Below, piece after piece: positions 1 to 64,000 of a stretch of DNA of 64,000 nt. The position numbers were made by a program, and so were the translations under genes. Below the pieces are notes generated by a model. The model was not told the origin of the DNA. It saw only the letters and a program-made list of their open reading frames with translations, and did no database searches. This stretch comes from Acidimicrobiia bacterium (GTDB lineage: Bacteria > Actinomycetota > Acidimicrobiia > IMCC26256 > PALSA-610), in NCBI GenBank assembly GCA_036271555.1, contig DATBAK010000065.1, forward strand, positions 1 to 64,000, given 5' to 3'. The number at the start of each line of letters is the position of its first letter. Positions within the stretch are counted from its first letter, which is position 1.

Positions 1-1415
1 GTGTACGTGAGCGGCAACGCCGGCGGCCCGTTCGGGTCACTCGATCCCGAACCGTCGAGCGTGACGACCGCGCCCGCGACCTTGCCCGTCTGCGCCGTGC
101 CCGCGTTCGCGAGCGGCGCCTGCGGGTCGGCGACGGTGTAGTGGATCGTCTTGGTGATCGGATCCTGGAACGCGTCGGTCGCGCTGATCGTGAAGGTGTG
201 CGGTCCCGGCGTCGCCGTGTCGATCGGCGAGCCGTTCGGCACGTCGCCGACGCACGTGTCGTACGTCTCACCGTCGGGGTTCGCGATGCACGAGTAGGCC
301 GCGTTCACCGTCGAGCCGGTGAGGTAGCTCGCGCCTTCGAACGGCGCGGTGGAACCGACGCCGATGACGGTCGTGTGGTTCATCAACGGCGCGGTGCCGT
401 TCGGGATCGCGTCCGGACCCGTGTAGTAGTCGGGCGGAGTGGTGCCGAGATCGCCGTTGGACTCGTAGCCCGGGGCGCAGGCCGCCTTCGCGGTGATCTT
501 GATGAGCCCGCCGAGCGCCGTCGTGTACACGTAGTTGACGTACGACGGGTCCGTCCAGACCGTGTCGCTCGAGGTGAGGGTCGCCTGGTTGACCGTGATC
601 GCCGCAGGAGCCGGGAAGTTGTTGGGCTCACTGCCCGTGAAGGTGCCGGCGGGCAACGAGCCCGCCATCTTGATGCCGAGGTCGCTGCCCGCCGCGACCG
701 CGCTGCTCGCGGTCACGTGGAGCGTGACGGCAGGTGCCTGCACGATCGAGCCACCGGCGTACACGGTGCCGCTCGATTCGGTGCCGGTGCCGACCATGCC
801 CATGCGCACGGTGTTCGTCGCGGAGTCGATGAGCGCCGCGGGGGCCGTGCCCGGAATCGCGACACGTGAGCTCGCGGGCAGCGTGAGCGGGTCGAAACCC
901 TCGATCACTTCGCCGTTCGACTGCTTGTCCACGGCGGGGATGTTCGCCGGCGCGATGTAGTAGCCCGCGTCGGCATTCGCTCCGACATCGCCGTTGATCG
1001 GCGCCAGGGAGACACTGCTGATCGTGAGTCCCGTCGGCAGCTTCCAACGCGAGATCTGGTTGTAGATCGCGACGATGGTGGCCGAGATGCCCGTCGAGCT
1101 GTCGCTCGAGGGGAACGACGAATACGGCTGCTTGACCTTGATGTCGAACGACTGGCCCGCCATCACCGCATCGGGTGCGCTGACCGTCGAACCCAGTGAT
1201 TGGTCGGCCTCGGTGTTCGCCGAGAGCGACCCACCGTTCGCGCGGCAGATGACGTCGGTCGTCGACGTCGTGGTTTGGATACTCGGCGTGAACGGGCCGC
1301 TCGATGCGCCCGCCGCGCTTGCGAGTCCCGGTACGACGCCGGTGAACACCGCCGTCAAGAACGTTCCGAGCAGGACCGACAACGCGCGCGTCGATCGAGA
1401 ATGCCGCCCAGCCAT
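1..1415 (-). CDS. Secreted PKD-like repeat protein, partial (3' end missing)
   Basis: The reading frame is open from an ATG at 1415 to the left edge, giving at least 471 residues. The N-terminus is a classical Sec signal peptide: basic MAGRHSRSTR, a hydrophobic stretch, then an Ala-rich cleavage zone near residue 35. The rest is Thr/Ser/Asn-rich beta-type sequence. The last visible residues (about 445-465) read VVTLDGSGSSDPNG, the usual start of a PKD or K319-like Ig domain. A run of six G lies 5 bases before the start and can pair with the anti-SD. It is divergent from another exported protein across a 320-base gap. I infer a cell-surface or extracellular structural or binding protein; no enzyme motif is visible. 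Its true length and C-terminal anchor lie outside the window. Confidence 0.75.
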   Translation of the reverse strand, partial: MAGRHSRSTRALSVLLGTFLTAVFTGVVPGLASAAGASSGPFTPSIQTTTSTTDVICRANGGSLSANTEADQSLGSTVSAPDAVMAGQSFDIKVKQPYSSFPSSDSSTGISATIVAIYNQISRWKLPTGLTISSVSLAPINGDVGANADAGYYIAPANIPAVDKQSNGEVIEGFDPLTLPASSRVAIPGTAPAALIDSATNTVRMGMVGTGTESSGTVYAGGSIVQAPAVTLHVTASSAVAAGSDLGIKMAGSLPAGTFTGSEPNNFPAPAAITVNQATLTSSDTVWTDPSYVNYVYTTALGGLIKITAKAACAPGYESNGDLGTTPPDYYTGPDAIPNGTAPLMNHTTVIGVGSTAPFEGASYLTGSTVNAAYSCIANPDGETYDTCVGDVPNGSPIDTATPGPHTFTISATDAFQDPITKTIHYTVADPQAPLANAGTAQTGKVAGAVVTLDGSGSSDPNGPPALPLTY

Positions 1416-1735
1416 GAAGCCCCCCAAGTGATCGGACTACCCCCCAAGAACCTGTCAGGTACGACTGCCTAAGTCAAGTAGCTTAAAAATCAACGTGCGG
1501 CGACGCGGCGCGCGGCGCGCGTACTTCGCGCAATCTTGTCTTGCGTCGCCCCGACTAAAACAGTAGGTTCAATCGCGCTGGGGAGCGGGGGAAACGGGGT
1601 GGAGCCGACTGCGGCGCGTCGCGCGATCGTGCGATTCGCGTGAACGCGATTGCGTCGCCGTCTGAAGTCGAGGCCACGACTCGCCGGCCGCATCGGATGG
1701 TCGCCGTCAATGCGACCACTTGGCTAGGGGGGAAG
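1416..1735. promoter_or_regulatory. Divergent intergenic region between two secreted-protein genes
   Basis: This 320-base gap carries the promoters of two divergent exported genes. It contains the most AT-rich patch nearby (about 1466-1493) and two copies of CTTGGGGGG on the minus strand just before the left gene, the second at its Shine-Dalgarno position. The right gene has a matching G-run (GGGGGG) just before its ATG at 1736. I see no convincing -10 box, no tRNA and no small gene. Confidence 0.4.
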
Positions 1736-3151
1736 ATGTTCAAAGGATCGGCACGCCACTCTCGACGGTGGCTGGGCGGCATGCTTGTGATGTCAATGCT
1801 GGGCGCATTGGCAAGCGTGATGGGGCCGCTCCAATTGGCCGGCGCGTCCGGCTCGAACTTCTACGTGAGCCCGACCGGTACGAACCCGCGTTGCGTGGCG
1901 TCGTTCCCGTGCTCGTTCCAGTACGCGTTGGCGAACGCGGGTCCGAGCGCGACGATCCACCTGGCCGGCGGCGTCTACGACGAGCAGCCGACGATCTCGA
2001 CCTCGGGGCTGACGATCGAAGGCCGGAACAACGGCGGCGTCGTCTTCGAGAAGACGAACGCGGCGCAGAACTCGTTCAAGCCGGACGGTGTCACCCCCGT
2101 CACCGCGCTCGCGTACGTGTCCCCCGGCACCACCGGGGTCACCTTGAAGAACCTCGACATCGACGCGTCGAACGCGAACTTGCCGGCCGGTGAGAACTAC
2201 TCCGGCGTCTATGCCGACAGCGCGAGCGTCACGCTCGACCACGTGCGGGTCCAGAACGTCGTCCCGGGCACCGGGTTCACCGGTGTGCAGACCGGCGTCA
2301 GCATCTACGCACGGTCGGACGCGGCGTACCCGAGCACCCCGGCCAACATCGCGATGAAGTACGTGACGGTCACGAACTACAACAAGGGCGGCGTCGTCTG
2401 CGTCGACGCCAACACGACGTGCTCGATCAAGAACGGCACCGTCACCGGCCACGGCGCAACGACCGTCACCGCGCAGAACGGCATCGAGATCGGGTTCGGT
2501 GCGGGCGGTTCGGTGACATCGACGACGGTGACCGGCAACAACTACACGCCCGAGCCGCAGGCGGCGGGCGTCTTGATCTACGACGCGGCGGCGGGTGTCG
2601 TCGTCACGAAGTCGAAGCTGTCGAACAACGACCAGAACCTGGTCGTCTACAACGACGGCAGCCCGAGCTACCCCGACTCGGACAACCCGACGATCACGCA
2701 CAACACCGCGGGTCCGTCGGCGGCGGGCGCGTGGGACGGCATCTACCTCGAGAGCATCACCGGTGCGACCGTGTCGAACAACACCGCGAACAACAACGCC
2801 GAGTTCGGCATCAGCGCCTACGGCACGTCGAACTCCACGTTCTCGGGCAACAAGGCGAGCGGCAACGCGCAGGGCGGCATCTACATCAGCGGCGACGGCG
2901 TGGCGAACTCGACGAGCGAGAACAACACGGTCACGATGAGCACGGTGAAGACGAACGGCGGGATCGGCATCCACGCCGATCTCGGCACGGCGAACAGCAC
3001 GTTCAGCAACAACCGTGCGACCGGCAACACCGGCTACGACATGGCGGACGAGACGAGCCCGCCGCCTTCGGGCACCGCGGGGACGGCGAACTTCTGGTCG
3101 GGAAGCCACTGCACGACGCACGCGTCGAGCCTTCCGACCGGTCTCTGCTAG
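1736..3151 (+). CDS. Secreted right-handed parallel beta-helix repeat protein
   Basis: The product has 471 residues. The start is the ATG at 1736, which has AGGGGGG four bases upstream; an upstream in-frame GTG at 1640 lacks such a site. A signal peptide covers about residues 1-38 (hydrophobic LVMSMLGALASVMGPL, cleavage near AGA-S). The mature part opens with NFYVSPTGTN and CSFQYALANAG, as in the DUF1565/pectate-lyase-like family. Many short turns follow with Asn-ladder motifs such as SNNTANNNAEFG and SGNKASGNAQGG, the NosD/PbH1 pattern. Such proteins bind or cleave polysaccharides or act as surface adhesins. No catalytic Asp/Lys set can be assigned by eye, so activity is unknown. The C-terminus has a Cys pair. 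A strong terminator follows. Confidence 0.8.
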   Translation: MFKGSARHSRRWLGGMLVMSMLGALASVMGPLQLAGASGSNFYVSPTGTNPRCVASFPCSFQYALANAGPSATIHLAGGVYDEQPTISTSGLTIEGRNNGGVVFEKTNAAQNSFKPDGVTPVTALAYVSPGTTGVTLKNLDIDASNANLPAGENYSGVYADSASVTLDHVRVQNVVPGTGFTGVQTGVSIYARSDAAYPSTPANIAMKYVTVTNYNKGGVVCVDANTTCSIKNGTVTGHGATTVTAQNGIEIGFGAGGSVTSTTVTGNNYTPEPQAAGVLIYDAAAGVVVTKSKLSNNDQNLVVYNDGSPSYPDSDNPTITHNTAGPSAAGAWDGIYLESITGATVSNNTANNNAEFGISAYGTSNSTFSGNKASGNAQGGIYISGDGVANSTSENNTVTMSTVKTNGGIGIHADLGTANSTFSNNRATGNTGYDMADETSPPPSGTAGTANFWSGSHCTTHASSLPTGLC

Positions 3152-3193
3152 ATCAGAACAGAGCTCTACGTTCTGAACGTACGGAACGTTCTG

Positions 3194-3236
3194 ACGTCGG
3201 GGGTGAGGCGGTTCGCCGTCTCGCCCCCGACGTTTT
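3194..3236. terminator. Strong hairpin terminator with TTCG loop, probably bidirectional
   Basis: A near-perfect inverted repeat, ACGTCGGGGGTGAGGCGG and its complement, closes on a TTCG tetraloop and is followed by TTTT on the plus strand. It lies between the convergent beta-helix gene and the histidine kinase gene, where it can end plus-strand transcription and perhaps minus-strand transcription too. Confidence 0.85.
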
Positions 3237-3272
3237 CGCGTCCGGGCCGAGCGGCCTCGACACCGCGACGCG

Positions 3273-4856
3273 TCAGGCGGAGCGCAGCTTGGGAGTCGGC
3301 GCGTCGCACAGCTCCGCGAGCTTGTCGAGCAGCTCGTCGACGTCGAACGGCTTCGCGAGGTACGCGGACGCGCCGCGCCCCATGACGCGCTGGATACGGC
3401 CCGGCGTCGCGTCGGCGGAGAGCACGACGACGGGCACCGCCGCGGTCGCGGGATCGGCGCGCAGTGCCGCGAGCACCTCTTCCCCGTCGAGATCGGGCAG
3501 GTTCAGGTCGAGCAGGACGACGGCCGGGTGCGTCTGCCGCGCGAGGTCGAGCCCGAGGCGGCCTTCACGCGCGGGCAGGTAACGGAAGCCCTCGGTCGCG
3601 TCGAGGATGCGCTCGACGAGCTTCGCGTTCGCGAGGTTGTCCTCGATGTAGAGCACGAGGTGCTCGCGCTCCCCCGCCTCACGAATCGGGCGCGCGACCG
3701 GCACGGGCTCGGTCTTGACGTCGTCGACCGCGGCGAGCGGCAACGTCACCGAGAACGTGCTGCCCACGCCCTCTTCGCTCGTCACCGCGATGGTCCCGCC
3801 CATCGTCTCGACGAGACCCTTCACGACGACGAGCCCGAGTCCGGTGCCTTCGACGGTCGTGCGCTCGGCGCCGAGCCGGTCGAACGGATTGAACATCCGC
3901 GCGAGCGCGTCGGGCGAGAGCCCGATGCCCGTGTCGCGCACGTCGATCCGCGCCACACCGTCGGCCGCCGCGTACATGACGGTGATCGAACCCGGGTGCC
4001 GGTTGTACTTCACCGCGTTCGACAAGAGGTTCAGCAGGATCTGCGCGAGCCGCTGCTTGTCGACGAACACCTGCAACGTGCGATCACCCGTCACCGACAC
4101 GGTGACGTCGTTCGTCGTCGCCATCGGCCGGATGAGGGTCGCCGCGTCGTCGACCGCCGGAGCGAGCGCAATGGCCTCCGGTGCGACCATCAGCCGGCCC
4201 GACGCGACGCGCGAGATGTCGAGCACCTCGTTGATCAGCTCGAGCAGCAACTCGCCGCCCTTGAGGATCTGCACGATGCCGTCATGCTGGTCGGCCGTCA
4301 GGTCGTCGCGCGCGAGCAGTCGCCCGAAGCCGATCACCGCGTTCAGCGGCGTCCGTAGCTCGTGGCTCATACGCGAGAGGAACTCGTCCTTGGCGTGATC
4401 CGCGCGCTCGGCCGTCTCCTGCGCGGCGCGCAGCTCCTCCTCGAGCCGCACCTGCGACGTGACGGTGCGCTCGACGACCATGACGCCTTCGATCGCGCCG
4501 TCGTGGCCGCGCAGGATCCGTCGAGACGCCTCGACCGCGCGCCGCGGACCGCCGTCGGGCCGGAGCCGATAGCGCGACTCCTCGCGCTCGATCTCCCCCG
4601 CGAGCAGGCGCCGGTAGATCGCGGCGATGCGCGCGACGTCGTCGGGATGCGCGACCGGCGACGCGAACACGCTCGCGTGGACCAGGTCGGCGGCCGGCAT
4701 ACGGAGCACCGCGTCGGCCGCCCCCGCGACCTCGACGATCGTGCCGTCGCCGTCGACGACGGAGAACACGTCGGGGCTCAGGCGCAGCATCTCGTCGGCA
4801 AACCTCGCGACGGGACCCCGCTCGGGCAACCCCACGACGCCGCGCTGATGCGTCAC
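3273..4856 (-). CDS. Hybrid sensor histidine kinase (PAS-HisKA-HATPase-REC)
   Basis: The product has 527 residues from a GTG at 4856; this start is uncertain because the frame continues upstream, but upstream codons overlap the divergent gene. A PAS-like domain covers about 20-130, followed by a short coiled linker. HisKA has the phospho-acceptor in SRMSHELRTPLNAVIGF (His165). The HATPase has an N-box (LLSNAVKYN, Asn280), G1 (DTGIGL, about 308) and G2 (GTGLGL, about 337). A C-terminal receiver domain (about 400-520) has Asp450 in VVLLDLNLPD and Lys502 in AYLAKPF. There are no transmembrane segments, so it is probably a cytoplasmic sensor whose phosphate goes to a separate His-phosphotransfer protein or regulator. 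No output regulator is adjacent. Confidence 0.9.
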   Translation of the reverse strand: MTHQRGVVGLPERGPVARFADEMLRLSPDVFSVVDGDGTIVEVAGAADAVLRMPAADLVHASVFASPVAHPDDVARIAAIYRRLLAGEIEREESRYRLRPDGGPRRAVEASRRILRGHDGAIEGVMVVERTVTSQVRLEEELRAAQETAERADHAKDEFLSRMSHELRTPLNAVIGFGRLLARDDLTADQHDGIVQILKGGELLLELINEVLDISRVASGRLMVAPEAIALAPAVDDAATLIRPMATTNDVTVSVTGDRTLQVFVDKQRLAQILLNLLSNAVKYNRHPGSITVMYAAADGVARIDVRDTGIGLSPDALARMFNPFDRLGAERTTVEGTGLGLVVVKGLVETMGGTIAVTSEEGVGSTFSVTLPLAAVDDVKTEPVPVARPIREAGEREHLVLYIEDNLANAKLVERILDATEGFRYLPAREGRLGLDLARQTHPAVVLLDLNLPDLDGEEVLAALRADPATAAVPVVVLSADATPGRIQRVMGRGASAYLAKPFDVDELLDKLAELCDAPTPKLRSA

Positions 4857-4977
4857 ATCCCTCGCGTTCGGTCGTAATACGTGCGACTTGAGAACGCGTC
4901 GACCGCCGCTCACACTCGGTTCTGACAACGCCGTGACAACCGCCGTGCGGCGCGCGGGCCGGATATCGTCCGGCGGC

Positions 4978-5436
4978 ATGAAAGACGGACTGCAGGCCGA
5001 CCTGACCGAGGCGATCCGTGCGCGCGACGACGTGCGCGTCGCAACGCTCCGCATGGCGCTCGCCGCGATCACGAAGGCCGAGGTCGCGGGCAAGCAGCAG
5101 GTGCAGCTCTCCGACGCGGAGATCGTGGGCGTGCTCCGCAGCGAGCAGAAGAAGCGGGTCGAAGCGGCCGGGATGTACGAACAGGGTGGGCGCGCCGACC
5201 GCGCCGACCGCGAGCGCGCCGAGGCCGACGTGCTCGCCGAATACCTGCCGCCCGCGATCGACGCCGCCGCGCTCGACGCGATCGTGGCCGAAGAGGTCGC
5301 GACCGTGACTGCCACCGGCGCGACCGGCGGCAAGGCCATGGGCGCGGTCGTGAAGGCGGTCAAGGAGCGGGCCGGCGACGGCGCCGACGGCGCGCGCATC
5401 GCGGTCCTCGTGAAGACCGCGCTCGGCATCGGCTGA
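4978..5436 (+). CDS. GatB/YqeY domain-containing protein
   Basis: The product has 152 residues from an ATG at 4978; the longer frame starts at 4888 inside an apparently non-coding divergent region. It matches the YqeY/GatB C-terminal helical domain family over its full length: MKDGLQADLTEAIRARD, then RMALAAITKAEV, then ADVLAEYLPPAID and a C-terminal GKAMGAVVKAVKERA segment. The domain resembles the tRNA-binding tail of the GatCAB amidotransferase, but the stand-alone protein lacks the catalytic part; a role in tRNA or aminoacyl-tRNA binding is an inference. It is divergent from the histidine kinase and convergent with the ABC transporter operon, 14 bases away. Confidence 0.9.
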   Translation: MKDGLQADLTEAIRARDDVRVATLRMALAAITKAEVAGKQQVQLSDAEIVGVLRSEQKKRVEAAGMYEQGGRADRADRERAEADVLAEYLPPAIDAAALDAIVAEEVATVTATGATGGKAMGAVVKAVKERAGDGADGARIAVLVKTALGIG

Positions 5437-5450
5437 GCCGCGCCTCGCGC

Positions 5451-7607
5451 TCAGCTCGACGGCGCGATCCCGGTCACGGGCGCGCCCTGGAGCGTCGGGC
5501 CCGCGGTGTGGAGGTGGCAGTACGACGTCGTGCCCGACGCGTCGGTGAAGGCGGGTGGATCGACGTGCGTGCAGACGTTCATCACGTACGGGCAGCGGGT
5601 GTGGAAGTGGCAACCCGTCGGCGGGTTCGCGGGGCTCGGGATGTCGCCCTCGAGCACGATGCGCTTGCGCCGCCGTTGCTCGACCGGGTCGGGGACGGGA
5701 ATCGCGGAGAGCAACGCTTCCGTGTAGGGATGGCGGGGGCGCGCCGCGACCTCGTCGGCGGGTCCGATCTCCACGATGCGGCCGAGGTACATCACCGCGA
5801 TGCGGTGGCTGATGTGGCGCACGACCGAGAGATCGTGCGCGATGAACAGATACGCGAGGCCGAGGCGGCGTTGCAGATCGGCGAGCAGGTTGATCACCTG
5901 CGACTGCGTCGACACGTCGAGCGAGCTCACCGGCTCGTCGCACACGAGCAGCCGCGGGTTCAGCGCCAGCGCGCGGGCGACCGCGATGCGCTGACGCTGA
6001 CCACCGGAGAACTCGTGCGGGTAGCGCGGCGCGTGGTGGCCGCCGAGGCCGACGAGCTCGAGCAACTCGGCGACGCGCTGCTCGCGCTCCCGGCGGCGGA
6101 GCGAGTCGTGGATCTCGAACGGCTCGCCGACGCTCGCGCCGATCGTCGCGCGCGGATCGAGCGACGTGTACGGATCCTGGAAGACGATCTGCATGTCGCG
6201 GCGCAGCCGGCGCAGCTCGCGCGGCCGGACGCCGACGAGGTCGTGACCGTCGAATGCGACGGAACCCTCGGTCGCGTCGACGAGCCCGAGCACGAGGCGC
6301 GCGACCGTCGACTTGCCGGAGCCGCTCTCCCCCACCAGCCCGAGCGTCTCGCCGGGCGCGATGTCGAACTCCACCCCGTCGACCGCGCGCACGTGGCCGC
6401 TGACGCGGCGCAGCACACCGCTCTCGATCGGGAAGTGCTTCGTGAGCCCGCGCACCGTCAAGAGCGTGCTCACGGATTCCGGCGTGCCCACAGGCGCGGG
6501 CGCGACCGCCTCGGCGGCATCGGTGGTCGCCACCGGTTCGCGCGCGCGGTCGAGCACCTCGCGCGCGCCCGACAGCGCGAGGTCCGTGTGGCGCACGCAG
6601 CGCACCGAGCCCGCGCCGACGACCGTCAGCGATATCGATTCCGTCGCGCACGCGGCCGTCGAGTACTGACAACGCGGGTTGAATCGGCAGCCGGCCGGCA
6701 TCGCGCCCGGCCGGGGCACCTGCCCCGGGATCACCGTGAGCCGCGCGCCGCGCGCCGCGGCCTGCGGCATCGAGACGAGCAAGCCTTCCGAATACGGGTG
6801 GTGCGGCCGCGCGAACACGGCGGCCACAGGCGCCTCTTCGACGATCTGCCCCGCGTACATCACCGCGACCCGATCGCAGATGTCGGCGACCACGCCGAAG
6901 TCGTGCGTCACGAACAAGATCGCGGTGCCGAGCTCCTGTTGCAGCGACCGCATGAGGTCGAGGATCTGCGCCTGCACGGTGACGTCGAGGGCGGTCGTCG
7001 GCTCGTCGGCGATGAGCAGCTTCGGGTCGCACGCGAGCGCCATCGCGATCATCGCCCGCTGGCGCATGCCGCCCGACAGCGCGTGCGGATAGTCGTCGAC
7101 GCGCCGTTTCGCGTCGGGAATCCCGACGCGATCGAGCATCTCGAGCGCGCGCGCGTGCGCGTCGCGGCGCGATGCCTTCCGGTGCGAGCGCACCGCGGTC
7201 GCGATCTGGTCGCCGACGGTGAACGCCGGATTGAGGCTCGTCATCGGCTCCTGGAACACCATCGCGATCTCGTTGCCGCGCACCTGGCGCATCGCCTCGT
7301 TCGAGAGCGTGAGCAGGTTGCGGCCCTCGAAGTCGATCGAACCCGTCGCGATGCGGCCGTTGCCCTCGGGGATCAGCCGCAGCACCGCGAGTGACGACAC
7401 CGTCTTTCCGGAGCCGCTCTCGCCGACCAGACCGAGCGTCTCGCCCCGGTTGATCGAGAACGTCACGTCCTCGACGACCGGCTGCCATCCGCCGGCACCC
7501 GCGAACTCGACGCGCAGGTCGCGCACGGCCAGCAACGATCCGGTCGCAGTCGCGGTTTCTGGTCGCGCCTCCGGCTCGTCGGCGCGCGCTTCGGACGTCG
7601 ACGTCAT
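5451..7607 (-). CDS. Dipeptide/oligopeptide ABC transporter, fused DppD-DppF ATPase
   Basis: The product has 718 residues with two complete ABC ATPase domains in one chain. The first (about 25-350) has Walker [11 protein letters not shown], signature LSGGMRQR and Walker [13 protein letters not shown]. The second (about 385-700) has Walker [10 protein letters not shown], signature FSGGQRQR and Walker [13 protein letters not shown]. Each is followed by the oligopeptide-type C-terminal region with a Cys-rich GCRFNPRC or GCHFHTRC motif. It energises uptake through the two permeases encoded just upstream. The ATG at 7607 overlaps the permease stop (ATGA), so it is translationally coupled. Fused pairs are known (GsiA/YejF type); in most Dpp operons they are two genes. 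Confidence 0.95.
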
Positions 7608-8527
7608 TCGCGCCCCGTGAACCGTTCGCGGCCGAGCGAGTCGCGCAGACCGTCGGCGACGAGGTTGAACGACAGCACCGTCAGCGCGATCGCGACACCC
7701 GGCACCACCAGCGCCCACGCGTCGTTCAGCACGTACGTGTACGCCTCGCTGAGCATGCCGCCCCAGCTCGCTCGCGGCGGTTGCACGCCGAGTCCGAGGA
7801 AGCTCAGCCCGGCTTCGGCGAGCAGGCCGTAACCGAGCGCGAGCGCGACCTGCACGATGAGCGGCGACGCGACGTTCGGGAGCACGTGCTTGCGGAGCAT
7901 GCGCCACGAGCCCGCACCGAGCGAGCGCGACGCCTCGATGTACGTCTCCTCGCGCACCGCGAGCACCTGACCGCGGATGAGGCGAACGAAACCGGGCACG
8001 AACACGACTGCGATCGCAATCGACTCGTTGACGAGGCTGGCGCCGAGCAGTGCGGCGACCGTCAGCGCGAGCACGAGCGGCGGGAACGCGAACAGCGCGT
8101 CCATGATCCGCATCAGCAGGTGGTCGCGCCAGCCGCCGAAGTAACCGGCGATGAGCCCGAGCGGCAACGAGACGATCACCGCGAGGAACACGATCTGCAC
8201 GGTCGCCTGCAGCGATATCTGTCCGCCGTAAATGATGCGACTGAGGATGTCGCGGCCGAGATCGTCGGTTCCGAGCCAGTGCGCCGACGACGGTGTGCCG
8301 TTGATCACGGGAAAGTTCTGGTTCGGCGAGTGCGGCGCGATCACCGACGCGAAGATCGCGGCGAGGCCGATGATCACGAGGAACGCGAGCCCGAACACCG
8401 CGGTCTTCGTTGCGAAGAAGCGGCGCCAGAAACGGCCGCGCGACTCACCGACGACGTCGTCGTCGACCGGCAACTCCTCGCCGATCGGTACCGGCGGGTT
8501 CGACGAGAACGGGCTCGCGAGGCTCAC
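7604..8527 (-). CDS. Peptide ABC transporter permease (DppC type)
   Basis: The product has 307 residues, starting at a GTG (8527) that overlaps the stop of the upstream permease as GTGA. A cytoplasmic N-terminal tail is followed by a first membrane helix ([20 protein letters not shown]) and the DppC-specific segment [20 protein letters not shown]. The binding-protein-dependent transport domain follows, with about five more helices and the ATPase-contact EAA-like loop ([21 protein letters not shown]). Together with the DppB-type permease it forms the membrane channel for peptides or related nickel/sugar-acid substrates; the true substrate cannot be read from the sequence. Confidence 0.95.
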
Positions 8528-9474
8528 GACACGCGCACCTTCGGGCTGAGGAACCCGTAGCCGACGTCGACGACGAGGTTCACGACCACGAAGATCACTG
8601 CGGTCACGAGCACGACGCCCTGCACCTTCGGCAGGTCCTTCAGCTGGATCGCGCCGAGCATGTACGAGCCCATGCCCGGGATCGAGAAGATCTGCTCGAT
8701 GATGAAGGTGCCGCCGAGCAGGTACGCGAACTGGAGGCCGACGAGGGTCAGCACCGGCGTCGCCGCGTTCTTCAACGCGTATTTGCCGATGATCGTGCGT
8801 CGTCGCAGTCCCATCGCGCGCGCGGTGCGGATGTAGTCCTGGTCCATCGCGTCGATCAGGGAGCCCCGCAGTTGGCGGGCGATCGTCGCGCCACCCGCGA
8901 GTCCGAGCGCGATGCACGGCAGCGCCATGTCGCGCAGCCACCCGGCCGGGTCCTGACTGATGCCGACGTACCCGATCGCGGGTAACAGATGCGTCTTCAC
9001 CGCGAAGAGCACGACGAGGATCATCGCGACCCAGAAGTCGGGCATCGCGATGCCGAGGCTCGTGCCGAACGTCACCGAACGGTCACGCGCCGAGCCCGGC
9101 TTGAGTCCCGCGAGGATGCCGCCGGGGATGCCGATGATCAGCGACACGACCATCGCCGCGAGCGTGAGGCTCAGCGTGATCGGGAAGCGGTGCGCGATCT
9201 CCTGCGAAACGGTGTGCGTCGCCGGATAGATCGAGGTGCCGAGGTTGCCGCGCACCGCGTGGCTCAGCCACCGCCAGTACTGCTTCACCAACGGCTGATC
9301 GAGATGCAGTTGGTGGCGGATCTGCACGACTTTCGCGGGGTCCGCGTGGGTGCCGCCCGCGAGCGTGCGCGCGGGATCGCCGGGGATCACGAGCACCAGC
9401 GCGAAGACCGCGAACGAGATCAGGAGGAGCAGCGGTACGAGCGCGATCAGCCGGCGAACGATGAACGCGCCCAA
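8524..9474 (-). CDS. Peptide ABC transporter permease (DppB type)
   Basis: The product has 316 residues. The start is a TTG at 9474 with an excellent GGAGG nine bases upstream; the protein begins MGAFIVRRLIALVPLLLLISFAV with the usual first helix of DppB proteins. The typical VIPGDPARTLAGG periplasmic segment follows, then five further helices and an EAA-like loop (IRTARAMGLRRRTIIGKYALKN). It sits 30 bases after the binding-protein gene and overlaps the second permease by four bases, so the order is A-B-C-DF in one transcription unit. The family imports di- and oligopeptides. Confidence 0.95.
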   Translation of the reverse strand: MGAFIVRRLIALVPLLLLISFAVFALVLVIPGDPARTLAGGTHADPAKVVQIRHQLHLDQPLVKQYWRWLSHAVRGNLGTSIYPATHTVSQEIAHRFPITLSLTLAAMVVSLIIGIPGGILAGLKPGSARDRSVTFGTSLGIAMPDFWVAMILVVLFAVKTHLLPAIGYVGISQDPAGWLRDMALPCIALGLAGGATIARQLRGSLIDAMDQDYIRTARAMGLRRRTIIGKYALKNAATPVLTLVGLQFAYLLGGTFIIEQIFSIPGMGSYMLGAIQLKDLPKVQGVVLVTAVIFVVVNLVVDVGYGFLSPKVRVS

Positions 9475-9504
9475 CGAGCTGCGCCTCCTCTCTTGCGCGA
9501 ACGG

Positions 9505-11103
9505 TTACTGCTGCTTGATGAAGACGTTTTCGAGGTTCGAACGGCACGAGCCGATCGGTGCCGTGATCGTGCCGCCGACGCGCGCCTTGTTGAACGCGAC
9601 CATGCGCGTCTGGAAGATCAGCGGAACCTCGAGGCCTTCGCTCATCACCAGACTCGACGCCTGCTGCATCGGCTGCTGGAGCGCAGCCCCGTCGAACTTG
9701 CCCGACTTCTCCGCCGTGTGCACGAGCGTCTCGATCTCGGGCCGCTTCGAACCCATCGCGCCGGCGACGAAGCCGGCCGACGTGTAGTTGCCGCCGAAGT
9801 TGTTCCAGAGCGCGGGGCCGTTGGTGAGGTCGGTGGTGACGATCGCGTCGCCCTTCTTCTGCAGGTACACCTGCGTGAGGATCGCGGTCGGTGTGACGCG
9901 CACGAGGTTCGCCTTGAAGCCCGCGGCCGCCATCTCGTTCTGGATCAGCGGCGCCATGCGCTCGAAGAGCGGGATGCCGGCGATGAGCACGAGGTCGAAC
10001 TTCACGGGCGTCGGCACACCCGCGGCCTGCAGCATCGACTTCGCCTTCGCGGGGTCGTACTTGTACTTGCCGGCGAGGCTCGCGTCGTAGCCGGCGGTGC
10101 CCTTCGGGAACAGCTGGTCCGCGATCTCGCCCTGGCCGCCGAAGACGATCGAGTTGATCTGGTTGCGATCGACCGCGTACTCGGCGGCCTGCCGCACCTT
10201 CTCGTTCGCGAACGGACCCTGGTCCATACGGAAGTGGATGGTGGCGTAGTCGAGCGACGGGCCGCTCGCGATGGCGAACTTCGACGGGTTCGCCTTCACC
10301 GCCGCGAGCTGGTCGGGTTGCAGGTCGATCATGTCGACCTGACCCGACTGCAGCGCGGTCACGGCCTGCGGCCCCGAGCCCACCTGCACGAAGTCGACGC
10401 CCGCGAGCTTGTACTTCGACGCGTCGCCGGACGTCGGGTTCTTCTCCAGCGAGAGCAGCTGGCCGGTCTCGTAGCTCTTGAGCTTGAACGGACCACCGCC
10501 GACGGGCGTCTTGTCGAGGTGCGCGATCGCGGCCGGCGAGTAGATCATGCCGTCGATGTAGGACAGCGCCCAGATCACGTCGCCGGCCTGCGGCTTGGTG
10601 AGGTGCAGCACGACCGTGGTCGCGTCGGGCGTGTCGATCGAGCCGATGACGAAGAGCGACGTACGCGTCGGGCTGAGCTTCGTGTGCAGGAGGCTCGCCT
10701 TCACCGCGGCCGAGTCCTCGGGCGTGCCGTCGGAGAACTTCAGGTTCGGCGTGAGGTGGAACGTGATCTGCAGCGGGTTGTCGACGGTCCAGCTCTGGGC
10801 GACGCCCGGCAGCATGTCGGTGTTGCTGCGGGCGAGCGTGAGCCCGTCGTAGATGAGCGAGAGCTCTTCGTTCGCGCAGTCGTTCTGCAGCTTGCCGGGG
10901 TCGAAGTTGTCGGAGAACGCGCTGTTGAGGTCGACGCCGTACTTGAGGACACCGTTGGGGTCGGGTGTGCCGCCGTTCGTCACCGCGGTGTTGTTGCCGC
11001 CGTTCGGCGCCGCACCCTTGCTGCCACTGCTGCTGCACGCCGCGAGCATGCAGAGACACACCGCCAACGTGACGAGCGACTTCGCGCGCGCCGATCCGGT
11101 CAT
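9505..11103 (-). CDS. Peptide ABC transporter substrate-binding lipoprotein
   Basis: The product has 532 residues of the SBP_bac_5 family. A lipoprotein signal peptide ends in the lipobox LAAC (Cys23), so the protein should be anchored on the outer face of the membrane. After a Gly/Asn/Ser linker come the family hallmarks NDCANEELSLIYDGLT, the domain NPLQITFHLTPNLKFSDGTP and RQAAEYAVDRNQINSIVF. It captures the peptide-like substrate for the two permeases downstream. The first gene of the operon, it has GAGGGGG five bases before the ATG at 11103. The divergence from typical DppA is too large to name a ligand. Confidence 0.93.
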   Translation of the reverse strand: MTGSARAKSLVTLAVCLCMLAACSSSGSKGAAPNGGNNTAVTNGGTPDPNGVLKYGVDLNSAFSDNFDPGKLQNDCANEELSLIYDGLTLARSNTDMLPGVAQSWTVDNPLQITFHLTPNLKFSDGTPEDSAAVKASLLHTKLSPTRTSLFVIGSIDTPDATTVVLHLTKPQAGDVIWALSYIDGMIYSPAAIAHLDKTPVGGGPFKLKSYETGQLLSLEKNPTSGDASKYKLAGVDFVQVGSGPQAVTALQSGQVDMIDLQPDQLAAVKANPSKFAIASGPSLDYATIHFRMDQGPFANEKVRQAAEYAVDRNQINSIVFGGQGEIADQLFPKGTAGYDASLAGKYKYDPAKAKSMLQAAGVPTPVKFDLVLIAGIPLFERMAPLIQNEMAAAGFKANLVRVTPTAILTQVYLQKKGDAIVTTDLTNGPALWNNFGGNYTSAGFVAGAMGSKRPEIETLVHTAEKSGKFDGAALQQPMQQASSLVMSEGLEVPLIFQTRMVAFNKARVGGTITAPIGSCRSNLENVFIKQQ

Positions 11104-11130
11104 CGCAGCCCCCTCGACCTGACACCCCTG

Positions 11131-12156
11131 TCAGGAACGACCGTACTGCCTGGCTCCGCGCGGCGCGCGTTCTCGCGCCGCGCGCCAGTGACTCGGTGAG
11201 AGCCCGCGCGCCCGCTTGAACGCGCGGCTGAACGCCTCCTCCGACTCGTACCCGACCCGACGCGCGACCGCGACGATCCCGAGCTCGGTCGTCGCGAGCA
11301 AGTCTTCGGCGAGATGCATGCGCCACTCGGTCAGGTAGCGGATGGGCGACGAACCGAGCCGTTCGCGAAAGCGTTCGTCGAGCAGTGAACGCGACACGGC
11401 CGCGTGCGACGCGAGCTCCGTCACCGTCCACTTTCTCTCGGGCGACGCGTGCAGCAACGCGAGCGCGGGCGCGAGCACCGGGTCCCGCAGCGCCGCGAGC
11501 CACCCGTGATCCGCGGCCGGCGCGGTCGCGAGGTGCGCGCGCAACACTTCCACGAGCACGAGCTCGGGCAGGCGCGTGCTGATCGGGTTCGGACTCGCGT
11601 TGCTCGGGATGCCGTGCTCCAGCGCGTAGGTGACGCTCGCCCGAACCCAGCCCGAGCCGGCGCCGTCGGGCAGCCGCACGACGAACGCGGGTGGGAACGC
11701 GCGCAGCGCGGGGTCGAACAACGGATCGGGCGAGGTGAGGTATCCGCACACGAGCTCGGTGCGCGCACCACCGCCGCCGTGGCGCAGCAACGGCAGATCG
11801 CGCCACGGCAACGGGTCGAGCAACGACTGGATCGACACGCGGTTCGCGTCGGCACGACCGCCGATGGCGTGATGATCGCCGTACGGCAGGACGATCACGT
11901 CGCCCTCGCGCGCCCAGTGCCGCGCTCCCTCCGTCGCCTCGACCCAGCACGAGCCCGCGGCAACGATGTGGAACAGGATCAGGCGGTCGGCGCCGGGATG
12001 CAGCGCGTCCGCCATCGCGAGCGGTTCCGACTCGAACTCGAACGGCTCGCTCAGCTCGGAACGGAAGAAGAGCGCGCCCTCGAGCCGGAGCTGCTCGAGC
12101 GCGGCCGCGAGCACGAGATCGTCGTCATCGCGCGGCGCGTCCACCTCGCCCACCAT
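11131..12156 (-). CDS. AraC-family transcriptional regulator with cupin sensor domain
   Basis: The product has 341 residues. The N-terminal half is an AraC_binding/cupin_6-type beta-barrel (DRLILFHIVAAGSCW and the cupin strand REGDVIVLPYGDHH, about 55-110). The C-terminal 100 residues carry two helix-turn-helix motifs: WTVTELASHAAVSRSLLDERF and, later, IVAVARRVGYESEEAFSRAFKR. The RCL of the family is visible as SPSHWRAARE. It is encoded 27 bases upstream of the transporter operon on the same strand and is divergent from a VOC gene, so either may be its target. Cupin_6 AraC regulators often control detoxification or uptake genes; the ligand is unknown. Confidence 0.9.
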   Translation of the reverse strand: MVGEVDAPRDDDDLVLAAALEQLRLEGALFFRSELSEPFEFESEPLAMADALHPGADRLILFHIVAAGSCWVEATEGARHWAREGDVIVLPYGDHHAIGGRADANRVSIQSLLDPLPWRDLPLLRHGGGGARTELVCGYLTSPDPLFDPALRAFPPAFVVRLPDGAGSGWVRASVTYALEHGIPSNASPNPISTRLPELVLVEVLRAHLATAPAADHGWLAALRDPVLAPALALLHASPERKWTVTELASHAAVSRSLLDERFRERLGSSPIRYLTEWRMHLAEDLLATTELGIVAVARRVGYESEEAFSRAFKRARGLSPSHWRAARERAPRGARQYGRS

Positions 12157-12282
12157 TCGTCGTCGTGACTCCGGTCACGCGGCAAGCAGCCGCGGCACCT
12201 CGGTCATGGTCACGCGGCCCGCCGCCACGCACACTGACACCGACGATATCCACCCCCGCGAGTACTCGAAAAGGAACCGAAG

Positions 12283-12681
12283 ATGACGGAGTTCCCTCCC
12301 TTGACCCACGTCGCCCTGACCATCCGCGACCTCTCCGTGAGCGTGCCCTGGTACGAGGCCCTCTTCGACGCGAGCCCCGTGATCGACGAGGACACCGACC
12401 CCGACATGCACCACACCGTGTACCTGCTCGGCAACGGCACGCTGATCGGCTTGCACCAACACAAGACCCCCGCGCCGAGCGATCGCTTCAGCGAGTACCG
12501 CGTCGGTCTCGACCACGTCGCGTTCGGTTGCGCGAGCCGCGCCGAGCTCGAGCAGTGGGCGAGCCGCCTCGAAGCGCTCGGCATCGAGCACGGCGGCATC
12601 AAGGACGCGGCCTACGGGTCGGGCCTGAGCTTCCGCGACCCCGACGGGATCGCGCTGGAGTTCTTCGCACCACCGAGTTGA
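12283..12681 (+). CDS. VOC-family (glyoxalase/bleomycin-resistance fold) protein
   Basis: The product has 132 residues and is a single VOC module pair. The opening LTHVALTIRDLSVSVPWYEALF and the closing FRDPDGIALEFFAPP are the usual betaalphabetabetabeta signatures. Candidate metal ligands are His9 in the first strand, His55 or nearby His residues (HQHK), and Glu127 in LEFF. The ATG at 12283 has AAGGA eight bases upstream. It is divergent from the AraC-type regulator and followed 28 bases later by a membrane protein gene. VOC proteins are dioxygenases, isomerases or antibiotic-binding proteins; I cannot say which applies. Confidence 0.85.
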   Translation: MTEFPPLTHVALTIRDLSVSVPWYEALFDASPVIDEDTDPDMHHTVYLLGNGTLIGLHQHKTPAPSDRFSEYRVGLDHVAFGCASRAELEQWASRLEALGIEHGGIKDAAYGSGLSFRDPDGIALEFFAPPS

Positions 12682-12709
12682 CCTGTCCGTACGAACCCGG
12701 AGCATCGCA

Positions 12710-13210
12710 ATGGAAGCCGTCGTGATCATGGCCATCGTCCTCGTCGAGGTCGCGCTCTGGCAGTGGCGCGTGGCGATCACGATCCGCGGCCGCGTGACGG
12801 GCGGCGTGGTGCTCGGGTGCATCGGAGCCGTCCTGCAGGTCACCGCGATCTCGCGCGTCGTGCAGGACATGGGCGACGTCGCGCGCGTCGCCGCGTACGC
12901 GGTCGGCGTCGGGTTGGGCGTACTCCTGGGTTGCGTCATCGACCGGCGGGTGCGGACGGGCCACGTGTCCGTGCGCGTGTTCGCACCCGTCGACGCGCAC
13001 CTCGTGCCGGCGTTGCGCGGGCGCGGGTGGCCGGTCACCGCGACGAACGGCGACGGTCACGACGGGCCCGTCGCGGTGCTGTTCCTCGCGATCGACGAGC
13101 GGCGCACGCCGCAACTCGAGGGCGAGCTCCGAGCGCTCGCGCCGGGCGCGGCCTGGACGGTCGAGCGCATCGCGACGAGCCGCGGCCTGCTCGAGGTCAC
13201 GTCGACGTAG
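12710..13210 (+). CDS. UPF0316/DUF5698-DUF2179-type membrane protein
   Basis: The product has 166 residues with three membrane helices in the first 85 residues: VVIMAIVLVEVALWQW, GGVVLGCIGAVLQVTAI and AYAVGVGLGVLLGCVID. These match the DUF5698 core of UPF0316 proteins. The soluble tail (about 90-165) resembles the DUF2179 ferredoxin-like domain (VRVFAPVDAHLVPALRGRGWPVT). The family is of unknown function, with DUF2179 tails thought to bind small ligands. It probably shares a transcript with the preceding VOC gene. Its end overlaps the convergent lipoprotein gene by 14 bases. Confidence 0.75.
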   Translation: MEAVVIMAIVLVEVALWQWRVAITIRGRVTGGVVLGCIGAVLQVTAISRVVQDMGDVARVAAYAVGVGLGVLLGCVIDRRVRTGHVSVRVFAPVDAHLVPALRGRGWPVTATNGDGHDGPVAVLFLAIDERRTPQLEGELRALAPGAAWTVERIATSRGLLEVTST

Positions 13211-13736
13211 AGGTGCAGTGCCCGTTGTCGACGAGCGCGGGTTCCGGTCGGCCGTTCGGGAAGAACACCGACATCGCGATCGGCTCGGCCGGTACCCCGC
13301 AGCGCCATCCGTACCGCCGCACCGCGCCCGTCGGGCTCGCGTCGATCACCGTCACGAGCAGCCGGTGGTCGCCCGCCGTCGTGAGCACGATCCGGTAGGC
13401 GCTGTGGTCGTAGTCGCGACCGGTGGCGATCATGAACGCGGCCCGACCCATCCGATCCGCGTCGCGGAGGCAGACCGATTTGTCGGACATGATCGTGGTC
13501 GTCGGCCAGCCCGAGTCGAGCGCAACGTGACCACAGTCGCGACCGGCGGTCGGCACCGTCGCGCGCGAGAGCGCGGCGATCGCCGCGTCGCTCGGCGGTC
13601 CGTAGATGTCGCTGGTCGTCGGGCGGTGCGCGGTGGTCGCGCCGCGCTGCGGGCTGTGCGAACAACCCGCGACGACCGCGATGAGCAACCCGCTCACTGC
13701 GAGGACGGTCTTGGCCGCGCGCACGGTGCTCATCAT
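13197..13736 (-). CDS. Small putative lipoprotein of unknown function
   Basis: The product has 179 residues from the ATG-ATG pair at 13736; the longer upstream frame is basic and looks non-coding. A lipobox VVAGC places the acylated cysteine at residue 25. The mature protein has four more cysteines (in RDCGH, SVCLR, WRCGV and GHCTS) which could form two disulfides outside the cell. No family is recognised. It is convergent with the DUF2179 gene and divergent from the next VOC gene, with 55 bases between starts. Confidence 0.65.
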   Translation of the reverse strand: MMSTVRAAKTVLAVSGLLIAVVAGCSHSPQRGATTAHRPTTSDIYGPPSDAAIAALSRATVPTAGRDCGHVALDSGWPTTTIMSDKSVCLRDADRMGRAAFMIATGRDYDHSAYRIVLTTAGDHRLLVTVIDASPTGAVRRYGWRCGVPAEPIAMSVFFPNGRPEPALVDNGHCTSTST

Positions 13737-13791
13737 CCCGTCCGACGCTTCTCGTCGGCGATCCGTTGAGCCGCGGCGGTAGCGTCGGGCC

Positions 13792-14223
13792 GTGGAGCCG
13801 ATCCTCCATCTGTCCATCCCGGTACGCGACCTCGACGCCGCCCGCGCCTTCTACGTCGATGCGCTGGGCTGCGAGGCCGGCCAGCACATCGGCACCCACG
13901 CGATCGACGTGTGGTTCTTCGGTCTCCAGCTCACGCTCCAGGAACGGCCCGCCGAGGTGGCCCCCGACGACGCGCCCGGCGTGCGCCACTTCGGCGTGAC
14001 CCTCGACCGCGCCGCGCTCGACGCGCTGCTCGCGCGCCTCGGCGATCACGAGGTGCGCTGGATCAGCCCGGTGGAGACCGACACGAGCGGTCGCCTGCGG
14101 GGCAAGACGAGCGCCAAGCTCGCCGATCCGAGCGGCAACGTGATCGAGCTCAAGTCCTACGACGACCCGCGGGACGCGCTCGGGATCAGCGCGCCGAGCG
14201 GTGCGCGCGAACCCAGTCGGTGA
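13792..14223 (+). CDS. VOC-family (glyoxalase-like) protein
   Basis: The product has 143 residues from a GTG at 13792. It starts EPILHLSIPVRDLDAARAFY and ends with KLADPSGNVIELKSY, the paired VOC signatures; the metal-ligand candidates are His6, His72 (VRHFGV) and Glu in IELK. The family covers lyases, dioxygenases and resistance proteins. The gene overlaps the convergent hydrolase gene by 38 bases at its 3' end, so the last 12 residues are coded on both strands. Confidence 0.85.
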   Translation: MEPILHLSIPVRDLDAARAFYVDALGCEAGQHIGTHAIDVWFFGLQLTLQERPAEVAPDDAPGVRHFGVTLDRAALDALLARLGDHEVRWISPVETDTSGRLRGKTSAKLADPSGNVIELKSYDDPRDALGISAPSGAREPSR

Positions 14224-15316
14224 ACGTCTCGACGCCGTCGATCACCGCTTCGTAGCGCACCGAGTGGAAGAGGTCGAAGGAATGCTGCGCGCCGGTGAGC
14301 TCGATGTAGACGACGGGCTGCGTCGCGACGGCGCGCAGCCGCTCGACGAGCTCGCGCGCGGCGTCGACGGGTGCGAAGGTGTCGTTCGTCCCGTGCGCGA
14401 TGAGAAGCGGCGGCGCGGCCGCGCGCACCACGTCGGACGGTGACGACGGCACCGAGTCGTCGGCGTGGCCGTAGAAGCCGTAGAACCCGATCGCGGCGGC
14501 GACCGACGTGTCGCACTCGATGTCCGGCTGCAACGCCGGCTCGTTCGGAGTGAGCGCGGCGGTGATCGCGAGATGCGCGCCGGCCGAGCTCCCGCTCACG
14601 ATGATCAGGTTCGGATCCGCGCCGAGCTCGACGCCCTCGGTGCGGATCCACGCGAGCACGCGCTTCACGTCGGCGAGCCGGTCCGCGTAGCGCACCGCGC
14701 CGCCGAGGCGATAGTTGGCGCTCACGCACACCCAGCCCTGGCGCGCGAAGCGATACATCAGCGGTTTCGCCTCGCGGCTCTTGTTCCCATGCTCCATCCC
14801 ACCTCCGTGGAAGTGGACGAGCACCGGCGCGTCGGCGGGGCGGGACCGATGGCGGTAGACGTCGAGTCGGTGGGCGCGGCCTTCGTCGCCGTAGGCGATG
14901 TTCTTGATGCGCTCGATCTCACCGGGACGCGCGAGGAACGACACCGGCGCCGCGAACATCGCGAGCGTCGGTCGACGATGCGCGCGTCGCGATGCGGCCA
15001 TCCCTGACCTGTCGAGCGCGCGTCGCACCGTGCTCGCGCTCCGGTGAACGCGCGCGAGGACCACCACGAGTCCGACGGTCGTGACGCACGCCAATGCGAA
15101 CACGAGCCACGCGCCCGCGCTCTCGACGTCGCCGTCGGCGAACGCGATCGCGGTCGCGGCGACGATCCACACGACGCCGATCTGCGGCACCTCGTCGAGC
15201 TCCATCGTGAGGATCCACGACAGCCGGGCGAGCGGCCCCGGCGCGCGCAGGGGCCAGAGTGCGAGCAGCGTGAGCGCTGCGAGGATGCCGACGGAGATCA
15301 GGTAGCCCCAGGGCAC
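14186..15316 (-). CDS. Membrane-anchored alpha/beta hydrolase (HSL/acetyl-esterase type)
   Basis: The product has 376 residues from a GTG at 15316. Three hydrophobic helices in the first 95 residues (LISVGILAALTLLALWPL, IGVVWIVAATAIAF, AWLVFALACVTTVGLVVVLA) are followed by a catalytic alpha/beta hydrolase domain. That domain has the oxyanion motif HFHGGG (about 168), the nucleophile elbow GSSAG (about 240), a likely Asp in NDTFAP and the catalytic His in AQHSF. This is the hormone-sensitive-lipase/carboxylesterase class. The membrane domain suggests action on lipids or other membrane-near esters. It is preceded by nothing on its strand within 170 bases. Confidence 0.88.
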   Translation of the reverse strand: MPWGYLISVGILAALTLLALWPLRAPGPLARLSWILTMELDEVPQIGVVWIVAATAIAFADGDVESAGAWLVFALACVTTVGLVVVLARVHRSASTVRRALDRSGMAASRRAHRRPTLAMFAAPVSFLARPGEIERIKNIAYGDEGRAHRLDVYRHRSRPADAPVLVHFHGGGMEHGNKSREAKPLMYRFARQGWVCVSANYRLGGAVRYADRLADVKRVLAWIRTEGVELGADPNLIIVSGSSAGAHLAITAALTPNEPALQPDIECDTSVAAAIGFYGFYGHADDSVPSSPSDVVRAAAPPLLIAHGTNDTFAPVDAARELVERLRAVATQPVVYIELTGAQHSFDLFHSVRYEAVIDGVETFTDWVRAHRSAR

Positions 15317-15422
15317 CGACTCGTTCTACCCGTCCCGCCCGACGCACCGACGGCGACCGACCGCACGCGCCGGGACCGACGGCGCGCGTGCACACGCAAC
15401 CGTCGGTCCGAGCGGGCTGGGC

Positions 15423-15468
15423 GAAAAACGAGAAGGAGAATGAGACCGGCGCGCTCATCCGTGAGCGC
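15423..15468 (-). terminator. Candidate terminator after nrdJ
   Basis: On the minus strand, 26 bases after the nrdJ stop, the hairpin GCGCTCACGGATGAGCGC (7-bp stem, 4-base loop) is followed by a pyrimidine-rich stretch that includes TTTTT. The stem and the T-run are separated by about 20 bases, so this is a weaker terminator than a canonical one. Confidence 0.45.
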
Positions 15469-15494
15469 GGCCGGACCCGATCGTGATGCGACCG

Positions 15495-18290
15495 CTACGA
15501 GCAGCCGCTCGTCGCGCCGCAGGACGGGCAGGCGTGGCAGGAGCCGGCCCGCTGCATGATGTCGCCGCACAGGTGGCAGATCACGACGTCGCGCTCGCGC
15601 GCCCGCGGCTTCGGCGCGCGGGACGCGGCGGGTGCCGCGGCCGGCAGCGCCGCGGAGGGCGCCTGATCCTCGAGCGGCAGGTCGAGCGACGACGCGGTCG
15701 GCGTCGTCGCCTCCTCCACACCCGGCAGCGTCGGCTGCATGCGCTCGCTCACCGAGAGGATGCCCATCGCCTCGCGCTTGTCGAAGGCGAGGTACTCGAT
15801 CGCGAGTCGCCGGAAGATGTAGTCGACGAGGCTCGTCGCGAACCGGATCTCCGGGTCGTCGGTCATGCCCGCCGGCTCGAACCGGAAGTTCGTGAACATC
15901 TCGCAGAACGCCTCGAGCGGCACGCCGTACTGCAGGCCGTGGCTCACCGAGATCGCGAACGCGTCCATGATGCCGGCGAGCGTCGAGCCCTGCTTCGCGA
16001 CCTTGAGGAAGATCTCGCCGGGGCGGCCGTCCTCGTACTCGCCGACGGTCACGTAGCCGTGGCAGTCGGCGACCCGGAACGACAGCGTCTTGCTCGTGCG
16101 CACCCGCGGCAGCTTCTGCCGCACCGGCTCCTGCACGATCACCGTCTCGACGATGCGCTCCACGACCCGCTCGACCGAGCCGTCACTCGACTCGCTCGCG
16201 CCCGCCTTCTTCTGCGTCGACAGCGGCTGCCCGACCTTGCAGTTGTCGCGGTAGATCGCGACCGCCTTCAGCCCGAGTCGCCACGCCTCCACGTGCACCA
16301 TCTCGACGTCGCGGACGCTCACCTCTTCGGGCAGGTTCACGGTCTTCGAGATCGCTCCGGAGATGAACGGCTGCACCGCGCCCATCATCGTGACGTGGCC
16401 CATGTGGTGGATCGGGTTGTCGCCCATCGAGCACGCGAACACGGGCTCGTGTGCGGCGTCGAAGCCCGGCGCGCCGAGGATCGTCTTGTGCTCGTCGATG
16501 TACTGCACGATCGCGTCGACCTGGCCGGCGTCGTAGCCGAGCTTGCGCAGTGCACGCGGCACCGTGCGGTTGACGATGTACATCGTGCCGCCGCCGACGA
16601 GCTTCTTCGCCTTGCTCAGCGCGAGGTCGGGCTCGATGCCGGTCGTGTCGCAGTCCATCATCAGACCGATCGTGCCGGTCGGCGCGAGCACCGTCGCCTG
16701 CGAGTTGCGCACGCCGAACTGCTCGCCGAGCTCGACCGCTTCGTCCCACGACTCCTGCGCCGCGCTCAGCAGCTCGGTCGGCACGAGCTCCTCGTCGATC
16801 CGTGCGACCTCGGCGCGGTGCATGCGCAGCACCCGCAGCATCGGCTCGGCGTTGTCGGCGTAGCCCGCGAAGGGCCCCATGCGCGACGCCGTCTTCGCGC
16901 TCGTCGCGTACGCGTGGCCCGTCATCAACGCGGTGATCGTCGCCGCGAAGGCGCGACCCTCGACCGAGTCGTACGCCATGCCCTGCGCCATCAGCGTGGC
17001 GCCGAGGTTCGCGTAGCCCAGACCGAGCTGACGGAACGCCCGGCTGTTGTCCGCGATCTTCTCCGTCGGGTAGTCGGCGTTGCCGACGAGGATCTCCTGC
17101 GCGGTGAACATCACCTCGACCGTATGGCGGAAGCTCTCCACGTCGTAGCTGCCGTCGTCGCCGAGGTACGTGAGCAGGTTGATGCTCGCGAGGTTGCACG
17201 CCGAGTTGTCGAGGTGCATGTACTCGGAGCACGGGTTCGACGCGTTGATGCGGCCGGTGTTCGGCGCCGTGTGCCAGCGGTTGATCGTCGTGTCGAACTG
17301 CATGCCGGGGTCGGCGCACTCCCACGCCGAGCGCGAGATCTGGTGGAACAGGTCACGCGCCTTGACCGTCTTCACCGGCTCGCCGTTCGTGACCGCACGC
17401 AGCGCCCAGTCCGCGTCTTCGAGCACCGCGTTCATGAACTCGTCGGTGACGCGGACGGAGTTGTTCGCGTTCTGGTACTGGATCGAGTGGCTGTCGGCGC
17501 CGTCGAGGTCCATGTCGAACCCGGCGTCGCGCAGCGCCCGCGCCTTGCGCTCCTCGACGGCCTTGCACCAGACGAACTCCTCGACGTCCGGGTGGTCGGC
17601 GTTGAGGATCACCATCTTCGCGGCGCGCCGCGTCTTGCCACCCGACTTGATCGTGCCGGCCGACGCGTCGGCGCCGCGCATGAAGCTCACCGGACCCGAC
17701 GCGGTGCCGCCGCCCTTGAGGTGCTCCTTCGACGAGCGGATGCGCGAGAGGTTGATGCCCGCACCCGAGCCGCCCTTGAAGATCGTCCCCTCCTCGCGGT
17801 ACCAGTTGAGGATCGCGTCCATCGTGTCGTCGACGGCGAGGATGAAGCACGCGCTCGCCTGCTGCGGCACGCCGTTCACGCCGATGTTGAACCACACCGG
17901 GCTGTTGAACGCGGCGCGCTGGTGGACGAGCAGGTACTTCAGCTCGTCGCGGAACGCGTCGGCCTCGGCGGTGTCGACGAAGTAGCCGTCGCGCGCACCC
18001 CACTCGGTGATCGTGTCGGCGACGCGGTCGATGACCTGGCGGAGCGACGACTCGCGCTCGGGCATGCCGAGGGTGCCGCGGAAGTACTTCTGGGCGACGA
18101 TGTTCGTCGCGTTCTGGGACCAGCTGACCGGGAACTCGACGTCGGGCTGGAAGAAGGCGTCGGTGCCGTCCTTGTAGTTCTGGATCCGCGCGTCGCGCCG
18201 CTCCCACTCGACCGTGTCGTACGGGTCCACACCGGCAGTCGAGAAGTGCCGGCGGATCCCGATGCCGAGCTGCTGCGGCGCCATCGCCAT
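15495..18290 (-). CDS. nrdJ: Vitamin B12-dependent (class II) ribonucleotide reductase
   Basis: The product has 931 residues, the usual length for the long NrdJ form. It converts ribonucleotides to deoxyribonucleotides with adenosylcobalamin as radical source. Visible features are the N-terminal NSPVWFNIGV substrate region (about 129), the first active-site cysteine in ASACFIL, the radical segment PCSEYMHLDNSACNLASINL (about 350-370), and the downstream GTIGLMMDCDTTGIEPD loop. The C-terminus ends in a Cys-rich zinc-ribbon/redox tail (CHLCGD, CHACPSCG). The ATG at 18290 has AGGGGGAA seven bases upstream. NrdR is encoded just upstream and a good NrdR box lies between the two genes. No ATP-cone is obvious at the N-terminus. 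Confidence 0.97.
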   Translation of the reverse strand: MAMAPQQLGIGIRRHFSTAGVDPYDTVEWERRDARIQNYKDGTDAFFQPDVEFPVSWSQNATNIVAQKYFRGTLGMPERESSLRQVIDRVADTITEWGARDGYFVDTAEADAFRDELKYLLVHQRAAFNSPVWFNIGVNGVPQQASACFILAVDDTMDAILNWYREEGTIFKGGSGAGINLSRIRSSKEHLKGGGTASGPVSFMRGADASAGTIKSGGKTRRAAKMVILNADHPDVEEFVWCKAVEERKARALRDAGFDMDLDGADSHSIQYQNANNSVRVTDEFMNAVLEDADWALRAVTNGEPVKTVKARDLFHQISRSAWECADPGMQFDTTINRWHTAPNTGRINASNPCSEYMHLDNSACNLASINLLTYLGDDGSYDVESFRHTVEVMFTAQEILVGNADYPTEKIADNSRAFRQLGLGYANLGATLMAQGMAYDSVEGRAFAATITALMTGHAYATSAKTASRMGPFAGYADNAEPMLRVLRMHRAEVARIDEELVPTELLSAAQESWDEAVELGEQFGVRNSQATVLAPTGTIGLMMDCDTTGIEPDLALSKAKKLVGGGTMYIVNRTVPRALRKLGYDAGQVDAIVQYIDEHKTILGAPGFDAAHEPVFACSMGDNPIHHMGHVTMMGAVQPFISGAISKTVNLPEEVSVRDVEMVHVEAWRLGLKAVAIYRDNCKVGQPLSTQKKAGASESSDGSVERVVERIVETVIVQEPVRQKLPRVRTSKTLSFRVADCHGYVTVGEYEDGRPGEIFLKVAKQGSTLAGIMDAFAISVSHGLQYGVPLEAFCEMFTNFRFEPAGMTDDPEIRFATSLVDYIFRRLAIEYLAFDKREAMGILSVSERMQPTLPGVEEATTPTASSLDLPLEDQAPSAALPAAAPAASRAPKPRARERDVVICHLCGDIMQRAGSCHACPSCGATSGCS

Positions 18291-18374
18291 AAGTGGTTCC
18301 CCCTACTCGGACCCGCCCGGGCCCATTGCTGGATGGTGGATGTGCTGGTCACCCGACCCCAACGCCATTGGCCA

Positions 18375-18394
18375 AACCACAATATCTAGTGGTT
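18375..18394. promoter_or_regulatory. NrdR box upstream of nrdJ
   Basis: AACCACAATATCTAGTGGTT is a near-palindrome that agrees with the NrdR-box core (CACWATATMTWGTG). It lies 85 bases upstream of the nrdJ start and downstream of nrdR. NrdR normally represses from paired boxes; a second, poorer palindrome (ACACCGGTGT, 18442-18451) is centred 62 bases further upstream. Confidence 0.8.
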
Positions 18395-18504
18395 CGCCGT
18401 TCCCTCGACGCGAGATGGAGGGTTATTACAGCACCGGAATTACACCGGTGTCAACAGAATCGGACCCGCGTCGGTGCTGGTCAGAACGCTTTTTCGCGGA
18501 AGCC

Positions 18505-19014
18505 TCAGCGACGAGGCTGCTTGGGCTCCGTCGTCTTCTCGAGGCTCGGCCCGACGTCCCGGTTCGCGAGGTCGCGCTGGAGCTCGTCGACGGCCCGCTC
18601 GAAGTCGTCGAGGCCCTCGAATCCCTTGTAGACGGACGCGAACCGCAGATACGCGACCGGGTCGAGCGCACGCAGCCGCTCGAGCACGGCCATGCCGAGC
18701 TCCTCGCTGCTGATCTCGGCGCCGCGCTCGCGCAGCGACTCCGTGATCTCCGACCCGACCGTGTCGACGGTGTCGTCGTCGAGGCGGCCGCTCGCCGCAC
18801 GGGCGATCCCGGCGACGAGCTTGTCGTGGTCGAAGGGCTCGAGCTCACCCGAGCGCTTCCGCACGACGAGCGACACGTCGAGCGCGCGCTCGAGCGTGCT
18901 GTAGCGACGCCCGCAGGCCAGGCACTCGCGCCGCCGGCGCACGGCCGTACCGTCCTCCGCCAGCCGCGAGTCGATGACCTTGTCGTCGTCGGCACGGCAG
19001 TACGGACAGCGCAT
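18505..19014 (-). CDS. nrdR: Transcriptional repressor NrdR
   Basis: The product has 169 residues. A zinc ribbon is formed by Cys3, Cys6, Cys31 and Cys34 (MRCPYC, CLACGRR), followed by the conserved RRRR-C and RRYSTLER segments. An ATP-cone domain covers about 48-138 (VVRKRSGELEPFDHDKL to VAYLRFASVYKGF). NrdR senses ATP/dATP and represses ribonucleotide reductase genes; its target here is evidently nrdJ, 214 bases downstream behind an NrdR box. The last 30 residues are a charged tail that varies in the family. Confidence 0.97.
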   Translation of the reverse strand: MRCPYCRADDDKVIDSRLAEDGTAVRRRRECLACGRRYSTLERALDVSLVVRKRSGELEPFDHDKLVAGIARAASGRLDDDTVDTVGSEITESLRERGAEISSEELGMAVLERLRALDPVAYLRFASVYKGFEGLDDFERAVDELQRDLANRDVGPSLEKTTEPKQPRR

Positions 19015-19065
19015 GCGCGCACGCTACCGCCGGCTTCTCGCATCAGAATCGGCGCGACCATGCGC

Positions 19066-19464
19066 TCAGTTTCCGAGCCACATGATCGTCTCGCCCGGCA
19101 CGAGCGCGGTCGTGTGGCGCGCCGCGACGAGCTCGTCGACGATCTCGCGTGGATCGGCCTTCGGGTCGAGCTCGCCGGCGATCTTCCAGAGCGTGTCGCC
19201 GGGCTGCACGATGTGCGTGACCACATGCGGGCGGCGCCCGGAGGCGGTGAGGGGGGAGCCTCCGAGCGCCGCGCCCGCGTGGGCCGCCGTCAGCACGGTC
19301 CCGAGCGCGATCCCGACGGCGACGACCCGACGCCGCCAGTAGGTGGCGGCGGGTCGGTGGCTTCGGCGGGTGGCGGGCGGTCGACGCCGCAGGGACGCAG
19401 CGGGGCCGGGAAGGACACCCGCACCACGCCTCGACGTCTCGACCGGATACATGACGGCAACCAT
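19066..19464 (-). CDS. LysM-domain membrane protein divergent from lexA (YneA-like position)
   Basis: The product has 132 residues from the ATG at 19464 (GAGGAG seven bases upstream); a longer frame to 19644 runs through the SOS operators and is rejected. A basic N-terminal tail of about 45 residues precedes one membrane helix (VVAVGIALGTVLTAAHAGAAL) and a C-terminal LysM domain (about 82-131, HIVQPGDTLWKIAGEL). LysM binds peptidoglycan. In Firmicutes and many actinobacteria a LysM protein encoded next to lexA (YneA/ChiZ/DivS group) halts cell division during the SOS response. Two LexA-type operators lie between this gene and lexA, so I infer a DNA-damage-induced division inhibitor. Confidence 0.8.
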   Translation of the reverse strand: MVAVMYPVETSRRGAGVLPGPAASLRRRPPATRRSHRPAATYWRRRVVAVGIALGTVLTAAHAGAALGGSPLTASGRRPHVVTHIVQPGDTLWKIAGELDPKADPREIVDELVAARHTTALVPGETIMWLGN

Positions 19465-19595
19465 CTGGACACTCCTCGTCTCGTTCGCCGGAGCGAGGTG
19501 GGCTCCGGACTCCCCGCCCCGCAGGCTCCGGCTGGTGGCCGAGCGGGGTGGGCTCGATGCGGATCGAACCACGGGGGTGAGACAGTCATCGTTGG

Positions 19596-19609
19596 CGAAC
19601 AGACGTTCG
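19596..19609. promoter_or_regulatory. SOS box 1 (LexA operator) between lexA and the LysM gene
   Basis: CGAACAGACGTTCG is a perfect match to the actinobacterial/Gram-positive LexA operator (CGAAC-N4-GTTCG). It lies in the 208-base divergent region, 64 bases before the lexA start and 132 bases before the LysM gene start, where it can control both. Confidence 0.9.
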
Positions 19610-19625
19610 GTGTCAAGAGGCAAAT

Positions 19626-19641
19626 GCGAACGGGTGTTTGC
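19626..19641. promoter_or_regulatory. SOS box 2 (imperfect LexA operator)
   Basis: GCGAACGGGTGTTTGC has the GAAC-N4-GTTY spacing with one change in the second half-site (GTTT for GTTC), flanked by symmetric GC. It is 30 bases from the first box and 32 bases before the lexA ATG. Confidence 0.65.
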
Positions 19642-19672
19642 CACGAACGCGTGATCGTGTTACCTTCCGGAC

Positions 19673-20311
19673 ATGTCCCCCGAAGGTGCGCGGCTCACGG
19701 ACCGACAGCGGCAGGTGCTCGAGTTCATCGACACCGAAGTACGGCGGCGGGGCTACCCGCCGAGCGTGCGTGAGATCGGCGAGGCGGTCGGTCTGTCGTC
19801 GCCCTCGACGGTGCACGCGCACCTCGCCGCCCTGCAGGACAAGGGCTACATCCACCGCGACCCGACGAAGCCGCGCGCGCTCGAGATCACGTACGAGCCG
19901 AGCAGCGGCGCGACGGTCGAGCGCCGGCCCGTCCGGCACGTCCCGCTCGTCGGCGACGTCGCCGCCGGCACCGGCGTGCTCGCGGCCGAGAACATCGAGG
20001 AGACGCTGCCCGTCCCCGAGGACCTCACCGGCGACGGCGACCTCTTCATGCTGCGCGTGCGCGGCGACTCGATGATCGAGGTCGGCATCTTCGACGGCGA
20101 CTACGTCGTCGTGCGCAGCCAGCCGACGGCCGAGAACGGTGAGATCGTCGTGGCCGGCATCCCCGGCGACGAGGCGACGGTCAAGACCTTCCTGCGCCGG
20201 CGCAACAAGATCGTCCTGCGGCCCGAGAACCCGACGCTCGACGAGATGGTGTTCGACCCGAGCGAGATCTCCATCTATGGCCGCGTCGTCACCGTGCTCC
20301 GCAAACTCTGA
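19673..20311 (+). CDS. lexA: LexA repressor
   Basis: The product has 212 residues. The N-terminal winged helix (about 1-70) has LTDRQRQVLEFI and the recognition region PPSVREIGEAVGLSSPSTVHAHL. The linker leads to the Ala98-Gly99 autocleavage site (GDVAAGTG). The S24-type protease domain has the catalytic Ser133 in GDSMIE and Lys171 in ATVKTF. LexA blocks SOS genes until RecA filaments trigger self-cleavage. Two LexA operators precede it, so it autoregulates, and it is divergent from the LysM gene. Confidence 0.98.
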   Translation: MSPEGARLTDRQRQVLEFIDTEVRRRGYPPSVREIGEAVGLSSPSTVHAHLAALQDKGYIHRDPTKPRALEITYEPSSGATVERRPVRHVPLVGDVAAGTGVLAAENIEETLPVPEDLTGDGDLFMLRVRGDSMIEVGIFDGDYVVVRSQPTAENGEIVVAGIPGDEATVKTFLRRRNKIVLRPENPTLDEMVFDPSEISIYGRVVTVLRKL

Positions 20312-20378
20312 GTTCCTCGGACGAGCGAGCGCGGCCCGACTCGGAGCAGCAAGACGGCTCGCCGTACCATTCTTCGCG

Positions 20379-20735
20379 GTGAGCGAAGTATCCGAGCACC
20401 AGCGGCGAACGCTCTGGCACACGGCGTGGGGTGTCGCGGTCGCAGCCTCCACGGCGTTCGCGATCGGCTACGGCGCGTCGCACTACGCCGACCCTTCGAT
20501 CGGTGCCGAGCGCACGCCCGCGTGGCCGTTGTTCGTCGCGATCGCGGTGGTGCTCGGAAGCGTGTGGTTCCTGCTCGCGCCCGAGCTGCACCAGTGGCCG
20601 TTCGCGGAGCAGCCGTCCGGCACGGAGTCGCACGACGACGTCCTCACCGGCGCGCTCTCCGCCACCGGCGAGTCCGCGCCGATCGGCGGCTTCCGGATCG
20701 AATCGGCGCCCCACGAGGACGACCCGACCGGCTGA
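20379..20735 (+). CDS. Small two-helix membrane protein of unknown function
   Basis: The product has 118 residues from a GTG at 20379; the frame is open upstream but that part overlaps lexA. Two hydrophobic helices (WGVAVAASTAFAIGYGA and PLFVAIAVVLGSVWFLLA) are separated by about 20 residues and followed by an acidic, Ser/Gly-rich tail of about 45 residues. No family is recognised. It lies 67 bases after lexA and is convergent with the propeller gene, one base away. Confidence 0.55.
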   Translation: MSEVSEHQRRTLWHTAWGVAVAASTAFAIGYGASHYADPSIGAERTPAWPLFVAIAVVLGSVWFLLAPELHQWPFAEQPSGTESHDDVLTGALSATGESAPIGGFRIESAPHEDDPTG

Positions 20736-20736
20736 C

Positions 20737-21969
20737 TCAGGCGCGGTGGGCCGTCCAGGTGTCACCGCCGTCGCGCGTCGTCCAGATCCGGGAGTCCCCG
20801 ATCGCGACCCGCCCGGTCTGCGCGTCCTCGAACCCGAGGAACGAGACGCCGTCGTTGATCGTGAAGCCGGGCACGGTCAGCGTCTCCGCCCAGCTCGCGC
20901 CGACGTCGTGCGACACCACCACGTGGGCGTTGGCTCCGTCGGTCCCGACGACGACGATCGAGGTCGATGTCCCTGCTGCGATCGCAGCCCCGCCACCACC
21001 GGGCGCGCTGAACGGGCTGGGCAGTGAACGGCCGGGACCGAAGGTCGCGCCCGCGTCCGACGAGGCGCGGACGTACGTGCCGCCGGCCGCGTGCCGGCAC
21101 AGCGCGGCGACGAACCCGCCCGGCGCGGCCGCGAGCTGCACGAGGAGATCCTGGACACCGAGCGAGCACGGGTTCGGACTCGACTGCCACGTCGCACCAC
21201 TGTCGACCGAGCGAACGAGATGCCGCTCGGTCGAGCCCATCGCCGACTGATACGTCGCGATGTACAGCCGGGGACCGTCGTAGAGCAGCTGCGCCTCCGT
21301 GCCCGGACCGATGTCGGGCGTCGTGACGCGCGCCCAGAGCGACGTGCCGACGACCGAGCTCTGGAGCTCGTAGTCGCAGGGACCCGGGCAGCCGTCGCCC
21401 ACACTCACCAGCCGGTACGCGCGTCCGTGCGCGACCTCGAGCGCGACGACCGGCGGCGACGACGAATGCGTCCATGTCGCGCCACCGTCGTCGGTCGTGA
21501 AGAACGAGTCGCCGAAGAGATAGCCGTGGCGCGCGTCCGCGAATCGAATGTGTGTGACCGAGGCGGGTGCGTCCGCGACCGACCGCCAGGTCAGCCCGCC
21601 GTCGATGGTCTGCAGGATCGAGGAGCGGGTCAAGGCCCAGCCGGCGTCGTCGCTGATCCACGTCGTGTCGGCGATGGCGGACCTCACGAGAATCGACGGC
21701 TCCGTCGTCGCCGTCGGGCCCGCGGACGAGCTCGACGAAGCGCCGTGCGTGGCGAACTGCACCGAGTGCGACGGCCCACGCGACAGCTCGACGCCGACAC
21801 CACTCGCGCCGACCACGACCAACACGCCCGCGAGCACGGCCGCCCCGCTTCGGCGCCGCACTCGCCGCCGGTACCGTGCGCGCCCCGCCGCCGGAATGTC
21901 GGAGACCGGCTCGACCGCGTCGGCGTACTCGTGCAACCGCGCGCGCACGCGCGCGTCGTCGTCGCTCAT
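20737..21969 (-). CDS. Membrane protein with extracytoplasmic BNR/sialidase-like beta-propeller; possible anti-sigma partner
   Basis: The product has 410 residues. The N-terminal 45 residues are cytoplasmic and charged (SDDDARVRARLHEYADAVEP), followed by a basic stretch, one membrane helix (AAVLAGVLVVVGASGVGV) and an outside domain. That domain carries repeated Asp-box-like blades: TIDGGLTWRSV, TTDDGGATWTHS, SVDSGATWQSS, SSDAGATFGPG and TTRDGGDTWTAH. Such repeats form sialidase/VPS10-type propellers. Its ATG overlaps the sigma-factor stop (ATGA), the usual arrangement of a sigma factor and its anti-sigma. No zinc-finger anti-sigma motif is seen, so the anti-sigma role is inferred only from position and topology. 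Confidence 0.75.
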   Translation of the reverse strand: MSDDDARVRARLHEYADAVEPVSDIPAAGRARYRRRVRRRSGAAVLAGVLVVVGASGVGVELSRGPSHSVQFATHGASSSSSAGPTATTEPSILVRSAIADTTWISDDAGWALTRSSILQTIDGGLTWRSVADAPASVTHIRFADARHGYLFGDSFFTTDDGGATWTHSSSPPVVALEVAHGRAYRLVSVGDGCPGPCDYELQSSVVGTSLWARVTTPDIGPGTEAQLLYDGPRLYIATYQSAMGSTERHLVRSVDSGATWQSSPNPCSLGVQDLLVQLAAAPGGFVAALCRHAAGGTYVRASSDAGATFGPGRSLPSPFSAPGGGGAAIAAGTSTSIVVVGTDGANAHVVVSHDVGASWAETLTVPGFTINDGVSFLGFEDAQTGRVAIGDSRIWTTRDGGDTWTAHRA

Positions 21970-22523
21970 CGTTGTGCCCCGCCCTCCATGATCGACGCGA
22001 GCCGCGCCAGCCCCTTCGCGGTCTGCGACTTCACCGTTCCGACCGCGATGCCGAGCATCGCGGCGGTCTGCGCCTCGGAGAGATCTTCGTAGTACCGCAG
22101 CACGATGCACTGGCGCTGGCCCGGCGGCAGCGAGTGCAACGCGGCCAGCAGCTCGTCGCGCTCCACGACGAGCGTGTCGAGCGCGCGCGGATCGGCGTCG
22201 AAGGTCGACTGCGTGACGAGCCGTTCGAAGCGGCGCGCGACGCTGCGCCGGCGCCACGCGTTCTTCACCGCGTTCACGACCGCTCGACGCAGGTACGCCT
22301 CGACGTTGCTCACCCGACCGCGGCGCCACTGCACGTACACGCGCACGTACGCGTCGGCGACGAGGTCCTCTGCGGAGGCCTGATCGCCGACGAGCAGCAC
22401 GGCGAGTCGCAGCGCGGACCGGTAGTGGGTCTCGAACAACTCGTCGAAGGACGGCTCGGACTCGACGGGCCCGAACTCGGTCAGCTCCCCCACGGTCACC
22501 AGATTGACCGACACCGCATCCAC
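21966..22523 (-). CDS. ECF sigma factor (SigE/sigma-70 family)
   Basis: The product has 185 residues. Region 2 is SFDELFETHYRSALRLAVLLVG followed by ASAEDLVADAYVRVY, and region 4 is SLPPGQRQCIVLRYYEDLSEAQTAAMLGIAVGTVKSQTAKGL. Sigma region 1 and 3 are absent, as in extracytoplasmic-function factors. The likely start is the GTG at 22523, though GTG codons a few residues later are possible. It is followed by the overlapping membrane propeller gene and lies 52 bases after the sugar dehydrogenase gene. Confidence 0.92.
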   Translation of the reverse strand: MDAVSVNLVTVGELTEFGPVESEPSFDELFETHYRSALRLAVLLVGDQASAEDLVADAYVRVYVQWRRGRVSNVEAYLRRAVVNAVKNAWRRRSVARRFERLVTQSTFDADPRALDTLVVERDELLAALHSLPPGQRQCIVLRYYEDLSEAQTAAMLGIAVGTVKSQTAKGLARLASIMEGGAQR

Positions 22524-22548
22524 ACGCTCACCGACACCGGACCCTCGG

Positions 22549-22560
22549 CAAAGGTTGCCG
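22549..22560 (-). promoter_or_regulatory. Possible ECF-type -35 element upstream of the sigma gene
   Basis: On the minus strand CGGCAACCTTTG lies 26 bases before the sigma GTG start. GCAACC-type -35 elements occur at promoters of this sigma group, which would mean autoregulation. No clear -10 partner is seen, so this is tentative. Confidence 0.3.
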
Positions 22561-22575
22561 GGACGCGCCGATCAG

Positions 22576-23841
22576 CTACGAGTGCGTGATGACGTGGACC
22601 TCGCCGCCGTTCGCGTAGGTCGTGTAATACAGCGCCTTCGTGCCGTTGTGGGGCGCGAAGCGCAGCGCGATCACCGAGCCCGCGCCGAGGCCTTTCACGA
22701 ACGACTTGGACGTCCAGCCGCCCTTGGCATTCGGTGCGAGCAGCGCGATGCGGCCGCAGAGGTAGTCGGCGTAGAGGTAACCGCCTTTGAACCGAGCCGA
22801 CCACACACCGTTCGGCACGAACGCGCCGCCCGTGATCGTGCCGCAGCCCTGGAGGTGCCGGTAGTCGAAGATGGGATTGGTCATGCCCGCGGGCGGCGGG
22901 CCGCAGTCGGTCGTCGATCCGTTCGCGCAGTGGCCCTCGCGCACGTTCCACCCGTAGTCGGCGCCCGGCACCGCGGCGTCGATCTCCTCCCACGTGGCCT
23001 GACCGACGTCGTCGACGAACAACCGCGTGCGCGCGACGTTCGGGTCGAACGCGAAGCGGAAGGGATTGCGCAACCCGCGCAGGAACGTCTCCTGGCAGAC
23101 CTTCATCGGTGCGGCATCGCCGTGGTTGCAGCGCGCGGTACCTGCGCCGCGGAACGGGTTGTCGCTCGGGATGCCGCCGGTCCGCGTGATGCGCAGCACC
23201 TTGCCGCGCAGCGTGTTGCCGCGCCGCGAGGTCGCGTTGTCGCCGTCGCACCCGCTCGCGCCCGTGTAGTCGCAGCCACCGTCACCGACGCTCACGTAGA
23301 GCATGCCGTCGTGTCCGAAGCCGACGTCACCGGCCTCGTGATTCGCGTGGTACGAGATCATCCCGTCGATGAGGATCTTCTCGCTCGCGCGGTCGATCGT
23401 GTTGCCGTGCATCGTGAAGCGCGACACGCGGTCGACCGGCACGTCGGCGCTGAGCGTGCCGCACTGCGTGCCGTTGCGGAACGTGTAGTACACGTACACG
23501 AACCCGTTCGTCGCGAACGCGGGGTCGATCGCGACACCGAGCAGGCCGCGTTCCGAGAAACCGGCGCACACGATCGCCGTGAGGTTGAGCGCGGGCGTCG
23601 CGACGAGCTTGCCGTTCGCGCGCAGGACGAAGACTTTGCCCTGCTGATCGGCGACGAGCGTGCGGCCGTCGGGCATCGGCGCGAGCGCGACCGGATCCTC
23701 GACCGTGGCGACCAGCTTGTCGTGGAATCCCGCGGGCAGGCGCTCCGCCGATTGCGCGGTACCCGTCGCCACCGCGCGCCCCGAGACCGTCGTTGCCCCT
23801 GCGATCATCGCCACGATCGTGATGACGAGCGCTCGTCGCAT
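22576..23841 (-). CDS. Secreted PQQ-dependent sugar dehydrogenase (GSDH/sorbosone type)
   Basis: The product has 421 residues from the ATG at 23841 (a GTG at 23856 is also possible). A signal peptide (RRALVITIVAMIAGATTVSGRA) precedes a six-bladed glucose/sorbosone dehydrogenase propeller. Family motifs are ERGLLGVAIDPAF, the catalytic-His region SYHANHEAGDVGFG, MLYVSVGDGG, RGLRNPFRFAFDP, DVGQATWEEI and YGWNVREG. It oxidises aldose-type sugars outside the membrane, passing electrons to the respiratory chain. Many Cys pairs (for example ARCNHG, KVCQET, GHCANG) suggest disulfides. PQQ or calcium binding is a family inference. It follows the flavoprotein gene by about 20 bases. Confidence 0.85.
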   Translation of the reverse strand: MRRALVITIVAMIAGATTVSGRAVATGTAQSAERLPAGFHDKLVATVEDPVALAPMPDGRTLVADQQGKVFVLRANGKLVATPALNLTAIVCAGFSERGLLGVAIDPAFATNGFVYVYYTFRNGTQCGTLSADVPVDRVSRFTMHGNTIDRASEKILIDGMISYHANHEAGDVGFGHDGMLYVSVGDGGCDYTGASGCDGDNATSRRGNTLRGKVLRITRTGGIPSDNPFRGAGTARCNHGDAAPMKVCQETFLRGLRNPFRFAFDPNVARTRLFVDDVGQATWEEIDAAVPGADYGWNVREGHCANGSTTDCGPPPAGMTNPIFDYRHLQGCGTITGGAFVPNGVWSARFKGGYLYADYLCGRIALLAPNAKGGWTSKSFVKGLGAGSVIALRFAPHNGTKALYYTTYANGGEVHVITHS

Positions 23842-23860
23842 CCGTGCCGAGCTCACGCCC

Positions 23861-25876
23861 TCACAGTGACATGCCGACATCGGCCGCGTCGAGAAGGGCG
23901 CCCTCGAGCATGCCCACGCGGCGGCAGTCGCCGATGACGCGATGCACGATTCCCGCGGCCGTAAGGGCGGTGGCCACGGTCTCGTCGGGGCGGCCGGGCG
24001 TCGCGACGAGGACGGAGTCGGCGGGCAGCCGCTCGGCCGAGGCGTCGCCGGCGCGCACGTAGACGGCGTCGGCTTCGATGCTCTCGACGACGCGGCCGGG
24101 CGCGAATCGCACGCCCCGTTCTTCGAGGGTGGCGACGAGCTCGAAGCGGCCCGGGAGGCCGAGCTCCGCTCCGAACACGTTGGTCGCCTCGACGATCGTG
24201 ACCTCACGCCCGCGCCGCGACGCGAGGTCGGCGAGCGAGAGGCCCGCCTTGCCACCTCCGATGACGACGACGCGCCGGCCCACCAACGCGCCGTCGTCGG
24301 CGAGCCACGAGCCGAGCCCGTCGACGGTGTGCACGAACGGCAGATCGGAGCCCGGGCCCTCGAGCCCGCTCCACGCCGCGCCCGTCGCCACGACCACCTC
24401 GTCGAAGCCACCGCGCGCGACGAGCTCCGGAGTCGCGTCGACGCCGAGCGCGACGGCCGCGCCCGACCCGTCGAGCTCGTGCTGCAGCCACCCGACGAAG
24501 CGATCGATCGGGGCGTCGCACCGTCCCGCGGCGACGAGACGCCCTCCGAGACGCGTGCCCGCCTCCCACAACGTCACCGCGTGCCCGCGGCGCGCGAGCA
24601 CCGCGGCCGTGTGCATGCCCGCGGGTCCACCGCCGATCACGAGCACGCGGCGCGGGTTCGTCGCGGGCTCCGGTGCGCGGTCGCCCCGTCCGGTCGCGGG
24701 GTTTGCGACACAGGCGACGCTCGTGCCGAGGAAGATGTTGCCGATGCAGCGGTACTGATAGATGCACGGCCGAACATCGTCGATGCGGTCGTCGCGCAGC
24801 TTCGCCGGCAGCTCCGGGTCGGCGAGGAGCTTGCGGCCCATCGCGACGAAGTCGGCCGCACCTTGCGCGACCGCGCGCTCGGCGTCGTCGGGCTCGATGC
24901 GACCGAACGTGATGACCGGCACGGTCACGTGGCGGCGCACCTCGGCCGCGAAGCCGACGAGCGCGTTGGGTTCGTGCGGCGTGTGCGATCGCGTGATGCC
25001 GACGGCGACGTTCCCGTTCGCGAATGCGCTGACGTGCACCGCGTCGGCGCCCGCCGCGATCGCGAGCGAGATGACTCGTAGCGCGTCGTCGAACGTCTCG
25101 CCACCCTCACGGAAGTTCTCCTGCGCGTTGATGCGGAACCAGATCGGGAAGTCGTTCCCGACGCGCGCTCGCGCCGCGCGGAGCACTTCGACGAGCAGCC
25201 GGGCGCGGTTCTCGAGCGCGCCGCCCCACTCGTCGGCGCGCTGGTTCGACGCCGGCGAGAGGAAGTCGTCGATCAAGTAGCCGTGCCCGGCGTGGATCTC
25301 GACACCGTCGAACCCGGCCCGCCGCGCGCGTTCGGTCGCGTCGGCGAACGTCTCGACGACCCACGCAAGATCCTCGGCGGTCGCGACCTGCAGCCGGAAC
25401 TTCGACGTCGGCTGCGTGAACGGCGCGGTCATCGCCGCGATCTCGTCGGCGGTCACCATCTGCGAGAGCCGGTCCGGGGCGGGTCGCGCCGGTGGCGAAG
25501 CGCACAGCACGGCACGACCCTGCGCGATATCGAGCAGTGAGCGCTGGCCGTCGTGCACGAGTTGGGCGGCGATGCGCGCCCCGTGGTGGTGCACGCGATC
25601 GGTGAGCGCGCGCAGGCCGGGAAGGAACTCGTCGCTCGAGAGCGCGGTCTGCTGCGCGCCGTACGAACCGGACGGGTAGGCGACGCTCACCGAGCCGACG
25701 AGCAGGAGCCCCGCGCCGCCTCGCGCGCGGGCCTCGTAGTACGCGATCTGGCGCTCGCTCACCGAGCCGTCGGGCTCCGCGAGACAGTCGCCCATGGGGC
25801 ACATCAGGATGCGGTTGCGGATCTCGAGCTTCCCGATGCGGCCCGGCGCGAGCAGGTGCGAGAAGCGGGACGACAT
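23861..25876 (-). CDS. FadH/Old-Yellow-Enzyme-type NADH:flavin oxidoreductase
   Basis: The product has 671 residues, the usual length of 2,4-dienoyl-CoA reductase/TMADH-type enzymes. The N-terminal TIM barrel (about 1-345) binds FMN: FSHLLAPGRIGKLEIRNRI at the start and the active-site segment HAGHGYLIDDFLSP near 205. A cysteine segment follows (about 369-390), then the FAD domain (VLVIGGGPAGMHTA) and an inserted NAD domain (VVVIGGGKAGLSLA). Substrates of the family are enoyl-CoAs, enones and amines. The iron-sulfur motif is unusual: CIYQYRC-x11-C has three cysteines and a Gln where the second ligand of CxxC is expected. The ATG is 51 bases from a divergent gene. Confidence 0.9.
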   Translation of the reverse strand: MSSRFSHLLAPGRIGKLEIRNRILMCPMGDCLAEPDGSVSERQIAYYEARARGGAGLLLVGSVSVAYPSGSYGAQQTALSSDEFLPGLRALTDRVHHHGARIAAQLVHDGQRSLLDIAQGRAVLCASPPARPAPDRLSQMVTADEIAAMTAPFTQPTSKFRLQVATAEDLAWVVETFADATERARRAGFDGVEIHAGHGYLIDDFLSPASNQRADEWGGALENRARLLVEVLRAARARVGNDFPIWFRINAQENFREGGETFDDALRVISLAIAAGADAVHVSAFANGNVAVGITRSHTPHEPNALVGFAAEVRRHVTVPVITFGRIEPDDAERAVAQGAADFVAMGRKLLADPELPAKLRDDRIDDVRPCIYQYRCIGNIFLGTSVACVANPATGRGDRAPEPATNPRRVLVIGGGPAGMHTAAVLARRGHAVTLWEAGTRLGGRLVAAGRCDAPIDRFVGWLQHELDGSGAAVALGVDATPELVARGGFDEVVVATGAAWSGLEGPGSDLPFVHTVDGLGSWLADDGALVGRRVVVIGGGKAGLSLADLASRRGREVTIVEATNVFGAELGLPGRFELVATLEERGVRFAPGRVVESIEADAVYVRAGDASAERLPADSVLVATPGRPDETVATALTAAGIVHRVIGDCRRVGMLEGALLDAADVGMSL

Positions 25877-25927
25877 CGCGCAGGAACCTACCGAGCGATC
25901 CGGCCGCCCGGCGATACCGTCGTGACG

Positions 25928-27052
25928 ATGAGCCGCTGGGTCGACTGGTACCGCGCGTACGACGACGCCGACGGCCCGCTCGCACGCCGGCTCGTGATCG
26001 TGCAGCACGCGGTCGCCGGCGCGCTCACGGCGGCGGCGCCGGGTCCGATCCGCGTCATCAGCTTCTGCGCGGGCGACGGCCGCGACCTGCTCGACGTCGT
26101 CGCCGACCACCCGCGCGGTGGTGACGTCACCGGTCGCCTGGTCGAGCTCGATCCCGAGCTCGCGGCACGCGCCCGCGCCGCCGCGCCGGCGGCCATCGAC
26201 GTCGTGTGCGCCGACGCGGGCTCGACGGACGCGTTCGCGGGGGCGGTACCGGCCGACCTGGTCCTCGCCTGCGGCGTGTTCGGCAACGTCACCGACGCCG
26301 ACATCGTGCGCACCGTCGAGGTGCTGCCGTCGCTGTGCGCGCCCGGCGCGACCGTCATCTGGACCCGCCATCGCCGTCCGCCCGACACGACGTCGCGCAT
26401 CCGCGAGACCTTCGCGACCGCCGGATTCGGCGAAACGGACTTCGTCGCGCCCGACGCCTTCCTCTTCGCGGTCGGCGTGCAGCGCCTCGCCGCGCCCCCG
26501 GCGCCGTTCGCGCCGGGCGTGCGGATGTTCGAGTTCGTCGGGTTCGACACGCTCACCGATCGGTGCCCCGAGTGCGGCTTCGTCTACGACCTCGAGCACG
26601 AGGCGATCGTGACCCGCCTCGTCTCCGACGCCGACGCGTTCACCGCACACCTCGGCGCACTCGACGACCACGCGGTGCGCCGCCGCCCCTCCGCCGACGT
26701 CTGGTCGCCGCTCGAGTACGCGTGCCACGTGCGCGACATGCTGCGCGTGCAGACCGACCGCGTCGACCTCGTCGCGCGCGAGCACGAGCCCGAGCTCGTC
26801 CCCATGGGACGCGACGAGCGCGCGGTCGACGAGCGCTACAACGACCAGGATCCGAGCACCGTGCACGCCGCGCTGCTCGAGGCTGCGCACGACCTCTCCG
26901 CGCGCCTCGACGATCTCGACGACGCGGGCTGGTCACGCGTCGCGATCTACAACTATCCGGTGCGGGCGCGGCGCACGATCGAGTGGATCGGCAACCACAC
27001 CGTCCACGAGCTACAGCACCACGCACACGACATCACCGAGTCGGCGAGCTAG
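25928..27052 (+). CDS. SAM methyltransferase fused to a DinB-family domain
   Basis: The product has 374 residues from the ATG at 25928; the upstream extension overlaps a divergent gene. Residues 1-200 form a class I methyltransferase, with motif I as VISFCAGDGRDLLDVV (about 42), the acidic strand end GRLVELDPELA and motif DLVLACGVFGNV. At about residue 213 CPECGFVYD begins a DinB-superfamily four-helix domain (to the end), with candidate metal-ligand His residues in EYACHVRDML and HTVHELQHHAHD. DinB-like enzymes are often mycothiol- or bacillithiol-dependent transferases or hydrolases. A fusion of the two is uncommon; the joint substrate is unknown. Confidence 0.8.
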   Translation: MSRWVDWYRAYDDADGPLARRLVIVQHAVAGALTAAAPGPIRVISFCAGDGRDLLDVVADHPRGGDVTGRLVELDPELAARARAAAPAAIDVVCADAGSTDAFAGAVPADLVLACGVFGNVTDADIVRTVEVLPSLCAPGATVIWTRHRRPPDTTSRIRETFATAGFGETDFVAPDAFLFAVGVQRLAAPPAPFAPGVRMFEFVGFDTLTDRCPECGFVYDLEHEAIVTRLVSDADAFTAHLGALDDHAVRRRPSADVWSPLEYACHVRDMLRVQTDRVDLVAREHEPELVPMGRDERAVDERYNDQDPSTVHAALLEAAHDLSARLDDLDDAGWSRVAIYNYPVRARRTIEWIGNHTVHELQHHAHDITESAS

Positions 27053-28185
27053 AGCAGCACGAGCTCCGCGACGCGTGAGAGCGGCTCGGCGACGCCGTCG
27101 GTCGCCTGCGAGATCGCGCGGGTGTCGGTCGGGGTGAGCGTGGCGTAGGACACCCATCCACTGCCCCGGCGGAACGGCGTGAGGACGTGGTCGATGTCGG
27201 TGAACCGGGCATCGATCACGTGCGGCGAGACGGCTCCGCTCGTCGGCAGCAGCGGCGCGACGGCGTCGAATGCGGCCTGCGATCCCTGCACGTTCGCGGC
27301 CACGTCGACGAGGTCGAGGTGCGAGTAGCGCTCCTCTTCGCCCGTGATCTTCGACGTCGTCACCTCGTTCAGCAGCTCCACGGCGCCGTTCGCGATCGTC
27401 GCCGGCTGCAGCGGCACCGTGCGCACGAGGTGGTCGAGCGTGGTGACGTCGGTGAGCAGCTGGCGCGCCGTCGGACCCATTGCGGTGACGTCGTTCTCGA
27501 CCCAGAGCGCACGCTCGATGCGGTGGAAGCCACTCCAGTGCCCCGCGGCGACGTCGTTCTCGCGCGCGTCGATGCGCGGGTCGAGATCACCGAAGGACTC
27601 GGCGACCGGTTCGATGCGCTCGTACGGGACTCGCGCGGCCGCGTACAACGCCTTCGCCTGCGCGATGTCGCCCCGCTCGACCGCGTCGACGAACGGCGAC
27701 GTGCGCGCGACGAGCGCGTCGGCCTGCGTGTCGAGATAGGTGCGGTAACGCGTGACCGCCTGCGCCGCCGCTTCGGCGCTGATCCCCGACTGCGCGTGAG
27801 AGACCTTCCCCGTGACGACGAGGGTCCCGGATCCCGACTGCGTCGCGCCGCCCTTGCAGAGCGTCGTGTAGTGCCCCGGCGCGAGCGTGATCGCGAACGT
27901 CTTCGACACGCCCGGTGCGACGAGCTCGGCCTCGGCGATGATGTTCGAGCCCTTGTGGATCTCGAACTCGTTGAACGCGGGGGCCGCCGTGTTCGCGACG
28001 ATGAATTTGGTCGCGCCCGCGCGGAGCGACAGCGCCCGCGGCGAGCATCCGGTGGCGACGAGGTGCACGGTGACCGTGCGGACTCGAGGGGCCGCCGCGG
28101 GCTTCGAGCCCGCCGACGAACACCCCGCGACCAGCAGGATCGCGACCGCCGCGCCGGCTCCGGCGACCCTCGAATGTGCGCGCAT
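27049..28185 (-). CDS. EfeO-like iron-uptake lipoprotein (cupredoxin + M75/imelysin domain)
   Basis: The product has 378 residues. A lipobox LVAGC sets the acylated cysteine at residue 22. An EfeO-type cupredoxin domain (about 38-130, TVHLVATGCSPRALSLRAGATKF to GHYTTLCKGG) is followed by the M75 peptidase/imelysin domain (about 145-375) with the HxxE iron motif in GHWSGFHRIERALW. EfeO captures ferrous or ferric iron and hands it to the EfeU permease with the EfeB peroxidase. Neither partner is present in the window, so this is an orphan efeO. A palindrome resembling a DtxR/IdeR iron box lies 20 bases upstream of the ATG. Confidence 0.88.
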   Translation of the reverse strand: MRAHSRVAGAGAAVAILLVAGCSSAGSKPAAAPRVRTVTVHLVATGCSPRALSLRAGATKFIVANTAAPAFNEFEIHKGSNIIAEAELVAPGVSKTFAITLAPGHYTTLCKGGATQSGSGTLVVTGKVSHAQSGISAEAAAQAVTRYRTYLDTQADALVARTSPFVDAVERGDIAQAKALYAAARVPYERIEPVAESFGDLDPRIDARENDVAAGHWSGFHRIERALWVENDVTAMGPTARQLLTDVTTLDHLVRTVPLQPATIANGAVELLNEVTTSKITGEEERYSHLDLVDVAANVQGSQAAFDAVAPLLPTSGAVSPHVIDARFTDIDHVLTPFRRGSGWVSYATLTPTDTRAISQATDGVAEPLSRVAELVLL

Positions 28186-28204
28186 CGGTTCCGTCCCGCT
28201 CCGG

Positions 28205-28222
28205 AGTGAGGTAAACCTTACT
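28205..28222. promoter_or_regulatory. Candidate DtxR/IdeR iron box upstream of efeO-like gene
   Basis: AGTGAGGTAAACCTTACT is an inverted repeat with 8-base arms and one G-T mismatch. By my hand count the overlapping 19-mer matches 12 positions of the IdeR consensus TTAGGTTAGGCTAACCTAA. It lies 20 bases before the ATG of an iron-uptake gene, consistent with iron repression. Confidence 0.5.
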
Positions 28223-28328
28223 GAACGGCAGGGCGAAGATTCGATCACCGATCGTGGATCGGCGACCACTTCACGCGGTAGAGTCCTTCGGGCGGAGGGG
28301 CCGACGCGGGCGATGGAGGTTGGGCTCC

Positions 28329-31067
28329 GTGAGGGCGATTCCCGGGAACGCGGCGCGGCGCGCCGCGCTGTTGATGACACTCATCGTGATCGGCGGCGTC
28401 TTCGCGACGCTCACCGGCTCGCGCGGAGAAGCGGCGACCGGCATCACGCCGTCGCTCAAGGTGACGCCCGCGTCCGCGGGGCTCTCGAAGATCAAGCACG
28501 TCGTGATCTTCATGCAGGAGAACCACTCGTTCGACTCGTACTTCGGCACCTATCCCGGCGCCGACGGCATCCCGGTCGACGCCAACGGCAACCCGACGGT
28601 CTGCGTGAACGACCCGCAGACCGGTGAGTGCGTCTACCCGTGGCACGACACCGACGACGTGTCGAACGGTGGACCGCACGGCGAGGGTCCTGCGAACAAG
28701 GACATCGACGGCGGGAAGATGGACGGCTTCATCAAGTCCTACGAGGACGCGTTGAAGCAGTGCGAGTCGAAGCCGGGCTCACCGGATTGCGGGTTCCCGA
28801 AGCCCGAGCCCGACGTCATGTCGTACAAGACCCGCGCCGACATCCCCGAGTACTGGTCGTACGCCGACAACTACGTGTTGATGGACCACATGTTCGGCTC
28901 GGGCCGGTCGTGGTCGCTGCCCGAGCACCTGTCGCTCGTGTCGGACTGGTCGGCGCGCTGCTCCGTCCAGGGCGACCCGATGAGCTGTGAGAACGAGCTC
29001 GACGCGCCCGAGGACGCGCGCTTCGAGCCGAACCCGAACTACGCGTGGACCGACGTCACGCACCTGCTCGACCAGAGCCACGTGTCGTGGGGCTATTACG
29101 TGTTCGACGGTTCGGAGCCCGACTGCGAGGACCCCGACGACATCGGCTGCGTCCCGTTGCCGCAGTCGTACCGGACGGGTTCGATCTGGAACCCGCTGCC
29201 CTACTTCACCGACGTGGCGCAGGACGGCACGCTCGGCAACGTGCAGAGCGTCGACAACTTCGTCGCCGCCGCGCACAACGGCACGCTGCCCGCGGTGTCG
29301 TGGGTGCTGCCCACGAACTCGGTGAGCGAGCACCCGCCCGCGAAGTTGTCCGACGGCACCAAGTACATGAGCTACATGATCAACCAGCTCGAGCAGTCAC
29401 CCGACTGGGACAGCTCCGCGATCTTCCTCACCTGGGACGAGTGGGGCGGCTTCTACGACCACGTGAACCCGCCGACCATCGACGGCAACGGCCTCGGCAT
29501 CCGCGTGCCCAGCATCCTCATCTCGCCGTACGCGAAGCAGGGCTACATCGACCACGGCGTCCACAGCTTCGACAGCTACCAGAAGTTCATCGAGGACGTG
29601 TTCCTCGACGGTCAGCGGCTCGACCCGACGACCGACGGCCGTCCGGACCCGCGGCCGGTCGTGCGCGAGAACGCGCCACAGCTCTCCGACTTCACGAACG
29701 ACTTCGACTTCACGCAGGCCCCGCGGGCGCCCGAGATCATCGGCAACACGAATCCGAACGCGGTGAACCCGCCGATCCATCCGGTCGCGGCGACCATCCA
29801 TGCGTCGACGCTGCCGCAGAAACCGAAGGCGAGCGCGACGACCAAGGCGACCGCGAGCACCACCGCGGTGAACGCGCCGATCGTGCCGGCCGCGGCCGCG
29901 GCGAAGCCGCCGGACACGTCGGGCGACGCGCCCTTCACCGCGGTGCTCGACGCATCGGGAACGAGCGACAGCTCCAGCACGATCACGCGCTGGACCGTGC
30001 GCTACGGCGACGGCGCGATCAAGAAGGGCACCGGGAAACCGGGCGCGCTCACGCACGTCTACAACACGCCGGGCACGTATCACGCGAGCATCACCGTGTT
30101 CGACAAGGCGAAGACGTCGGCGGTCGCCAAGGTGGTCGTGAAGGTCACGCACGCACCGCCGCAGGTGTGGATCAGCGGGAACCAGCCGCTCGGATTCGAC
30201 GGGCTCACCGAGAAGTTCGACGCGTCCGCCAGCAGCTCGGGCAACTGGACCATCGACTTCGGCGACGGGTCGCCCGCGGTCACCGGCACCGGCAAGCCAC
30301 CCGCCGCGCTGTCGCACACGTTCACGACGGACGGGATCTACACGACGACGCTCACCGTCACCGACCCCGCGACACACCTGTCGAACGTCGCGCGCGCGAT
30401 CAGCACCGTCTCCGCGAGTCGCGCGCCGACCGCGCAGACGAAGGCCCCCGACGTCGGGCCCGACAGCGCGAACCTCGGCGCCGACCTCTGGACCAACGGC
30501 AAGGCCACCACGTTCCACTTCGAGTGGGGCACCGACCCGAACAACCTCACGAACAGCACGCAGACGCGGAGCGCGCCGAACGGCGCGAGCAGTCCCGGTC
30601 AGAAGATCACCGGGCTCAGCGCGGGCGACCAGTACTACTTCCGCATCGTCGCGACGAACGCGGTCGGCACCACCAACGGTGTCGTCCTGCCGTTCAAGAC
30701 GAACACCGGTCCGCGCGTCTTCACGATCAACACGAGCAACCTCACGCCGACCTCGGTGACGATGCACGGGCTCGTGAACACGGAGGGATCCGACACGCAG
30801 GCGTGGTTCGAGTACGGGACCAACGGCAACCTCAGCCATCAGACCGCCGCGCAGGACATCGGTTCCGTCAAGGCGAAGCTGTCCGTGACCGCCGACGTGT
30901 CGCAGCTCACGCCGGGAACCACGTACTCGTACCGGTTCGTCGCCGAGAACGGCGTCGGCCAGAGCACGTCGGATACCGAGACGTTCACGACTCCCGCGGC
31001 AAGTGGCTCGACCGCGACGGCCGACGCGGTCGCAACCGTCGCGACGCAGCACGCAACCGTCTTCTGA
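28329..31067 (+). CDS. Secreted phospholipase C/phosphoesterase with PKD and FN3-like tail
   Basis: The product has 912 residues from a GTG at 28329 (GGAGG ten bases upstream). A signal peptide covers about 1-37. The catalytic domain (about 52-470) is a PF04185 phosphoesterase of the alkaline-phosphatase superfamily: metal motif [18 protein letters not shown], then GGKMDGF, the region [15 protein letters not shown], and the second metal site [15 protein letters not shown]. These enzymes hydrolyse phosphatidylcholine or phosphate esters outside the cell. A Ala/Thr/Pro linker leads to two PKD domains (about 535-690, [11 protein letters not shown] and [11 protein letters not shown]) and two FN3-like repeats with [12 protein letters not shown] and [11 protein letters not shown]. 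The tail likely binds surfaces or substrate. Confidence 0.9.
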
Positions 31068-31088
31068 CCAGCACGAACGCACGTCACG

Positions 31089-31134
31089 CCGAGGTCGCGC
31101 GCGGGCCGCACGCGACCTCGGGGCGCGAAAGCGC
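31089..31134. terminator. Two stacked hairpins between phospholipase and monooxygenase genes
   Basis: CCGAGGTCGCG and its exact complement (11-bp stem, 31089-31121) are followed at once by GCGCGAAAGCGC, a small stem with a GNRA (GAAA) loop. There is no T-run. It may attenuate or process a joint transcript rather than act as a simple terminator. Confidence 0.45.
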
Positions 31135-31199
31135 GTGGATAGGATGACTCGACCAGTCGACGCGTGGGTTGCGCTCATCGCCGGGGGGCGGTTTCGCTG

Positions 31200-31226
31200 A
31201 TGACGACGATGATGGACGCGCCATGA
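31200..31226 (+). CDS. Possible 8-codon leader ORF coupled to the monooxygenase gene
   Basis: An ATG at 31200, 11 bases after a GGGGGG run, opens a frame of eight codons (MTTMMDAP) whose stop overlaps the ATG of the next gene as ATGA. The G-run is the only Shine-Dalgarno candidate in the area and is too far (over 30 bases) from the monooxygenase ATG. It may be a translational-coupling leader; expression is unproven. Confidence 0.3.
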   Translation: MTTMMDAP

Positions 31227-33424
31227 CGATCACCGGTGAGGAAGCACTCGGCACACCGCCGCCGCCGTCACGGCGCGGCCTGCTCGGCCAATGGCGCCTG
31301 CTGCTGACCGCGGCCGTCGCGGTCGTGGTCGTCGGGTTCGGCGTGCACTTCTGGCAGGAGTACCGCACGGTGACGTCGGCGAAGTACACGGACGTCAACT
31401 ACACCGTGCCGACCGCGCCGCACCTCGTCGCGAACTCGGGCGAGACCGTCTACCGCATCGACCCGACGCACTCGACGCTCACCTACGGCGTCGCCGAGAA
31501 GCTCTTCGGGCACACCGCGCACACCGCGCACGGCACGACGCAGGGCATCGCCGGCGACCTCGCGGTGAACGAGTCGCACCCGTCGACGAGTCGCGTCGGA
31601 AAGATCGTCGTGAACGTCGAGCAGCTGCACTCCGACAACAACCTGCGCGACGCGCGCATCCGCGCCGCGAACCTCGACTCGCACGACTACCCGCTCGTGT
31701 CCCTTTCGGTGTCGAAGCTCTCCGGTCTCCCGGCGCGCATCGAGAACGGCCACACCTACCACTTCGCGATGAGCAGTCAGCTCACGGTGAAGGGCACGTC
31801 CGCGCCGGCGAGCTGGTCGGTCGACGCGAAGGTCGAAGGCGGCAAGGTCACCGCCACCGCGATCACGCACGTGAAGCTCACGCAGTGGGGCGTCGGACCG
31901 ATCTCGATCGTCGGCCTCGTCAGCACGTCCAACGACGCGACGCTCACGATGAAGCTGACCGCGCTCGACCCGTCGAAGTTCACGATCCCGGACCACATCT
32001 CGCCGCCCGTGACCGCGTCGCACCCGAACGACAGCCCGTCGTTCAAGAACGTCGTCATGCCGATCCTGCGCGCGAACTGCGCGTCCTGCCACCAGCCGGG
32101 CCAGATCGGTGCGTCGCAGTGGACGCTCAGCAGTGCCCGCGACGCGGCCGCGGTCTCCGACGGCATCGGCGCGGTCGTCCACGCGAAGTACATGCCGCCG
32201 TGGCCGGCCTCGACGCTCGGTGTCCCACTCGCGCACTCGAAGCAGTTGAGCAGCACGCAGATCGACGAGATCGTGAAGTGGGCCGACGCCGGCGGTCCGC
32301 TCGACGTGCCCGCGTCGACGCGCATCACGCCGACGCTGAACCCGACCACCGTCCGCCCGCGCGCCGACGTGACCCTGCAGATGAACCCGGCGTACGCCGG
32401 CTCGCTCAGCAACGCGAACGACTACCGCTGCTTCGTGCTCGACCCGCACTTCACGAAGCCGACGTACGTCACCGGCTACGGGGTCACGCCCGGTCACCTC
32501 ACCGAGATCCACCACGCCCAGATCTTCCACATCGACGCGGCGCAGGCCGCGCAGGGCAAGGAACGATCGGGCTCCGACGGCAAGCCGGGGTGGAGTTGCT
32601 ACGGCGGTCCCGCGCTGGACTCGTTCGGCGGCAACCGCCTGTCGCGCACGGCGACGACGGCGCACTATCACCGCCACCGTGTGCCCGGCTTCACCGGCCA
32701 GCCCGGCCTGATCGCGGGCTGGGTCCCGGGTCAGGACCCGACGGTCTACCCGGACGGCTCCGGCATCCTCATGGAGCCCGGCGACGCGCTCGTGCTCCAG
32801 ATCCACTACCACTACAGCGCGACGCCGATCCCCGACCGCACGACGGTCACGTTGCAGACCGCGCCCGGGACGTCGAAGGTCAAGCCGATCGACATCATCA
32901 ACCCGATCGCGCCGGTGGAGATCCCGTGCATGCCCGGCGCAACCGCGCGGCTGTGCGACCGCACCAACGCGATCCAGGACGACGTGCGCCTCTACGGTCC
33001 GTCGGGCGCGGGCAACGAGGCCGGGCTGCTCGCGCTGTGCGGCACGACTCCCGAGAAGCTCGCCGCCAACTTCCACGACGGCGTCGCCTCGACGACGTGC
33101 AACTACACGGTGCCGGAGTCCGGGACCATGGTCGGCGCGCTCGGGCACATGCACACGCTGGGCAAGAGCTTCCGGCTCACGCTCGATCCGGGAACCGCGC
33201 AGCAGAAGGTGCTGCTCGACATCCCGACGTGGAACTTCGACTGGCAGATGAACTACGAGTTCCAGAAGGCGATCCACGTGACCGCGGGCCAGACGATCCA
33301 GATGACGTGCTCGTGGGATCGCGCGCTCGACCCGAACCGGCCGCAGAAGTACATCGTGTTCGCGGAGGGAACCGAGGACGAGATGTGCTTCGGGACCTAC
33401 GCGATCATCCCCGACAAGTACTGA
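31223..33424 (+). CDS. YceI + cytochrome c + copper type II (PHM-like) monooxygenase fusion
   Basis: The product has 733 residues anchored by one N-terminal helix (about 24-42) with the rest outside. A YceI lipocalin-like domain covers about 75-250 (VYRIDPTHSTLTYGV, GKIVVNV, LTVKGTS). A cytochrome c domain follows with CASCH (Cys286, Cys289, His290) and a likely axial Met324 in KYMPPWP. The last 350 residues match copper type II ascorbate-dependent monooxygenases. By motif, CuH ligands are His430, His431 and His528 (EIHHAQIFH, LQIHYHY) and CuM ligands are His642, His644 and Met721 (GHMHTLG, EDEMCFG). The family hydroxylates C-H bonds with O2. The linked haem could deliver electrons. The combination with YceI is unusual; substrate unknown. 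Confidence 0.9.
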   Translation: MTITGEEALGTPPPPSRRGLLGQWRLLLTAAVAVVVVGFGVHFWQEYRTVTSAKYTDVNYTVPTAPHLVANSGETVYRIDPTHSTLTYGVAEKLFGHTAHTAHGTTQGIAGDLAVNESHPSTSRVGKIVVNVEQLHSDNNLRDARIRAANLDSHDYPLVSLSVSKLSGLPARIENGHTYHFAMSSQLTVKGTSAPASWSVDAKVEGGKVTATAITHVKLTQWGVGPISIVGLVSTSNDATLTMKLTALDPSKFTIPDHISPPVTASHPNDSPSFKNVVMPILRANCASCHQPGQIGASQWTLSSARDAAAVSDGIGAVVHAKYMPPWPASTLGVPLAHSKQLSSTQIDEIVKWADAGGPLDVPASTRITPTLNPTTVRPRADVTLQMNPAYAGSLSNANDYRCFVLDPHFTKPTYVTGYGVTPGHLTEIHHAQIFHIDAAQAAQGKERSGSDGKPGWSCYGGPALDSFGGNRLSRTATTAHYHRHRVPGFTGQPGLIAGWVPGQDPTVYPDGSGILMEPGDALVLQIHYHYSATPIPDRTTVTLQTAPGTSKVKPIDIINPIAPVEIPCMPGATARLCDRTNAIQDDVRLYGPSGAGNEAGLLALCGTTPEKLAANFHDGVASTTCNYTVPESGTMVGALGHMHTLGKSFRLTLDPGTAQQKVLLDIPTWNFDWQMNYEFQKAIHVTAGQTIQMTCSWDRALDPNRPQKYIVFAEGTEDEMCFGTYAIIPDKY

Positions 33425-33452
33425 TCGGCGCGCGCCGGGTGCAGCCTGCGGG

Positions 33453-34145
33453 TCAGGCTGCGGACTTGCGCCGTCCCATCGCGAAGCCGGCGAGCCCGAC
33501 GAGCAACGCGACCACGCCGAGGATCAGGGCGACGAGACCGAGCGTCTTCGCGGAGTCGACGCTGCTCTTCGACGCCGTCTTGGTCGTGGTCGCCGCGGGG
33601 GTCGACGCCGTGTCGGAGCCTTCCGACGCGGTCAGGGTGAGCACGGGCGCCGGGTTCTCGGGCTCGGGCTGACCCTCGACCGAGCTCTCGATCCAGCGCA
33701 CGACGTGACCGTCGCTGTAGGTCTGGAGCGCCTTGAACTCGATCGGACCGGTTGCGTCGGGAAGGCCGACCGACACGCTGAACTGCTGGAAGTGGTCGGG
33801 CTCGATGTTGGCGCCCGTCCAGGTGACGCTCTTCACGGCCTCGGTGACCGCACCGTCGTCGGTCTGGATCGGCTTGCTCACCTTCATCGTCTCGACCGAC
33901 GACGTCCAGCCCGCGATCGGCTGCGTGAGCGCTTCCGCGATCGGGTGGTCGGTCGGGAAGAAGATCTGGATCTTCGTCGTGCTCAACGTGTCGGACTCGT
34001 CGGGCACCGTGAACGACAGCACCGCGTCGCTGCCCTTCACGGCCGTCTCCGGGCTCACCTCCACGTGCGCCCACGCGGGCGTGCCCAATCCGACGAACAC
34101 CACTCCGAGCACGAGCCCGGCCACACCAACACGTCGCAGCACCAC
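33453..34145 (-). CDS. YcnI-like (DUF1775) copper-binding membrane protein
   Basis: The product has 230 residues from a GTG at 34145 (GAGAGGGA four bases upstream); an ATG at 34187 would only lengthen the signal. A signal peptide ends AWA-H, so His27 becomes the mature N-terminus. In YcnI that His, with a Glu and a Trp, forms a mono-histidine-brace copper site. The DUF1775 domain (about 27-165) has HVEVSPETAVKGSDAVLSFTVPDE and IFFPTDHPI. A Thr/Ser linker precedes a C-terminal membrane helix (LGLVALILGVVALLVGLAGFAMG) and a basic tail. It probably binds or passes copper at the cell surface. It lies 79 bases after the anti-sigma gene on the same strand. Confidence 0.9.
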   Translation of the reverse strand: MVLRRVGVAGLVLGVVFVGLGTPAWAHVEVSPETAVKGSDAVLSFTVPDESDTLSTTKIQIFFPTDHPIAEALTQPIAGWTSSVETMKVSKPIQTDDGAVTEAVKSVTWTGANIEPDHFQQFSVSVGLPDATGPIEFKALQTYSDGHVVRWIESSVEGQPEPENPAPVLTLTASEGSDTASTPAATTTKTASKSSVDSAKTLGLVALILGVVALLVGLAGFAMGRRKSAA

Positions 34146-34224
34146 ACACTCCCTCTCTGCGGCCACCCCGGCCGACAACACTCTCATAGTCGTCGCGGAC
34201 CGAGCTGCGGTTCCCGACGGTCTC

Positions 34225-34962
34225 TCAACCGGCCCGGCGCTGCCCCTCGCCGCCGGCTCGGGCCGGCCGTTGCGGCGCGAGCCGGGCCGCGACGCCGGCC
34301 CCGGCATGCCGCCGGCGGTGACGCAGCTCGGCGCGACGGGGCACCCGCGACCGGTTCGCGGTCGTCACCGGCGACGGGGTCGCCGACGCGAGCCACGCGA
34401 GCAGCAGCCAGCCCGCCACCGCGAGCAGGTGGGGCGCCTCGTCGCCGAGGTCGGTGCGGCCGTGCGCGAGGTCGAGGGCGGCGGTGACGACGAGCAGCAC
34501 CGCGGCCGCCCCCACGAGCGCGTGCATGCCGCGCGCCCGCTCGGGCTTCCAGGCCGCGAGCACGAACCCGACGGCGAGCGCCATCGCGAACGCGCCCATC
34601 TCGTGGGCGACGTGCTCGGGCGAGCCGTGGTCACGCCCGGCGACGAGCAGCGGGAGCGCGACGACGGCCTGCGCGCTACCCACGAGCACGAGTCCGAGCC
34701 GGGCCCAGGTGAACGGCGTCGGCCGGCGCGGCGGACGGCTGTGCGCGAGCACGCCCGCGACGAGCGCGTCGGGTCGGAGCGCGGGCGGCCGGGCGAGGCC
34801 GAGGCGGGTGGTGCGCGTCACCTCGTGCGCGCGCTCCTGCCAGAGCCGGCACTCGGCGCACCCGTCGAGGTGCTCCGCGAGCGCGGCCGGGGCCACGCCT
34901 TCGACCTCGCCGTCGAGGCGGGCCGAGATCGCTTCGCGCACCTGCTCGCACCGCACGATCAC
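34225..34962 (-). CDS. Zinc-finger anti-sigma factor with multi-helix membrane domain
   Basis: The product has 245 residues. The N-terminal ZAS/zf-HC2 domain has Cys5 and the motif HLDGCAEC (His31, Cys35, Cys38), which normally holds a sigma factor inactive. About four membrane helices follow (ARLGLVLVGSAQAVVALPLL, MGAFAMALAVGFVLAAW, ALVGAAAVLLVVTAALDL, LLAVAGWLLLAWLASA). The last 45 residues are basic and low-complexity. It is divergent from the ECF sigma factor, 84 bases between starts. Divergent rather than co-directional arrangement is less common for such pairs. It precedes the ycnI-like gene, probably in one transcript. Confidence 0.8.
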   Translation of the reverse strand: MIVRCEQVREAISARLDGEVEGVAPAALAEHLDGCAECRLWQERAHEVTRTTRLGLARPPALRPDALVAGVLAHSRPPRRPTPFTWARLGLVLVGSAQAVVALPLLVAGRDHGSPEHVAHEMGAFAMALAVGFVLAAWKPERARGMHALVGAAAVLLVVTAALDLAHGRTDLGDEAPHLLAVAGWLLLAWLASATPSPVTTANRSRVPRRAELRHRRRHAGAGVAARLAPQRPARAGGEGQRRAG

Positions 34963-35046
34963 ATAGTCGACGGCGACGGCCGCGAAGTTCCCGGACGCCC
35001 GGCGGCGCCGTGCACGGGCGCGGTGATCCGCTTAGGTTTCCCGTCC

Positions 35047-35580
35047 GTGGACGAGCTGACCGAGCTGGCACTCGCGGCGCGCCGAGCCGTCCCGGGCGCG
35101 CTCGAAGAGTTCATCCGCGGGAGCTACGAGCCCGTGTGGCACCTCTGCCAGTCGCTCGTCGACCGCCAGAGCGCCGACGACCTGACGCAGGAGACGTTCG
35201 TGCGCGCCGTGCGGGCCGTGCGGCGCTTCCGCGGCGACGCCTCGGGGCGCACGTGGGTCCTCGCGATCGCGCGTCACACCTGCCTCGACGAGCTGCGCGC
35301 CCGCACGCGGTCGCGCCGGCGGACCGCGATCGCGCTCGCCGGCACCACGCCGGCCGCGCCCCCCGACCCCGCCGAGGAGGTCGGTGCACGCGACCTGCTC
35401 GCGCAGCTCGACGTCGACCGCCGCGCCGCGTTCACGCTCACGCAGCTGCTCGGGCTCAGCTACGCCGAGGCGGCCGACGTGTGCGGGTGCCCGATCGGAA
35501 CGATCCGGTCGCGCGTCGCCCGCGCGCGCGACGAGCTCATCGAGCTGCTCGGCGGCGCGCTCCCGCTCGCCGAGGGCTGA
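35047..35580 (+). CDS. ECF sigma factor
   Basis: The product has 177 residues from a GTG at 35047; the longer frame upstream is antisense to the anti-sigma gene. Region 2 is GALEEFIRGSYEPVWHLCQSLV with SADDLTQETFVRAVRAV and RTWVLAIARHTCLDELR. Region 4 is RAAFTLTQLLGLSYAEAADVCGCPIGTIRSRVARARDELIELL. Its usual partner is the divergent zinc-finger membrane protein. The neighbouring YcnI protein and copper monooxygenase suggest a copper-linked regulon, as for the SigC/CopC-type ECF groups (inference). Confidence 0.92.
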   Translation: MDELTELALAARRAVPGALEEFIRGSYEPVWHLCQSLVDRQSADDLTQETFVRAVRAVRRFRGDASGRTWVLAIARHTCLDELRARTRSRRRTAIALAGTTPAAPPDPAEEVGARDLLAQLDVDRRAAFTLTQLLGLSYAEAADVCGCPIGTIRSRVARARDELIELLGGALPLAEG

Positions 35581-35604
35581 TCCGTCAGTCAGCCACTCGG
35601 TCGG

Positions 35605-36282
35605 TCAGTCGGCGCGGCGCGCGTAGCGCAGGAAGAGGAAGTCGTCGTCGTCGGCGAACGCGTGGCGGAGGAGCCACGGCGTCGGATCGGCGTCGGCACC
35701 GTGCACGACGCGCGCGACGTCGCCCGCGATCACGCGCGGCGAGACCGTGAGGAAGAGCTCGTCGAGGAGCCCGAGGGTCGCAAGCCGGCCCGCGATCGTC
35801 GGGCCACCTTCGGCCATCACGACCTTGCCCGCGAGGTGATCGACGAGCGCGCGCAGGTCGACGTCGAGACCGGTGCCGAGTTCCAGTACGTCGACGTCGG
35901 CGGAGGGCGCATCCGCGTCGGGCGGGAGCACGAGCGTTGCGCGCCCAGATGCGAACAACTCCGGATTACCCGACACGTCGGGCCGCGACGCGATCACGTA
36001 CAGGTGGAGCGCGTCCGAGCTCGGCGCGCCGTAGTGCTCACTGATGACGGTGCGCATCCCGACGATCACTGCGTCGGCGGCGGCGCGCAACGCGCCGAAC
36101 ACCGCGTGATCGGTGTCGTTGCCGAGACCGCCCGAACGGCCCGCGAGCGCGCTCCCACCGTCGGCCGACTCGATCATGTTCAGGCGCACGAGCGCGGCCG
36201 TCGGCCGCGGTTCGGGCACCGCAACGTGCTGCGCGACGAGCGCATCGAGGCTTGCGGAATCGTCCCGTTGGAGCACACGCAC
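35605..36282 (-). CDS. RibD C-terminal domain (dihydrofolate-reductase-like) protein
   Basis: The product has 225 residues from a GTG at 36282, chosen for GGGAGG eight bases upstream. It is a full RibD_C/DHFR-like fold: RPTAALVRLNMIESADGGSA, the NADPH segment FGALRAAADAVIVGMRTV, ASRPDVSGNP and MAEGGPTIAGRLATLGLLDEL. Stand-alone members are pyrimidine- or dihydrofolate-type reductases of uncertain substrate; without the deaminase half it is not a full RibD. It is convergent with the sigma gene and divergent from the phosphoribosyltransferase gene. Confidence 0.88.
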   Translation of the reverse strand: MRVLQRDDSASLDALVAQHVAVPEPRPTAALVRLNMIESADGGSALAGRSGGLGNDTDHAVFGALRAAADAVIVGMRTVISEHYGAPSSDALHLYVIASRPDVSGNPELFASGRATLVLPPDADAPSADVDVLELGTGLDVDLRALVDHLAGKVVMAEGGPTIAGRLATLGLLDELFLTVSPRVIAGDVARVVHGADADPTPWLLRHAFADDDDFLFLRYARRAD

Positions 36283-36325
36283 GGTGATCGCCTCCCGAGC
36301 GGCGCACGCTACCGTGCCGATCACC

Positions 36326-36961
36326 ATGCCGTTCACGGACCGCGCCGACGCAGGGCGGCAGCTCGCCGTCCGGCTCGACGCGTGGCGCGGCGACGGCGCC
36401 GTCGTCCTCGGACTGCCGCGCGGCGGGGTGCCCGTCGCGTTCGAGGTCGCGCAGGCGCTCGACGCGCCGCTCGACGTGATCGTCGTCCGCAAGCTCGGCG
36501 TGCCGTCGCAACCCGAGCTCGCGATGGGCGCGATCGGCGAGAACGGTGTGCGCATCGTGAACGAAGCCGTGCGGGCGGCCGCGCGCGTCGACGATGCTGC
36601 GTTCGCGAAGGTCGAAGCGCACGAGCGCGCCGAGCTCGAACGGCGCGCGAGCCTGCTCCGGCGCGACCGCGAACGGGTTGCGCTCGCCGGGCGCGACGTG
36701 ATCATCGTCGACGACGGCATCGCGACGGGTTCGACCGCGCGGGCTGCGTGTCTCGTCGCGCGAGCGCAGGACGCGTCGCGCGTGGTGCTCGCGGCGCCGG
36801 TCGCGTCGCCGCGCGCGGTCGAGGAGCTCCGCGATGTCGCGGACGACGTCGTCTGCGTCGAGACGCCCGAGAGTTTCTTCGCGATCGGCGAGCGCTACCA
36901 GGACTTCGCGCCGACGACCGACGACGAGGTCGTCCGTCTGCTCGTCGCCACCCGTCGCTGA
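36326..36961 (+). CDS. Phosphoribosyltransferase-family protein
   Basis: The product has 211 residues. The type I PRTase fold is shown by VLGLPRGGVPVAFEVAQAL, DVIVVRKLGVPSQPELAMGAI and the PRPP loop VIIVDDGIATGSTARAA (about 128-145). A helical charged insert (VEAHERAELERRASLLRRDRE) is typical of the large group of unassigned PRTases that occur fused to or near dienelactone-hydrolase-like proteins. The base or acceptor is unknown. The ATG at 36326 lies 43 bases from the divergent reductase gene. Confidence 0.88.
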   Translation: MPFTDRADAGRQLAVRLDAWRGDGAVVLGLPRGGVPVAFEVAQALDAPLDVIVVRKLGVPSQPELAMGAIGENGVRIVNEAVRAAARVDDAAFAKVEAHERAELERRASLLRRDRERVALAGRDVIIVDDGIATGSTARAACLVARAQDASRVVLAAPVASPRAVEELRDVADDVVCVETPESFFAIGERYQDFAPTTDDEVVRLLVATRR

Positions 36962-37024
36962 CCTGGGTTTTCGCGGATCTGATCGCTGCCGCCGGTCTCG
37001 GGACGAGACGGGCGACCAGCCCGC

Positions 37025-37390
37025 TCACTTGAAGATCACGTACACCTTGCGCAGCGTCTCGTGGACATCCCAGGTGCCGGCCCAGCCCTTCGGGAAGACG
37101 ACCGTCGAACCCGGACCGACCTCGGTGACGGTGCCGTCGTCCTCGGTGCAGGTCATGCGCCCCGACAGCACGTGGATGAACTCGCCTTCGTCGGGCATGT
37201 CCCAGCGGCTGTTCCCGGGCCCGCACTCCCAGGTGCCGGTCGAGATCGAGCCGTCGTCGGTGGCGTAGAGCTCGAGCCCGAACGTCGCCATCGGCCCGCC
37301 GAGGGGCGTCGCCAACGGCGGTTCGAGCGTTCCCCAGTCGTCGAGGTCACCGGTCGGGGCGTCGACGACGTTGAAGTTCGGAGTGGGCAC
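37025..37390 (-). CDS. Cupin-domain protein (DUF861/cupin_3)
   Basis: The product has 121 residues from a GTG at 37390 with AAGGAG six bases upstream. The small double-beta barrel has GTWECGPGNSRWDMPDEGEFIHVLSGRMTC and PGSTVVFPKGWAGTWDVHETLRKVYVIF, the cupin_3 (EutQ/ureidoglycolase-like) signature ending in WxVHExLRKxY. Members are mostly of unknown function; some act on allantoin- or ethanolamine-type metabolites. It lies 45 bases downstream of the RNA methyltransferase gene on the same strand. Confidence 0.85.
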   Translation of the reverse strand: MPTPNFNVVDAPTGDLDDWGTLEPPLATPLGGPMATFGLELYATDDGSISTGTWECGPGNSRWDMPDEGEFIHVLSGRMTCTEDDGTVTEVGPGSTVVFPKGWAGTWDVHETLRKVYVIFK

Positions 37391-37435
37391 GGCGTGCTCC
37401 TTTTCGAGGATCGGGCGACGCGCTGCAGCGTACGT

Positions 37436-38584
37436 TCAGCGGTCGTAGACGGTGACGACCTCGACGTGCGGCGTGTGCGGGAAGAGGTCGACGGGCGTCA
37501 CCGACGTGAGGCGGTAGCCGGCGTCGCGCAGGAGACCCGCATCGCGACCGAGGTTCGCGGCGTCGCAGCTCACGAGGACGATCCGTTGCGGTGCGCTCGT
37601 AGCGATCGTGGCGACGCCGGCCCGGCCGAGACCGGTGCGGCTCGGATCGGCGACGACGAGGTCGGCCGCCGTCAGCGTCGCGGTCGTGACGTCGGCCCGG
37701 GCGACGTGCACGCCGAGCTTGCGGAGGTTCGCGCGGGCGTCGGCGTGCGCGGCGCGACCGCCTTCGAGCGCGGTGACGGACCAGCCCCGCTCGGCGAGGA
37801 CACCCGCGAAGATGCCGACACCGCTGTACAGATCCAGCGCCGTCGTGGGGCTCGCCATCTCGCCGGCCGCGTCGGCGACGAGTGCCGCGAGCGCGTCGAC
37901 GCCGTCGGGCCGGCTCTGGAAGAACGACGCCGCCGAGACGCGCCACGACCGCCCGGCCGCGTGCTCGTGGACGTGGTCGTCGCGCACGTCGTCGGGCACC
38001 TCGCGGCCGGCGCGGCGCGGCGTCGTGACCGCGAGCCGCTCGCCCGTGCGTGCGCCGCAACGCAGCACGACCTCTTCGGCACCGGGGAAGCGCCCGTCGA
38101 TCAACAGCTCCGCGAGGCGCGGGTGCGCGACGAGACACGCGTCGACCGCGAGCGAATCGTGCGAATGCGCGCGGCGGAACCCGGCGCGTCCGTGCACGAC
38201 CGCGGCGCGCACGGTTGTACGGAAGGTCCACGGTTCGAGTGCGACCGTCTCGCGCAGCGCGGGTGGATCGACGCGACCGAGCCGCACGAGCGCCTCGCGC
38301 ACGATGCCGGCCTTGAAGCCGCGCTGCGCGTCGAGGTCGATGTGCTGCCATCCGCACGCGCCGCACCCGCGCGCGACCTCGGGACACGGCGGGAGCACGC
38401 GCTCGGGCGATGCCTCGAGCACCTCGACGACGCGCGCCTTCGCGTGTCGCGAGTGATCGTCGGTGAGCTCGACGAGCACGCGTTCACGCGGGAGCGCGCC
38501 GTCGACGAACACGACCCGTCCATCGCCGTCCCTCGCGATCGCGTCGCCGCCCGCGACCATCGCGGTGGGTACGAGCTCGAGCAC
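37436..38584 (-). CDS. TrmA/RumA-type RNA (uracil-C5-)methyltransferase
   Basis: The product has 382 residues. An N-terminal TRAM domain (about 1-55) is followed by the 4Fe-4S cysteines in CPEVARGCGACGWQH and a C-terminal Cys within the catalytic part. The Rossmann domain has FFQSRPDGVDAL, LDLYSGVGIFAGVLAERG and VVADPSRTGLG, and the nucleophile cysteine lies in VSCDAANLGRDAGLL. The family methylates C5 of uridine in 23S rRNA or tRNA; which one cannot be told. The start is a GTG at 38584. Confidence 0.92.
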   Translation of the reverse strand: MLELVPTAMVAGGDAIARDGDGRVVFVDGALPRERVLVELTDDHSRHAKARVVEVLEASPERVLPPCPEVARGCGACGWQHIDLDAQRGFKAGIVREALVRLGRVDPPALRETVALEPWTFRTTVRAAVVHGRAGFRRAHSHDSLAVDACLVAHPRLAELLIDGRFPGAEEVVLRCGARTGERLAVTTPRRAGREVPDDVRDDHVHEHAAGRSWRVSAASFFQSRPDGVDALAALVADAAGEMASPTTALDLYSGVGIFAGVLAERGWSVTALEGGRAAHADARANLRKLGVHVARADVTTATLTAADLVVADPSRTGLGRAGVATIATSAPQRIVLVSCDAANLGRDAGLLRDAGYRLTSVTPVDLFPHTPHVEVVTVYDR

Positions 38585-38648
38585 GTCAGCCGCCGACCCG
38601 GGTGGCGATTGCGGTCAGCACCGCCTGAGCGTACCGGCCGCGGCCAGA

Positions 38649-39278
38649 ATGGCGGCCGTGCCGATCGGCCAGGTGATCCTCGGGACGCGCGATCTCGACG
38701 CGGCCGCCGCGAAGCTGCGAGCCGACGGTCTCGCCGTGCTCGACGGCGGCGTGCACCCCGGCCTCGGGACCGCGAATCGCATCGTGCCGCTCGGCGACTC
38801 GTACCTCGAAGTGCTCGGCGTGATCGACGAGGCCGAGGCACGCGCGCAGGAGTACGGACGTGCCCTGCTGCGGGAGACGGAGGCCGGCGACCGATTCGTG
38901 CGCTGGTCGATCCGCACCGAGCAGATCGACGTCGACGCCGCGCGACTCGGCTTGGTGCCCGAACGTCGTTCGCGCCGCCGGCCCGACGGCTCGCTGCTCT
39001 CGTGGCAGGCAGCCGGTCTCGAGGGCGCGCTCGCGGAGCCCTGGCTGCCGTTCTTCATGCAGTGGGATCGGACCGACGACTTTCCCGGCGCGGCACCGGT
39101 CGCGCATCCGGTCGGACCGTGCTCGCTTGCGTGGATCGAGGTGTCGACGCCGGACCCGGCGCGACTCGAGGGCTTCGTAGGCGACCACGACGTCGGCGTG
39201 CGGATCGTCGGCGGCGAGCCCGGCATCCACGCGGCCGCGATCGCGATCGCCACGGGTGAATGGGTGCTGCGACCGTGA
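38649..39278 (+). CDS. Glyoxalase-like (VOC) domain protein
   Basis: The product has 209 residues from an ATG at 38649, and resembles the Glyoxalase_3 group. The opening IGQVILGTRDLDAAAAKLRADGLAV and GTANRIVPLGDSYLEVLGV match, followed by a second half beginning at SLAWIEVSTPDPA. The conserved metal site is weak: the first His is replaced by Gln (IGQVIL). Function unknown. Its stop overlaps the start of the aminopeptidase gene, suggesting a two-gene operon. Confidence 0.75.
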   Translation: MAAVPIGQVILGTRDLDAAAAKLRADGLAVLDGGVHPGLGTANRIVPLGDSYLEVLGVIDEAEARAQEYGRALLRETEAGDRFVRWSIRTEQIDVDAARLGLVPERRSRRRPDGSLLSWQAAGLEGALAEPWLPFFMQWDRTDDFPGAAPVAHPVGPCSLAWIEVSTPDPARLEGFVGDHDVGVRIVGGEPGIHAAAIAIATGEWVLRP

Positions 39279-40222
39279 CCGCGGGCGAGGCACCGGAGTC
39301 GGGCCGGCTCGACGTGGGCGACGGTCACCGCGTCTTCTGGGAGGTGCACGGCAATCCGGCGGGCAAGCCCGCGCTGCTCCTCCACGGCGGACCCGGATCG
39401 GGGAGCTCGCCGGCCGTGCGCCTCCTGTTCGATCCGAAGCGCTACCGCATCGTGCAGTTCGACCAGCGCAACTGCGGTCGCAGCACACCGCACGCGAGCG
39501 AGCCCGGCGTCGACCTGTCGACGAACACGACCCAACATCTCGTCGCCGACTGCGAACGGTTACGCGAGCACCTCGGCATCGACCGGTGGCTCGTGTGGGG
39601 CATCTCCTGGGGCACATCGCTCGCGCTCGCGTACGCGCAGGCGCACCCCGAAACGGTCAGCGAGATGATCCTCGTGAGCGCGGGTGCGACGAGCCACCGC
39701 GCGGTCGAGTGGATCACGCGCGACATGGGCCGCGTGTTCCCGCGCGAGTGGGAGCGCTTCCGCGACGCGGTGCCCGACGCGGAGCGCGACGGCAACCTCG
39801 CCGCCGCGTACTCTCGGCTGTTGCACTCCCCCGACGCGCAGGAGCGGGACGCCGCCGCGCGCGCGTGGTGCGAATGGGAGGACACGCACATCGCGACGTA
39901 CGCGGGGTACCAGCACGACCCGCGCTACGACGACGCGCGCTTCCGGCTCTGCTTCGCGCGGCTCGTCACGCACTACTGGAAGCACGCGCACTTCCTCGAC
40001 GACGATCAGCTGCTGCGGAACGCGGCGCGCCTCGCAGGCATCCCGGCGGTGATCGTGCACGGTCGGCTCGACATCAGCAGCCCACCCGACTTCGCGTGGC
40101 AGCTCAGCCAACGGTGCCCCGACATCGAGCTCGTGCTCGTCGAGAACGCGGGCCACGGCGCCGCCGCGACCGCACAGGTCGAGGCAATCCTCGCGGCGAC
40201 CAGGAGATTCGTCAGTACGTGA
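39260..40222 (+). CDS. pip: Prolyl iminopeptidase (alpha/beta hydrolase, S33)
   Basis: The product has 320 residues if it starts at the ATG at 39260; a GTG at 39275 that overlaps the previous stop as GTGA gives 315 and is equally likely. Motifs of the S33 family are HGGPGSGSS (oxyanion), FDQRNCGRSTPHA, the elbow GISWGTSLALAYAQ (Ser of GxSxG), Asp in VHGRLDISSP and His in VENAGHGA. It removes N-terminal proline from peptides, which fits use of imported peptides. The canonical GGSWG is GISWG here. Confidence 0.9.
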   Translation: MGAATVTAGEAPESGRLDVGDGHRVFWEVHGNPAGKPALLLHGGPGSGSSPAVRLLFDPKRYRIVQFDQRNCGRSTPHASEPGVDLSTNTTQHLVADCERLREHLGIDRWLVWGISWGTSLALAYAQAHPETVSEMILVSAGATSHRAVEWITRDMGRVFPREWERFRDAVPDAERDGNLAAAYSRLLHSPDAQERDAAARAWCEWEDTHIATYAGYQHDPRYDDARFRLCFARLVTHYWKHAHFLDDDQLLRNAARLAGIPAVIVHGRLDISSPPDFAWQLSQRCPDIELVLVENAGHGAAATAQVEAILAATRRFVST

Positions 40223-40298
40223 ACGGCTGGGTCGCATTGCGGCCCGGGCGCCTCGGGGACTGAGGCGTCAGGAGTGGCGAGCGCAGCGGGTGCGACCA

Positions 40299-40754
40299 TC
40301 AGGACCGCTCCACCTCGGCCTTGACCCGTTCCAACGTCGTCTGCATGTCGTTGCGGTTGGTACGGCCGCGCGCCCAGCCGAGCAGCACCCAGTAGAGGCG
40401 CAGCGGAAACTTGTCGGCGAGCTCGAACGACTCGGTCACGTCGGCGCCATCGCCCGCCGGATCGAGTCGGTAGCGCCACACGTTCAGCGGCTTGTCGGAC
40501 GAGCCGACGCCGAACGCGAACTCGCGTCCGGGCACGGACGCGACGACCGTGCACGTCGTCCAGTAAGTGGGACCGATGCCGTTGCGCTTCACGTGACCGC
40601 GGAAGCGCGCGCCAACACTCGGTCCCGTCGCGCCGTCGAGCCATTCGGCTTCGAACGTCTCGGGGCTGTACTTGCCAATGCGCGTCACGTCGCTCACGAG
40701 CTCCCAGATCCGCTCGGGCGTCGCGCGCATGTGGACCGTCACTGCTCCGTGCAC
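40299..40754 (-). CDS. SRPBCC-family (polyketide cyclase-like) protein
   Basis: The product has 151 residues with the START-like fold: VHMRATPERIWELVSDVTRIGKYSPE, GARFRGHVKRN, then FAFGVGSSDKPLNVWRYRLDP and a C-terminal helix TNRNDMQTTLERVKAEVE. These bind hydrophobic ligands or lipids; no catalytic residues are evident. It is downstream of a SAM methyltransferase gene on the same strand by 20 bases. Confidence 0.85.
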   Translation of the reverse strand: MHGAVTVHMRATPERIWELVSDVTRIGKYSPETFEAEWLDGATGPSVGARFRGHVKRNGIGPTYWTTCTVVASVPGREFAFGVGSSDKPLNVWRYRLDPAGDGADVTESFELADKFPLRLYWVLLGWARGRTNRNDMQTTLERVKAEVERS

Positions 40755-40774
40755 GGCGGCAGCCTACGGAACCG

Positions 40775-41530
40775 TCAGCCGCGGCGCACCGCGCGCCAGC
40801 ATGTACAGCGCATCGGCAGGTCGACGCGGTCACGTTCGGCGAACGACGGATGGTCGCGCACCGCGTCGGCGAAGAGCGTGTGGATCCGTTCCTGTTCGGC
40901 TTCGGGCAAGACGATGAACCCGCTGTAGGTGCGGAACAGGCCGACGAGCTCCTCGGCGGTGACGGGGACGGTCCACTCGAGGTACTGACGTTCCGCCGGC
41001 GCGAACGGCGCGGACTCGGGGATGCGCAGCTCGTGATGATGCCGCTGCGGATGCGATTCCTCCTCGCGTTCGCGCCACGCGCGCGCCGGTCCCGAGAGCA
41101 CGTCGGCGAGCCAGCCGCGCGTGCGGTCGGGGCCGCCCCACATCAGACCGAGCACGCCGCCGGGCCGCAACACGCGCGCGACCTCGGCGACCGCGCGTGG
41201 CTCGTCGACCCAGTGCCACATCGACGAGCCCATCACCGCGTCCACCGCGCCGGCGCGCAACGGAAGTTGCTCGGCGCGCGCCGTGCACACGGTCGCGGCG
41301 GGAACGTTCTCCGACAGCACGGTGCTCATGCGCCGGTCGGGTTCCACGGCGACGACACGCGTCACGCGCTCGACGAGCAGGCGCGACAGTGCGCCGGTGC
41401 CCGCGCCGATGTCGACCACGAGGTCCCGGCCGCGCGCGCCGTCGAGGATCCACTCGACACCTGCCGCGGGCGGACCCGGGCGGTAGCGGTCGTAGTCGGC
41501 GGCGATCGCACCGAACGACGTCGCGCGCAC
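40775..41530 (-). CDS. Class I SAM-dependent methyltransferase
   Basis: The product has 251 residues from a GTG at 41530; the start is uncertain as no clear Shine-Dalgarno lies near. Motif I is DLVVDIGAGTGALSRLL (about 37-53), followed by VVAVEPDRRMSTVL, a post-I acidic DAVMGSSMWHWVDEP and a motif VARVLRPGGVLGLMWGG. This is the Methyltransf_11 class that methylates small molecules or lipids. It lies 17 bases after a SRPBCC gene and 20 bases before another, so the three probably form one unit. Confidence 0.9.
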   Translation of the reverse strand: MRATSFGAIAADYDRYRPGPPAAGVEWILDGARGRDLVVDIGAGTGALSRLLVERVTRVVAVEPDRRMSTVLSENVPAATVCTARAEQLPLRAGAVDAVMGSSMWHWVDEPRAVAEVARVLRPGGVLGLMWGGPDRTRGWLADVLSGPARAWREREEESHPQRHHHELRIPESAPFAPAERQYLEWTVPVTAEELVGLFRTYSGFIVLPEAEQERIHTLFADAVRDHPSFAERDRVDLPMRCTCWRAVRRG

Positions 41531-41547
41531 GGACCGGTCGGTCGTGG

Positions 41548-42018
41548 TCAGCTCCCGTTCGCGACGGTGCGGGCGAGGATGCCGAGGGTTGCGCGCAGCG
41601 CGCCTTCGGAGATCACCGGGAAGATGTTGGCCTCGCGCCACACGGGATCGATCGACGACCAGTCGTAATACGACGTCACGAGGGTGCCGCCCTCGGCCGG
41701 CTCGAGGCGATAGCCGTAGACGTGACCGATCTGCGGGCGGATCTCACCGAGGACGCTCCACGCGATCTCGCGATCGCGCTCGAACCGCTCGATCGAGATC
41801 GTGACGTCGTACCGACCGAGCGGATAGTCGTTCAGCGACTCCCGATCCATGTGCACGACGAAGGTGTCGCCGACCTTCGACACGGGCTCCCCCGTCGCAC
41901 TCTGGAGCATCCCGGAGCTGTCGATCGTCACGTGACCATTCGGGTCGGAGAGGACCGCGAAGATCGCAGCGGGCTCGGCTTCGATGAGACGGGGAACCTC
42001 GATGCGCTCGTCGGGCAT
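41548..42018 (-). CDS. SRPBCC-family protein
   Basis: The product has 156 residues from the ATG at 42018. The START/polyketide-cyclase fold is shown by RIEVPRLIEAEPAAIFAVLSDP, SKVGDTFVVHMDRESLNDYPLG, and GYRLEPAEGGTLVTSYYDWSSIDP. A function in ligand binding is likely. It is the first gene of the run with the methyltransferase and the second SRPBCC protein, and is divergent from the KOW protein 39 bases away. Confidence 0.85.
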   Translation of the reverse strand: MPDERIEVPRLIEAEPAAIFAVLSDPNGHVTIDSSGMLQSATGEPVSKVGDTFVVHMDRESLNDYPLGRYDVTISIERFERDREIAWSVLGEIRPQIGHVYGYRLEPAEGGTLVTSYYDWSSIDPVWREANIFPVISEGALRATLGILARTVANGS

Positions 42019-42057
42019 TGGCCCATCCTGACACCGATCGCGCGATGCTTTCCGCCC

Positions 42058-42231
42058 ATGACGCACTTCAAGGTCGGCGACAAGGTCATCATCACCGAGG
42101 GCGACTTCAAGGGCGATCGGGGGGCCATCACCGACAAGCACGTCATCGGCGACGGCCTCACGGTCGCGCTCGAGAAGCACGGTCGCGAGATCAAGACGCA
42201 CGAGGCGCACGTCAACAAGATCGACGACTGA
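42058..42231 (+). CDS. Small KOW-motif protein
   Basis: The product has 57 residues, starting at an ATG at 42058. The core GDKVIITEGDFKGDRGAITD is the KOW motif found in ribosomal and NusG-type RNA-contacting proteins, followed by TVALEKHGREIKTHEAHV, which completes a small beta barrel. It is probably an RNA- or nucleic-acid-associated protein; the exact partner is unknown. It is divergent from the SRPBCC gene and followed by a 14-base tandem repeat. Confidence 0.75.
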   Translation: MTHFKVGDKVIITEGDFKGDRGAITDKHVIGDGLTVALEKHGREIKTHEAHVNKIDD

Positions 42232-42235
42232 CCCG

Positions 42236-42291
42236 GCGCGGACCCGACGGCGCGGACCTGACAGCGCGGACCCGACGACGCGGACCTGACG
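42236..42291. repeat. Four tandem 14-bp repeats after the KOW gene
   Basis: Four copies of a unit close to GCGCGGACCYGACG start at 42236, 42250, 42264 and 42278 with alternating C/T at the tenth base. They fill the gap between the KOW stop and the GTG of the next gene. They do not carry a gene; the last repeat abuts the propeller start. Confidence 0.85.
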
Positions 42292-42293
42292 AC

Positions 42294-43766
42294 GTGCGAA
42301 AGGCGGACCGCGGCGACGACCTCGAGGTGCTCGACGTCGCCGGCGAATCGGAACCCGCCGGCGCCACGCCAGCTCCCTCGATCGACGGCCGGCGATGGTT
42401 CGCCGTCGCGTGCGGTGCGCTCGCGGTCGTCGCGGTCGCGATCGTCGTCGTCGTGCACGGTCACCACGACGGCCGCGCGCGAACGGCTGCTCGCCCACCG
42501 GTCGAACCCACGACGGCGAGCCGCCAGTTGAACTTCGGCACGATCGAGACCGCGGCCGGCGACGCCGCGATGGTGTGCGGAGAAGAAGCGATGCCCGCGT
42601 GCGGCGTCGGCACCGACCTCGAGTTCCCCTACTGCTCCGCCTCCGTGAACGCGTTCCTCCGCGACGCGCGCCTCGAACCGGAGAGCACGTTCGGACGGCT
42701 CGGGCAACCGCCGCCGTCCGGGACGCGCTGGACCGCCGGCTGCGGGCGCGACTTCCGCTTCGACCCGCACCCGTCGTTCGCGCCGGTCGTCTCGGGCTGC
42801 TGCTCGTCGCCGCTCACCGTGAGGCCTCCGGCAGGTTGGAGCTTCGGCTTCACGTTCGCCGCGTTCGGCTCGTTATGGGTCGAGACCGGCCGCACGCAGT
42901 GCGCCGTCGGCTGTGTCGCGCACTGGTGGCGCGTCGATCCCGAGTCGGGTTTCGCGAGCCTGGCCCCGACGATCGCGGGCTCCCATGTTCACGCGCTCAC
43001 CGTCGGGGCGGGCGCGATCTGGACCCTGAACGCGCGCCTCGACGACACGCCGCTGACGGTGACACGTACCGATCCGATCACCGGCCACGCGGATCGACCG
43101 ATCGCGATCGCAGGCACCGGCATCGAAGGCGACACGAACCCGCGCGTCCAACTCGCGTTCGGTGCCGGCAGCCTCTGGGTCTACGACGGCGGGAACACCG
43201 CGATCCGCATCGACCCGAGCTTGCGTCGGGTCGTCGCGCGCATCCGGATCCCCCGCCCCGCCAACGGCATGGTCGTCGACGCGGCCGGTGTCTGGCTCAT
43301 CGACTACGGCAACGGAGGCCTCGAACGCATCGATCCGCGCACGAACCGCGCCGCGATCGTCGTGAACACCTGCTGCTTCGCGCAGTCGATCGCAGCCGAC
43401 GGGCACCACGTGTGGTTCACGCTCGCAACCGAGCACGGTCGCATCACGGTCATGCGCGTCGAAGAGCACGCGCCGTTCAGCGCGGTCGACACGCACATCG
43501 ACACCGCCGACGTCACCTCGGCCGGCGGCACCGTCTGGTACCTCGGCACCGGGTCCGAGCAACGCAAGCCGTGCACCTACGGCGAGCCCGGCGCGGTCGG
43601 AACGATCGGTGCGACCGACCTGCGCGCGCACCCGGTCGGGAACGTCCACCTCGTGAGCCGCAGCTGCGCGAGCCGCGACACCGAAGGCGGCATCGTCGCG
43701 GTCGGCGACTCCGCCTGGGTGGTCGACGACATCGGTCAGACGCTCACCCGGGTCACCGCCGGCTGA
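42294..43766 (+). CDS. Membrane-anchored beta-propeller protein
   Basis: The product has 490 residues from a GTG at 42294. A charged cytoplasmic N-terminus (about 35 residues) precedes one membrane helix (WFAVACGALAVVAVAIVVVVHG). The outside part is a Cys-containing domain, then repeated blades of the NHL/SMP-30-like type: IWTLNARL, LAFGAGSLWVYDGGNTAIRIDPS, GMVVDAAGVWLIDYGNGGLERIDPRTN, VWFTLATEHG and AWVVDDIGQTLTRV. No catalytic motif is seen, so binding or sensing is likely. It may act with the preceding KOW gene or alone. A S53 peptidase gene follows on the same strand after 139 bases. Confidence 0.75.
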   Translation: MRKADRGDDLEVLDVAGESEPAGATPAPSIDGRRWFAVACGALAVVAVAIVVVVHGHHDGRARTAARPPVEPTTASRQLNFGTIETAAGDAAMVCGEEAMPACGVGTDLEFPYCSASVNAFLRDARLEPESTFGRLGQPPPSGTRWTAGCGRDFRFDPHPSFAPVVSGCCSSPLTVRPPAGWSFGFTFAAFGSLWVETGRTQCAVGCVAHWWRVDPESGFASLAPTIAGSHVHALTVGAGAIWTLNARLDDTPLTVTRTDPITGHADRPIAIAGTGIEGDTNPRVQLAFGAGSLWVYDGGNTAIRIDPSLRRVVARIRIPRPANGMVVDAAGVWLIDYGNGGLERIDPRTNRAAIVVNTCCFAQSIAADGHHVWFTLATEHGRITVMRVEEHAPFSAVDTHIDTADVTSAGGTVWYLGTGSEQRKPCTYGEPGAVGTIGATDLRAHPVGNVHLVSRSCASRDTEGGIVAVGDSAWVVDDIGQTLTRVTAG

Positions 43767-43905
43767 GGCGCTTCGACCCCGCGGCGCGCCGTTTGCGCCC
43801 GCGATGACCGTTGTGAGAGGTTTCGCGGCGACGGTGCCCGACCACACGGCGTCGCGGCGGGGCAAGGAAGGCGACCCGGTCGGGCCTGAGCAGGCAAGGG
43901 GTGTC

Positions 43906-46845
43906 ATGCGGGCTGGGGCCTTCTCGCGCCGCGCGCGCCGGGTCGTCGCGGTGTCGACGGCGGCGCTGTGCGGAGGTTTCGCACTGCCGGCGGCCGTCGC
44001 CGCCGCCCCGGCCGCGTCGAGCACGACGTCGCCGACGAACGCGGCGACCGAGGCCGCGGGCTCGCAGACGCTGCTCGCGGTCCGCGACCACTCGGCTCGC
44101 GACCTCGGCGCATACGGCACGGCGAACCCGATCCGACTCTCGATCGGGCTGCGACCTCCGCACCCGGCGGCGGAGCAGAAGTACCTCGACGCGCTCCAGG
44201 ACGAGTCGTCCCCCGACTTCCACCACTACCTGTCGACCGCGCAGTGGACGGCGCGATTCGGACCGAGCGCGGCGGCGCAGCAGAAGGTCGTCGCGTGGGC
44301 GAAGGCCGCGGGCATCACGGTGACGCATCTCTACCCGAACCGTCTCGTCGTCGATGTGACCGGAACCGCCGGCGCGGTGGAGCACGCGCTCGGCGTCCAG
44401 ATCGAGAACTACCGGCTCGGCACCCAGAGCTTCTTCGCGAACAACGCGAACCCGGTCGTGCCGGCGGCGCTCGCGAGCATCGTCGGGTCGATCAGCGGAT
44501 TGAACGACCGGCAGAACATGCATCCCTCGTCGCCGACCCCGCACGAGCCCGCGAACCGCGCGTACGTGGCCGGTCCGGTCGTCGCGCGCGGACCGCACGG
44601 CGCCGCGAACGGCAGTCGCACGAAACTGCGAGCGGCGACGAGCGCGCGCCGCGCCGGGCCGAACATCACCAGCGACGCGTACGACCCGACCGACATCTAC
44701 AGCTCCCAGGCGTACGACTACACCGCGCTCTCGGCGCTGGGTCACTGCTGCAACCCGCTCGGCAATGCCGCCAGCTCCCCCGCGCAGACGTCGATCGCGA
44801 TCGCGACGTTCGGCGCACAGGACATGAACGACATCGCCGCGTTCCACACGCAGTATCCGTACCTCGCGTACAACGTGCAGGAGGTGAACATCGACGGCAC
44901 GCCCGAGTTCGGTGACACCGAGGGCACGATGGACATCGAGTGGTCGACCGCGACGTCGAACAGCTTCGGCGCGAACGCGGACACCGCGAAGGTGTACGCC
45001 TACGACGCCGCCAACTTCGACGACTCGACCATCATCGACCAGTACAACGCCATGCTGAACGACAACCTCGCGCGCGTCTTCAGCACGAGTTGGAGCTGCA
45101 CCGAGATCACCGGATGTCCCGCGAGCATGATCACCCAGGAGCACGCGATCTTCGACGAGATGGTCGGGCAGGGCTGGACGCTCGTGGCCGCGTCGGGCGA
45201 CCGCGGCGCGTACGACGACTGCGCGACCAAGTCGGTCAGCTACCCGGCGAGCGACCCCGACGTCGTCGGCGCCGGTGGGACGCAGCTCACGCTGAATGCG
45301 GACTCGACGTACAACAGCGAGACCGCGTGGTCGGCCGGGCTGCCCGACTGCTTCGGCAACGACGGCGGCAGCGGTGGCGGCTGCAGCGCGCTGTTCTCGG
45401 CGCCCGCGTACCAGACGAACGAGCCGTGCGGCAGCGGCTCCCGCGCGGTGCCCGACCTCTCGCTCAACGCCGACTGGTTCAACACGCCCCAGAACACCTA
45501 CGTCGAAGGAATGTGGTACCCGAACGGTGGCACGAGCATCGTCGCGCCCGAGCTCGCGGGGTTCTTCGCGCAGGAGAACGCGTACCTTTTGGCCGAGGGC
45601 AGCATCTGCGGCTCCGGCGCGTCCGCGTGCGCACCGATGGGCAACGCGAACTTCCCGCTGTATCGCGACGCGCTCCTTGGCGCACCCCACAATCCCTTCT
45701 ACGACATCACGTCGGGATGCAACAGCAACTTCATCGGCACCGGATACTGCGCGGGCACGGGGGACGACCTCGTCACGGGATGGGGCTCCGCGAACATGCT
45801 GCAGCTCGCGTGGGGATTCAACTGGCGCCTGCTCGCCGACGCCGGCAAGCCGACCGTCGCGTTCTCGGGCGCGGTACCGCACGTGTGGTACCGAACCGAC
45901 GAGCCGCTCGGCATCACGGTCGCCGACACCGGCGGCGGCTTCCCGGCGAGCGGGGTCGCGGGATTCAGCGCGGCGTGGAACACCGACCCCGGCGACCCGA
46001 CGAGCGCGGCGGCGCCGGGCTCGGGCAACTCGTTCTACAAGGGACCCGAACACGTCAACACGACGAGCGAAACGCTCGATCTCGCGTTCCAGCTCCAGGG
46101 TTGCAACACGCTGAACGTCGAGGCGTGGGACAACATGGGGTATCAGTCGGGCGACGTCACCGACGGGCCGCTCTGTTTCGACTCGCAAGCACCGCTGATG
46201 TCCGCCCCGCCGTCGTCAGCGCTGGTCAAGAGCTCGTCGATCACGAACGGCAACGTGCCGGTGCGCATCAAGTGGTCCGCGTTCGACGCGACGAGCGGTG
46301 TGAAGAGCTACCGCGTCGACGAGAGCGTCGACGGCGGCGCGTACACCACTGTCGGCCGCGCGCTGCGCGCGACCTCGAAGGTGCTGAGCCTGCCCTCCGG
46401 TCACTCGTACCGGTTCCGCGTGCGCGCGACCGATCACGCGGGCAACGTGGGGCGATACTCGATCGGCAAGGTGTTCCACGTGCGATTGTTCGAAGAGAAC
46501 AAGCCGGCCGTCGCCTACACGTCGGGCTGGACCCGCGTCGCGCAGCCGGGCGCGTCGGGGGGCTTCGTGCGGGAGACGACGCTCGCAGGCAGGAAGGCGA
46601 CGTTCACGTTCTCGGGTGTGCAGGTCGGTTTCGTGACGACGACATCGCCGGACAACGGTGAGGCCAAGATCATGATCGACGGCCGGCGCGCCGGGGTCGT
46701 CGACACCGACGCGCCCGACGCCGCGGCGCAGATGCGGTTCGTCGAGACGCTGCCGGGTGCGGGGCCGCACACGTTCGTGGTGGACGGGCTGGGAACTGCC
46801 GGTCACCCGAACGTCGACGTCGACGCCTTCGTCGTGATCAGCTGA
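43906..46845 (+). CDS. Secreted S53 (sedolisin/pro-kumamolisin) serine-carboxyl peptidase
   Basis: The product has 979 residues from the ATG at 43906 (AAGGGG upstream). A signal peptide (about 1-35) is followed by a pro-domain (about 75-245, ending before GPNITSDAYDP) and the catalytic domain (about 255-610). Active residues are visible: Glu339 and Asp343 in DTEGTMDIEWSTA, oxyanion Asp432 in SGDRGAY, and Ser544 in NGGTSIVAPEL. The calcium-loop region is GTGDDLVTGWGS. After it come two C-terminal beta domains (about 650-980), one FN3-like (VPVRIKWSAFDATSG). Sedolisins digest proteins at acid pH outside the cell. The peptides could feed the Dpp-type importer. Confidence 0.93.
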   Translation: MRAGAFSRRARRVVAVSTAALCGGFALPAAVAAAPAASSTTSPTNAATEAAGSQTLLAVRDHSARDLGAYGTANPIRLSIGLRPPHPAAEQKYLDALQDESSPDFHHYLSTAQWTARFGPSAAAQQKVVAWAKAAGITVTHLYPNRLVVDVTGTAGAVEHALGVQIENYRLGTQSFFANNANPVVPAALASIVGSISGLNDRQNMHPSSPTPHEPANRAYVAGPVVARGPHGAANGSRTKLRAATSARRAGPNITSDAYDPTDIYSSQAYDYTALSALGHCCNPLGNAASSPAQTSIAIATFGAQDMNDIAAFHTQYPYLAYNVQEVNIDGTPEFGDTEGTMDIEWSTATSNSFGANADTAKVYAYDAANFDDSTIIDQYNAMLNDNLARVFSTSWSCTEITGCPASMITQEHAIFDEMVGQGWTLVAASGDRGAYDDCATKSVSYPASDPDVVGAGGTQLTLNADSTYNSETAWSAGLPDCFGNDGGSGGGCSALFSAPAYQTNEPCGSGSRAVPDLSLNADWFNTPQNTYVEGMWYPNGGTSIVAPELAGFFAQENAYLLAEGSICGSGASACAPMGNANFPLYRDALLGAPHNPFYDITSGCNSNFIGTGYCAGTGDDLVTGWGSANMLQLAWGFNWRLLADAGKPTVAFSGAVPHVWYRTDEPLGITVADTGGGFPASGVAGFSAAWNTDPGDPTSAAAPGSGNSFYKGPEHVNTTSETLDLAFQLQGCNTLNVEAWDNMGYQSGDVTDGPLCFDSQAPLMSAPPSSALVKSSSITNGNVPVRIKWSAFDATSGVKSYRVDESVDGGAYTTVGRALRATSKVLSLPSGHSYRFRVRATDHAGNVGRYSIGKVFHVRLFEENKPAVAYTSGWTRVAQPGASGGFVRETTLAGRKATFTFSGVQVGFVTTTSPDNGEAKIMIDGRRAGVVDTDAPDAAAQMRFVETLPGAGPHTFVVDGLGTAGHPNVDVDAFVVIS

Positions 46846-46895
46846 CCTCGCTCAACGGTTCGGCGCGTCATCTTCGGGTCCCGGCCTCTTCACCG

Positions 46896-48107
46896 TCACG
46901 CGGCCCGCATGTCGGGCTTGAGCAAGACCTTCGTGTACCCGTCGACGCGTCGGTCGAACTTCTCGTACGCGTCGGGCGCGTCCTCGAGCGGGAGGTCGTG
47001 GCTCACGATGAAGCTCGGTCGCGCGCAGCCCGACACGATGAGATCGCGCAGGTACACGTTGTACTGCTTCACCGGTGCCTGCCCCATCTCGATCGAGACG
47101 CCCTTGTTCCACGCCTCGCCGAGTGAGATCGGGAAGCGGCCCTGCTTCGCGTCCTCGTCGACGCCACCGGGATCCTCGGGGAAGTACACGCCGATGAGGC
47201 CGATGTGCCCGGTCGGGTTCGTGAGCCGCACGACATCGTCGATCACCTGTGTCGGACGTTGCTCCTCACCCCAGTGCTCCCGGTCCCACGCCTCGTACCC
47301 GACCGCGTCGATCGCGCACATCACCCCGGGCATCTTCTCGCCCTGGTCGCCGCGCCGATCCTGCACCGAGCGGCGGTGCGGCTCGCGGAGATCGATGATC
47401 TGCTGGACGGGATCGCCCGCGCCCGCGTCGACCCCGACCGCGCCCTCGATCTGCGCGACGCGCTGCAGCCGTTCGGGCACCCGGTCGACGACGTAGATCT
47501 CCGACGCGCCGCGCAGGCGCGCGCTCAACGCGCTCAGCAGACCGACCGGTCCCGCGCCGAAGATCGCGACCGTGTCGCCGGCGCGGACGTGCGCCTGCTC
47601 GGTCGCGTGATACCCGGTCGGGAAGATGTCGGCGAGGAGCACGAAGTCGTCCTCGAGCTCGTCGCCCGCGGTTCCGGGCAACTGCAGGCAGTTGAAGTCG
47701 GCGTACGGGACTCGTACGAACTCGGCCTGACCACCGCGGTGCGGACCCATGCCCGAGTAGCCGTAGCCCGCGGAGTGACTGTGCGGATTCGTCGTCAGGC
47801 ACGCGTTCGGGAAGCCGCGCGTGCAGTTGAAGCAGAAGCCGCACGCGATGTTGAACGGCAACACGACGCGGTCGCCCTTCGCGATCGTGCGCACGGCATC
47901 GCCGACCTCTTCGACGACGCCGAGGTTCTCGTGACCGAACACGACACCCGGCTCGACCGGCGCGCGTCCCTCGTACATGTGGAGGTCGCTGCCGCAGATC
48001 GCCGAGGTCGTCAGGCGCAGGACCGCATCCGTGGGCTCCACGATCTTCGCGTCCTCGACCTGCTCGACCGCGACCTCGTGCGGTCCCTTCCAGACGACGG
48101 CTCTCAC
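46896..48107 (-). CDS. Zinc-dependent alcohol/formaldehyde dehydrogenase-like
   Basis: The product has 403 residues from a GTG at 48107 (GGAGG six bases upstream). The MDR fold shows the catalytic zinc site Cys in SAICGSDLHMYEG, His/Glu in FGHENLGVV, and the structural-zinc cysteines ACGFCFNCTRGFPNAC (about 88-103). The NAD motif is AIFGAGPVGLLSALSA (about 184). The insert and the CAIDAVGYEAWD segment fit the glutathione-independent formaldehyde dehydrogenase group. It is the second gene after a small acidic protein. Confidence 0.9.
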   Translation of the reverse strand: MRAVVWKGPHEVAVEQVEDAKIVEPTDAVLRLTTSAICGSDLHMYEGRAPVEPGVVFGHENLGVVEEVGDAVRTIAKGDRVVLPFNIACGFCFNCTRGFPNACLTTNPHSHSAGYGYSGMGPHRGGQAEFVRVPYADFNCLQLPGTAGDELEDDFVLLADIFPTGYHATEQAHVRAGDTVAIFGAGPVGLLSALSARLRGASEIYVVDRVPERLQRVAQIEGAVGVDAGAGDPVQQIIDLREPHRRSVQDRRGDQGEKMPGVMCAIDAVGYEAWDREHWGEEQRPTQVIDDVVRLTNPTGHIGLIGVYFPEDPGGVDEDAKQGRFPISLGEAWNKGVSIEMGQAPVKQYNVYLRDLIVSGCARPSFIVSHDLPLEDAPDAYEKFDRRVDGYTKVLLKPDMRAA

Positions 48108-48126
48108 ATCGCACCTCCGCGCGCGC

Positions 48127-48405
48127 TCAATGGTCTTGGTTCGTATCGCCGGCCGCGCCCGGCGAGGGCGGCGTGTCCGGATCGGGCCACTCGCCGCCGC
48201 CCTCCATGTTCTCGACGCCGACGTTCATCTGCTGCGGTCGACGGACGTGCTCGCCGTCATCGACGGGCTCGCCGGTGTACAGCCGCTCGTCGCCTTCGAG
48301 CGGCGCCTCGGCCTCCGGCGGATCGACCGCCGGCACGTCGGCGGCGAACTCGCCACCCTCGGCTCCGGTCGGGCGGACGTCGTCATTCGGCAGCGCGGCG
48401 GACAT
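48127..48405 (-). CDS. Small acidic Pro-rich protein of unknown function
   Basis: The product has 92 residues from an ATG at 48405, acidic and Pro/Gly-rich (GAEGGEFAADVPAVDPPEAEAPLEGD), without helix-forming or membrane segments, probably disordered. It lies 19 bases upstream of the alcohol dehydrogenase gene, likely co-transcribed. No family is recognised. Confidence 0.55.
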   Translation of the reverse strand: MSAALPNDDVRPTGAEGGEFAADVPAVDPPEAEAPLEGDERLYTGEPVDDGEHVRRPQQMNVGVENMEGGGEWPDPDTPPSPGAAGDTNQDH

Positions 48406-48520
48406 GGCGGCATTGTGCCCGCGCGATCCGCGTGTTACTCGGGGACACGCGCAAGCGACGCACGCGCGACGACACGCGCTCCGTGGTTGCGCGACGTGCG
48501 CACCGGGAACATCTCACTTC

Positions 48521-49051
48521 GTGACAAGCGACACCGCGACGGAGGATCTCGTCGCCGACATCGCATCGCGACTCGGATCCCGACGCCTCGCGTGCGCAGA
48601 GTCGTGTACCGGCGGGCTGCTCGCGCAGATGTTCGCGAAGGCCACGGGCTCGATCGATTGGTTCCCGGGTGGCATCGTGACCTATCAGAAGGACGCGAAG
48701 GTCGCGCTGCTCGGACTCGAACCCGGACCGGTCGTGACGCACGCGGCGGCGCGGGCGATGGCCGCCGGGGCGGCGAAATTGTTCGGCTGCGAAGTTGCCG
48801 TGTCGATCACGTGCGCGGCCGGACCGGATCCGCTCGACGGCGTCGCCCCCGGAACGATCTTCGTCGGCACGTTCGTCGACGGGGAAGCGCGATCGCATCT
48901 GCACCGCATTCGCGGAAGCGTCGACATCGTGTGCCGTAGCGCGCGCGACTACGCGCTACGCGACCTGATGGTCGACCTCACCGCGTCGCGTCCCGCACCA
49001 TCGACATCGACATCCACATCGACAGAACGGGCGGTACCATGCCGACCTTGA
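48521..49051 (+). CDS. CinA C-terminal domain (nicotinamide-nucleotide amidase-like) protein
   Basis: The product has 176 residues from a GTG at 48521. The CinA_C core is clear: RLACAESCTGGLLAQMFAKATGSIDWFPGGIVTY, the catalytic region with Ser of AESCTGG, GPVVTHAAARAMAAG and VAVSITCAAGPDPLDGVAPGT. It deamidates NMN to NaMN in the pyridine-nucleotide cycle; stand-alone versions are common. The last 15 residues are Ser/Thr-rich low complexity. The next gene starts within it, an overlap of 13 bases in another frame. Confidence 0.92.
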   Translation: MTSDTATEDLVADIASRLGSRRLACAESCTGGLLAQMFAKATGSIDWFPGGIVTYQKDAKVALLGLEPGPVVTHAAARAMAAGAAKLFGCEVAVSITCAAGPDPLDGVAPGTIFVGTFVDGEARSHLHRIRGSVDIVCRSARDYALRDLMVDLTASRPAPSTSTSTSTERAVPCRP

Positions 49052-49608
49052 GCGACGCCGCCCACGCCTTGGTCTCGACCCACGGCACCAACCGCGCCCA
49101 CGTCGCGGTGTGCTCGTGCGGCTGGGAGTCGACTCCGGCTTCCGAAGCGCACGCGCACGCGCGTTGGAGGATCCACCTCGGGAGCCAGAAGGCTGCCGCA
49201 TCGTGCGCGCGCGCCGAAGTGACGATCAACGTCGCGCGCTCGAGGGTCGAAGAGCTGGTCGCGATCCGCACGAAGACGGCCACACGCCGCGCCGATCTCC
49301 GGGACCAACGCCGCCGGTTCGCCGCCGACGGCGAGCGGCGCAGGGAAGCCGCGCTGGATCCCCCGAACCCGTTCGATCGCGCGCAGATGCTCGAGCGCGC
49401 GCGCGAGATCGCGGGAATGTCGAGCACCGACCTGTGGTGCTCATACTTCGCGCTCGGCGGCGACCTGCAGCACGACTCGTTGACGGCCGTCCTCCAGGGA
49501 CAGCGCACGACGAGTCATCGCGAGCTCAACCGCGTCGCCGTTGCGCTGAACGAGCGCTTCGCGGAAGAGGGCTTCGGCTACCCGCTCGACTACTGGCCGA
49601 ACCGCTGA
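49039..49608 (+). CDS. Actinobacterial regulatory-type protein with CxC/His motif
   Basis: The product has 189 residues from an ATG at 49039. The N-terminal part has CSCGWESTPASEAHAHARWRIH, a possible zinc site (two Cys and three His). A basic helical middle (VEELVAIRTKTATRRADLRDQRRRF) leads to the C-terminus STDLWCSYFALGGDLQHDSL and LNRVAVALNERFAEEGFGYPL. The motif LWxxYFALGG with ALNERF occurs at the tail of many actinobacterial GAF/ANTAR-type regulators (recalled, not searched). No DNA-binding motif is certain. It follows the CinA-type gene by overlap. Confidence 0.6.
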   Translation: MPTLSDAAHALVSTHGTNRAHVAVCSCGWESTPASEAHAHARWRIHLGSQKAAASCARAEVTINVARSRVEELVAIRTKTATRRADLRDQRRRFAADGERRREAALDPPNPFDRAQMLERAREIAGMSSTDLWCSYFALGGDLQHDSLTAVLQGQRTTSHRELNRVAVALNERFAEEGFGYPLDYWPNR

Positions 49609-49620
49609 CGCACTGACCCC

Positions 49621-51468
49621 TCAGACGCGTGTGGCCTCGTCCTCGATGAGGACGATGATGCCCTCGATCGCGCCGCCGCCGCCCATCAGCTGGGAGAGCC
49701 GCACGCGACACGTGATCCGCTGACCCCGGCGGTTCGTGGCTTCGCTCGTGATCGGATTCTCCGGACACTCGCCTGCCAGGCACGAGCGCACGGCCGCGCC
49801 GAGCACTTCCACGGGAAAGCCGATGTCGAGGCCGAAGAAACCGCGGCCTTCGACCTCCTCCGCGCGCAGTCCCCACATCTCGAACGAGAGACCGTTCCAG
49901 ACGCGCACCTGAAGATCGCTGTCGAGGACGATCACGGAGGCCCCGAGGCTCGTGAGCATCGACTCCATGTACGCATTCACCTGGTTGAGGTCGCCGGTCC
50001 GGTCCCGCAGCTCGTCGTTGATCGTCTGGAGCTCTTCGTTCGTCGACGACAGCTCCTCGTTCATCGTCTCGAGCTCCTCGTTCGTCGACTGGAGCTCCTC
50101 GTTCGTCGTCTCGAGCTCCTCGATCGTCGACTGGAGCTCCTCGTTCGTCGTCTCGAGCTCCTCGTTCGACGACTGGAGCTCCTCGTACGCGGTCTCGAGC
50201 TCGCGGTGCGTCTCCTCGAGCTCTTCGGTGACGCGCCGGTGGTTCGTGACATCGGTGAACGACAGCAACACACCGACGTCGGAGTTCTCGATCTCGAGTG
50301 GCGTCACTCTGACGTCGAGGAACCGCGTGTCGTCGGGACCGAGGCGGTGGGCGACGCTCTCGAGCTCGATCTGCCGGCGGTGCAGCCGCGCCTGATCGAT
50401 CGACGATCGCAGCTCGACCGGCCGGTACGAGAGCTCGAGGTCCTGGAACGGGCGGCCGAGGCTGTGGGGCGAGATCGAGAAGCGCTTGCGCGCCGCGGCG
50501 TTGGCCGCCAGCAAGTTGCCGGCCGCGTCGATCAGCACGTCGGAGCTCGGCGCGTGCTCGAACGCGATGTCGGAGAGCGGCGTCACCGAATGCTCGTAGG
50601 GCGTGTCGGGACGGCTCGCGAGCGTCAGCAGACGCGTGCTCATGGTCGGTTCCGAGTGCTTGCAGAAGATCCGTTGCTTGAGGTCGACGGGCTGGAAGGA
50701 GTCGCCGTGCCCCAGCAGCATCTCCGCCTTGCCGAGGACGAGGAAGCCGCCGTTCACGAGCGAGAACTGGAGCCGCTGCACGAGCCTTCTCTGCACGTCG
50801 GCGTTGAAGTACATCAGCGTGTTGCGACACATGAGCATCTGCACGCGTGGAATCGGTGCGTCCTGCAAGAGATCGTGACGGCCGAAGATCACGAGCCGCC
50901 GTAGATCGTTCGTGAACGCGCCGCCGCCGTTGGGACGCGCGTCGAAGTACTTCGCGCGGAGATCCTCGGGGATCGACTCGAGCTCGCGGCTCGTGTACAC
51001 GGCGCGGCGCGCCTGCTCGAGCGCCTCGTTGTCGACGTCGGTCGCGTAGACCTTGACGCGCTCCTTCGCTTCGTCGATCCCCAGCGCCTCGGTGAGGAGC
51101 ATCACCGCGGAGAAGGCCTCCTGACCCGTCGCGCAACCGGCGCTCCAGACGCGAATCTGCTCGTCGTCGCGCGCGACGAGCTGCGGGATGATCGTGTCGT
51201 TGATCGCGTTCCAGGTGTCGCCGTCGCGGAAGAACGATGTGAGATTGATCAGGATCGTGTTGAAGAGCGGCTCGAACTCCTCGGGGTGCACCTGGAGGTA
51301 ATCGACGTAGTCCTCGTAGCTCTCGCAGTCGATCGTCTCCATGCGCTTCTCGATCCGGCGCGCGAGCGTGCCGCGCTTGTACCCGGTGAAGTCGAACGCC
51401 CGCGCGTTCTTCAGGTAGTCGAGTACCTCTTCGAGACCTTCTGACGGCTGTTCATTGGTGCCAACCAC
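49621..51468 (-). CDS. CheR-type methyltransferase with coiled coil and two PAS domains
   Basis: The product has 615 residues from a GTG at 51468 that overlaps the CheB stop (TAGTG). The CheR domain (about 10-270) has an N-terminal helical part, TILINLTSFFRD and the SAM motif WSAGCATGQEAFS (about 108-120), plus CRNTLMYFN. PAS-like domains lie at about 285-395 and about 500-610. Between them is an unbroken coiled coil of NEELQSTIEELETT-type heptads (about 406-490). CheR adds methyl groups to Glu side chains of receptors. With CheB next door this is a split version of the CheB-CheR-PAS fusion proteins; there are no chemoreceptors or CheA in the window. Confidence 0.9.
   Translation of the reverse strand: MVGTNEQPSEGLEEVLDYLKNARAFDFTGYKRGTLARRIEKRMETIDCESYEDYVDYLQVHPEEFEPLFNTILINLTSFFRDGDTWNAINDTIIPQLVARDDEQIRVWSAGCATGQEAFSAVMLLTEALGIDEAKERVKVYATDVDNEALEQARRAVYTSRELESIPEDLRAKYFDARPNGGGAFTNDLRRLVIFGRHDLLQDAPIPRVQMLMCRNTLMYFNADVQRRLVQRLQFSLVNGGFLVLGKAEMLLGHGDSFQPVDLKQRIFCKHSEPTMSTRLLTLASRPDTPYEHSVTPLSDIAFEHAPSSDVLIDAAGNLLAANAAARKRFSISPHSLGRPFQDLELSYRPVELRSSIDQARLHRRQIELESVAHRLGPDDTRFLDVRVTPLEIENSDVGVLLSFTDVTNHRRVTEELEETHRELETAYEELQSSNEELETTNEELQSTIEELETTNEELQSTNEELETMNEELSSTNEELQTINDELRDRTGDLNQVNAYMESMLTSLGASVIVLDSDLQVRVWNGLSFEMWGLRAEEVEGRGFFGLDIGFPVEVLGAAVRSCLAGECPENPITSEATNRRGQRITCRVRLSQLMGGGGAIEGIIVLIEDEATRV
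50010..50220. repeat. In-frame 21-bp tandem repeats encoding the CheR-PAS coiled coil
   Basis: About nine to ten copies of a 21-base unit (GAGCTCCTCGTTCGTCGWCTS-like, with a GAGCTC palindrome in most copies) lie inside the CheR-PAS gene. Each codes one seven-residue heptad (xxNEELx). The DNA repeat is more regular than codon choice alone requires, so it could expand or contract. Confidence 0.8.
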
Positions 51469-52472
51469 TACGCGTCCTTCGTCCCGGTCGCTTCGTTCGC
51501 GTCGCCGACGCCGAGCAGTCGTCGGAGCACTTCGACGTTCTCGCCCGTCTCGACGGCCTCGCTGTCGAACAGACGCGCGCTGATCGGACGGCGGGGGCGG
51601 GCGCGCTCGGCAAGCGCACGACTGAGCTCGGCGCGGTCTTCGAGCGCGCGCAGCGCCATCCAGAGCGCGTTCTCCACCGCCGTGTTCTGCTGGTCGAGCA
51701 GGCTCTCACCGGCCCACGCGTGGCCGACCCGGCACCGGAAGCGGAGCACGTCGGGGTCGTCGATGCGCCAGAGCACACCGTTGCAGTCGGGACACGGCCA
51801 TTGCGACGGCCGTCCGGGATGGTCGTTCCCGACGCCCGGAGGTCCATCCTCCATCATGGCGACCTCCTCGATCATCTCGGCCGACGGGTCACCGCCGTCG
51901 GCCGTCACCGGCTCCTTCACGAGGCGGCTGAGCAGCGGGCCGATCTCGACCGCCGGGACGATGTGGTCGGCGCCGGCCTCGATCGCGTGGCGCGGCATCT
52001 CGGAATAGAGCGCGTCGTCGGGATCCTGCACGACGCCCACGCCGCCCTGGCGCCGAATCGCCGAGAGCCCCGCGGTCCCGTCGCTCAGGGACCCGGACAG
52101 CACGACACCGATCACGCGCTCGCCGAAGTACCGGGCCGCGCTGCGGAACAGCGGATCGGCCGCGGGGCGGGAGCCGTTCTCACGCGGACCCGCGCGCACC
52201 AGGACGCGGCCGCGGTGCAGCAGCAGGTGACGGTCGCCGACGCAGACGTACACGCGCCCGGAGCGCAGGGGCTCGCCGTCGACGGCGGCCCGCGCCGGCA
52301 GCGGGCCGGCGCGGTCGAGGATCGCCGGCAGGGCCGATCCGCCGCGCGCGGGCATGTGCACCACCACGCACACGATGGCGTCGAAATCCTCGGGCAGTCC
52401 TGCGAAGACGGCTTTGAGCGCCTCGATCCCGCCCGCCGAGGCCGCGATGACGACCACATCGCGTCTCGCCAT
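51468..52472 (-). CDS. CheB-type protein-glutamate methylesterase with zinc-finger tail
   Basis: The product has 334 residues from the ATG at 52472 (AAGGAGG upstream). The CheB catalytic domain (about 1-185) has Ser12 in IAASAGG, His39 in VVVHMPAR and Asp131 in SGSLSDGTAG. There is no N-terminal receiver domain. The C-terminal part has a CPDCNGVLW...CRVGHAW zinc-binding stretch (about 240-270) and a helical region, as in many stand-alone CheB proteins of actinobacteria. It removes methyl groups from Glu side chains or deamidates Gln; the target here is unknown. It is followed immediately by the CheR gene. Confidence 0.92.
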   Translation of the reverse strand: MARRDVVVIAASAGGIEALKAVFAGLPEDFDAIVCVVVHMPARGGSALPAILDRAGPLPARAAVDGEPLRSGRVYVCVGDRHLLLHRGRVLVRAGPRENGSRPAADPLFRSAARYFGERVIGVVLSGSLSDGTAGLSAIRRQGGVGVVQDPDDALYSEMPRHAIEAGADHIVPAVEIGPLLSRLVKEPVTADGGDPSAEMIEEVAMMEDGPPGVGNDHPGRPSQWPCPDCNGVLWRIDDPDVLRFRCRVGHAWAGESLLDQQNTAVENALWMALRALEDRAELSRALAERARPRRPISARLFDSEAVETGENVEVLRRLLGVGDANEATGTKDA

Positions 52473-52539
52473 CCTTGCCTCCTTCGGTGCGGACGACCCT
52501 ACCCGTGCGTGCCGCTTCTCGACCCTTCCCGGGGCGTCG

Positions 52540-53253
52540 TCAGTCGACCGTGGGGATGTCACCGGTCTCGACGACGTACGCGGCGATCTCGCGCAGCTTG
52601 ATATTGCGGTGCTGCGACGCGCGCCGCAGCACCTCGAACGCTTCGCGCTCGTTCAAACCCGCGCGCGCCATCACGATCCCCTGCGCCTGTCCGATGACCG
52701 TGCGGCTGTCGAGGCCGCGACGCAGCTGCTCGGCAAGCTCGTGCTCGCGCAAGTGACGCTGCAGCGCGCTCAGCGCGAGTGACACGTGCGTCGCGAAGAC
52801 GACGCCGTGTGCCCGATCGATCCGATCGAACGCCATTCCGGGCGCGCCATAGAAGACCAATGCCTTCGGCTCGTCGGTGCCGTCCTCGATCGACGTCGCC
52901 AACACCGGTCCGGCGCCCCACGCGCCCCGTGCGAGCGCCGGCCAACGCCGGTCGTCCGATAGGTCGGGGACATAGACCGACTGGCCCGTGTCGAGCACGT
53001 CGACCGCGGGCCCCTGTTCGAGTGTGAGGTTCAACTCGTTCAACCGATGAGCTTCGGGGTCGGAGGCCGCGATCGAGGTGAGCCGACCGTCCCGGCGCGC
53101 GACGACGCCGGCCCGCGCACACGGAACGACCGTGGTCGTCGCGAGCCGCACCGCGAGCGCGAGCAACTCGGTGAGGTGTTCCGCTTCGGAGAACACGGCC
53201 GCTACCGCGGCGAACGACGCCGCGGCATCGACGCGGGCGACTTCTTCGTTCAC
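52540..53253 (-). CDS. GAF-ANTAR regulator (RNA-binding antiterminator type)
   Basis: The product has 237 residues from a GTG at 53253. A GAF domain covers about 15-165 (ALAVRLATTTVVPCARAGVVARRDG, SVYVPDLSDDRRWPALARG). The C-terminal ANTAR domain (about 175-230) has the three-helix signature SRTVIGQAQGIVMARAGLNEREAFEVLRRASQHRN. ANTAR proteins bind paired hairpins in RNA leaders and prevent termination when the GAF or receiver half is activated. It lies 67 bases before the cheB-like gene on the same strand and could be in one unit. Confidence 0.93.
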   Translation of the reverse strand: MNEEVARVDAAASFAAVAAVFSEAEHLTELLALAVRLATTTVVPCARAGVVARRDGRLTSIAASDPEAHRLNELNLTLEQGPAVDVLDTGQSVYVPDLSDDRRWPALARGAWGAGPVLATSIEDGTDEPKALVFYGAPGMAFDRIDRAHGVVFATHVSLALSALQRHLREHELAEQLRRGLDSRTVIGQAQGIVMARAGLNEREAFEVLRRASQHRNIKLREIAAYVVETGDIPTVD

Positions 53254-53364
53254 TCTGCGGACGATACCCCCGTGCGAGCCGCGGCGCCGCCCGGCTCCCC
53301 GAGGCCATCGCACGACCGGCATACGCAGCCTTTTTGTCGTCGCCTCGGATGGACATCGTCGACC

Positions 53365-54222
53365 TCAGAGGTCCACCGCCGGCTTCTCGCGCGCTTGCTC
53401 GCGCGCGACCCCGCGCCGGCCGACCTGCATGAGGCGCAGCCCGGTCACCAGGACGATGCCACCGAGCACGTTGCCGAGCGCGGCCCACCCGAACATCGCG
53501 AGCCAGTGCGCGTACCCGAATGCCGCGCCCGCGTGCAGCGCCGCGAACGCCTCGATCGAGATCACGATCGCGTGCTGGACCGGCAGTCCCGCGAGCAGGA
53601 ACGCGATCGCCCACGCCGACGCGATCTTCGCCGGCACCGAGTCGGTGCCGCGCTCCATCCACGTCATCACCGTGATGAGCACACCGCCGACGATCGCGCT
53701 CGCGAACGCCTGCCGGCCGACACCGATGCGCATCGACTCGAAGCCGACCGCGCGCGCGGTGTTGCGCAGCGGCGGGAACGCCATCATCGCCAGCCCCATC
53801 GCGATCCAGCCACCGATGAGATTGAACAGCGCGGTGCCGGCCCACAGGCGCAGCACCGACCACCACGGCGCGTCCTTCGCGACGACCGTCATGATCGGAA
53901 CGAGGAAGTTCTCCGTGAAGAGCTCGCTGTTCGCGAGCGTGAGCGCGAGGAAACCGATTCCGAACGCCAGCGAACCGAGCAGGTGATTCTGCGTCTTCGA
54001 TTCGACGAGCAGGAGCGCGATCACGCCGATGCTGACGTCGAGACCGCCGACCAGGCCGGTCGCGACGAGCGCGGGCAGCGGCCGCTCGAGGCGCAGCACA
54101 CCCTCGTCGACCGAGCGGCGGAACGTCTCCTGCACGCTCTGGGTGACGACCTCGTTCTCGTCGACGTCGTCGCGAGAGCTTGGCGCGGTCGCGCGCGCTT
54201 GACGGCCGTCGGGCTCCGGCAT
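53365..54222 (-). CDS. Formate/nitrite transporter (FNT) family channel
   Basis: The product has 285 residues with six to seven membrane helices. The FNT family signature is seen as the helix-loop LALTLANSELFTENFLVPI (about 110) and the central histidine region PVQHAIVISIEAFAALHAG. A hydrophilic N-terminus of about 50 residues precedes helix 1. The family moves formate, nitrite, hydrosulfide or lactate across the membrane. The substrate here cannot be told. It is 55 bases downstream of the 21-residue membrane peptide gene on the same strand. Confidence 0.85.
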   Translation of the reverse strand: MPEPDGRQARATAPSSRDDVDENEVVTQSVQETFRRSVDEGVLRLERPLPALVATGLVGGLDVSIGVIALLLVESKTQNHLLGSLAFGIGFLALTLANSELFTENFLVPIMTVVAKDAPWWSVLRLWAGTALFNLIGGWIAMGLAMMAFPPLRNTARAVGFESMRIGVGRQAFASAIVGGVLITVMTWMERGTDSVPAKIASAWAIAFLLAGLPVQHAIVISIEAFAALHAGAAFGYAHWLAMFGWAALGNVLGGIVLVTGLRLMQVGRRGVAREQAREKPAVDL

Positions 54223-54277
54223 GGTCGCGCCGATACCCGATCGGTCCGCTACCGAACCGTGAAGGTGAGTCGGTCGG

Positions 54278-54343
54278 TCAGCGCAGCGCCAAGACGACGA
54301 GGACGATGATGATCACGAGAAGGGCTCCACCACCGATATACAT
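54278..54343 (-). CDS. 21-residue hydrophobic membrane peptide
   Basis: An ATG at 54343 with GGAGG four bases upstream opens a 22-codon frame. The product starts MYIGGGALL, is then almost all Ile/Val/Leu to residue 20 and ends with Arg. It is one membrane helix without charged residues before the last. Similar tiny hydrophobic proteins are common next to stress genes, and the good ribosome-binding site supports expression. It lies between the topoisomerase gene and the FNT gene. Confidence 0.65.
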   Translation of the reverse strand: MYIGGGALLVIIIVLVVLALR

Positions 54344-54371
54344 GGTTCCTCCGTGTGCTTGGGATCAGGAT

Positions 54372-55430
54372 CTACGCGGCGCGTGCCGCGGGTCGCCGCC
54401 GGCGCGTCGAGTGCTCCTCGAGCATTCCGAGCAGGCGACGCTCTTCGAGCGCGAGGCCCGCGACCCGCGGTGCGGACGCGTGCCACTGATCGGGCAACTC
54501 GCCCGCCTTGTAGGTGTCGACCACGCGCGGATGCACGTAGCTGGCGCGGCACACCGCGGGCGTGTTCGCGAGCTGGCAACTGACCGTGCGGACGACGTCG
54601 GTGACCGCGCGCCGGGCCGCGCGATCCGACTCCGGCGGATCGAGCTGCGCCAGCGCGTCGGCGGCGAGCACCGTCGCGATCCACGTCCGGAACTCCTTGG
54701 CCGTGACGTCGAGACCCGTCGCGTCGCGTAGGTACTCGTTCACGTCGTTCGACGAGATCCCGTGCGTCCCGTCGTCGTCGACGTATTGGAAGAGCAGCTG
54801 GCCCGGGAGGTCCTGGCAGCGACGGATGATGCGGCGCAGCCGCGGATCGGTCACCGCGACGTCGAGGTCGTGACCGCTCTTGCCGCGGAACCGGAGCCGG
54901 ATCGCCCCCCGGTCGAGGCGCGCGTGACGACTCCGCAGGGTCGTGAGACCGTACGAGGAGTTCGAGCGCGCGTACTCCTCGTTCCCGACGCGCACGAGCG
55001 TCGACTCGAGCAACTGCACGACCGCGGCGACGACCTTCTCGCGCGGCAGCGCGCGCCGGCGCAGGTCGGTCGCGACCTGCGCGCGCACCTTCGGCAGCGC
55101 GCGTCCGAACACCGCGAGGTGCTCGAACTTCGCGAGCTCGCAGTGCTCGCGATAGCGCGGGTGATAGCGGTACTGCTTGCGGCCGCGCGCGTCGCGCCCC
55201 GTCGCCTGCAGGTGGCCGTTGGGGTGCGCCGAGAGCCACACGTCGGTCCAGGCGGGCGGGATCGCGAGGGCCTTGACGCGCGTCAACGTGGGCTGGTCGC
55301 GCACGGGCCGACCCTCGGCGTCGACGTAGCGGAAACCCCGCCCGCTCCGCACCCGGCGCAGGCCCGGTTCCCGGTCGTCGCTCCACGAGAGATGGCACTC
55401 GCGCAGGTCGGCGAGCGTGGTCGTCGTCAT
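54372..55430 (-). CDS. DNA topoisomerase IB (poxvirus/eukaryote-like)
   Basis: The product has 352 residues from the ATG at 55430; upstream extension reaches into the hemerythrin gene. The N-terminal domain (about 1-90) has RKQYRYHPRYREHCELAKF, and the catalytic domain has ESTLVRVGNEEYARSNSSYGLTTLRSRH and RLRFRGKSG. The active tyrosine is probably Tyr in CRASYVHPRVVD, near residue 318. It relaxes supercoils via a 3'-phosphotyrosine link. Bacterial members usually occur singly as accessory stress genes. It follows the hemerythrin gene by 16 bases. Confidence 0.92.
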   Translation of the reverse strand: MTTTTLADLRECHLSWSDDREPGLRRVRSGRGFRYVDAEGRPVRDQPTLTRVKALAIPPAWTDVWLSAHPNGHLQATGRDARGRKQYRYHPRYREHCELAKFEHLAVFGRALPKVRAQVATDLRRRALPREKVVAAVVQLLESTLVRVGNEEYARSNSSYGLTTLRSRHARLDRGAIRLRFRGKSGHDLDVAVTDPRLRRIIRRCQDLPGQLLFQYVDDDGTHGISSNDVNEYLRDATGLDVTAKEFRTWIATVLAADALAQLDPPESDRAARRAVTDVVRTVSCQLANTPAVCRASYVHPRVVDTYKAGELPDQWHASAPRVAGLALEERRLLGMLEEHSTRRRRPAARAA

Positions 55431-55446
55431 CGCAGGGTTGCGCGGC

Positions 55447-55992
55447 TCAGCTGCGCAAGGCGTCCCGGACCTTGTCGACCATCGCCGCGAACGGTCCGAC
55501 GAGCATGTTGCCGACGGCACTGTTCGGTCCGTGAGGATGCGCGTGAGTCGGAGCCATCTTCTCGGCCGTGAGGATCCGGTCGGCCATCTTCGCGAGCTCC
55601 TCGGCGGAGCACTTCTGCTCGAGGACGGGAAAGAGCTCGGTCTCCTCGGCGGTCGCGTGGCGCAGGACGTCTTCGTGGAAGGCATGGATCTTCGCGTCGA
55701 ACGGTGCCCCGTTCGTGTCGAGCTTCTCGAGCTCGGCGAGCGCCTGCTTCGCCTCGTCCTCCTCCTTCACCCGGCGGTCGACGATGTCGCCCCCGCCCTC
55801 GGAGCGCGCCTTCGGGTACACGACCATTTCCTCGGCCGTCTCGTGCGCGGCGAGCGTTGCGCGCAGGCAGTCGAACAGCTGCCGGCGATGGTCGTCCGTC
55901 GCTTCGAAGAGCTCGGCGAACATCGTCTTGACCTTTTCGTGCTGCGTCCGGAGCAACTCGGTCGCACCCGTGGTCTTCGTTTGGTCACTCAT
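55447..55992 (-). CDS. Hemerythrin HHE cation-binding domain protein
   Basis: The product has 181 residues from the ATG at 55992. The hemerythrin four-helix bundle has His ligands in RTQHEKVK, LAAHETAEE and HAFHEDVLRHATAEETELFP. These sites bind a di-iron centre that holds O2 or NO or buffers peroxide. A C-terminal tail (HAHPHGPNSAVG) is flexible and His-rich. It neighbours topoisomerase IB in the same direction and follows an F420-type gene, consistent with stress response. Confidence 0.9.
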   Translation of the reverse strand: MSDQTKTTGATELLRTQHEKVKTMFAELFEATDDHRRQLFDCLRATLAAHETAEEMVVYPKARSEGGGDIVDRRVKEEDEAKQALAELEKLDTNGAPFDAKIHAFHEDVLRHATAEETELFPVLEQKCSAEELAKMADRILTAEKMAPTHAHPHGPNSAVGNMLVGPFAAMVDKVRDALRS

Positions 55993-56018
55993 CACATCGT
56001 CCTTTCTGTCAGGCTCGA

Positions 56019-56987
56019 TCAGACCGTCGCGCCCACAAGCGCGGGCGCGAGCTCGCGCTGCCAGTAGTCGAGGAACCCGGCCTGATCGGGCCCGATCTGG
56101 TGGAAGTACAAGTGGTCGTAGCCGGCGTCGACGTACTTCCGAACGCTGTCGAGCAGCGCGTCGCGCACGTCGGGCCCGCACGGCACCGACTTGGTCGCGA
56201 GATCCTCGGTGACGATCTCGGCGGCAGTCTCGAAGTGGCTCCACGTCGGCAGGTCTTGCGACAGTTGGCCGGGGATGCCCGCGTTGGGCCAGATCTTGTA
56301 CACCGTCTCGCGAGCCTTGCGTTCGTCGTCGGCCCAGCAGACGTTGAGCTGCGCATACCGCGGTCCCGAGCCGCCCGCGCGTTCGAACGCGTCGAGGAGC
56401 TCGCGGTCGGGTGCGCTCCCCCAGTAGCCGTCGCCGATGCGACCTGCGAGCTCCGCCGACGCCGGGCCGAACCCGGACACGATGATCGGCAGCGCGGCGC
56501 GCGGCGCGTCGAAGAGGCGCGCGTTCTCGACCTCGTAGAACTGACCGCGGTGGTCGACGGTCTCGCCGGTGAACAGGCGCCGGATCACGTGTACCGCCTC
56601 GTCGAGCATCTCTCGCCGCACCTCCGGGCGCGGCCAGCGGTGACCGAGGACGTGCTCGTTCAACGCTTCACCGGTTCCCACACCGAGGAAGAAGCGTCCC
56701 TCGAACAGCAACGACGTCGTCGCGGCTGCCTGCGCGACGATCGCCGGATGGATTCGGACGAGTGGACAGCTCACGCCGACGCCGACCTCGATGCGTTGCG
56801 TCGAAGCGGCGATTCCACCGAGCACGCTCCACACGAACGGGCTGTGACCCTGCTCGCTCACCCACGGATGAAAGTGGTCGGAGATCGACACGAACTCGAA
56901 CCCCGCATCCTCGGCGCGCGCCGCCAGATCGACGAGCTCGCGCGGCCCGTGCTCCTCACTCGAAAGCGTCATACCAAAGGCCGTCAT
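56019..56987 (-). CDS. F420-dependent LLM-class oxidoreductase (TIGR03557-like)
   Basis: The product has 322 residues from the ATG at 56987 (a second ATG at 56972 is possible). The luciferase-like TIM barrel begins MTAFGMTLSSEEHGPRELVDLAARAEDAGFEFVSISDHFHPW and continues SPFVWSVLGGIAASTQRIEVGVGVSCPL. These are the features of the F420-dependent glucose-6-phosphate-dehydrogenase-like group common in actinobacteria. The C-terminal part has YDHLYFHQIGPDQ. The physiological substrate is unknown. It precedes the hemerythrin gene by 26 bases, perhaps co-transcribed. Confidence 0.88.
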   Translation of the reverse strand: MTAFGMTLSSEEHGPRELVDLAARAEDAGFEFVSISDHFHPWVSEQGHSPFVWSVLGGIAASTQRIEVGVGVSCPLVRIHPAIVAQAAATTSLLFEGRFFLGVGTGEALNEHVLGHRWPRPEVRREMLDEAVHVIRRLFTGETVDHRGQFYEVENARLFDAPRAALPIIVSGFGPASAELAGRIGDGYWGSAPDRELLDAFERAGGSGPRYAQLNVCWADDERKARETVYKIWPNAGIPGQLSQDLPTWSHFETAAEIVTEDLATKSVPCGPDVRDALLDSVRKYVDAGYDHLYFHQIGPDQAGFLDYWQRELAPALVGATV

Positions 56988-57071
56988 GTGGGCCTGCGGT
57001 ACCTCCGCGACGGGTTCGGTAAACGGATCGGTGCCTGCGTAACGCAGCGCCGTCGTGGGTAGCGCGCTGCC

Positions 57072-58073
57072 ATGAGCGGTTCGCGCGTTGCGGTCGTGAC
57101 TGGCGCGTCCGCAGGAGTCGGGCGCGCCACCGCGCTCGCGCTCACGGAGCACGGTTTCGACGTTGCATTGCTGGCACGCGGAAGCGCGGGACTCGAAGCG
57201 GCGGCGAAGGAAGCGGCGCGCGCCGGTGTGCGCGCGATCCCCGTTCCCGTCGACGTCGCCGATGACCGCGCGGTGTTCGATGCGGCGGCGACGATCGAGC
57301 GCGACCTCGGACCCATCGACGTGTGGGTCAACAACGCGATGACGACGACGTTCTCCCCCGTCGCCGACACCGCCGCCGCGGACTTCCGGCGCGCGGTCGA
57401 GGTGACGTTCCTGGGTCAGGTGTGGGGCACGATGGCCGCGCTCGAGCGCATGCGCCCGCGTGATCGCGGCCGCATCGTGAACGTGGGATCGGCCCTCGCC
57501 TTCATCGGCATCCCGCTCCAGGCCGCGTACTGCTCGGCGAAGTTCGCGTGCCGCGGCTTCTTCGAATCGACGCGCGCCGAGCTCATCCACGACGGCAGCC
57601 ACGTCGAGCTGTGCATGGTGCACCTGCCCGCGGTGAACACGCCCCAGTTCGACTGGTGCCACACGACGATGGACCGTGATCCCCAGCCCGTCCCGCCGAT
57701 CTACCAGCCCGAGATCGCGGCGCGTGCGATCGTCGACACCGTGCTGTCGGGACGCCGCTCGCGCGTGCTCGGATCGTGGAACAAGCTGCTCGTCGCGGCC
57801 GGGCAGCTCGCGCCCGGTCTCGGCAACCAGTACGCGGCGCGCGGCGCGTGGGAATCGCAACTCTCGTCGGATCGGATCGTGCCCGACCGGGCCGGCAACC
57901 TCCGGCACGCCCAGGACGACACCGGCGATGTCGGCGCGCACGGTCGCTTCGACGACCGCGCGCACGGCTTTCTCGATCCCAGCTTCCTGCGCACACTTCC
58001 GAACTCGGCACGCACGTTCGTCGCGGCGGCGAGAGGAAGGCTCGCGGAGGGCGCGCGCACTCGACGCTCGTGA
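57072..58073 (+). CDS. Short-chain dehydrogenase/reductase (SDR)
   Basis: The product has 333 residues. The NAD(P) motif is VTGASAGVGRATALAL, the NNAM motif is WVNNAM, and the active site has Ser in VNVGSALAF and YCSAK (Tyr about 157). The C-terminal extension (about 200-333) is longer than in classical SDRs and carries GQLAPGLGNQYAARG, a feature of a group acting on larger substrates. It overlaps the enolase-type gene as GTGA, so the two are translationally coupled and probably share a pathway. Confidence 0.9.
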   Translation: MSGSRVAVVTGASAGVGRATALALTEHGFDVALLARGSAGLEAAAKEAARAGVRAIPVPVDVADDRAVFDAAATIERDLGPIDVWVNNAMTTTFSPVADTAAADFRRAVEVTFLGQVWGTMAALERMRPRDRGRIVNVGSALAFIGIPLQAAYCSAKFACRGFFESTRAELIHDGSHVELCMVHLPAVNTPQFDWCHTTMDRDPQPVPPIYQPEIAARAIVDTVLSGRRSRVLGSWNKLLVAAGQLAPGLGNQYAARGAWESQLSSDRIVPDRAGNLRHAQDDTGDVGAHGRFDDRAHGFLDPSFLRTLPNSARTFVAAARGRLAEGARTRRS

Positions 58074-59176
58074 AGATCGACGGGCTTCGCGCCGCGGCGT
58101 ACACGGTACCGACCGAGGCGCCCGAGTCCGACGGCACGTTGACGTGGGACTCGACGACGGTCGTGGTCGTCGAAGTGGAAGCGGGTGGCGTCACCGGCAC
58201 GGGGTTCACGTACGCGACCCGCGGGTGCATCGCCGTCATCGACGATGTCCTGCGCTCGGTCGTCGTCGCGCACGATCCAATGGACGTTCCCGGCGCCGCG
58301 CACGCGATGGCGGTCGCGATCCGGAACCTCGGCCGCCCCGGAGTCGTGTCGTCCGCGATCGCGGCCGTCGATCTCGCGCTCTGGGACCTCAAGGCGCGGT
58401 TGCTCGAACTCCCGCTGTTCCGCCTCCTCGGCGCGGTGCGCGACGAGGTGCCGATCTACGGCAGCGGCGGGTTCACGTCGTACTCACCCGACGAGCTCGT
58501 GCGTCAGATCGGATCGTGGGTGCACGACGACGGCATCCCGCGCGTGAAGATGAAGATCGGCACGAACCGGGGCGCGGAGCCACGCGTCGACCTGGCGCGC
58601 GTCGAGACGGTCCGGGGGACGATCGGCGGCGCCGAGCTCTTCGTCGACGCGAACGGTGGTTACACCGCGAAGCAGGCGGTGACGTTGGCGCGCGAGCTCG
58701 CAGCACTCGACGTGACCTGGTTCGAGGAACCGGTGTCGTCGGATCACCTCGCGTCGCTGCGCGAGATCCGCGACCTCATCGACATCGAGGTCGCCGCGGG
58801 CGAGTACGGCTACGACCTCCCCTACTTCGAGCAGATGTGCGCGGCGGGTGCGGTCGACGTCCTGCAGGCCGACATCTCGCGCTGCGGCGGCCTGACCGAC
58901 TGGTTGCGCGTCGCCGCGGTCGCGGCCGCGCACGGTTTGGAGCTGTCGGGTCATTGCGCGCCGTCGCTGCACGCGCACGCGGCCTGCAGCGTGCCGAACC
59001 TGCGGCACGTCGAGTACTTCCACGATCACGCGCGCATCGACCGGCTGCTGTTCGACGGTGCCCTCGACCCCACGGGTGGAGTGCTCCGACCCGACCCGGA
59101 GCGCCCGGGCATGGGTCTCGAGCTCAAGCGCGCCGACGCGGAGCGCCATCTCGTCGAGCGCAGCCGCGCCGAGTAG
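58070..59176 (+). CDS. Mandelate racemase/muconate-lactonizing (enolase superfamily) enzyme
   Basis: The product has 368 residues from a GTG at 58070. The barrel has the second catalytic Lys motif RVKMKIGTNRG (the KxK pattern), metal ligands Asp in VDANGGYT, Glu in WFEEPVSSDH and Asp/Glu in VLQADISRCGG, and a His in LSGHCAPSLHAHAA. This subgroup abstracts a proton next to a carboxylate; members include sugar-acid dehydratases and racemases. It is translationally coupled to the SDR gene, which suggests a sugar-acid or hydroxy-acid degradation step. Confidence 0.9.
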   Translation: MKIDGLRAAAYTVPTEAPESDGTLTWDSTTVVVVEVEAGGVTGTGFTYATRGCIAVIDDVLRSVVVAHDPMDVPGAAHAMAVAIRNLGRPGVVSSAIAAVDLALWDLKARLLELPLFRLLGAVRDEVPIYGSGGFTSYSPDELVRQIGSWVHDDGIPRVKMKIGTNRGAEPRVDLARVETVRGTIGGAELFVDANGGYTAKQAVTLARELAALDVTWFEEPVSSDHLASLREIRDLIDIEVAAGEYGYDLPYFEQMCAAGAVDVLQADISRCGGLTDWLRVAAVAAAHGLELSGHCAPSLHAHAACSVPNLRHVEYFHDHARIDRLLFDGALDPTGGVLRPDPERPGMGLELKRADAERHLVERSRAE

Positions 59177-59185
59177 CCGACGCTC

Positions 59186-60805
59186 TCAGCCCGCCGCGAG
59201 CCGGTCGGCGGCGCGCGCCGCGAGGGCCATGATCGTCAACGCGGGGTTCGCGCTCCCCTGCGTCGGCAGCACGCTGCCGTCGGTCACGAGCAGGTTCGCG
59301 ATCGCGAAGCTGCGAAGGTCGCCGTCGACGACGCCGTGATGCTCGTCGGCGCCCATCCGGCAACCGCCGACGAGGTGCGCGTCGCGGTTGATCGTGATGA
59401 CCTCGTCCGCACCCGCGGCGCGGTGGATGCGCTCCATCTGCTCGGTCGCGGCCTTCATGAGTCGGCGGTCGTTCTCGCACTGGCTGTAGTCGAAGCGCGC
59501 GACCGGCAGACCGTGACGGTCCCTCTCGTCGGCCAGCGTCACCCGGTTGTCGGGTCGCGGCAGGAACTCGCACAGCGCGCCGAACGTCGCCCAGTGCACG
59601 TAGTCGCGCATGTACTCGCGCATCACCGCGCCCCAGTGGCCCTGCGCGGCGACGTGCTCCGCGAACGTGATCGGCAACGGCGACACGCACTGCAACGAGA
59701 ATCCGCGCTGGTAGTCCTTCGTCGGATCGGTCTCGTAGAAGTCCTCGCTCGACGCCTCGGCCGGCGGCGCCTTGTACGACCGGATCTCCTCGTCGTACCG
59801 GCCCGCGCTCTGCGGCGCGCCCTGCACCATCACGTAGCGACCGACGAGATCGTGCTCGTTGCACAAGCCGTCGGGAAACCCGTCGCACGCGGAGTTCAGC
59901 AGCAGCCGCGGCGTCTCGATCGAGTAGCCGGCGACCGCGACCATGCGCGCACGTTGGCAATGCTCGATGCCGTCCTTGAAGTAGGTCACGCCCGTGGCGC
60001 GCCGCGCGTCGTCGACGAGCACGCGGCTCACCATGCAGTCGGGACGGATCTCGGCGCCGTGCGCGAGCGCGTCGGGAACGTGCGTGATGAGCGGCGACGC
60101 CTTCGCGTTCACCTTGCATCCCTGGAGGCAGAAACCGCGGTAGATGCAGTGCGGTCGGTTTCCGAACCGACCGTTCGCGATCGCGACCGGACCGACGCGC
60201 ACACCGATTCCCGCGCCGCGACAACCTTCCTGGAACTTCAAGCCGTTGGGGCCGAGCGGATGCGGGCTGTGCGGATAGCCGTGCGGATGACCCCAGTGCC
60301 AGCGTTCACCGGCGACCGGCAGCTCCGCCTCGATGTCCTCGTAGTAGGCACGAAGCTCGTCGTAGCGGATCGGCCAGTCGGCACCGACGCCGTCGAGCTC
60401 GTACGTGTGGAAATCCGACGGATGGAAGCGGGGCGTGTAGCCGGCGAAGTGCACCATCGAGCCGCCGACACCGCGGCCGGAGTTGTTGGAGCCCATGGCG
60501 ACCGGATCGTCGCCACCGATGACGCGCGGCTCGGTCCAGTAGAGATCGGAGGCGCCGCGCTCGTCGCTCACCCAGTCGCGATCGGGATCCCACCACGGTC
60601 CCGCGTCGAGCGTGACGACCTTCCAGCCGCGGCGCGCGAGCCGCTGCGTGAGCACGCCGCCGCCCGCGCCGCACCCGACGACGACGAGGTCGACCTCGTC
60701 CGATTCGTCGAACCGGCGCATGTCGGCGCGCAGATGATGGTTCGTGCGCGTGCCGTCATTCGGTAGCAGCCACGCCGACTCGTTGCGGGCGCGGACACCT
60801 CGCAT
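59186..60805 (-). CDS. GMC-family flavin oxidoreductase
   Basis: The product has 539 residues. The ATG at 60805 overlaps the previous stop by one base (TGATG). The FAD-binding motif VVVGCGAGGGVLTQRLARRG is near residue 40, followed by the GMC signature region NSGRGVGGSMVHFAGYTPRF and a Cys-rich YRGFCLQGCKVNAKAS. The C-terminal GMC_C has GGCRMGADEHHGVVDGDLRS and GSANPALTIMALAARAADRL. It oxidises an alcohol or sugar; with the small subunit encoded just upstream it resembles membrane-bound gluconate- or fructose-type dehydrogenases, but the cytochrome c subunit is absent here. Confidence 0.92.
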   Translation of the reverse strand: MRGVRARNESAWLLPNDGTRTNHHLRADMRRFDESDEVDLVVVGCGAGGGVLTQRLARRGWKVVTLDAGPWWDPDRDWVSDERGASDLYWTEPRVIGGDDPVAMGSNNSGRGVGGSMVHFAGYTPRFHPSDFHTYELDGVGADWPIRYDELRAYYEDIEAELPVAGERWHWGHPHGYPHSPHPLGPNGLKFQEGCRGAGIGVRVGPVAIANGRFGNRPHCIYRGFCLQGCKVNAKASPLITHVPDALAHGAEIRPDCMVSRVLVDDARRATGVTYFKDGIEHCQRARMVAVAGYSIETPRLLLNSACDGFPDGLCNEHDLVGRYVMVQGAPQSAGRYDEEIRSYKAPPAEASSEDFYETDPTKDYQRGFSLQCVSPLPITFAEHVAAQGHWGAVMREYMRDYVHWATFGALCEFLPRPDNRVTLADERDRHGLPVARFDYSQCENDRRLMKAATEQMERIHRAAGADEVITINRDAHLVGGCRMGADEHHGVVDGDLRSFAIANLLVTDGSVLPTQGSANPALTIMALAARAADRLAAG

Positions 60806-61485
60806 CAGTGACCCCGCGCCTCGCCCACACCGTGCTCCGCCTGCGCGGCGTCGACCTTGTGCAGCCACGGGATCGGGTCGCGCGGATCACGCTCGCGCCG
60901 CTCGAACGGCTCGAGCCGGTCGATCGCGAGCGTCTTGAAGCCACGCGGGTACGCGGGCCCGGCGAAGCCGATCTCGTTCCATGCCCACGGATGCGAGTAG
61001 AACGCGGTGATCGCGTAGCGCGTCCACAGCTGGAACACACGCGACCCCGGCATCCCGTGCCAGTCGCCCTTCGTCGTGCGGACGACCTCGATCAGCTCGC
61101 GCTGCGCCAGCTCGTCGAGCTCGGCGAACGCGCGGCCGTGCGCGCGTGACGCGTCGGCACCGAGACCGGCGAGCGAGCGCGTCCACGCGTCGCCGTCGTC
61201 GGGCATGTCGACGTAGCGGTAGCCGTCGGTCTCCCCCGCTGCGAGTCGCGGTTCGATCAGCTCGAGCAACGGGATCTTCGGTTCGTCGTCCTGCGCGAGC
61301 AGCCGGTCGAGCAACGCGCGCGCGGTCACCGCTTCGTCGTCGTCGAAGAAGGATGCGGCGCGCCGCGGATCGAGACGCGCGAACACGACGTCGCGCGTCA
61401 CACCGTCCCAGTGCCCGGCCTCGCCGAGCACGTCGAAATCGCCGAACCGGCCCCGTCCGCCGGGGGTGACGCCCTCGGTCGTCAA
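60805..61485 (-). CDS. Gluconate 2-dehydrogenase subunit 3-family protein
   Basis: The product has 226 residues from a TTG at 61485 that overlaps the upstream stop as TTGA. The family signature is near the C-terminus: FQLWTRYAITAFYSHPWAWNEI and GFAGPAYPRGFK. This subunit partners the GMC dehydrogenase encoded next. No Tat signal is evident: the N-terminus is short and acidic, unlike the usual exported version, so the pair may act in the cytoplasm. Confidence 0.85.
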   Translation of the reverse strand: MTTEGVTPGGRGRFGDFDVLGEAGHWDGVTRDVVFARLDPRRAASFFDDDEAVTARALLDRLLAQDDEPKIPLLELIEPRLAAGETDGYRYVDMPDDGDAWTRSLAGLGADASRAHGRAFAELDELAQRELIEVVRTTKGDWHGMPGSRVFQLWTRYAITAFYSHPWAWNEIGFAGPAYPRGFKTLAIDRLEPFERRERDPRDPIPWLHKVDAAQAEHGVGEARGH

Positions 61486-61934
61486 CGCTCGCGCCGCAGG
61501 ATCGCCGCGAGCAGGCCCATGCCGCCCACGAGTGCGAACAGCAGCGGCGCGAACGTCGGCGGTCCCATCTCCGCGTTGTACCGAAGCTCACGCCAACCGC
61601 CGGGACGCTGTGCGATGCCGCGCAGGTGCAGGTACTGGCCCTGGAGACTGTTCGCGACCACGAGCGCGGAAGCCGCGGGCAGTGCGGTCTTCGCGAGCCG
61701 GCGACTGAACACCCCGGCGATGCCGGCCGCACCGATCACCGGCGTGAGCGCGACCGGCAGCCACATCATCTTGTTGCCGAAGCTCGCGCGGTCGTGCTCG
61801 AGGAAGATCTCCGCGCCGGTGATGATCGCGCCGACACCGGTGAGGCCCGACAGCGATCGTTCGAACCGGCCGTGCTCGACGTTCTGGAGCAGGCGGTCGA
61901 GCGCGTGCCCGCCGTCACCCGAGTGGTGCCTCAT
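61482..61934 (-). CDS. Small multi-pass membrane protein in the GMC operon
   Basis: The product has 150 residues from an ATG at 61934 (ATGA overlap with the ThDP gene stop). Four hydrophobic segments are visible: LTGVGAIITGAEIFLEH, MWLPVALTPVIGAAGIAGVF, LPAASALVVANSLQGQYL and FAPLLFALVGGMGLLAAIL. No family is recognised. Its place between ThDP and GMC genes suggests a membrane anchor or electron-carrier partner, which is inference. Confidence 0.75.
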   Translation of the reverse strand: MRHHSGDGGHALDRLLQNVEHGRFERSLSGLTGVGAIITGAEIFLEHDRASFGNKMMWLPVALTPVIGAAGIAGVFSRRLAKTALPAASALVVANSLQGQYLHLRGIAQRPGGWRELRYNAEMGPPTFAPLLFALVGGMGLLAAILRRER

Positions 61935-63694
61935 GCCTTCAGTTGCTCGATCTTGTCGCGCAGGAGGGTCGACGCGATCGTCGCCTTGTGCGGTTGACCG
62001 CGGAGGAAGGCGAGCGCGAACGACTTGGCCTGCTCGTAGGAGACCTTGCCGGGAAGCGGCGGCTCGTCGGGGTTGACCTGCACGTCGACGAGCGCGGGGC
62101 CGGGCGCCGTGAGCGCCTCCTTCACGACGGCCTCGAGCTCTCCGACGTGCGTCACCTCCCACGCCCGCGCGCCACACGCCTCGGCCCACGGCGCGAAGTG
62201 CGCGGGCTGCGAGAAGCGCACGCCGTACTCCGGATAGCCGAGCACCATCTGCTCCCAGAGGATCTGCCCGAGCGAGCTGTTGTTGCAGATGAACACCTTG
62301 ATCGGCAGGTCGTACCGGCACGCGGTGTCGAAATCGGCCATCAGCATCCCGAACCCGCCGTCGCCCACGAACGCGATGCACTGGCGCTCCGGATGCGCGA
62401 CCTGCGCCGCGATCGTGTACGGCAGGCCGGGCGCCATCGACGCGAGGTTGCCGGAGATCATGTAGCGACGGTCGCCGCGGATGTCGAAGTGGCGCGCCGA
62501 CCAGGTCGCGATCGTGCCCGAGTCGCACGACAGGATCGCGTCGTCGGTCGCGAAGCGGTCGATCAGTCGCATCAGATATTGCGGCTGGATCGGATCGCGC
62601 GCCGCGTCCTCGAGCGCGGTCATGTGATCGCGCCACTCGCGCATCGACTTCTGCGCCTGCTCGAGGAAGGCGCGGTCCTCGTTGCGCTCGAGCATCGGGA
62701 TCAGGGCGCGCAGCGACTCGGCGACATCGCCGACGATCGGCACCTCGGTGGGGACGCGACTCCCCACGATCGCGGGGTCGATGTCGATCTGCACCACGCG
62801 TGCCTGCCCCGGCGGCGGCAGGTGCTTCGTGTACGGGAAGTTCGTGCCGAGGAGCAGCAACGTGTCGCACTCCTCCATCGCCTCTTCCGACGGGCGTGTC
62901 CCGAGCAGACCGATCCCACCGGTCGTGAGCGGATGGTCGTCGGGCACAACCGCTTTGCCCGGGAGCGTCTTGACGATCGGGCTGCCGATGCGTTCCGCCG
63001 TCGTCAGCACCTCGGCGCGCGCACCGAGCGCACCCGCACCCGCGAGCGTCACGATCTTCTTGCCCGCCTTCAGCACGTCGGCCGCCCTGCGCAGGTCGGC
63101 TTCGCGCGCGACGCCCGGCGGCGCGAGGTACACGGGCGCCGTCGCGGGCGTGCTCGCCGGCGCGACGGCCTGCCACGGGTTCGCGTCGGCGTCGGCGACT
63201 TGGATGTCGTTGGGGAACGTGATGTGCGACACGGTTCGGTGCGCGAGCGCGTGCCGAATCGCGTTGTCGACGAGCGTCGGGATCTGCACCGGCACGTGCA
63301 CCATGACGTCGTACTCGGCGACGTCGATGAACAGCTTCTCGAGGTGCACCTCCTGCTGATATCCCGTGCCGAGCAGCTGCGTCTCCTGCATGCCCGTGAT
63401 CGCCAGCACCGGCTGATGATCGAGCTTCGCGTCGTAGAGCCCGTTCAGCAGGTGGATGCCGCCGGGCCCCGAGGTTGCGAGGCACACACCGATGCGCCCC
63501 GTCGACTTCGCGTAGCCGGTTGCCATGAACGCGGCGGCTTCTTCGTGGTGCACGAGCACGAAGCGGATGCGGTCCTCGTGCCGGCGCAGCGCCTCCATGA
63601 TCCCGTTGATGCCGTCACCGGGCAGACCGAAGATCGTGTCGACGCCCCAATCGACGAGCCGTTCGATGAGCAACTCGGACGCGATCTTCTGCAT
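61931..63694 (-). CDS. Thiamine-diphosphate enzyme (pyruvate oxidase/acetolactate synthase-like)
   Basis: The product has 587 residues from the ATG at 63694 (GGAGG upstream). The N-terminal ThDP domain has GVDTIFGLPGDGINGIMEAL and the catalytic Glu in HHEEAAAFMATGYA. The central domain begins ADVLKAGKKIVTLAGAGALGARAEV. The C-terminal ThDP motif runs GDGGFGMLMADFDTACRYDLP to ICNN. The set matches the POX/AHAS superfamily; FAD-binding cannot be assigned by eye. Decarboxylation of pyruvate-like acids is likely. It opens a four-gene overlapping operon ending in a GMC oxidoreductase. Confidence 0.9.
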   Translation of the reverse strand: MQKIASELLIERLVDWGVDTIFGLPGDGINGIMEALRRHEDRIRFVLVHHEEAAAFMATGYAKSTGRIGVCLATSGPGGIHLLNGLYDAKLDHQPVLAITGMQETQLLGTGYQQEVHLEKLFIDVAEYDVMVHVPVQIPTLVDNAIRHALAHRTVSHITFPNDIQVADADANPWQAVAPASTPATAPVYLAPPGVAREADLRRAADVLKAGKKIVTLAGAGALGARAEVLTTAERIGSPIVKTLPGKAVVPDDHPLTTGGIGLLGTRPSEEAMEECDTLLLLGTNFPYTKHLPPPGQARVVQIDIDPAIVGSRVPTEVPIVGDVAESLRALIPMLERNEDRAFLEQAQKSMREWRDHMTALEDAARDPIQPQYLMRLIDRFATDDAILSCDSGTIATWSARHFDIRGDRRYMISGNLASMAPGLPYTIAAQVAHPERQCIAFVGDGGFGMLMADFDTACRYDLPIKVFICNNSSLGQILWEQMVLGYPEYGVRFSQPAHFAPWAEACGARAWEVTHVGELEAVVKEALTAPGPALVDVQVNPDEPPLPGKVSYEQAKSFALAFLRGQPHKATIASTLLRDKIEQLKA

Positions 63695-63797
63695 GTTTCC
63701 TCCGCGTGCGCAGGCCGACCCGGGCCGCCTACCCGGTGCCACTTTCACAAAAACGTCGCGTGGTTGCGCGGAGTCGACTCCTGGGTACGCCCGGGCC

Positions 63798-64000
63798 GTG
63801 GCCGACAGCATCGAGCACGTCCGCGATCGTTTTCGCGCGGAAGGCCAGGCGTACGCGCACGGCGAAGACCGGCCGCTCGGCGGCTACGCACGCGTGATGA
63901 CGACGTATGCGGCCGGCGTCGCCGGCCTCGTGGCGCTCGTCGTCGCTCGCCGCCGTCCGGTGCCCGAGCGCCCCGCGTTCTCCGACCTCGCGCTCACCGC
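63798..64000 (+). CDS. DUF1360-like membrane protein, partial (3' end missing)
   Basis: A GTG at 63798 opens a frame that runs off the right edge (67 residues visible). An N-terminal region with basic residues (DSIEHVRDRFRAEGQAYA) precedes PLGGYARVMTTYAAGVAGLVALVVA, which resembles the start of DUF1360 membrane proteins. It is divergent from the ThDP gene, with 103 bases between starts. The family is poorly characterised. Confidence 0.55.
   Translation, partial: MADSIEHVRDRFRAEGQAYAHGEDRPLGGYARVMTTYAAGVAGLVALVVARRRPVPERPAFSDLALT

Follow-up and report, generated by a model that had tools for sequence, protein, structure and literature searches.

The window analysed here, a stretch of 64,000 nucleotides from an Acidimicrobiia bacterium, carries on its forward strand a gene whose product is confirmed as one chain joining a membrane helix, a YceI lipocalin domain, a mono-haem cytochrome c and a dicopper core of the PHM/DBH type (Table 1). 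PHM and DBH are the enzymes behind amidated peptide hormones and noradrenaline; in the members studied, ascorbate supplies the electrons singly. An original prediction had given the limits and strand of this membrane-anchored reading frame exactly, according to the translation, and all the haem and copper residues that it named proved to be right.

Table 1. Positions in the window and supporting data for the gene, its domains and the residues discussed
Feature	Position	Strand	Evidence or remark
Whole gene, YceI-cytochrome c-PHM monooxygenase	31223..33424	+	733 aa, ATG start, stop 33422-33424 (translation)
Single membrane helix, residues about 24-48	31292..31366	+	Sequence RRGLLGQWRLLLTAAVAVVVVGFGVHFW, after basic N-terminus
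YceI lipocalin domain, residues 75-250	31445..31972	+	Pfam PF04264; fold Z 16-17 to 1wub, 1y0g, 5ixg
Mono-haem cytochrome c segment, residues about 273-357	32039..32293	+	PF13442 in 30/31 members
CASCH haem attachment site, C286-H290	32078..32092	+	C, C and H invariant (31/31)
Met324, likely second haem ligand, YMPPW motif	32192..32194	+	M, P and P invariant (31/31)
PHM/DBH-type dicopper monooxygenase core, residues 380-733	32360..33421	+	PF03712; Z 21.5 PHM, 20.1 human DBH
CuH ligands His430-His431 (PHM H107, H108)	32510..32515	+	60/60 identical; aligned to PHM VHH
CuH ligand His528 (PHM H172, QxHY motif)	32804..32806	+	60/60 identical; aligned to PHM VLQVHY
His530, cytochrome-linked residue beside CuH	32810..32812	+	His 42/42 cytochrome-fused, Asn 18/18 PHM-only
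CuM ligands His642, His644 (PHM H242, H244)	33146..33154	+	60/60 identical
CuM ligand Met721 (PHM M314, DEMC motif)	33383..33385	+	60/60 identical; aligned to PHM DEMC

Membrane anchor, YceI domain and haem segment

The whole 733-residue protein was modelled with AlphaFold2 from an input of ten window-and-locus sequences, which gave an overall pLDDT of 71, good for the YceI and copper parts and poor for residues 286-340. The model places a helix at residues 19-48. This helix is a predicted signal anchor, which would leave the remainder of the chain outside the cytoplasm. It is replaced by a lipoprotein-like signal in the relatives devoid of YceI. A single-sequence homology search against solved structures found no match at E up to 1, and the alignment to these structures was made with the family profile instead.

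The YceI-like domain that had been proposed at residues 75-250 is indeed present as a fold: PF04264 matches residues 77-247 (E 1.5e-15, 58.3 bits versus a Pfam cut-off of 23.7) and about 160 residues of the model could be aligned with YceI structures (VIA-align, Z 16-17). Isoprenoid-binding proteins (1wub, 2x34) are found among the relatives of this fold, and the probable ligand of the domain is a lipid or an isoprenoid quinone, serving either as a substrate or as a source of electrons. The mean identity to the window protein is 49% for YceI, 52% for the cytochrome and 50% for the copper core; where YceI is present it matches the cytochrome and the core in conservation, which means that it is in use. 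The haem segment follows directly, at a nearly fixed spacing of 36-40 residues in 25 of 26 members. Of note, a further YceI gene of the same genome (L002, G000:C73:31366-32037) encodes a paralogue that has a membrane helix and in which neither cytochrome nor copper core was matched.

The haem segment taken in the window protein alone scores below the PF13442 cut-off (E 0.0015, 19.2 bits versus 27), and the same profile is matched at E up to 0.01 by 30 of the 31 family members. Across these 31 aligned sequences, which share 33-64% identity, C286, C289, H290 and M324 are invariant. The CxxCH motif lies 38 residues from Met324 in 30 members and 39 in the remaining one, and the distance from this methionine to the HH pair of the copper core is 104-108 residues in 30/31. 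Such conservation is consistent with Met324 as the likely second haem ligand. Low confidence was obtained for this segment within the full-chain model, and a pLDDT of 82 when it was predicted alone. Its structural matches are weak, the best being the PccH cytochrome (Z 5.0), followed by hydrazine synthase (Z 4.6), in a list from which the absence of a given cytochrome does not exclude it. Foldseek returned as top match the X183 domain 8q1v, with a non-significant E of 1.5. The putative identification as a cytochrome is based on the motif, the profile and the invariance, not on the fold.

The copper core and the residues that vary with the cytochrome

The C-terminal part of the dicopper core is recognised by PF03712 (residues 618-723, 28.1 bits, above the cut-off of 23). 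PF01082 is below its cut-off in the window protein alone (residues 401-530, 17.2 bits versus 30) and is matched at E up to 0.01 by 22 of the 31 family members. Comparisons of the model with solved structures using VIA-align gave Z 21.5 for PHM (6ala, 2.8 Å over 259 residues) and Z 20.1 for human DBH (4zel, 271 residues). In the profile alignment, the VHH, QxHY and DEMC motifs fall on those of rat PHM. A set of 60 copper cores was compared, 18 of which lack the cytochrome: the six copper ligands (HH, H, HxH and M) are invariant in all of them, as in the 31 aligned sequences, and so are eight cysteines and the glutamines Q526 and Q675, which correspond to the second-shell residues Q170 and Q272 of PHM. 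The superposition on solved PHM and the ligand invariance suggest that the copper ligands lie close together in the modelled core rather than far apart. By homology, the core chemistry would be a copper-dependent hydroxylation that uses O2 and two electrons.

The substrate side of the core is different. In PHM, the peptide carboxylate is held by R240, N316 and Y318. The window protein has Leu, Phe and Thr at the corresponding positions 640, 723 and 725, the family shows L/M, F/Y and T/S, and none of the family carries Arg, Asn and Tyr at these three respective positions. Since these residues are replaced while the copper machinery is kept, the protein is not an amidating enzyme, and peptide amidation was discarded as a direct reading.

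The sharpest difference near the copper between the cores with and without cytochrome is seen at position 530. In the AlphaFold2 model, His530 and the CuH ligand His528 sit two residues apart on a strand, and should therefore face the same side. Because it is histidine in every cytochrome-fused sequence and asparagine in every core-only one, His530 is a candidate for a haem-copper contact, or for an additional ligand, where electrons enter at CuH. W670, W674, W698, R402, R700 and E566 behave similarly between the two clades. The covariation of His530 with the cytochrome sits on one split of the tree and could reflect lineage history; it is a lead, not a proof.

Distribution of the family and gene surroundings

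A scan of public genomes retrieved eight other contigs encoding the whole protein at 48-63% identity, all from Acidimicrobiia or unplaced Actinomycetota, together with one contig with cytochrome and copper core only. The full fusion is also encoded in the complete genome of Aquihabitans sp. G128 (L007). Many more relatives were found among 395 genomes of the same class. After removal of duplicates, the architectures amount to 30 YceI-cytochrome-core, 12 cytochrome-core and 18 core-only sequences; L019 was counted among the YceI-bearing forms, given its full-length alignment. The domain order recurs in the 30 distinct Acidimicrobiia sequences. Eight independent contigs of the first scan alone carry the whole arrangement in the same order and at full length, which led us to reject a chance reading frame or a mis-assembled fusion. 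A sample of 396 genomes of the phylum yielded 14 Acidimicrobiia beside the window's own genome and one short copper-core fragment outside the class; within Actinomycetota, the family is essentially specific to Acidimicrobiia in this sample. A viral or plasmid origin was also rejected: no relative was found in viral contigs, and the plasmid collection gave one match, to the PHM part only, in an 11.9 Mb record of Nonomuraea.

In the tree, a branch with 100/100 support separates the core-only forms from the cytochrome-fused forms. The forms devoid of YceI nest inside the cytochrome clade, so YceI has probably been lost (or gained) more than once. Two core-only paralogues also lie close together in one genome (L097 5085-6251 and 7093-8244, G102). 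In the open-licence literature, no account was found of a PHM core fused to either cytochrome c or YceI. Sequence databases hold other bacterial proteins that pair a cytochrome c with a PHM-type copper core, and the fusion is for this reason not called categorically new.

No conserved operon was detected in about 40 neighbourhoods, where only generic ABC and SDR-like clusters recur, nor any conserved partner gene that would mark the donor or the substrate. In the window, the stop of the monooxygenase gene is followed after 29 bases by the end of a convergent gene for a YcnI-type protein (33453-34124, minus strand; DUF1775, E 1.2e-45), a member of a copper-related family. Other family members lie beside a heavy-metal P-type ATPase (L041) or a DUF326 protein (L043), and a core-only gene beside a CopC/CopD fusion and a YcnI gene (L098:5813-9718). 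These copper-gene neighbourhoods are circumstantial, as they were inspected after the fact. Just past the YcnI gene are a zinc-finger anti-sigma factor (34225-34962, minus strand) and a divergent ECF-type sigma factor (34990-35577, plus strand), possibly a copper- or envelope-stress regulon. On the other side, a phospholipase C-like phosphoesterase gene (28374-31067, plus strand; PF04185), which also encodes PKD and fibronectin-like domains, ends some 155 bases upstream and is not conserved beside other family members; it is preceded by a gene for an EfeO-like protein with cupredoxin and imelysin (M75) domains (27049-28185, minus strand), probably for iron uptake. Another locus (L050:8828-13665) shows two tandem YceI-cytochrome-PHM copies flanking a small membrane-anchored cupredoxin-like gene (10948-11367). 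Its product gave no match to a Pfam cupredoxin and is a possible electron donor.

As regards haem maturation, two adjacent Cytochrom_C_asm genes with sizes fitting CcmC and CcmF were found in the window's genome, and ResB was not. System II was accordingly set aside, these genes fitting System I instead, and haem attachment outside the membrane appears feasible.

Electron supply, substrate and known systems

The reading that we favour, and consider fairly probable, is that of an exported, membrane-anchored dicopper monooxygenase of PHM/DBH fold, in which the c-type haem of the same chain would replace ascorbate as the immediate donor. The N-terminal helix would take the chain across the membrane, where Ccm would attach haem at the CASCH site. 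The haem could then be reduced by an outside respiratory cytochrome or cupredoxin, or by a quinol held in the YceI barrel. Single electrons would pass from the haem to CuH near His528/His530, and from CuH to CuM as in PHM, a step suggested by the conserved ligands and by the His/Asn switch at position 530. CuM would finally activate O2 and, by homology, hydroxylate a C-H bond of a substrate other than peptidyl-glycine, while YceI would bind an isoprenoid-type molecule, acting as a substrate presenter or as a quinone redox store.

That a covalent haem could take the place of the soluble donor was an idea of the original prediction. It is probably right, and agrees with the retention of the cytochrome in 42 sequences and with His530 tracking it, although this tracking sits on one clade split. 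Against a donor in cis stand the weakly modelled haem segment, the possible lineage history behind His530, the lack of a conserved gene partner pointing to donor or substrate, and the PHM-only relatives, in which the core exists without a fused haem. The description of the enzyme as self-contained was overstated. With one haem and two coppers, the chain can store three electrons, and sustained turnover therefore needs re-reduction from outside it.

The role of YceI is where the readings diverge. According to the first alternative, which we regard as possible though rather unlikely as a whole, YceI is an electron source and not a substrate holder: a reduced isoprenoid quinone, taken from the membrane and bound there, feeds the haem, and then the coppers. 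Ubiquinone-8 is carried in YceI structures and by purified YceI proteins, a genetic link between YceI and cytochrome b561 exists in Gram-negative bacteria, and LcoA has been proposed as the reducer of BcnA-bound quinone (reviewed in PMC9113575). The chain of Cbp2D, with YceI and c-type cytochromes, is a proposed LPMO donor (PMC8981238), and the position of the haem segment right after YceI, at a near-constant distance, fits such a transfer. However, the 12 relatives that keep cytochrome and core lack YceI, which is thus not essential to the chemistry of the family, as a donor or otherwise. A more specific and more doubtful version is a route from membrane quinol in the YceI barrel to the c-haem and, via His530, to CuH, which would run PHM chemistry on the respiratory quinone pool in place of ascorbate.

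The original prediction favoured instead a hydroxylase to which YceI brings a lipid or quinone substrate, handing an isoprenoid or lipid to CuM; we hold this to be a tentative proposal with a similarly low probability. The isoprenoid-binding relatives of the fold are in its favour, and the replacement of the peptide-carboxylate residues by L/M, F/Y and T/S fits a less polar substrate. But the copper core is the same in the 12 cytochrome-fused relatives without YceI, and the apolar replacements (L640, F/Y723) are mostly shared by them, which means that the pocket stays alike whether or not YceI is present; moreover, no lipid-pathway gene is conserved in the neighbourhoods. The Cbp2D and BcnA/LcoA precedents (PMC8981238, PMC9113575) point at least equally to a quinone-based redox partner, and a quinone-holding YceI is as plausible as substrate delivery in view of Cbp2D and of the links of YceI with ubiquinone-8 and cytochrome b561. 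On the whole, the interpretation given in that prediction is partly supported.

It is very unlikely that the protein is a copper- or haem-dependent envelope scavenger of oxygen radicals or lipid peroxides, with the PHM core as a redox sink and not a hydroxylase. The YceI protein BcnA does protect against lipid peroxidation (PMC9113575) and no substrate pathway is conserved in the neighbourhoods, but the catalytic copper set is fully conserved, Met721 and Q526/Q675 among it, which is more in keeping with O2 activation at CuM than with a simple sink. About as improbable is a cytochrome left over for structural or sensory purposes next to a core served by a small reductant such as ascorbate. Known PHM does run on ascorbate (PMC6123673) and there are PHM-only relatives, but the haem ligands are invariant in 31/31 sequences, down to 33% identity, and no member with a cytochrome was found to have a degenerate CxxCH.

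With the favoured donor in cis, a natural covalent-haem fusion would provide a single-electron donor that can be followed optically and is held in place beside the two coppers. Each copper of PHM takes one electron from ascorbate and the two coppers are about 11 Å apart (PMC6123673); the route of the second electron to CuM over this distance would become directly testable. The haem-fused core would also offer a bacterial solution without ascorbate.

Compared with PHM, the window protein has the same fold, the six copper ligands, the equivalents of Q170/Q272 and the HxH and DEMC motifs. It differs by its low identity (17%), by the replacement of R240, N316 and Y318, by its fusion to c-haem and YceI, by its N-terminal membrane anchor and by the absence of a lyase domain. 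Human DBH shares the copper core and the presence of an N-terminal beta-sandwich domain before it, but this domain is a DOMON, in contrast to the YceI and cytochrome c of the window protein. DBH uses ascorbate, which is recycled by a separate cytochrome b561.

On the side of the donor module, BcnA/LcoA resembles the window protein by the pairing of a YceI lipocalin with a cytochrome, but consists of two separate proteins with a b-type cytochrome, has no copper enzyme and serves in lipid peroxide defence (PMC9113575). Cbp2D and the X158-X183 proteins of cellulose degraders unite a YceI-like domain with c-type haem domains in a single exported polypeptide, and the c-type domain X183 of Cbp2D reduces copper LPMOs (PMC8981238). 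The target of Cbp2D is a separate LPMO, whereas the window protein has its PHM-type copper enzyme in the same chain and no carbohydrate-binding module. The combination of YceI and cytochrome may thus be a donor module that copper oxygenases have used repeatedly, acting on LPMOs in trans and on a PHM core in cis.

Follow-up and report, generated by a model that had tools for sequence, protein, structure and literature searches.

A conserved gene cluster of a four-helix membrane protein, an SU3-type subunit and a GMC dehydrogenase, with a possible role in quinone-linked sugar oxidation

Near the end of the window, by which we mean the whole 64-kb stretch of DNA analysed, four genes on the minus strand encode a ThDP enzyme, a small membrane protein (MP), a gluconate-dehydrogenase subunit-3-type protein (SU3) and a GMC dehydrogenase, and two partner genes on the plus strand run towards them:

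61931-63694, minus strand: ThDP enzyme, 587 aa, of the pyruvate-oxidase/PRK08273 group, assigned from Pfam, NCBIfam and alignment to PoxB (3ey9)
61482-61934, minus strand: MP, a four-helix membrane protein of 150 aa from an unnamed family, characterized by conservation and AlphaFold2
60805-61485, minus strand: SU3, TTG start, 226 aa, PF13618, without a Tat signal
59186-60805, minus strand: GMC dehydrogenase, 539 aa, PF00732/PF05199, with [3Fe-4S] cysteines C220, C226 and C230
58070-59176, plus strand: ENO, an enolase-superfamily protein with mandelate-racemase-type site residues, a probable acid-sugar dehydratase and cluster partner
57072-58073, plus strand: SDR oxidoreductase of the PRK07109 subfamily, above its cut-off, a cluster partner

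Read from the DNA, the four genes overlap at every junction, as the sequence-only reading had it: ThDP and MP share 4 bases (ATGA at 61931-61934), MP and SU3 another 4 (TTGA at 61482-61485), and SU3 and GMC a single base (TGATG at 60803-60807). The ENO gene, convergent with the GMC gene across a 9-base gap, overlaps the SDR gene by 4 bases; that reading had omitted both of these genes. A GH15 alpha-glucosidase gene lies 4 kb past the end of the window. Stress-type genes surround the cluster in the window and in several relatives.

The cluster was compared across 80 named genome loci (L019-L098) fetched by GMC similarity, 60 of which have 5 kb on both sides and are called full below; neighbors were clustered de novo with a codon-bias filter, and the cluster sizes are lower bounds. 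MP and SU3 adjoin GMC at all 80 loci, and the three genes are contiguous on one strand at 79. Because MP and SU3 overlap in 58/79 same-strand pairs and SU3 and GMC in 70/76 unfused same-strand pairs, the overlaps are not accidental; chance overlap of unrelated genes is ruled out by the recurring order together with the recurring overlaps. In 4 loci SU3 and GMC are fused into one ORF, and in Deinococcus D7000 they are annotated as a single protein. The sequence-only reading had named two findings that would speak against it, a gene order unique to this contig and a membrane protein missing from relatives; since the order recurs and the MP is retained in 80/80 loci with SU3 and GMC, neither was found, and absence of the MP is ruled out inside this clade. 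Past ~42% GMC identity the MP is mostly lost or was never there, and distant relatives (L154, L155, L109-L113) have an SU3-GMC pair without it.

The surroundings of this three-gene unit are looser. Nearby genes in the 60 full loci include ThDP in 54, ENO in 45, SDR in 37, GH15 in 35 and aldose 1-epimerase in 12, and one genome holds the single run SDR-ThDP-MP-SU3-GMC-ENO-GH15. Both a ThDP and an ENO gene are found in 43 full loci; neither is present, within the stretch covered, in 4. MP-SU3-GMC without the ThDP and ENO genes is seen at 4 loci in two other families, and it is therefore a stand-alone unit. The ThDP gene itself is placed directly before MP (21 cases), directly after GMC (30), elsewhere on the same strand (7) or on the other strand (8). 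In Pseudomonadota, Deinococcota and Acidobacteriota, plasmids also carry the cluster, and on some of them it adjoins bd oxidase, cytochrome c oxidase or NrfD/cytochrome-c3-type genes; with the strict MP-SU3-GMC unit, these oxidase and NrfD-type neighbors support the link to the respiratory chain that had been proposed from the sequence. Our literature search, limited to open-licence PubMed Central, found no paper describing the gene set; the cluster is widespread and, it seems, undescribed.

The GMC dehydrogenase has its nearest solved structures among glucose and fructose dehydrogenases and scores below every substrate-specific NCBIfam cut-off shown. Its three [3Fe-4S] cysteines are present in 91/91 aligned sequences, and the catalytic H477 and N520 in 86/91, with gaps in the remaining 5. 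In the B. cepacia FAD glucose dehydrogenase (BcGDH), according to PMC6719666, C212, C218 and C222 are the [3Fe-4S] cysteines and C213 forms the intersubunit disulfide. The position of Cys213 is occupied in the cluster enzymes by Ile (87) or Val (4; n = 91). SU3 passes the Pfam cut-off for PF13618 (59.8 vs. 23.4 bits, E 4.8e-16), and its model (pLDDT 86.7) gave no Foldseek match at E <0.001 to the small (hitchhiker) subunit of 6a2u. The RR motif searched for as a Tat signal was found in 0/90 SU3s. A useful control comes from Paracoccus and Azospirillum (L114, L115), whose more distant, plasmid-borne GMC copies are accompanied by partners that are Tat-like or annotated as Tat. Lacking both the Tat signal and the intersubunit disulfide cysteine, the SU3-GMC enzyme is probably, to judge from its sequence, on the cytoplasmic side. 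No CxxCH haem-c motif occurs in MP, SU3 or GMC, and the cytochrome c gene that might have lain outside the cluster did not materialize: no ORF with at least three CxxCH motifs was found in the 80 loci, two of which have a two-motif ORF. It follows from the lack of such multihaem ORFs that a cytochrome c is not needed. A classic Tat-exported gluconate 2-dehydrogenase with cytochrome c is ruled out for this clade (0/90 Tat; no multihaem ORF).

The MP is a new conserved family. It matches no family in Pfam, NCBIfam or the PDB, the best hit being PF13796 (E 0.051, below its cut-off), and it comes as a single copy or as a tandem fusion, with a remote relative encoded behind an octahaem cytochrome. 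His47 and His103 are invariant in 89/89 aligned MPs and are kept in the tandem and octahaem-linked relatives. The AlphaFold2 model (mean pLDDT 89.6) is a plain four-helix bundle, for which Foldseek gave no match at E <=0.001; VIA-align returned generic helical bundles with Z up to 11.8 (copper-storage proteins, Fc receptor, CD20), a comparison that the tool itself notes as unsafe for bundles. Charges of +2.5 at the N-terminus, -0.5 in loop 1, +2.4 in loop 2, +2.5 in loop 3 and +1.3 at the C-terminus hint that both histidines may lie on the outer side of the membrane, opposite a cytoplasmic GMC, the charge of loop 3 making this ambiguous. The MP is best read as the membrane subunit of a quinone-linked dehydrogenase, in which it would carry a cofactor.

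The ThDP enzyme and ENO are orphan enzymes. The ThDP enzyme has three ThDP domains by Pfam (E 1e-35 to 1e-36) and, among solved structures, is nearest to E. coli PoxB, aligning over its full length to 3ey9, yet it falls below the NCBIfam pyruvate oxidase equivalog cut-offs (592.7/742, 493.6/792 and 396.3/637.85 bits). Glu51 is present in 69/71 ThDPs (2 gaps), and G444-D445-G446 and N472 in 71/71. At the positions of PoxB Phe112 and Phe465, both pocket residues, the cluster enzymes have Gln113 (70/71, one gap) and Gln477 (71/71). ENO residues K160, K162, D193, E219, E245, D268, H295 and E315, invariant in 56/56, correspond to the KxK motif, three metal ligands and Asp-His dyad of the mandelate racemase subgroup. 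ENO is below all sugar-acid dehydratase NCBIfam cut-offs, L-talarate/galactarate dehydratase being one of the named types (best 190.6/500 bits), and its nearest solved structure, 3cyj, has a title that names no function. By these residues ENO is a probable acid-sugar dehydratase.

We infer, with good support, that MP, SU3 and GMC form one complex, and propose that this complex is a membrane-bound, quinone-linked aldose dehydrogenase whose entire catalytic part is on the cytoplasmic side. GMC with FAD would oxidize an aldose, most likely glucose freed from alpha-glucosides by GH15, and electrons would pass from the GMC FAD through the [3Fe-4S] cluster and the MP to the quinone pool. The aldonate so formed would be dehydrated by ENO to give a 2-keto-3-deoxy acid, which the ThDP enzyme would decarboxylate, leaving an aldehyde for the SDR. 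We judge this scheme about evenly poised between right and wrong; its inferred elements are the acceptor (quinone), the substrate and the sequence in which the three catalytic steps run. Several observations count against it: ENO, ThDP and GMC all score below the substrate-specific NCBIfam cut-offs shown, the MP charges hint at outward histidines, the SU3 model lacks a significant match to the hitchhiker subunit, 4 of the full loci have neither ThDP nor ENO, and distant SU3-GMC pairs do without the MP. The sequence-only reading had a keto acid decarboxylated and its product oxidized, an order that finds no support here, and overlooked the dehydratase-type gene next door; with ENO adjacent and GH15 and aldose 1-epimerase genes nearby, the order GMC, dehydratase, ThDP is likelier.

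Instead, the ThDP enzyme may be a plain pyruvate oxidase, linked to quinone and having only its regulation in common with a membrane dehydrogenase made of MP, SU3 and GMC; the cluster would then be a collection of independent electron inputs for use under stress. Its kinship with PoxB, the position and strand of its gene, which differ between loci, and the stress-type surroundings all fit such an arrangement, but we consider it unlikely, given that Gln replaces both pocket Phe in nearly all cluster ThDPs and that the joint presence of ThDP and ENO in 43/60 full loci would be needless for an isolated pyruvate oxidase. Quite improbable is a GMC that oxidizes an alcohol or sugar acid, in 2-ketogluconate-type chemistry, rather than aldose C1, with the ThDP enzyme taking that 2-keto acid directly: PF13618 is named after gluconate 2-dehydrogenase, and the Methylocystis copy is adjoined by gluconolactonase-type and hydroxy-acid oxidase genes, yet GMC is nearest, among solved structures, to dehydrogenases of glucose and fructose, genes for GH15 and aldose 1-epimerase turn up repeatedly around the cluster, and the dehydratase would be left without a clear role.

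That the MP is a mere membrane anchor or assembly factor, with no part in electron transport, would agree with its plain bundle model and the lack of a telling fold match, haem-c motif or demonstrated cofactor. The invariance of His47 and His103, extending to the tandem and octahaem-linked relatives, and the association of MP-type proteins with two redox proteins that are unrelated to each other make this an unlikely account too. A bolder extension of the aldose dehydrogenase scheme, which we offer tentatively and regard as somewhat doubtful, makes the MP the founder of a new family of small membrane modules, single or in tandem, that bind quinone or haem and work with two redox enzymes unrelated to each other: an octahaem cytochrome c and a sugar dehydrogenase of the GMC/[3Fe-4S] type. 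The GMC form would then power an undescribed oxidize-dehydrate-decarboxylate sugar route that feeds its electrons directly into the respiratory chain; glucose would go through gluconate and 2-keto-3-deoxygluconate to 2-deoxyribose or the corresponding acid.

Four phyla or more carry the cluster, in many cases on a plasmid or within a stress-type island. If the proposal is true, enzyme annotation has overlooked a respiratory sugar route whose membrane subunit has no entry in Pfam, NCBIfam or the PDB. With the cluster one can test by what path FAD/[3Fe-4S] GMC dehydrogenases that have no cytochrome c deliver electrons to the quinone pool, and on which substrates orphan ThDP and enolase-superfamily enzymes, one of them solved as 3cyj, work.

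Each part of the cluster resembles a known system and departs from it. The direct-electron-transfer (DET) FAD glucose dehydrogenase of Burkholderia cepacia is built from an alpha GMC subunit, a gamma hitchhiker and a beta trihaem cytochrome c. Like it and like fructose dehydrogenase, the cluster has a small subunit partnering a GMC that carries the FAD motif and three [3Fe-4S] cysteines; unlike the B. cepacia enzyme, it has no Tat signal, Cys213-type cysteine or cytochrome c subunit, and a four-helix MP instead. Gluconate 2-dehydrogenase likewise has an SU3 in PF13618, whereas the cluster SU3 is without a Tat signal (90 loci) and has another membrane partner. PoxB and the PRK08273 enzymes have the three-domain ThDP architecture, Glu51 and the full-length alignment to 3ey9 in common with the cluster enzyme, which differs from PoxB in its sub-threshold pyruvate oxidase scores and in the Gln at both pocket positions. 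ENO shares the metal ligands and acid-base residues (56/56) of the mandelate racemase subgroup, but stays below the cut-offs of all named sugar-acid dehydratases. Dahms-type oxidative pentose and non-phosphorylative Entner-Doudoroff pathways oxidize an aldose, dehydrate the aldonate and end with an aldolase or dehydrogenase, whereas the proposed route would hand the keto acid to a ThDP enzyme. ASRT adjoins the present cluster in Deinococcus D7000 and Nitrobacter, though it is found in just 1/80 loci and is absent from the window. ASRT gene neighborhoods, in the available part of de Souza et al. 2009 (PMC2739507), include pyruvate decarboxylase/oxidase, sugar-acid dehydratase/racemase and amylases, whereas GMC, SU3 and the membrane protein, which set the present cluster apart, are not named in that part.

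Reading the DNA bears out the sequence-only reading of four overlapping minus-strand genes, positions and overlaps alike; convergent with them run two plus-strand genes that overlap each other by 4 bases.

63694-61931, minus strand: pyruvate-oxidase-like enzyme (ThDP), by Pfam
61934-61482, minus strand: four-helix membrane protein (MP), no Pfam family
61485-60805, minus strand: gluconate-dehydrogenase subunit-3-type protein (SU3, PF13618), TTG start, by Pfam
60805-59186, minus strand: GMC flavoprotein dehydrogenase (GMC), by Pfam
57072-58073, plus strand, convergent: oxidoreductase (SDR)
58070-59176, plus strand, convergent: enolase-superfamily protein (ENO)
contig 67752-69473, past the window's end: alpha-glucosidase-type gene (GH15) with a trehalase-type N-terminal domain

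The source genome (4.68 Mb, 104 contigs, 95.8% complete, 4.45% contaminated) encodes two more GMC paralogues (35%; G000:C48:41235-42890 and G000:C35:9763-11328). The surroundings (window 46899-57965 and contig 64000-74731) are of a stress type, with genes for a Zn-dependent alcohol dehydrogenase, CheR/CheB-like proteins, a formate/nitrite-type channel, topoisomerase IB-like and hemerythrin-like proteins, luciferase-like oxidoreductases, an Nramp transporter and a tyrosine recombinase. Most of these names were given by eye; those of Nramp and GH15 come from Pfam.

A scan of named genome contigs with an alignment of six GMCs found relatives encoded in at least 553 stretches, and the nearest named GMC matches are actinobacterial. 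The best 80 of these stretches (L019-L098) come from actinobacterial records, save two metagenome-assembled genomes titled Acidobacteria (L038, L058). The membrane protein had been expected to travel with these genes in relatives, and it lies beside SU3 and GMC in all 80, the three being contiguous on a single strand in 79; at L049, SU3 is on the opposite strand and MP immediately precedes GMC. Among the 60 full loci, whose flanks reach 5 kb or more to each side of GMC, ThDP is found in 54, ENO in 45, both in 43 and either in 56, alongside SDR (37), GH15 (35) and an aldose 1-epimerase (12). The window's own order, with ThDP directly 5' of MP, recurs in 21 loci; ThDP is immediately 3' of GMC in 30, elsewhere on the same strand in 7 and on the opposite strand in 8. 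At L180, SDR, ThDP, MP, SU3, GMC, ENO and GH15 follow one another with no gap above 24 bases; whether ThDP and MP overlap by 4 bases or stand 2 bases apart turns on which start codon is taken.

The cluster also occurs in other phyla, carried on plasmids. With the Caballeronia SBC1 GMC as query, 707 plasmid records matched, 60 of them listed; with that cluster's double-length MP, 23 matched. All 22 records with GMC identity of at least 67% (H21-H42), and Granulicella, recur among these 23 at adjacent coordinates, and the window's MP found Frondihabitans and two Deinococcus records. Of the listed records, 27 reach a GMC identity of 42%, and by these searches MP is present in 26 of them, the exception (H45) having a half-length GMC; at or below 41.6%, MP, ThDP and ENO are absent from all seven plasmid loci opened (L109-L115). 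Annotations give the order ThDP-ENO-MP-SU3-GMC for Bradyrhizobium, Nitrobacter, Deinococcus peraridilitoris and Rhizobium, and Burkholderia multivorans has the same five genes with ThDP inverted; SDR or GH15 also lies beside several of these clusters. Some copies adjoin terminal electron-chain genes, namely bd oxidase, cytochrome c oxidase, or NrfD/4Fe-4S/cytochrome c3 genes that resemble alternative complex III. Between SDR and MP, Deinococcus D7000 encodes a further small membrane protein, whose VKOR match is weak and below the cut-off (L108:4166-4561).

Of 396 genomes drawn evenly across the phylum, 47 encode a GMC relative (E <=1e-30). Among the 30 loci listed from these, MP occurs in 8 of 10 with GMC identity of at least 64% (contig ends truncate the other two), in 7 of 11 at 38-43% and in none of 9 at or below 37%. 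Since four of those seven (L172-L175), opened as wider stretches, carry the trio without ThDP or ENO, MP-SU3-GMC is a unit of its own, and ThDP, ENO and the other genes are its partners. MP is patchy: 10 of 296 genomes in the window's class encode it, and the 13 genomes listed from the window's own family have none; this and the plasmid copies suggest that the cluster may have spread horizontally. A second GMC-dehydratase pairing, in which a distant GMC (30-36%) adjoins a 33% enolase-superfamily gene without MP, occurs at L170:1389-4234 and L171:341-3186.

In the Burkholderia cepacia glucose dehydrogenase (BcGDH), three cysteines ligate [3Fe-4S] and the adjacent Cys213 bonds the small subunit (PMC6719666). 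All 91 GMCs conserve the cluster-ligating cysteines and have Ile or Val at the position of Cys213. The twin-arginine motif searched for was found in none of 90 SU3s, CxxCH is absent from MP, SU3 and GMC, and SU3 and GMC are fused in one reading frame of 787-827 aa at four loci of unrelated genera (L015, L086, L089, L098) and annotated as a single protein in Deinococcus D7000. Together, these features indicate that GMC-SU3 is probably a cytoplasmic-side enzyme. The SU3 model (pLDDT 86.7) has no Foldseek match with E <0.001, so its putative kinship with the solved hitchhiker subunit goes no further than the Pfam name.

MP had been called a novel four-helix protein, and its model indeed has four long helices (pLDDT 89.6), with no Pfam family, NCBIfam match, outstanding fold match or solved relative (best E 0.0071, over a 38-residue stretch of one chain, NDUEG3). 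All 89 aligned MPs have His47 and His103; two of the 91 rows (L060, L016) were omitted for length. Proteobacterial and Granulicella MPs are tandem repeats of the unit, with halves 28-39% identical, both histidines, and a profile match of E 1.3e-31 to the 75-sequence MP alignment. A remote tandem form (profile match E 3.6e-12), again with both histidines, directly follows an eight-CxxCH cytochrome in three of three genomes of the window's class (L121:7623-9851, plus strand, PF13447 in the one scanned; L122:4120-6429, minus; L123:1377-3665, minus); no GMC was found in these stretches. The MP search of the class's 296 genomes gave a fourth weak match (G150), perhaps a chance hit, whose contig of 6.5 kb showed no such cytochrome. 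Against the 396 genomes, the remote-form profile recovered ten further MPs (L129-L138, the window's included), each beside SU3 and GMC, and its weakest two matches (L139, L140) lie beside neither. With two histidines conserved and two unrelated redox proteins as partners, this small family is most simply read as a putative electron-passing module. Loop charges suggest that the histidines would face outward, which fits poorly with a cytoplasmic GMC.

All eight mandelate-racemase-type site residues are kept in 56 of 56 ENO proteins. The ENO protein fits a putative acid-sugar dehydratase; it falls below the cut-off of every named acid-sugar dehydratase model in NCBIfam, and its closest solved relative, 3cyj, has a title without function. 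The ThDP enzyme is PoxB-like by closest solved structure and alignment, with Gln replacing PoxB Phe112 in 70 of 71 proteins (one gap) and Phe465 in all 71, four of 74 matches being left out for low score or length; we infer that a polar keto acid would match the Gln substitutions better than pyruvate would. GH15, the aldose 1-epimerase, a gluconolactonase-type gene near the Methylocystis copy and the closeness of GMC to solved glucose and fructose dehydrogenases point to an aldose as the probable input. From these clues, GMC would oxidise an aldose, the ENO protein would dehydrate the oxidised sugar, and the ThDP enzyme would decarboxylate the resulting keto acid.

Our search of open-licence PubMed Central returned no paper on the ThDP-MP-SU3-GMC set. 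Around ASRT genes, De Souza et al. 2009 (PMC2739507) noted some of the same neighbours, with mention of neither GMC nor the membrane protein in the portion consulted. We file MP as an undescribed family and the MP-SU3-GMC complex as a candidate new variant of the FAD/[3Fe-4S] GMC dehydrogenases. Whereas the BcGDH-type glucose dehydrogenase is exported, the GMC-SU3 enzyme described here would work on the cytoplasmic side.
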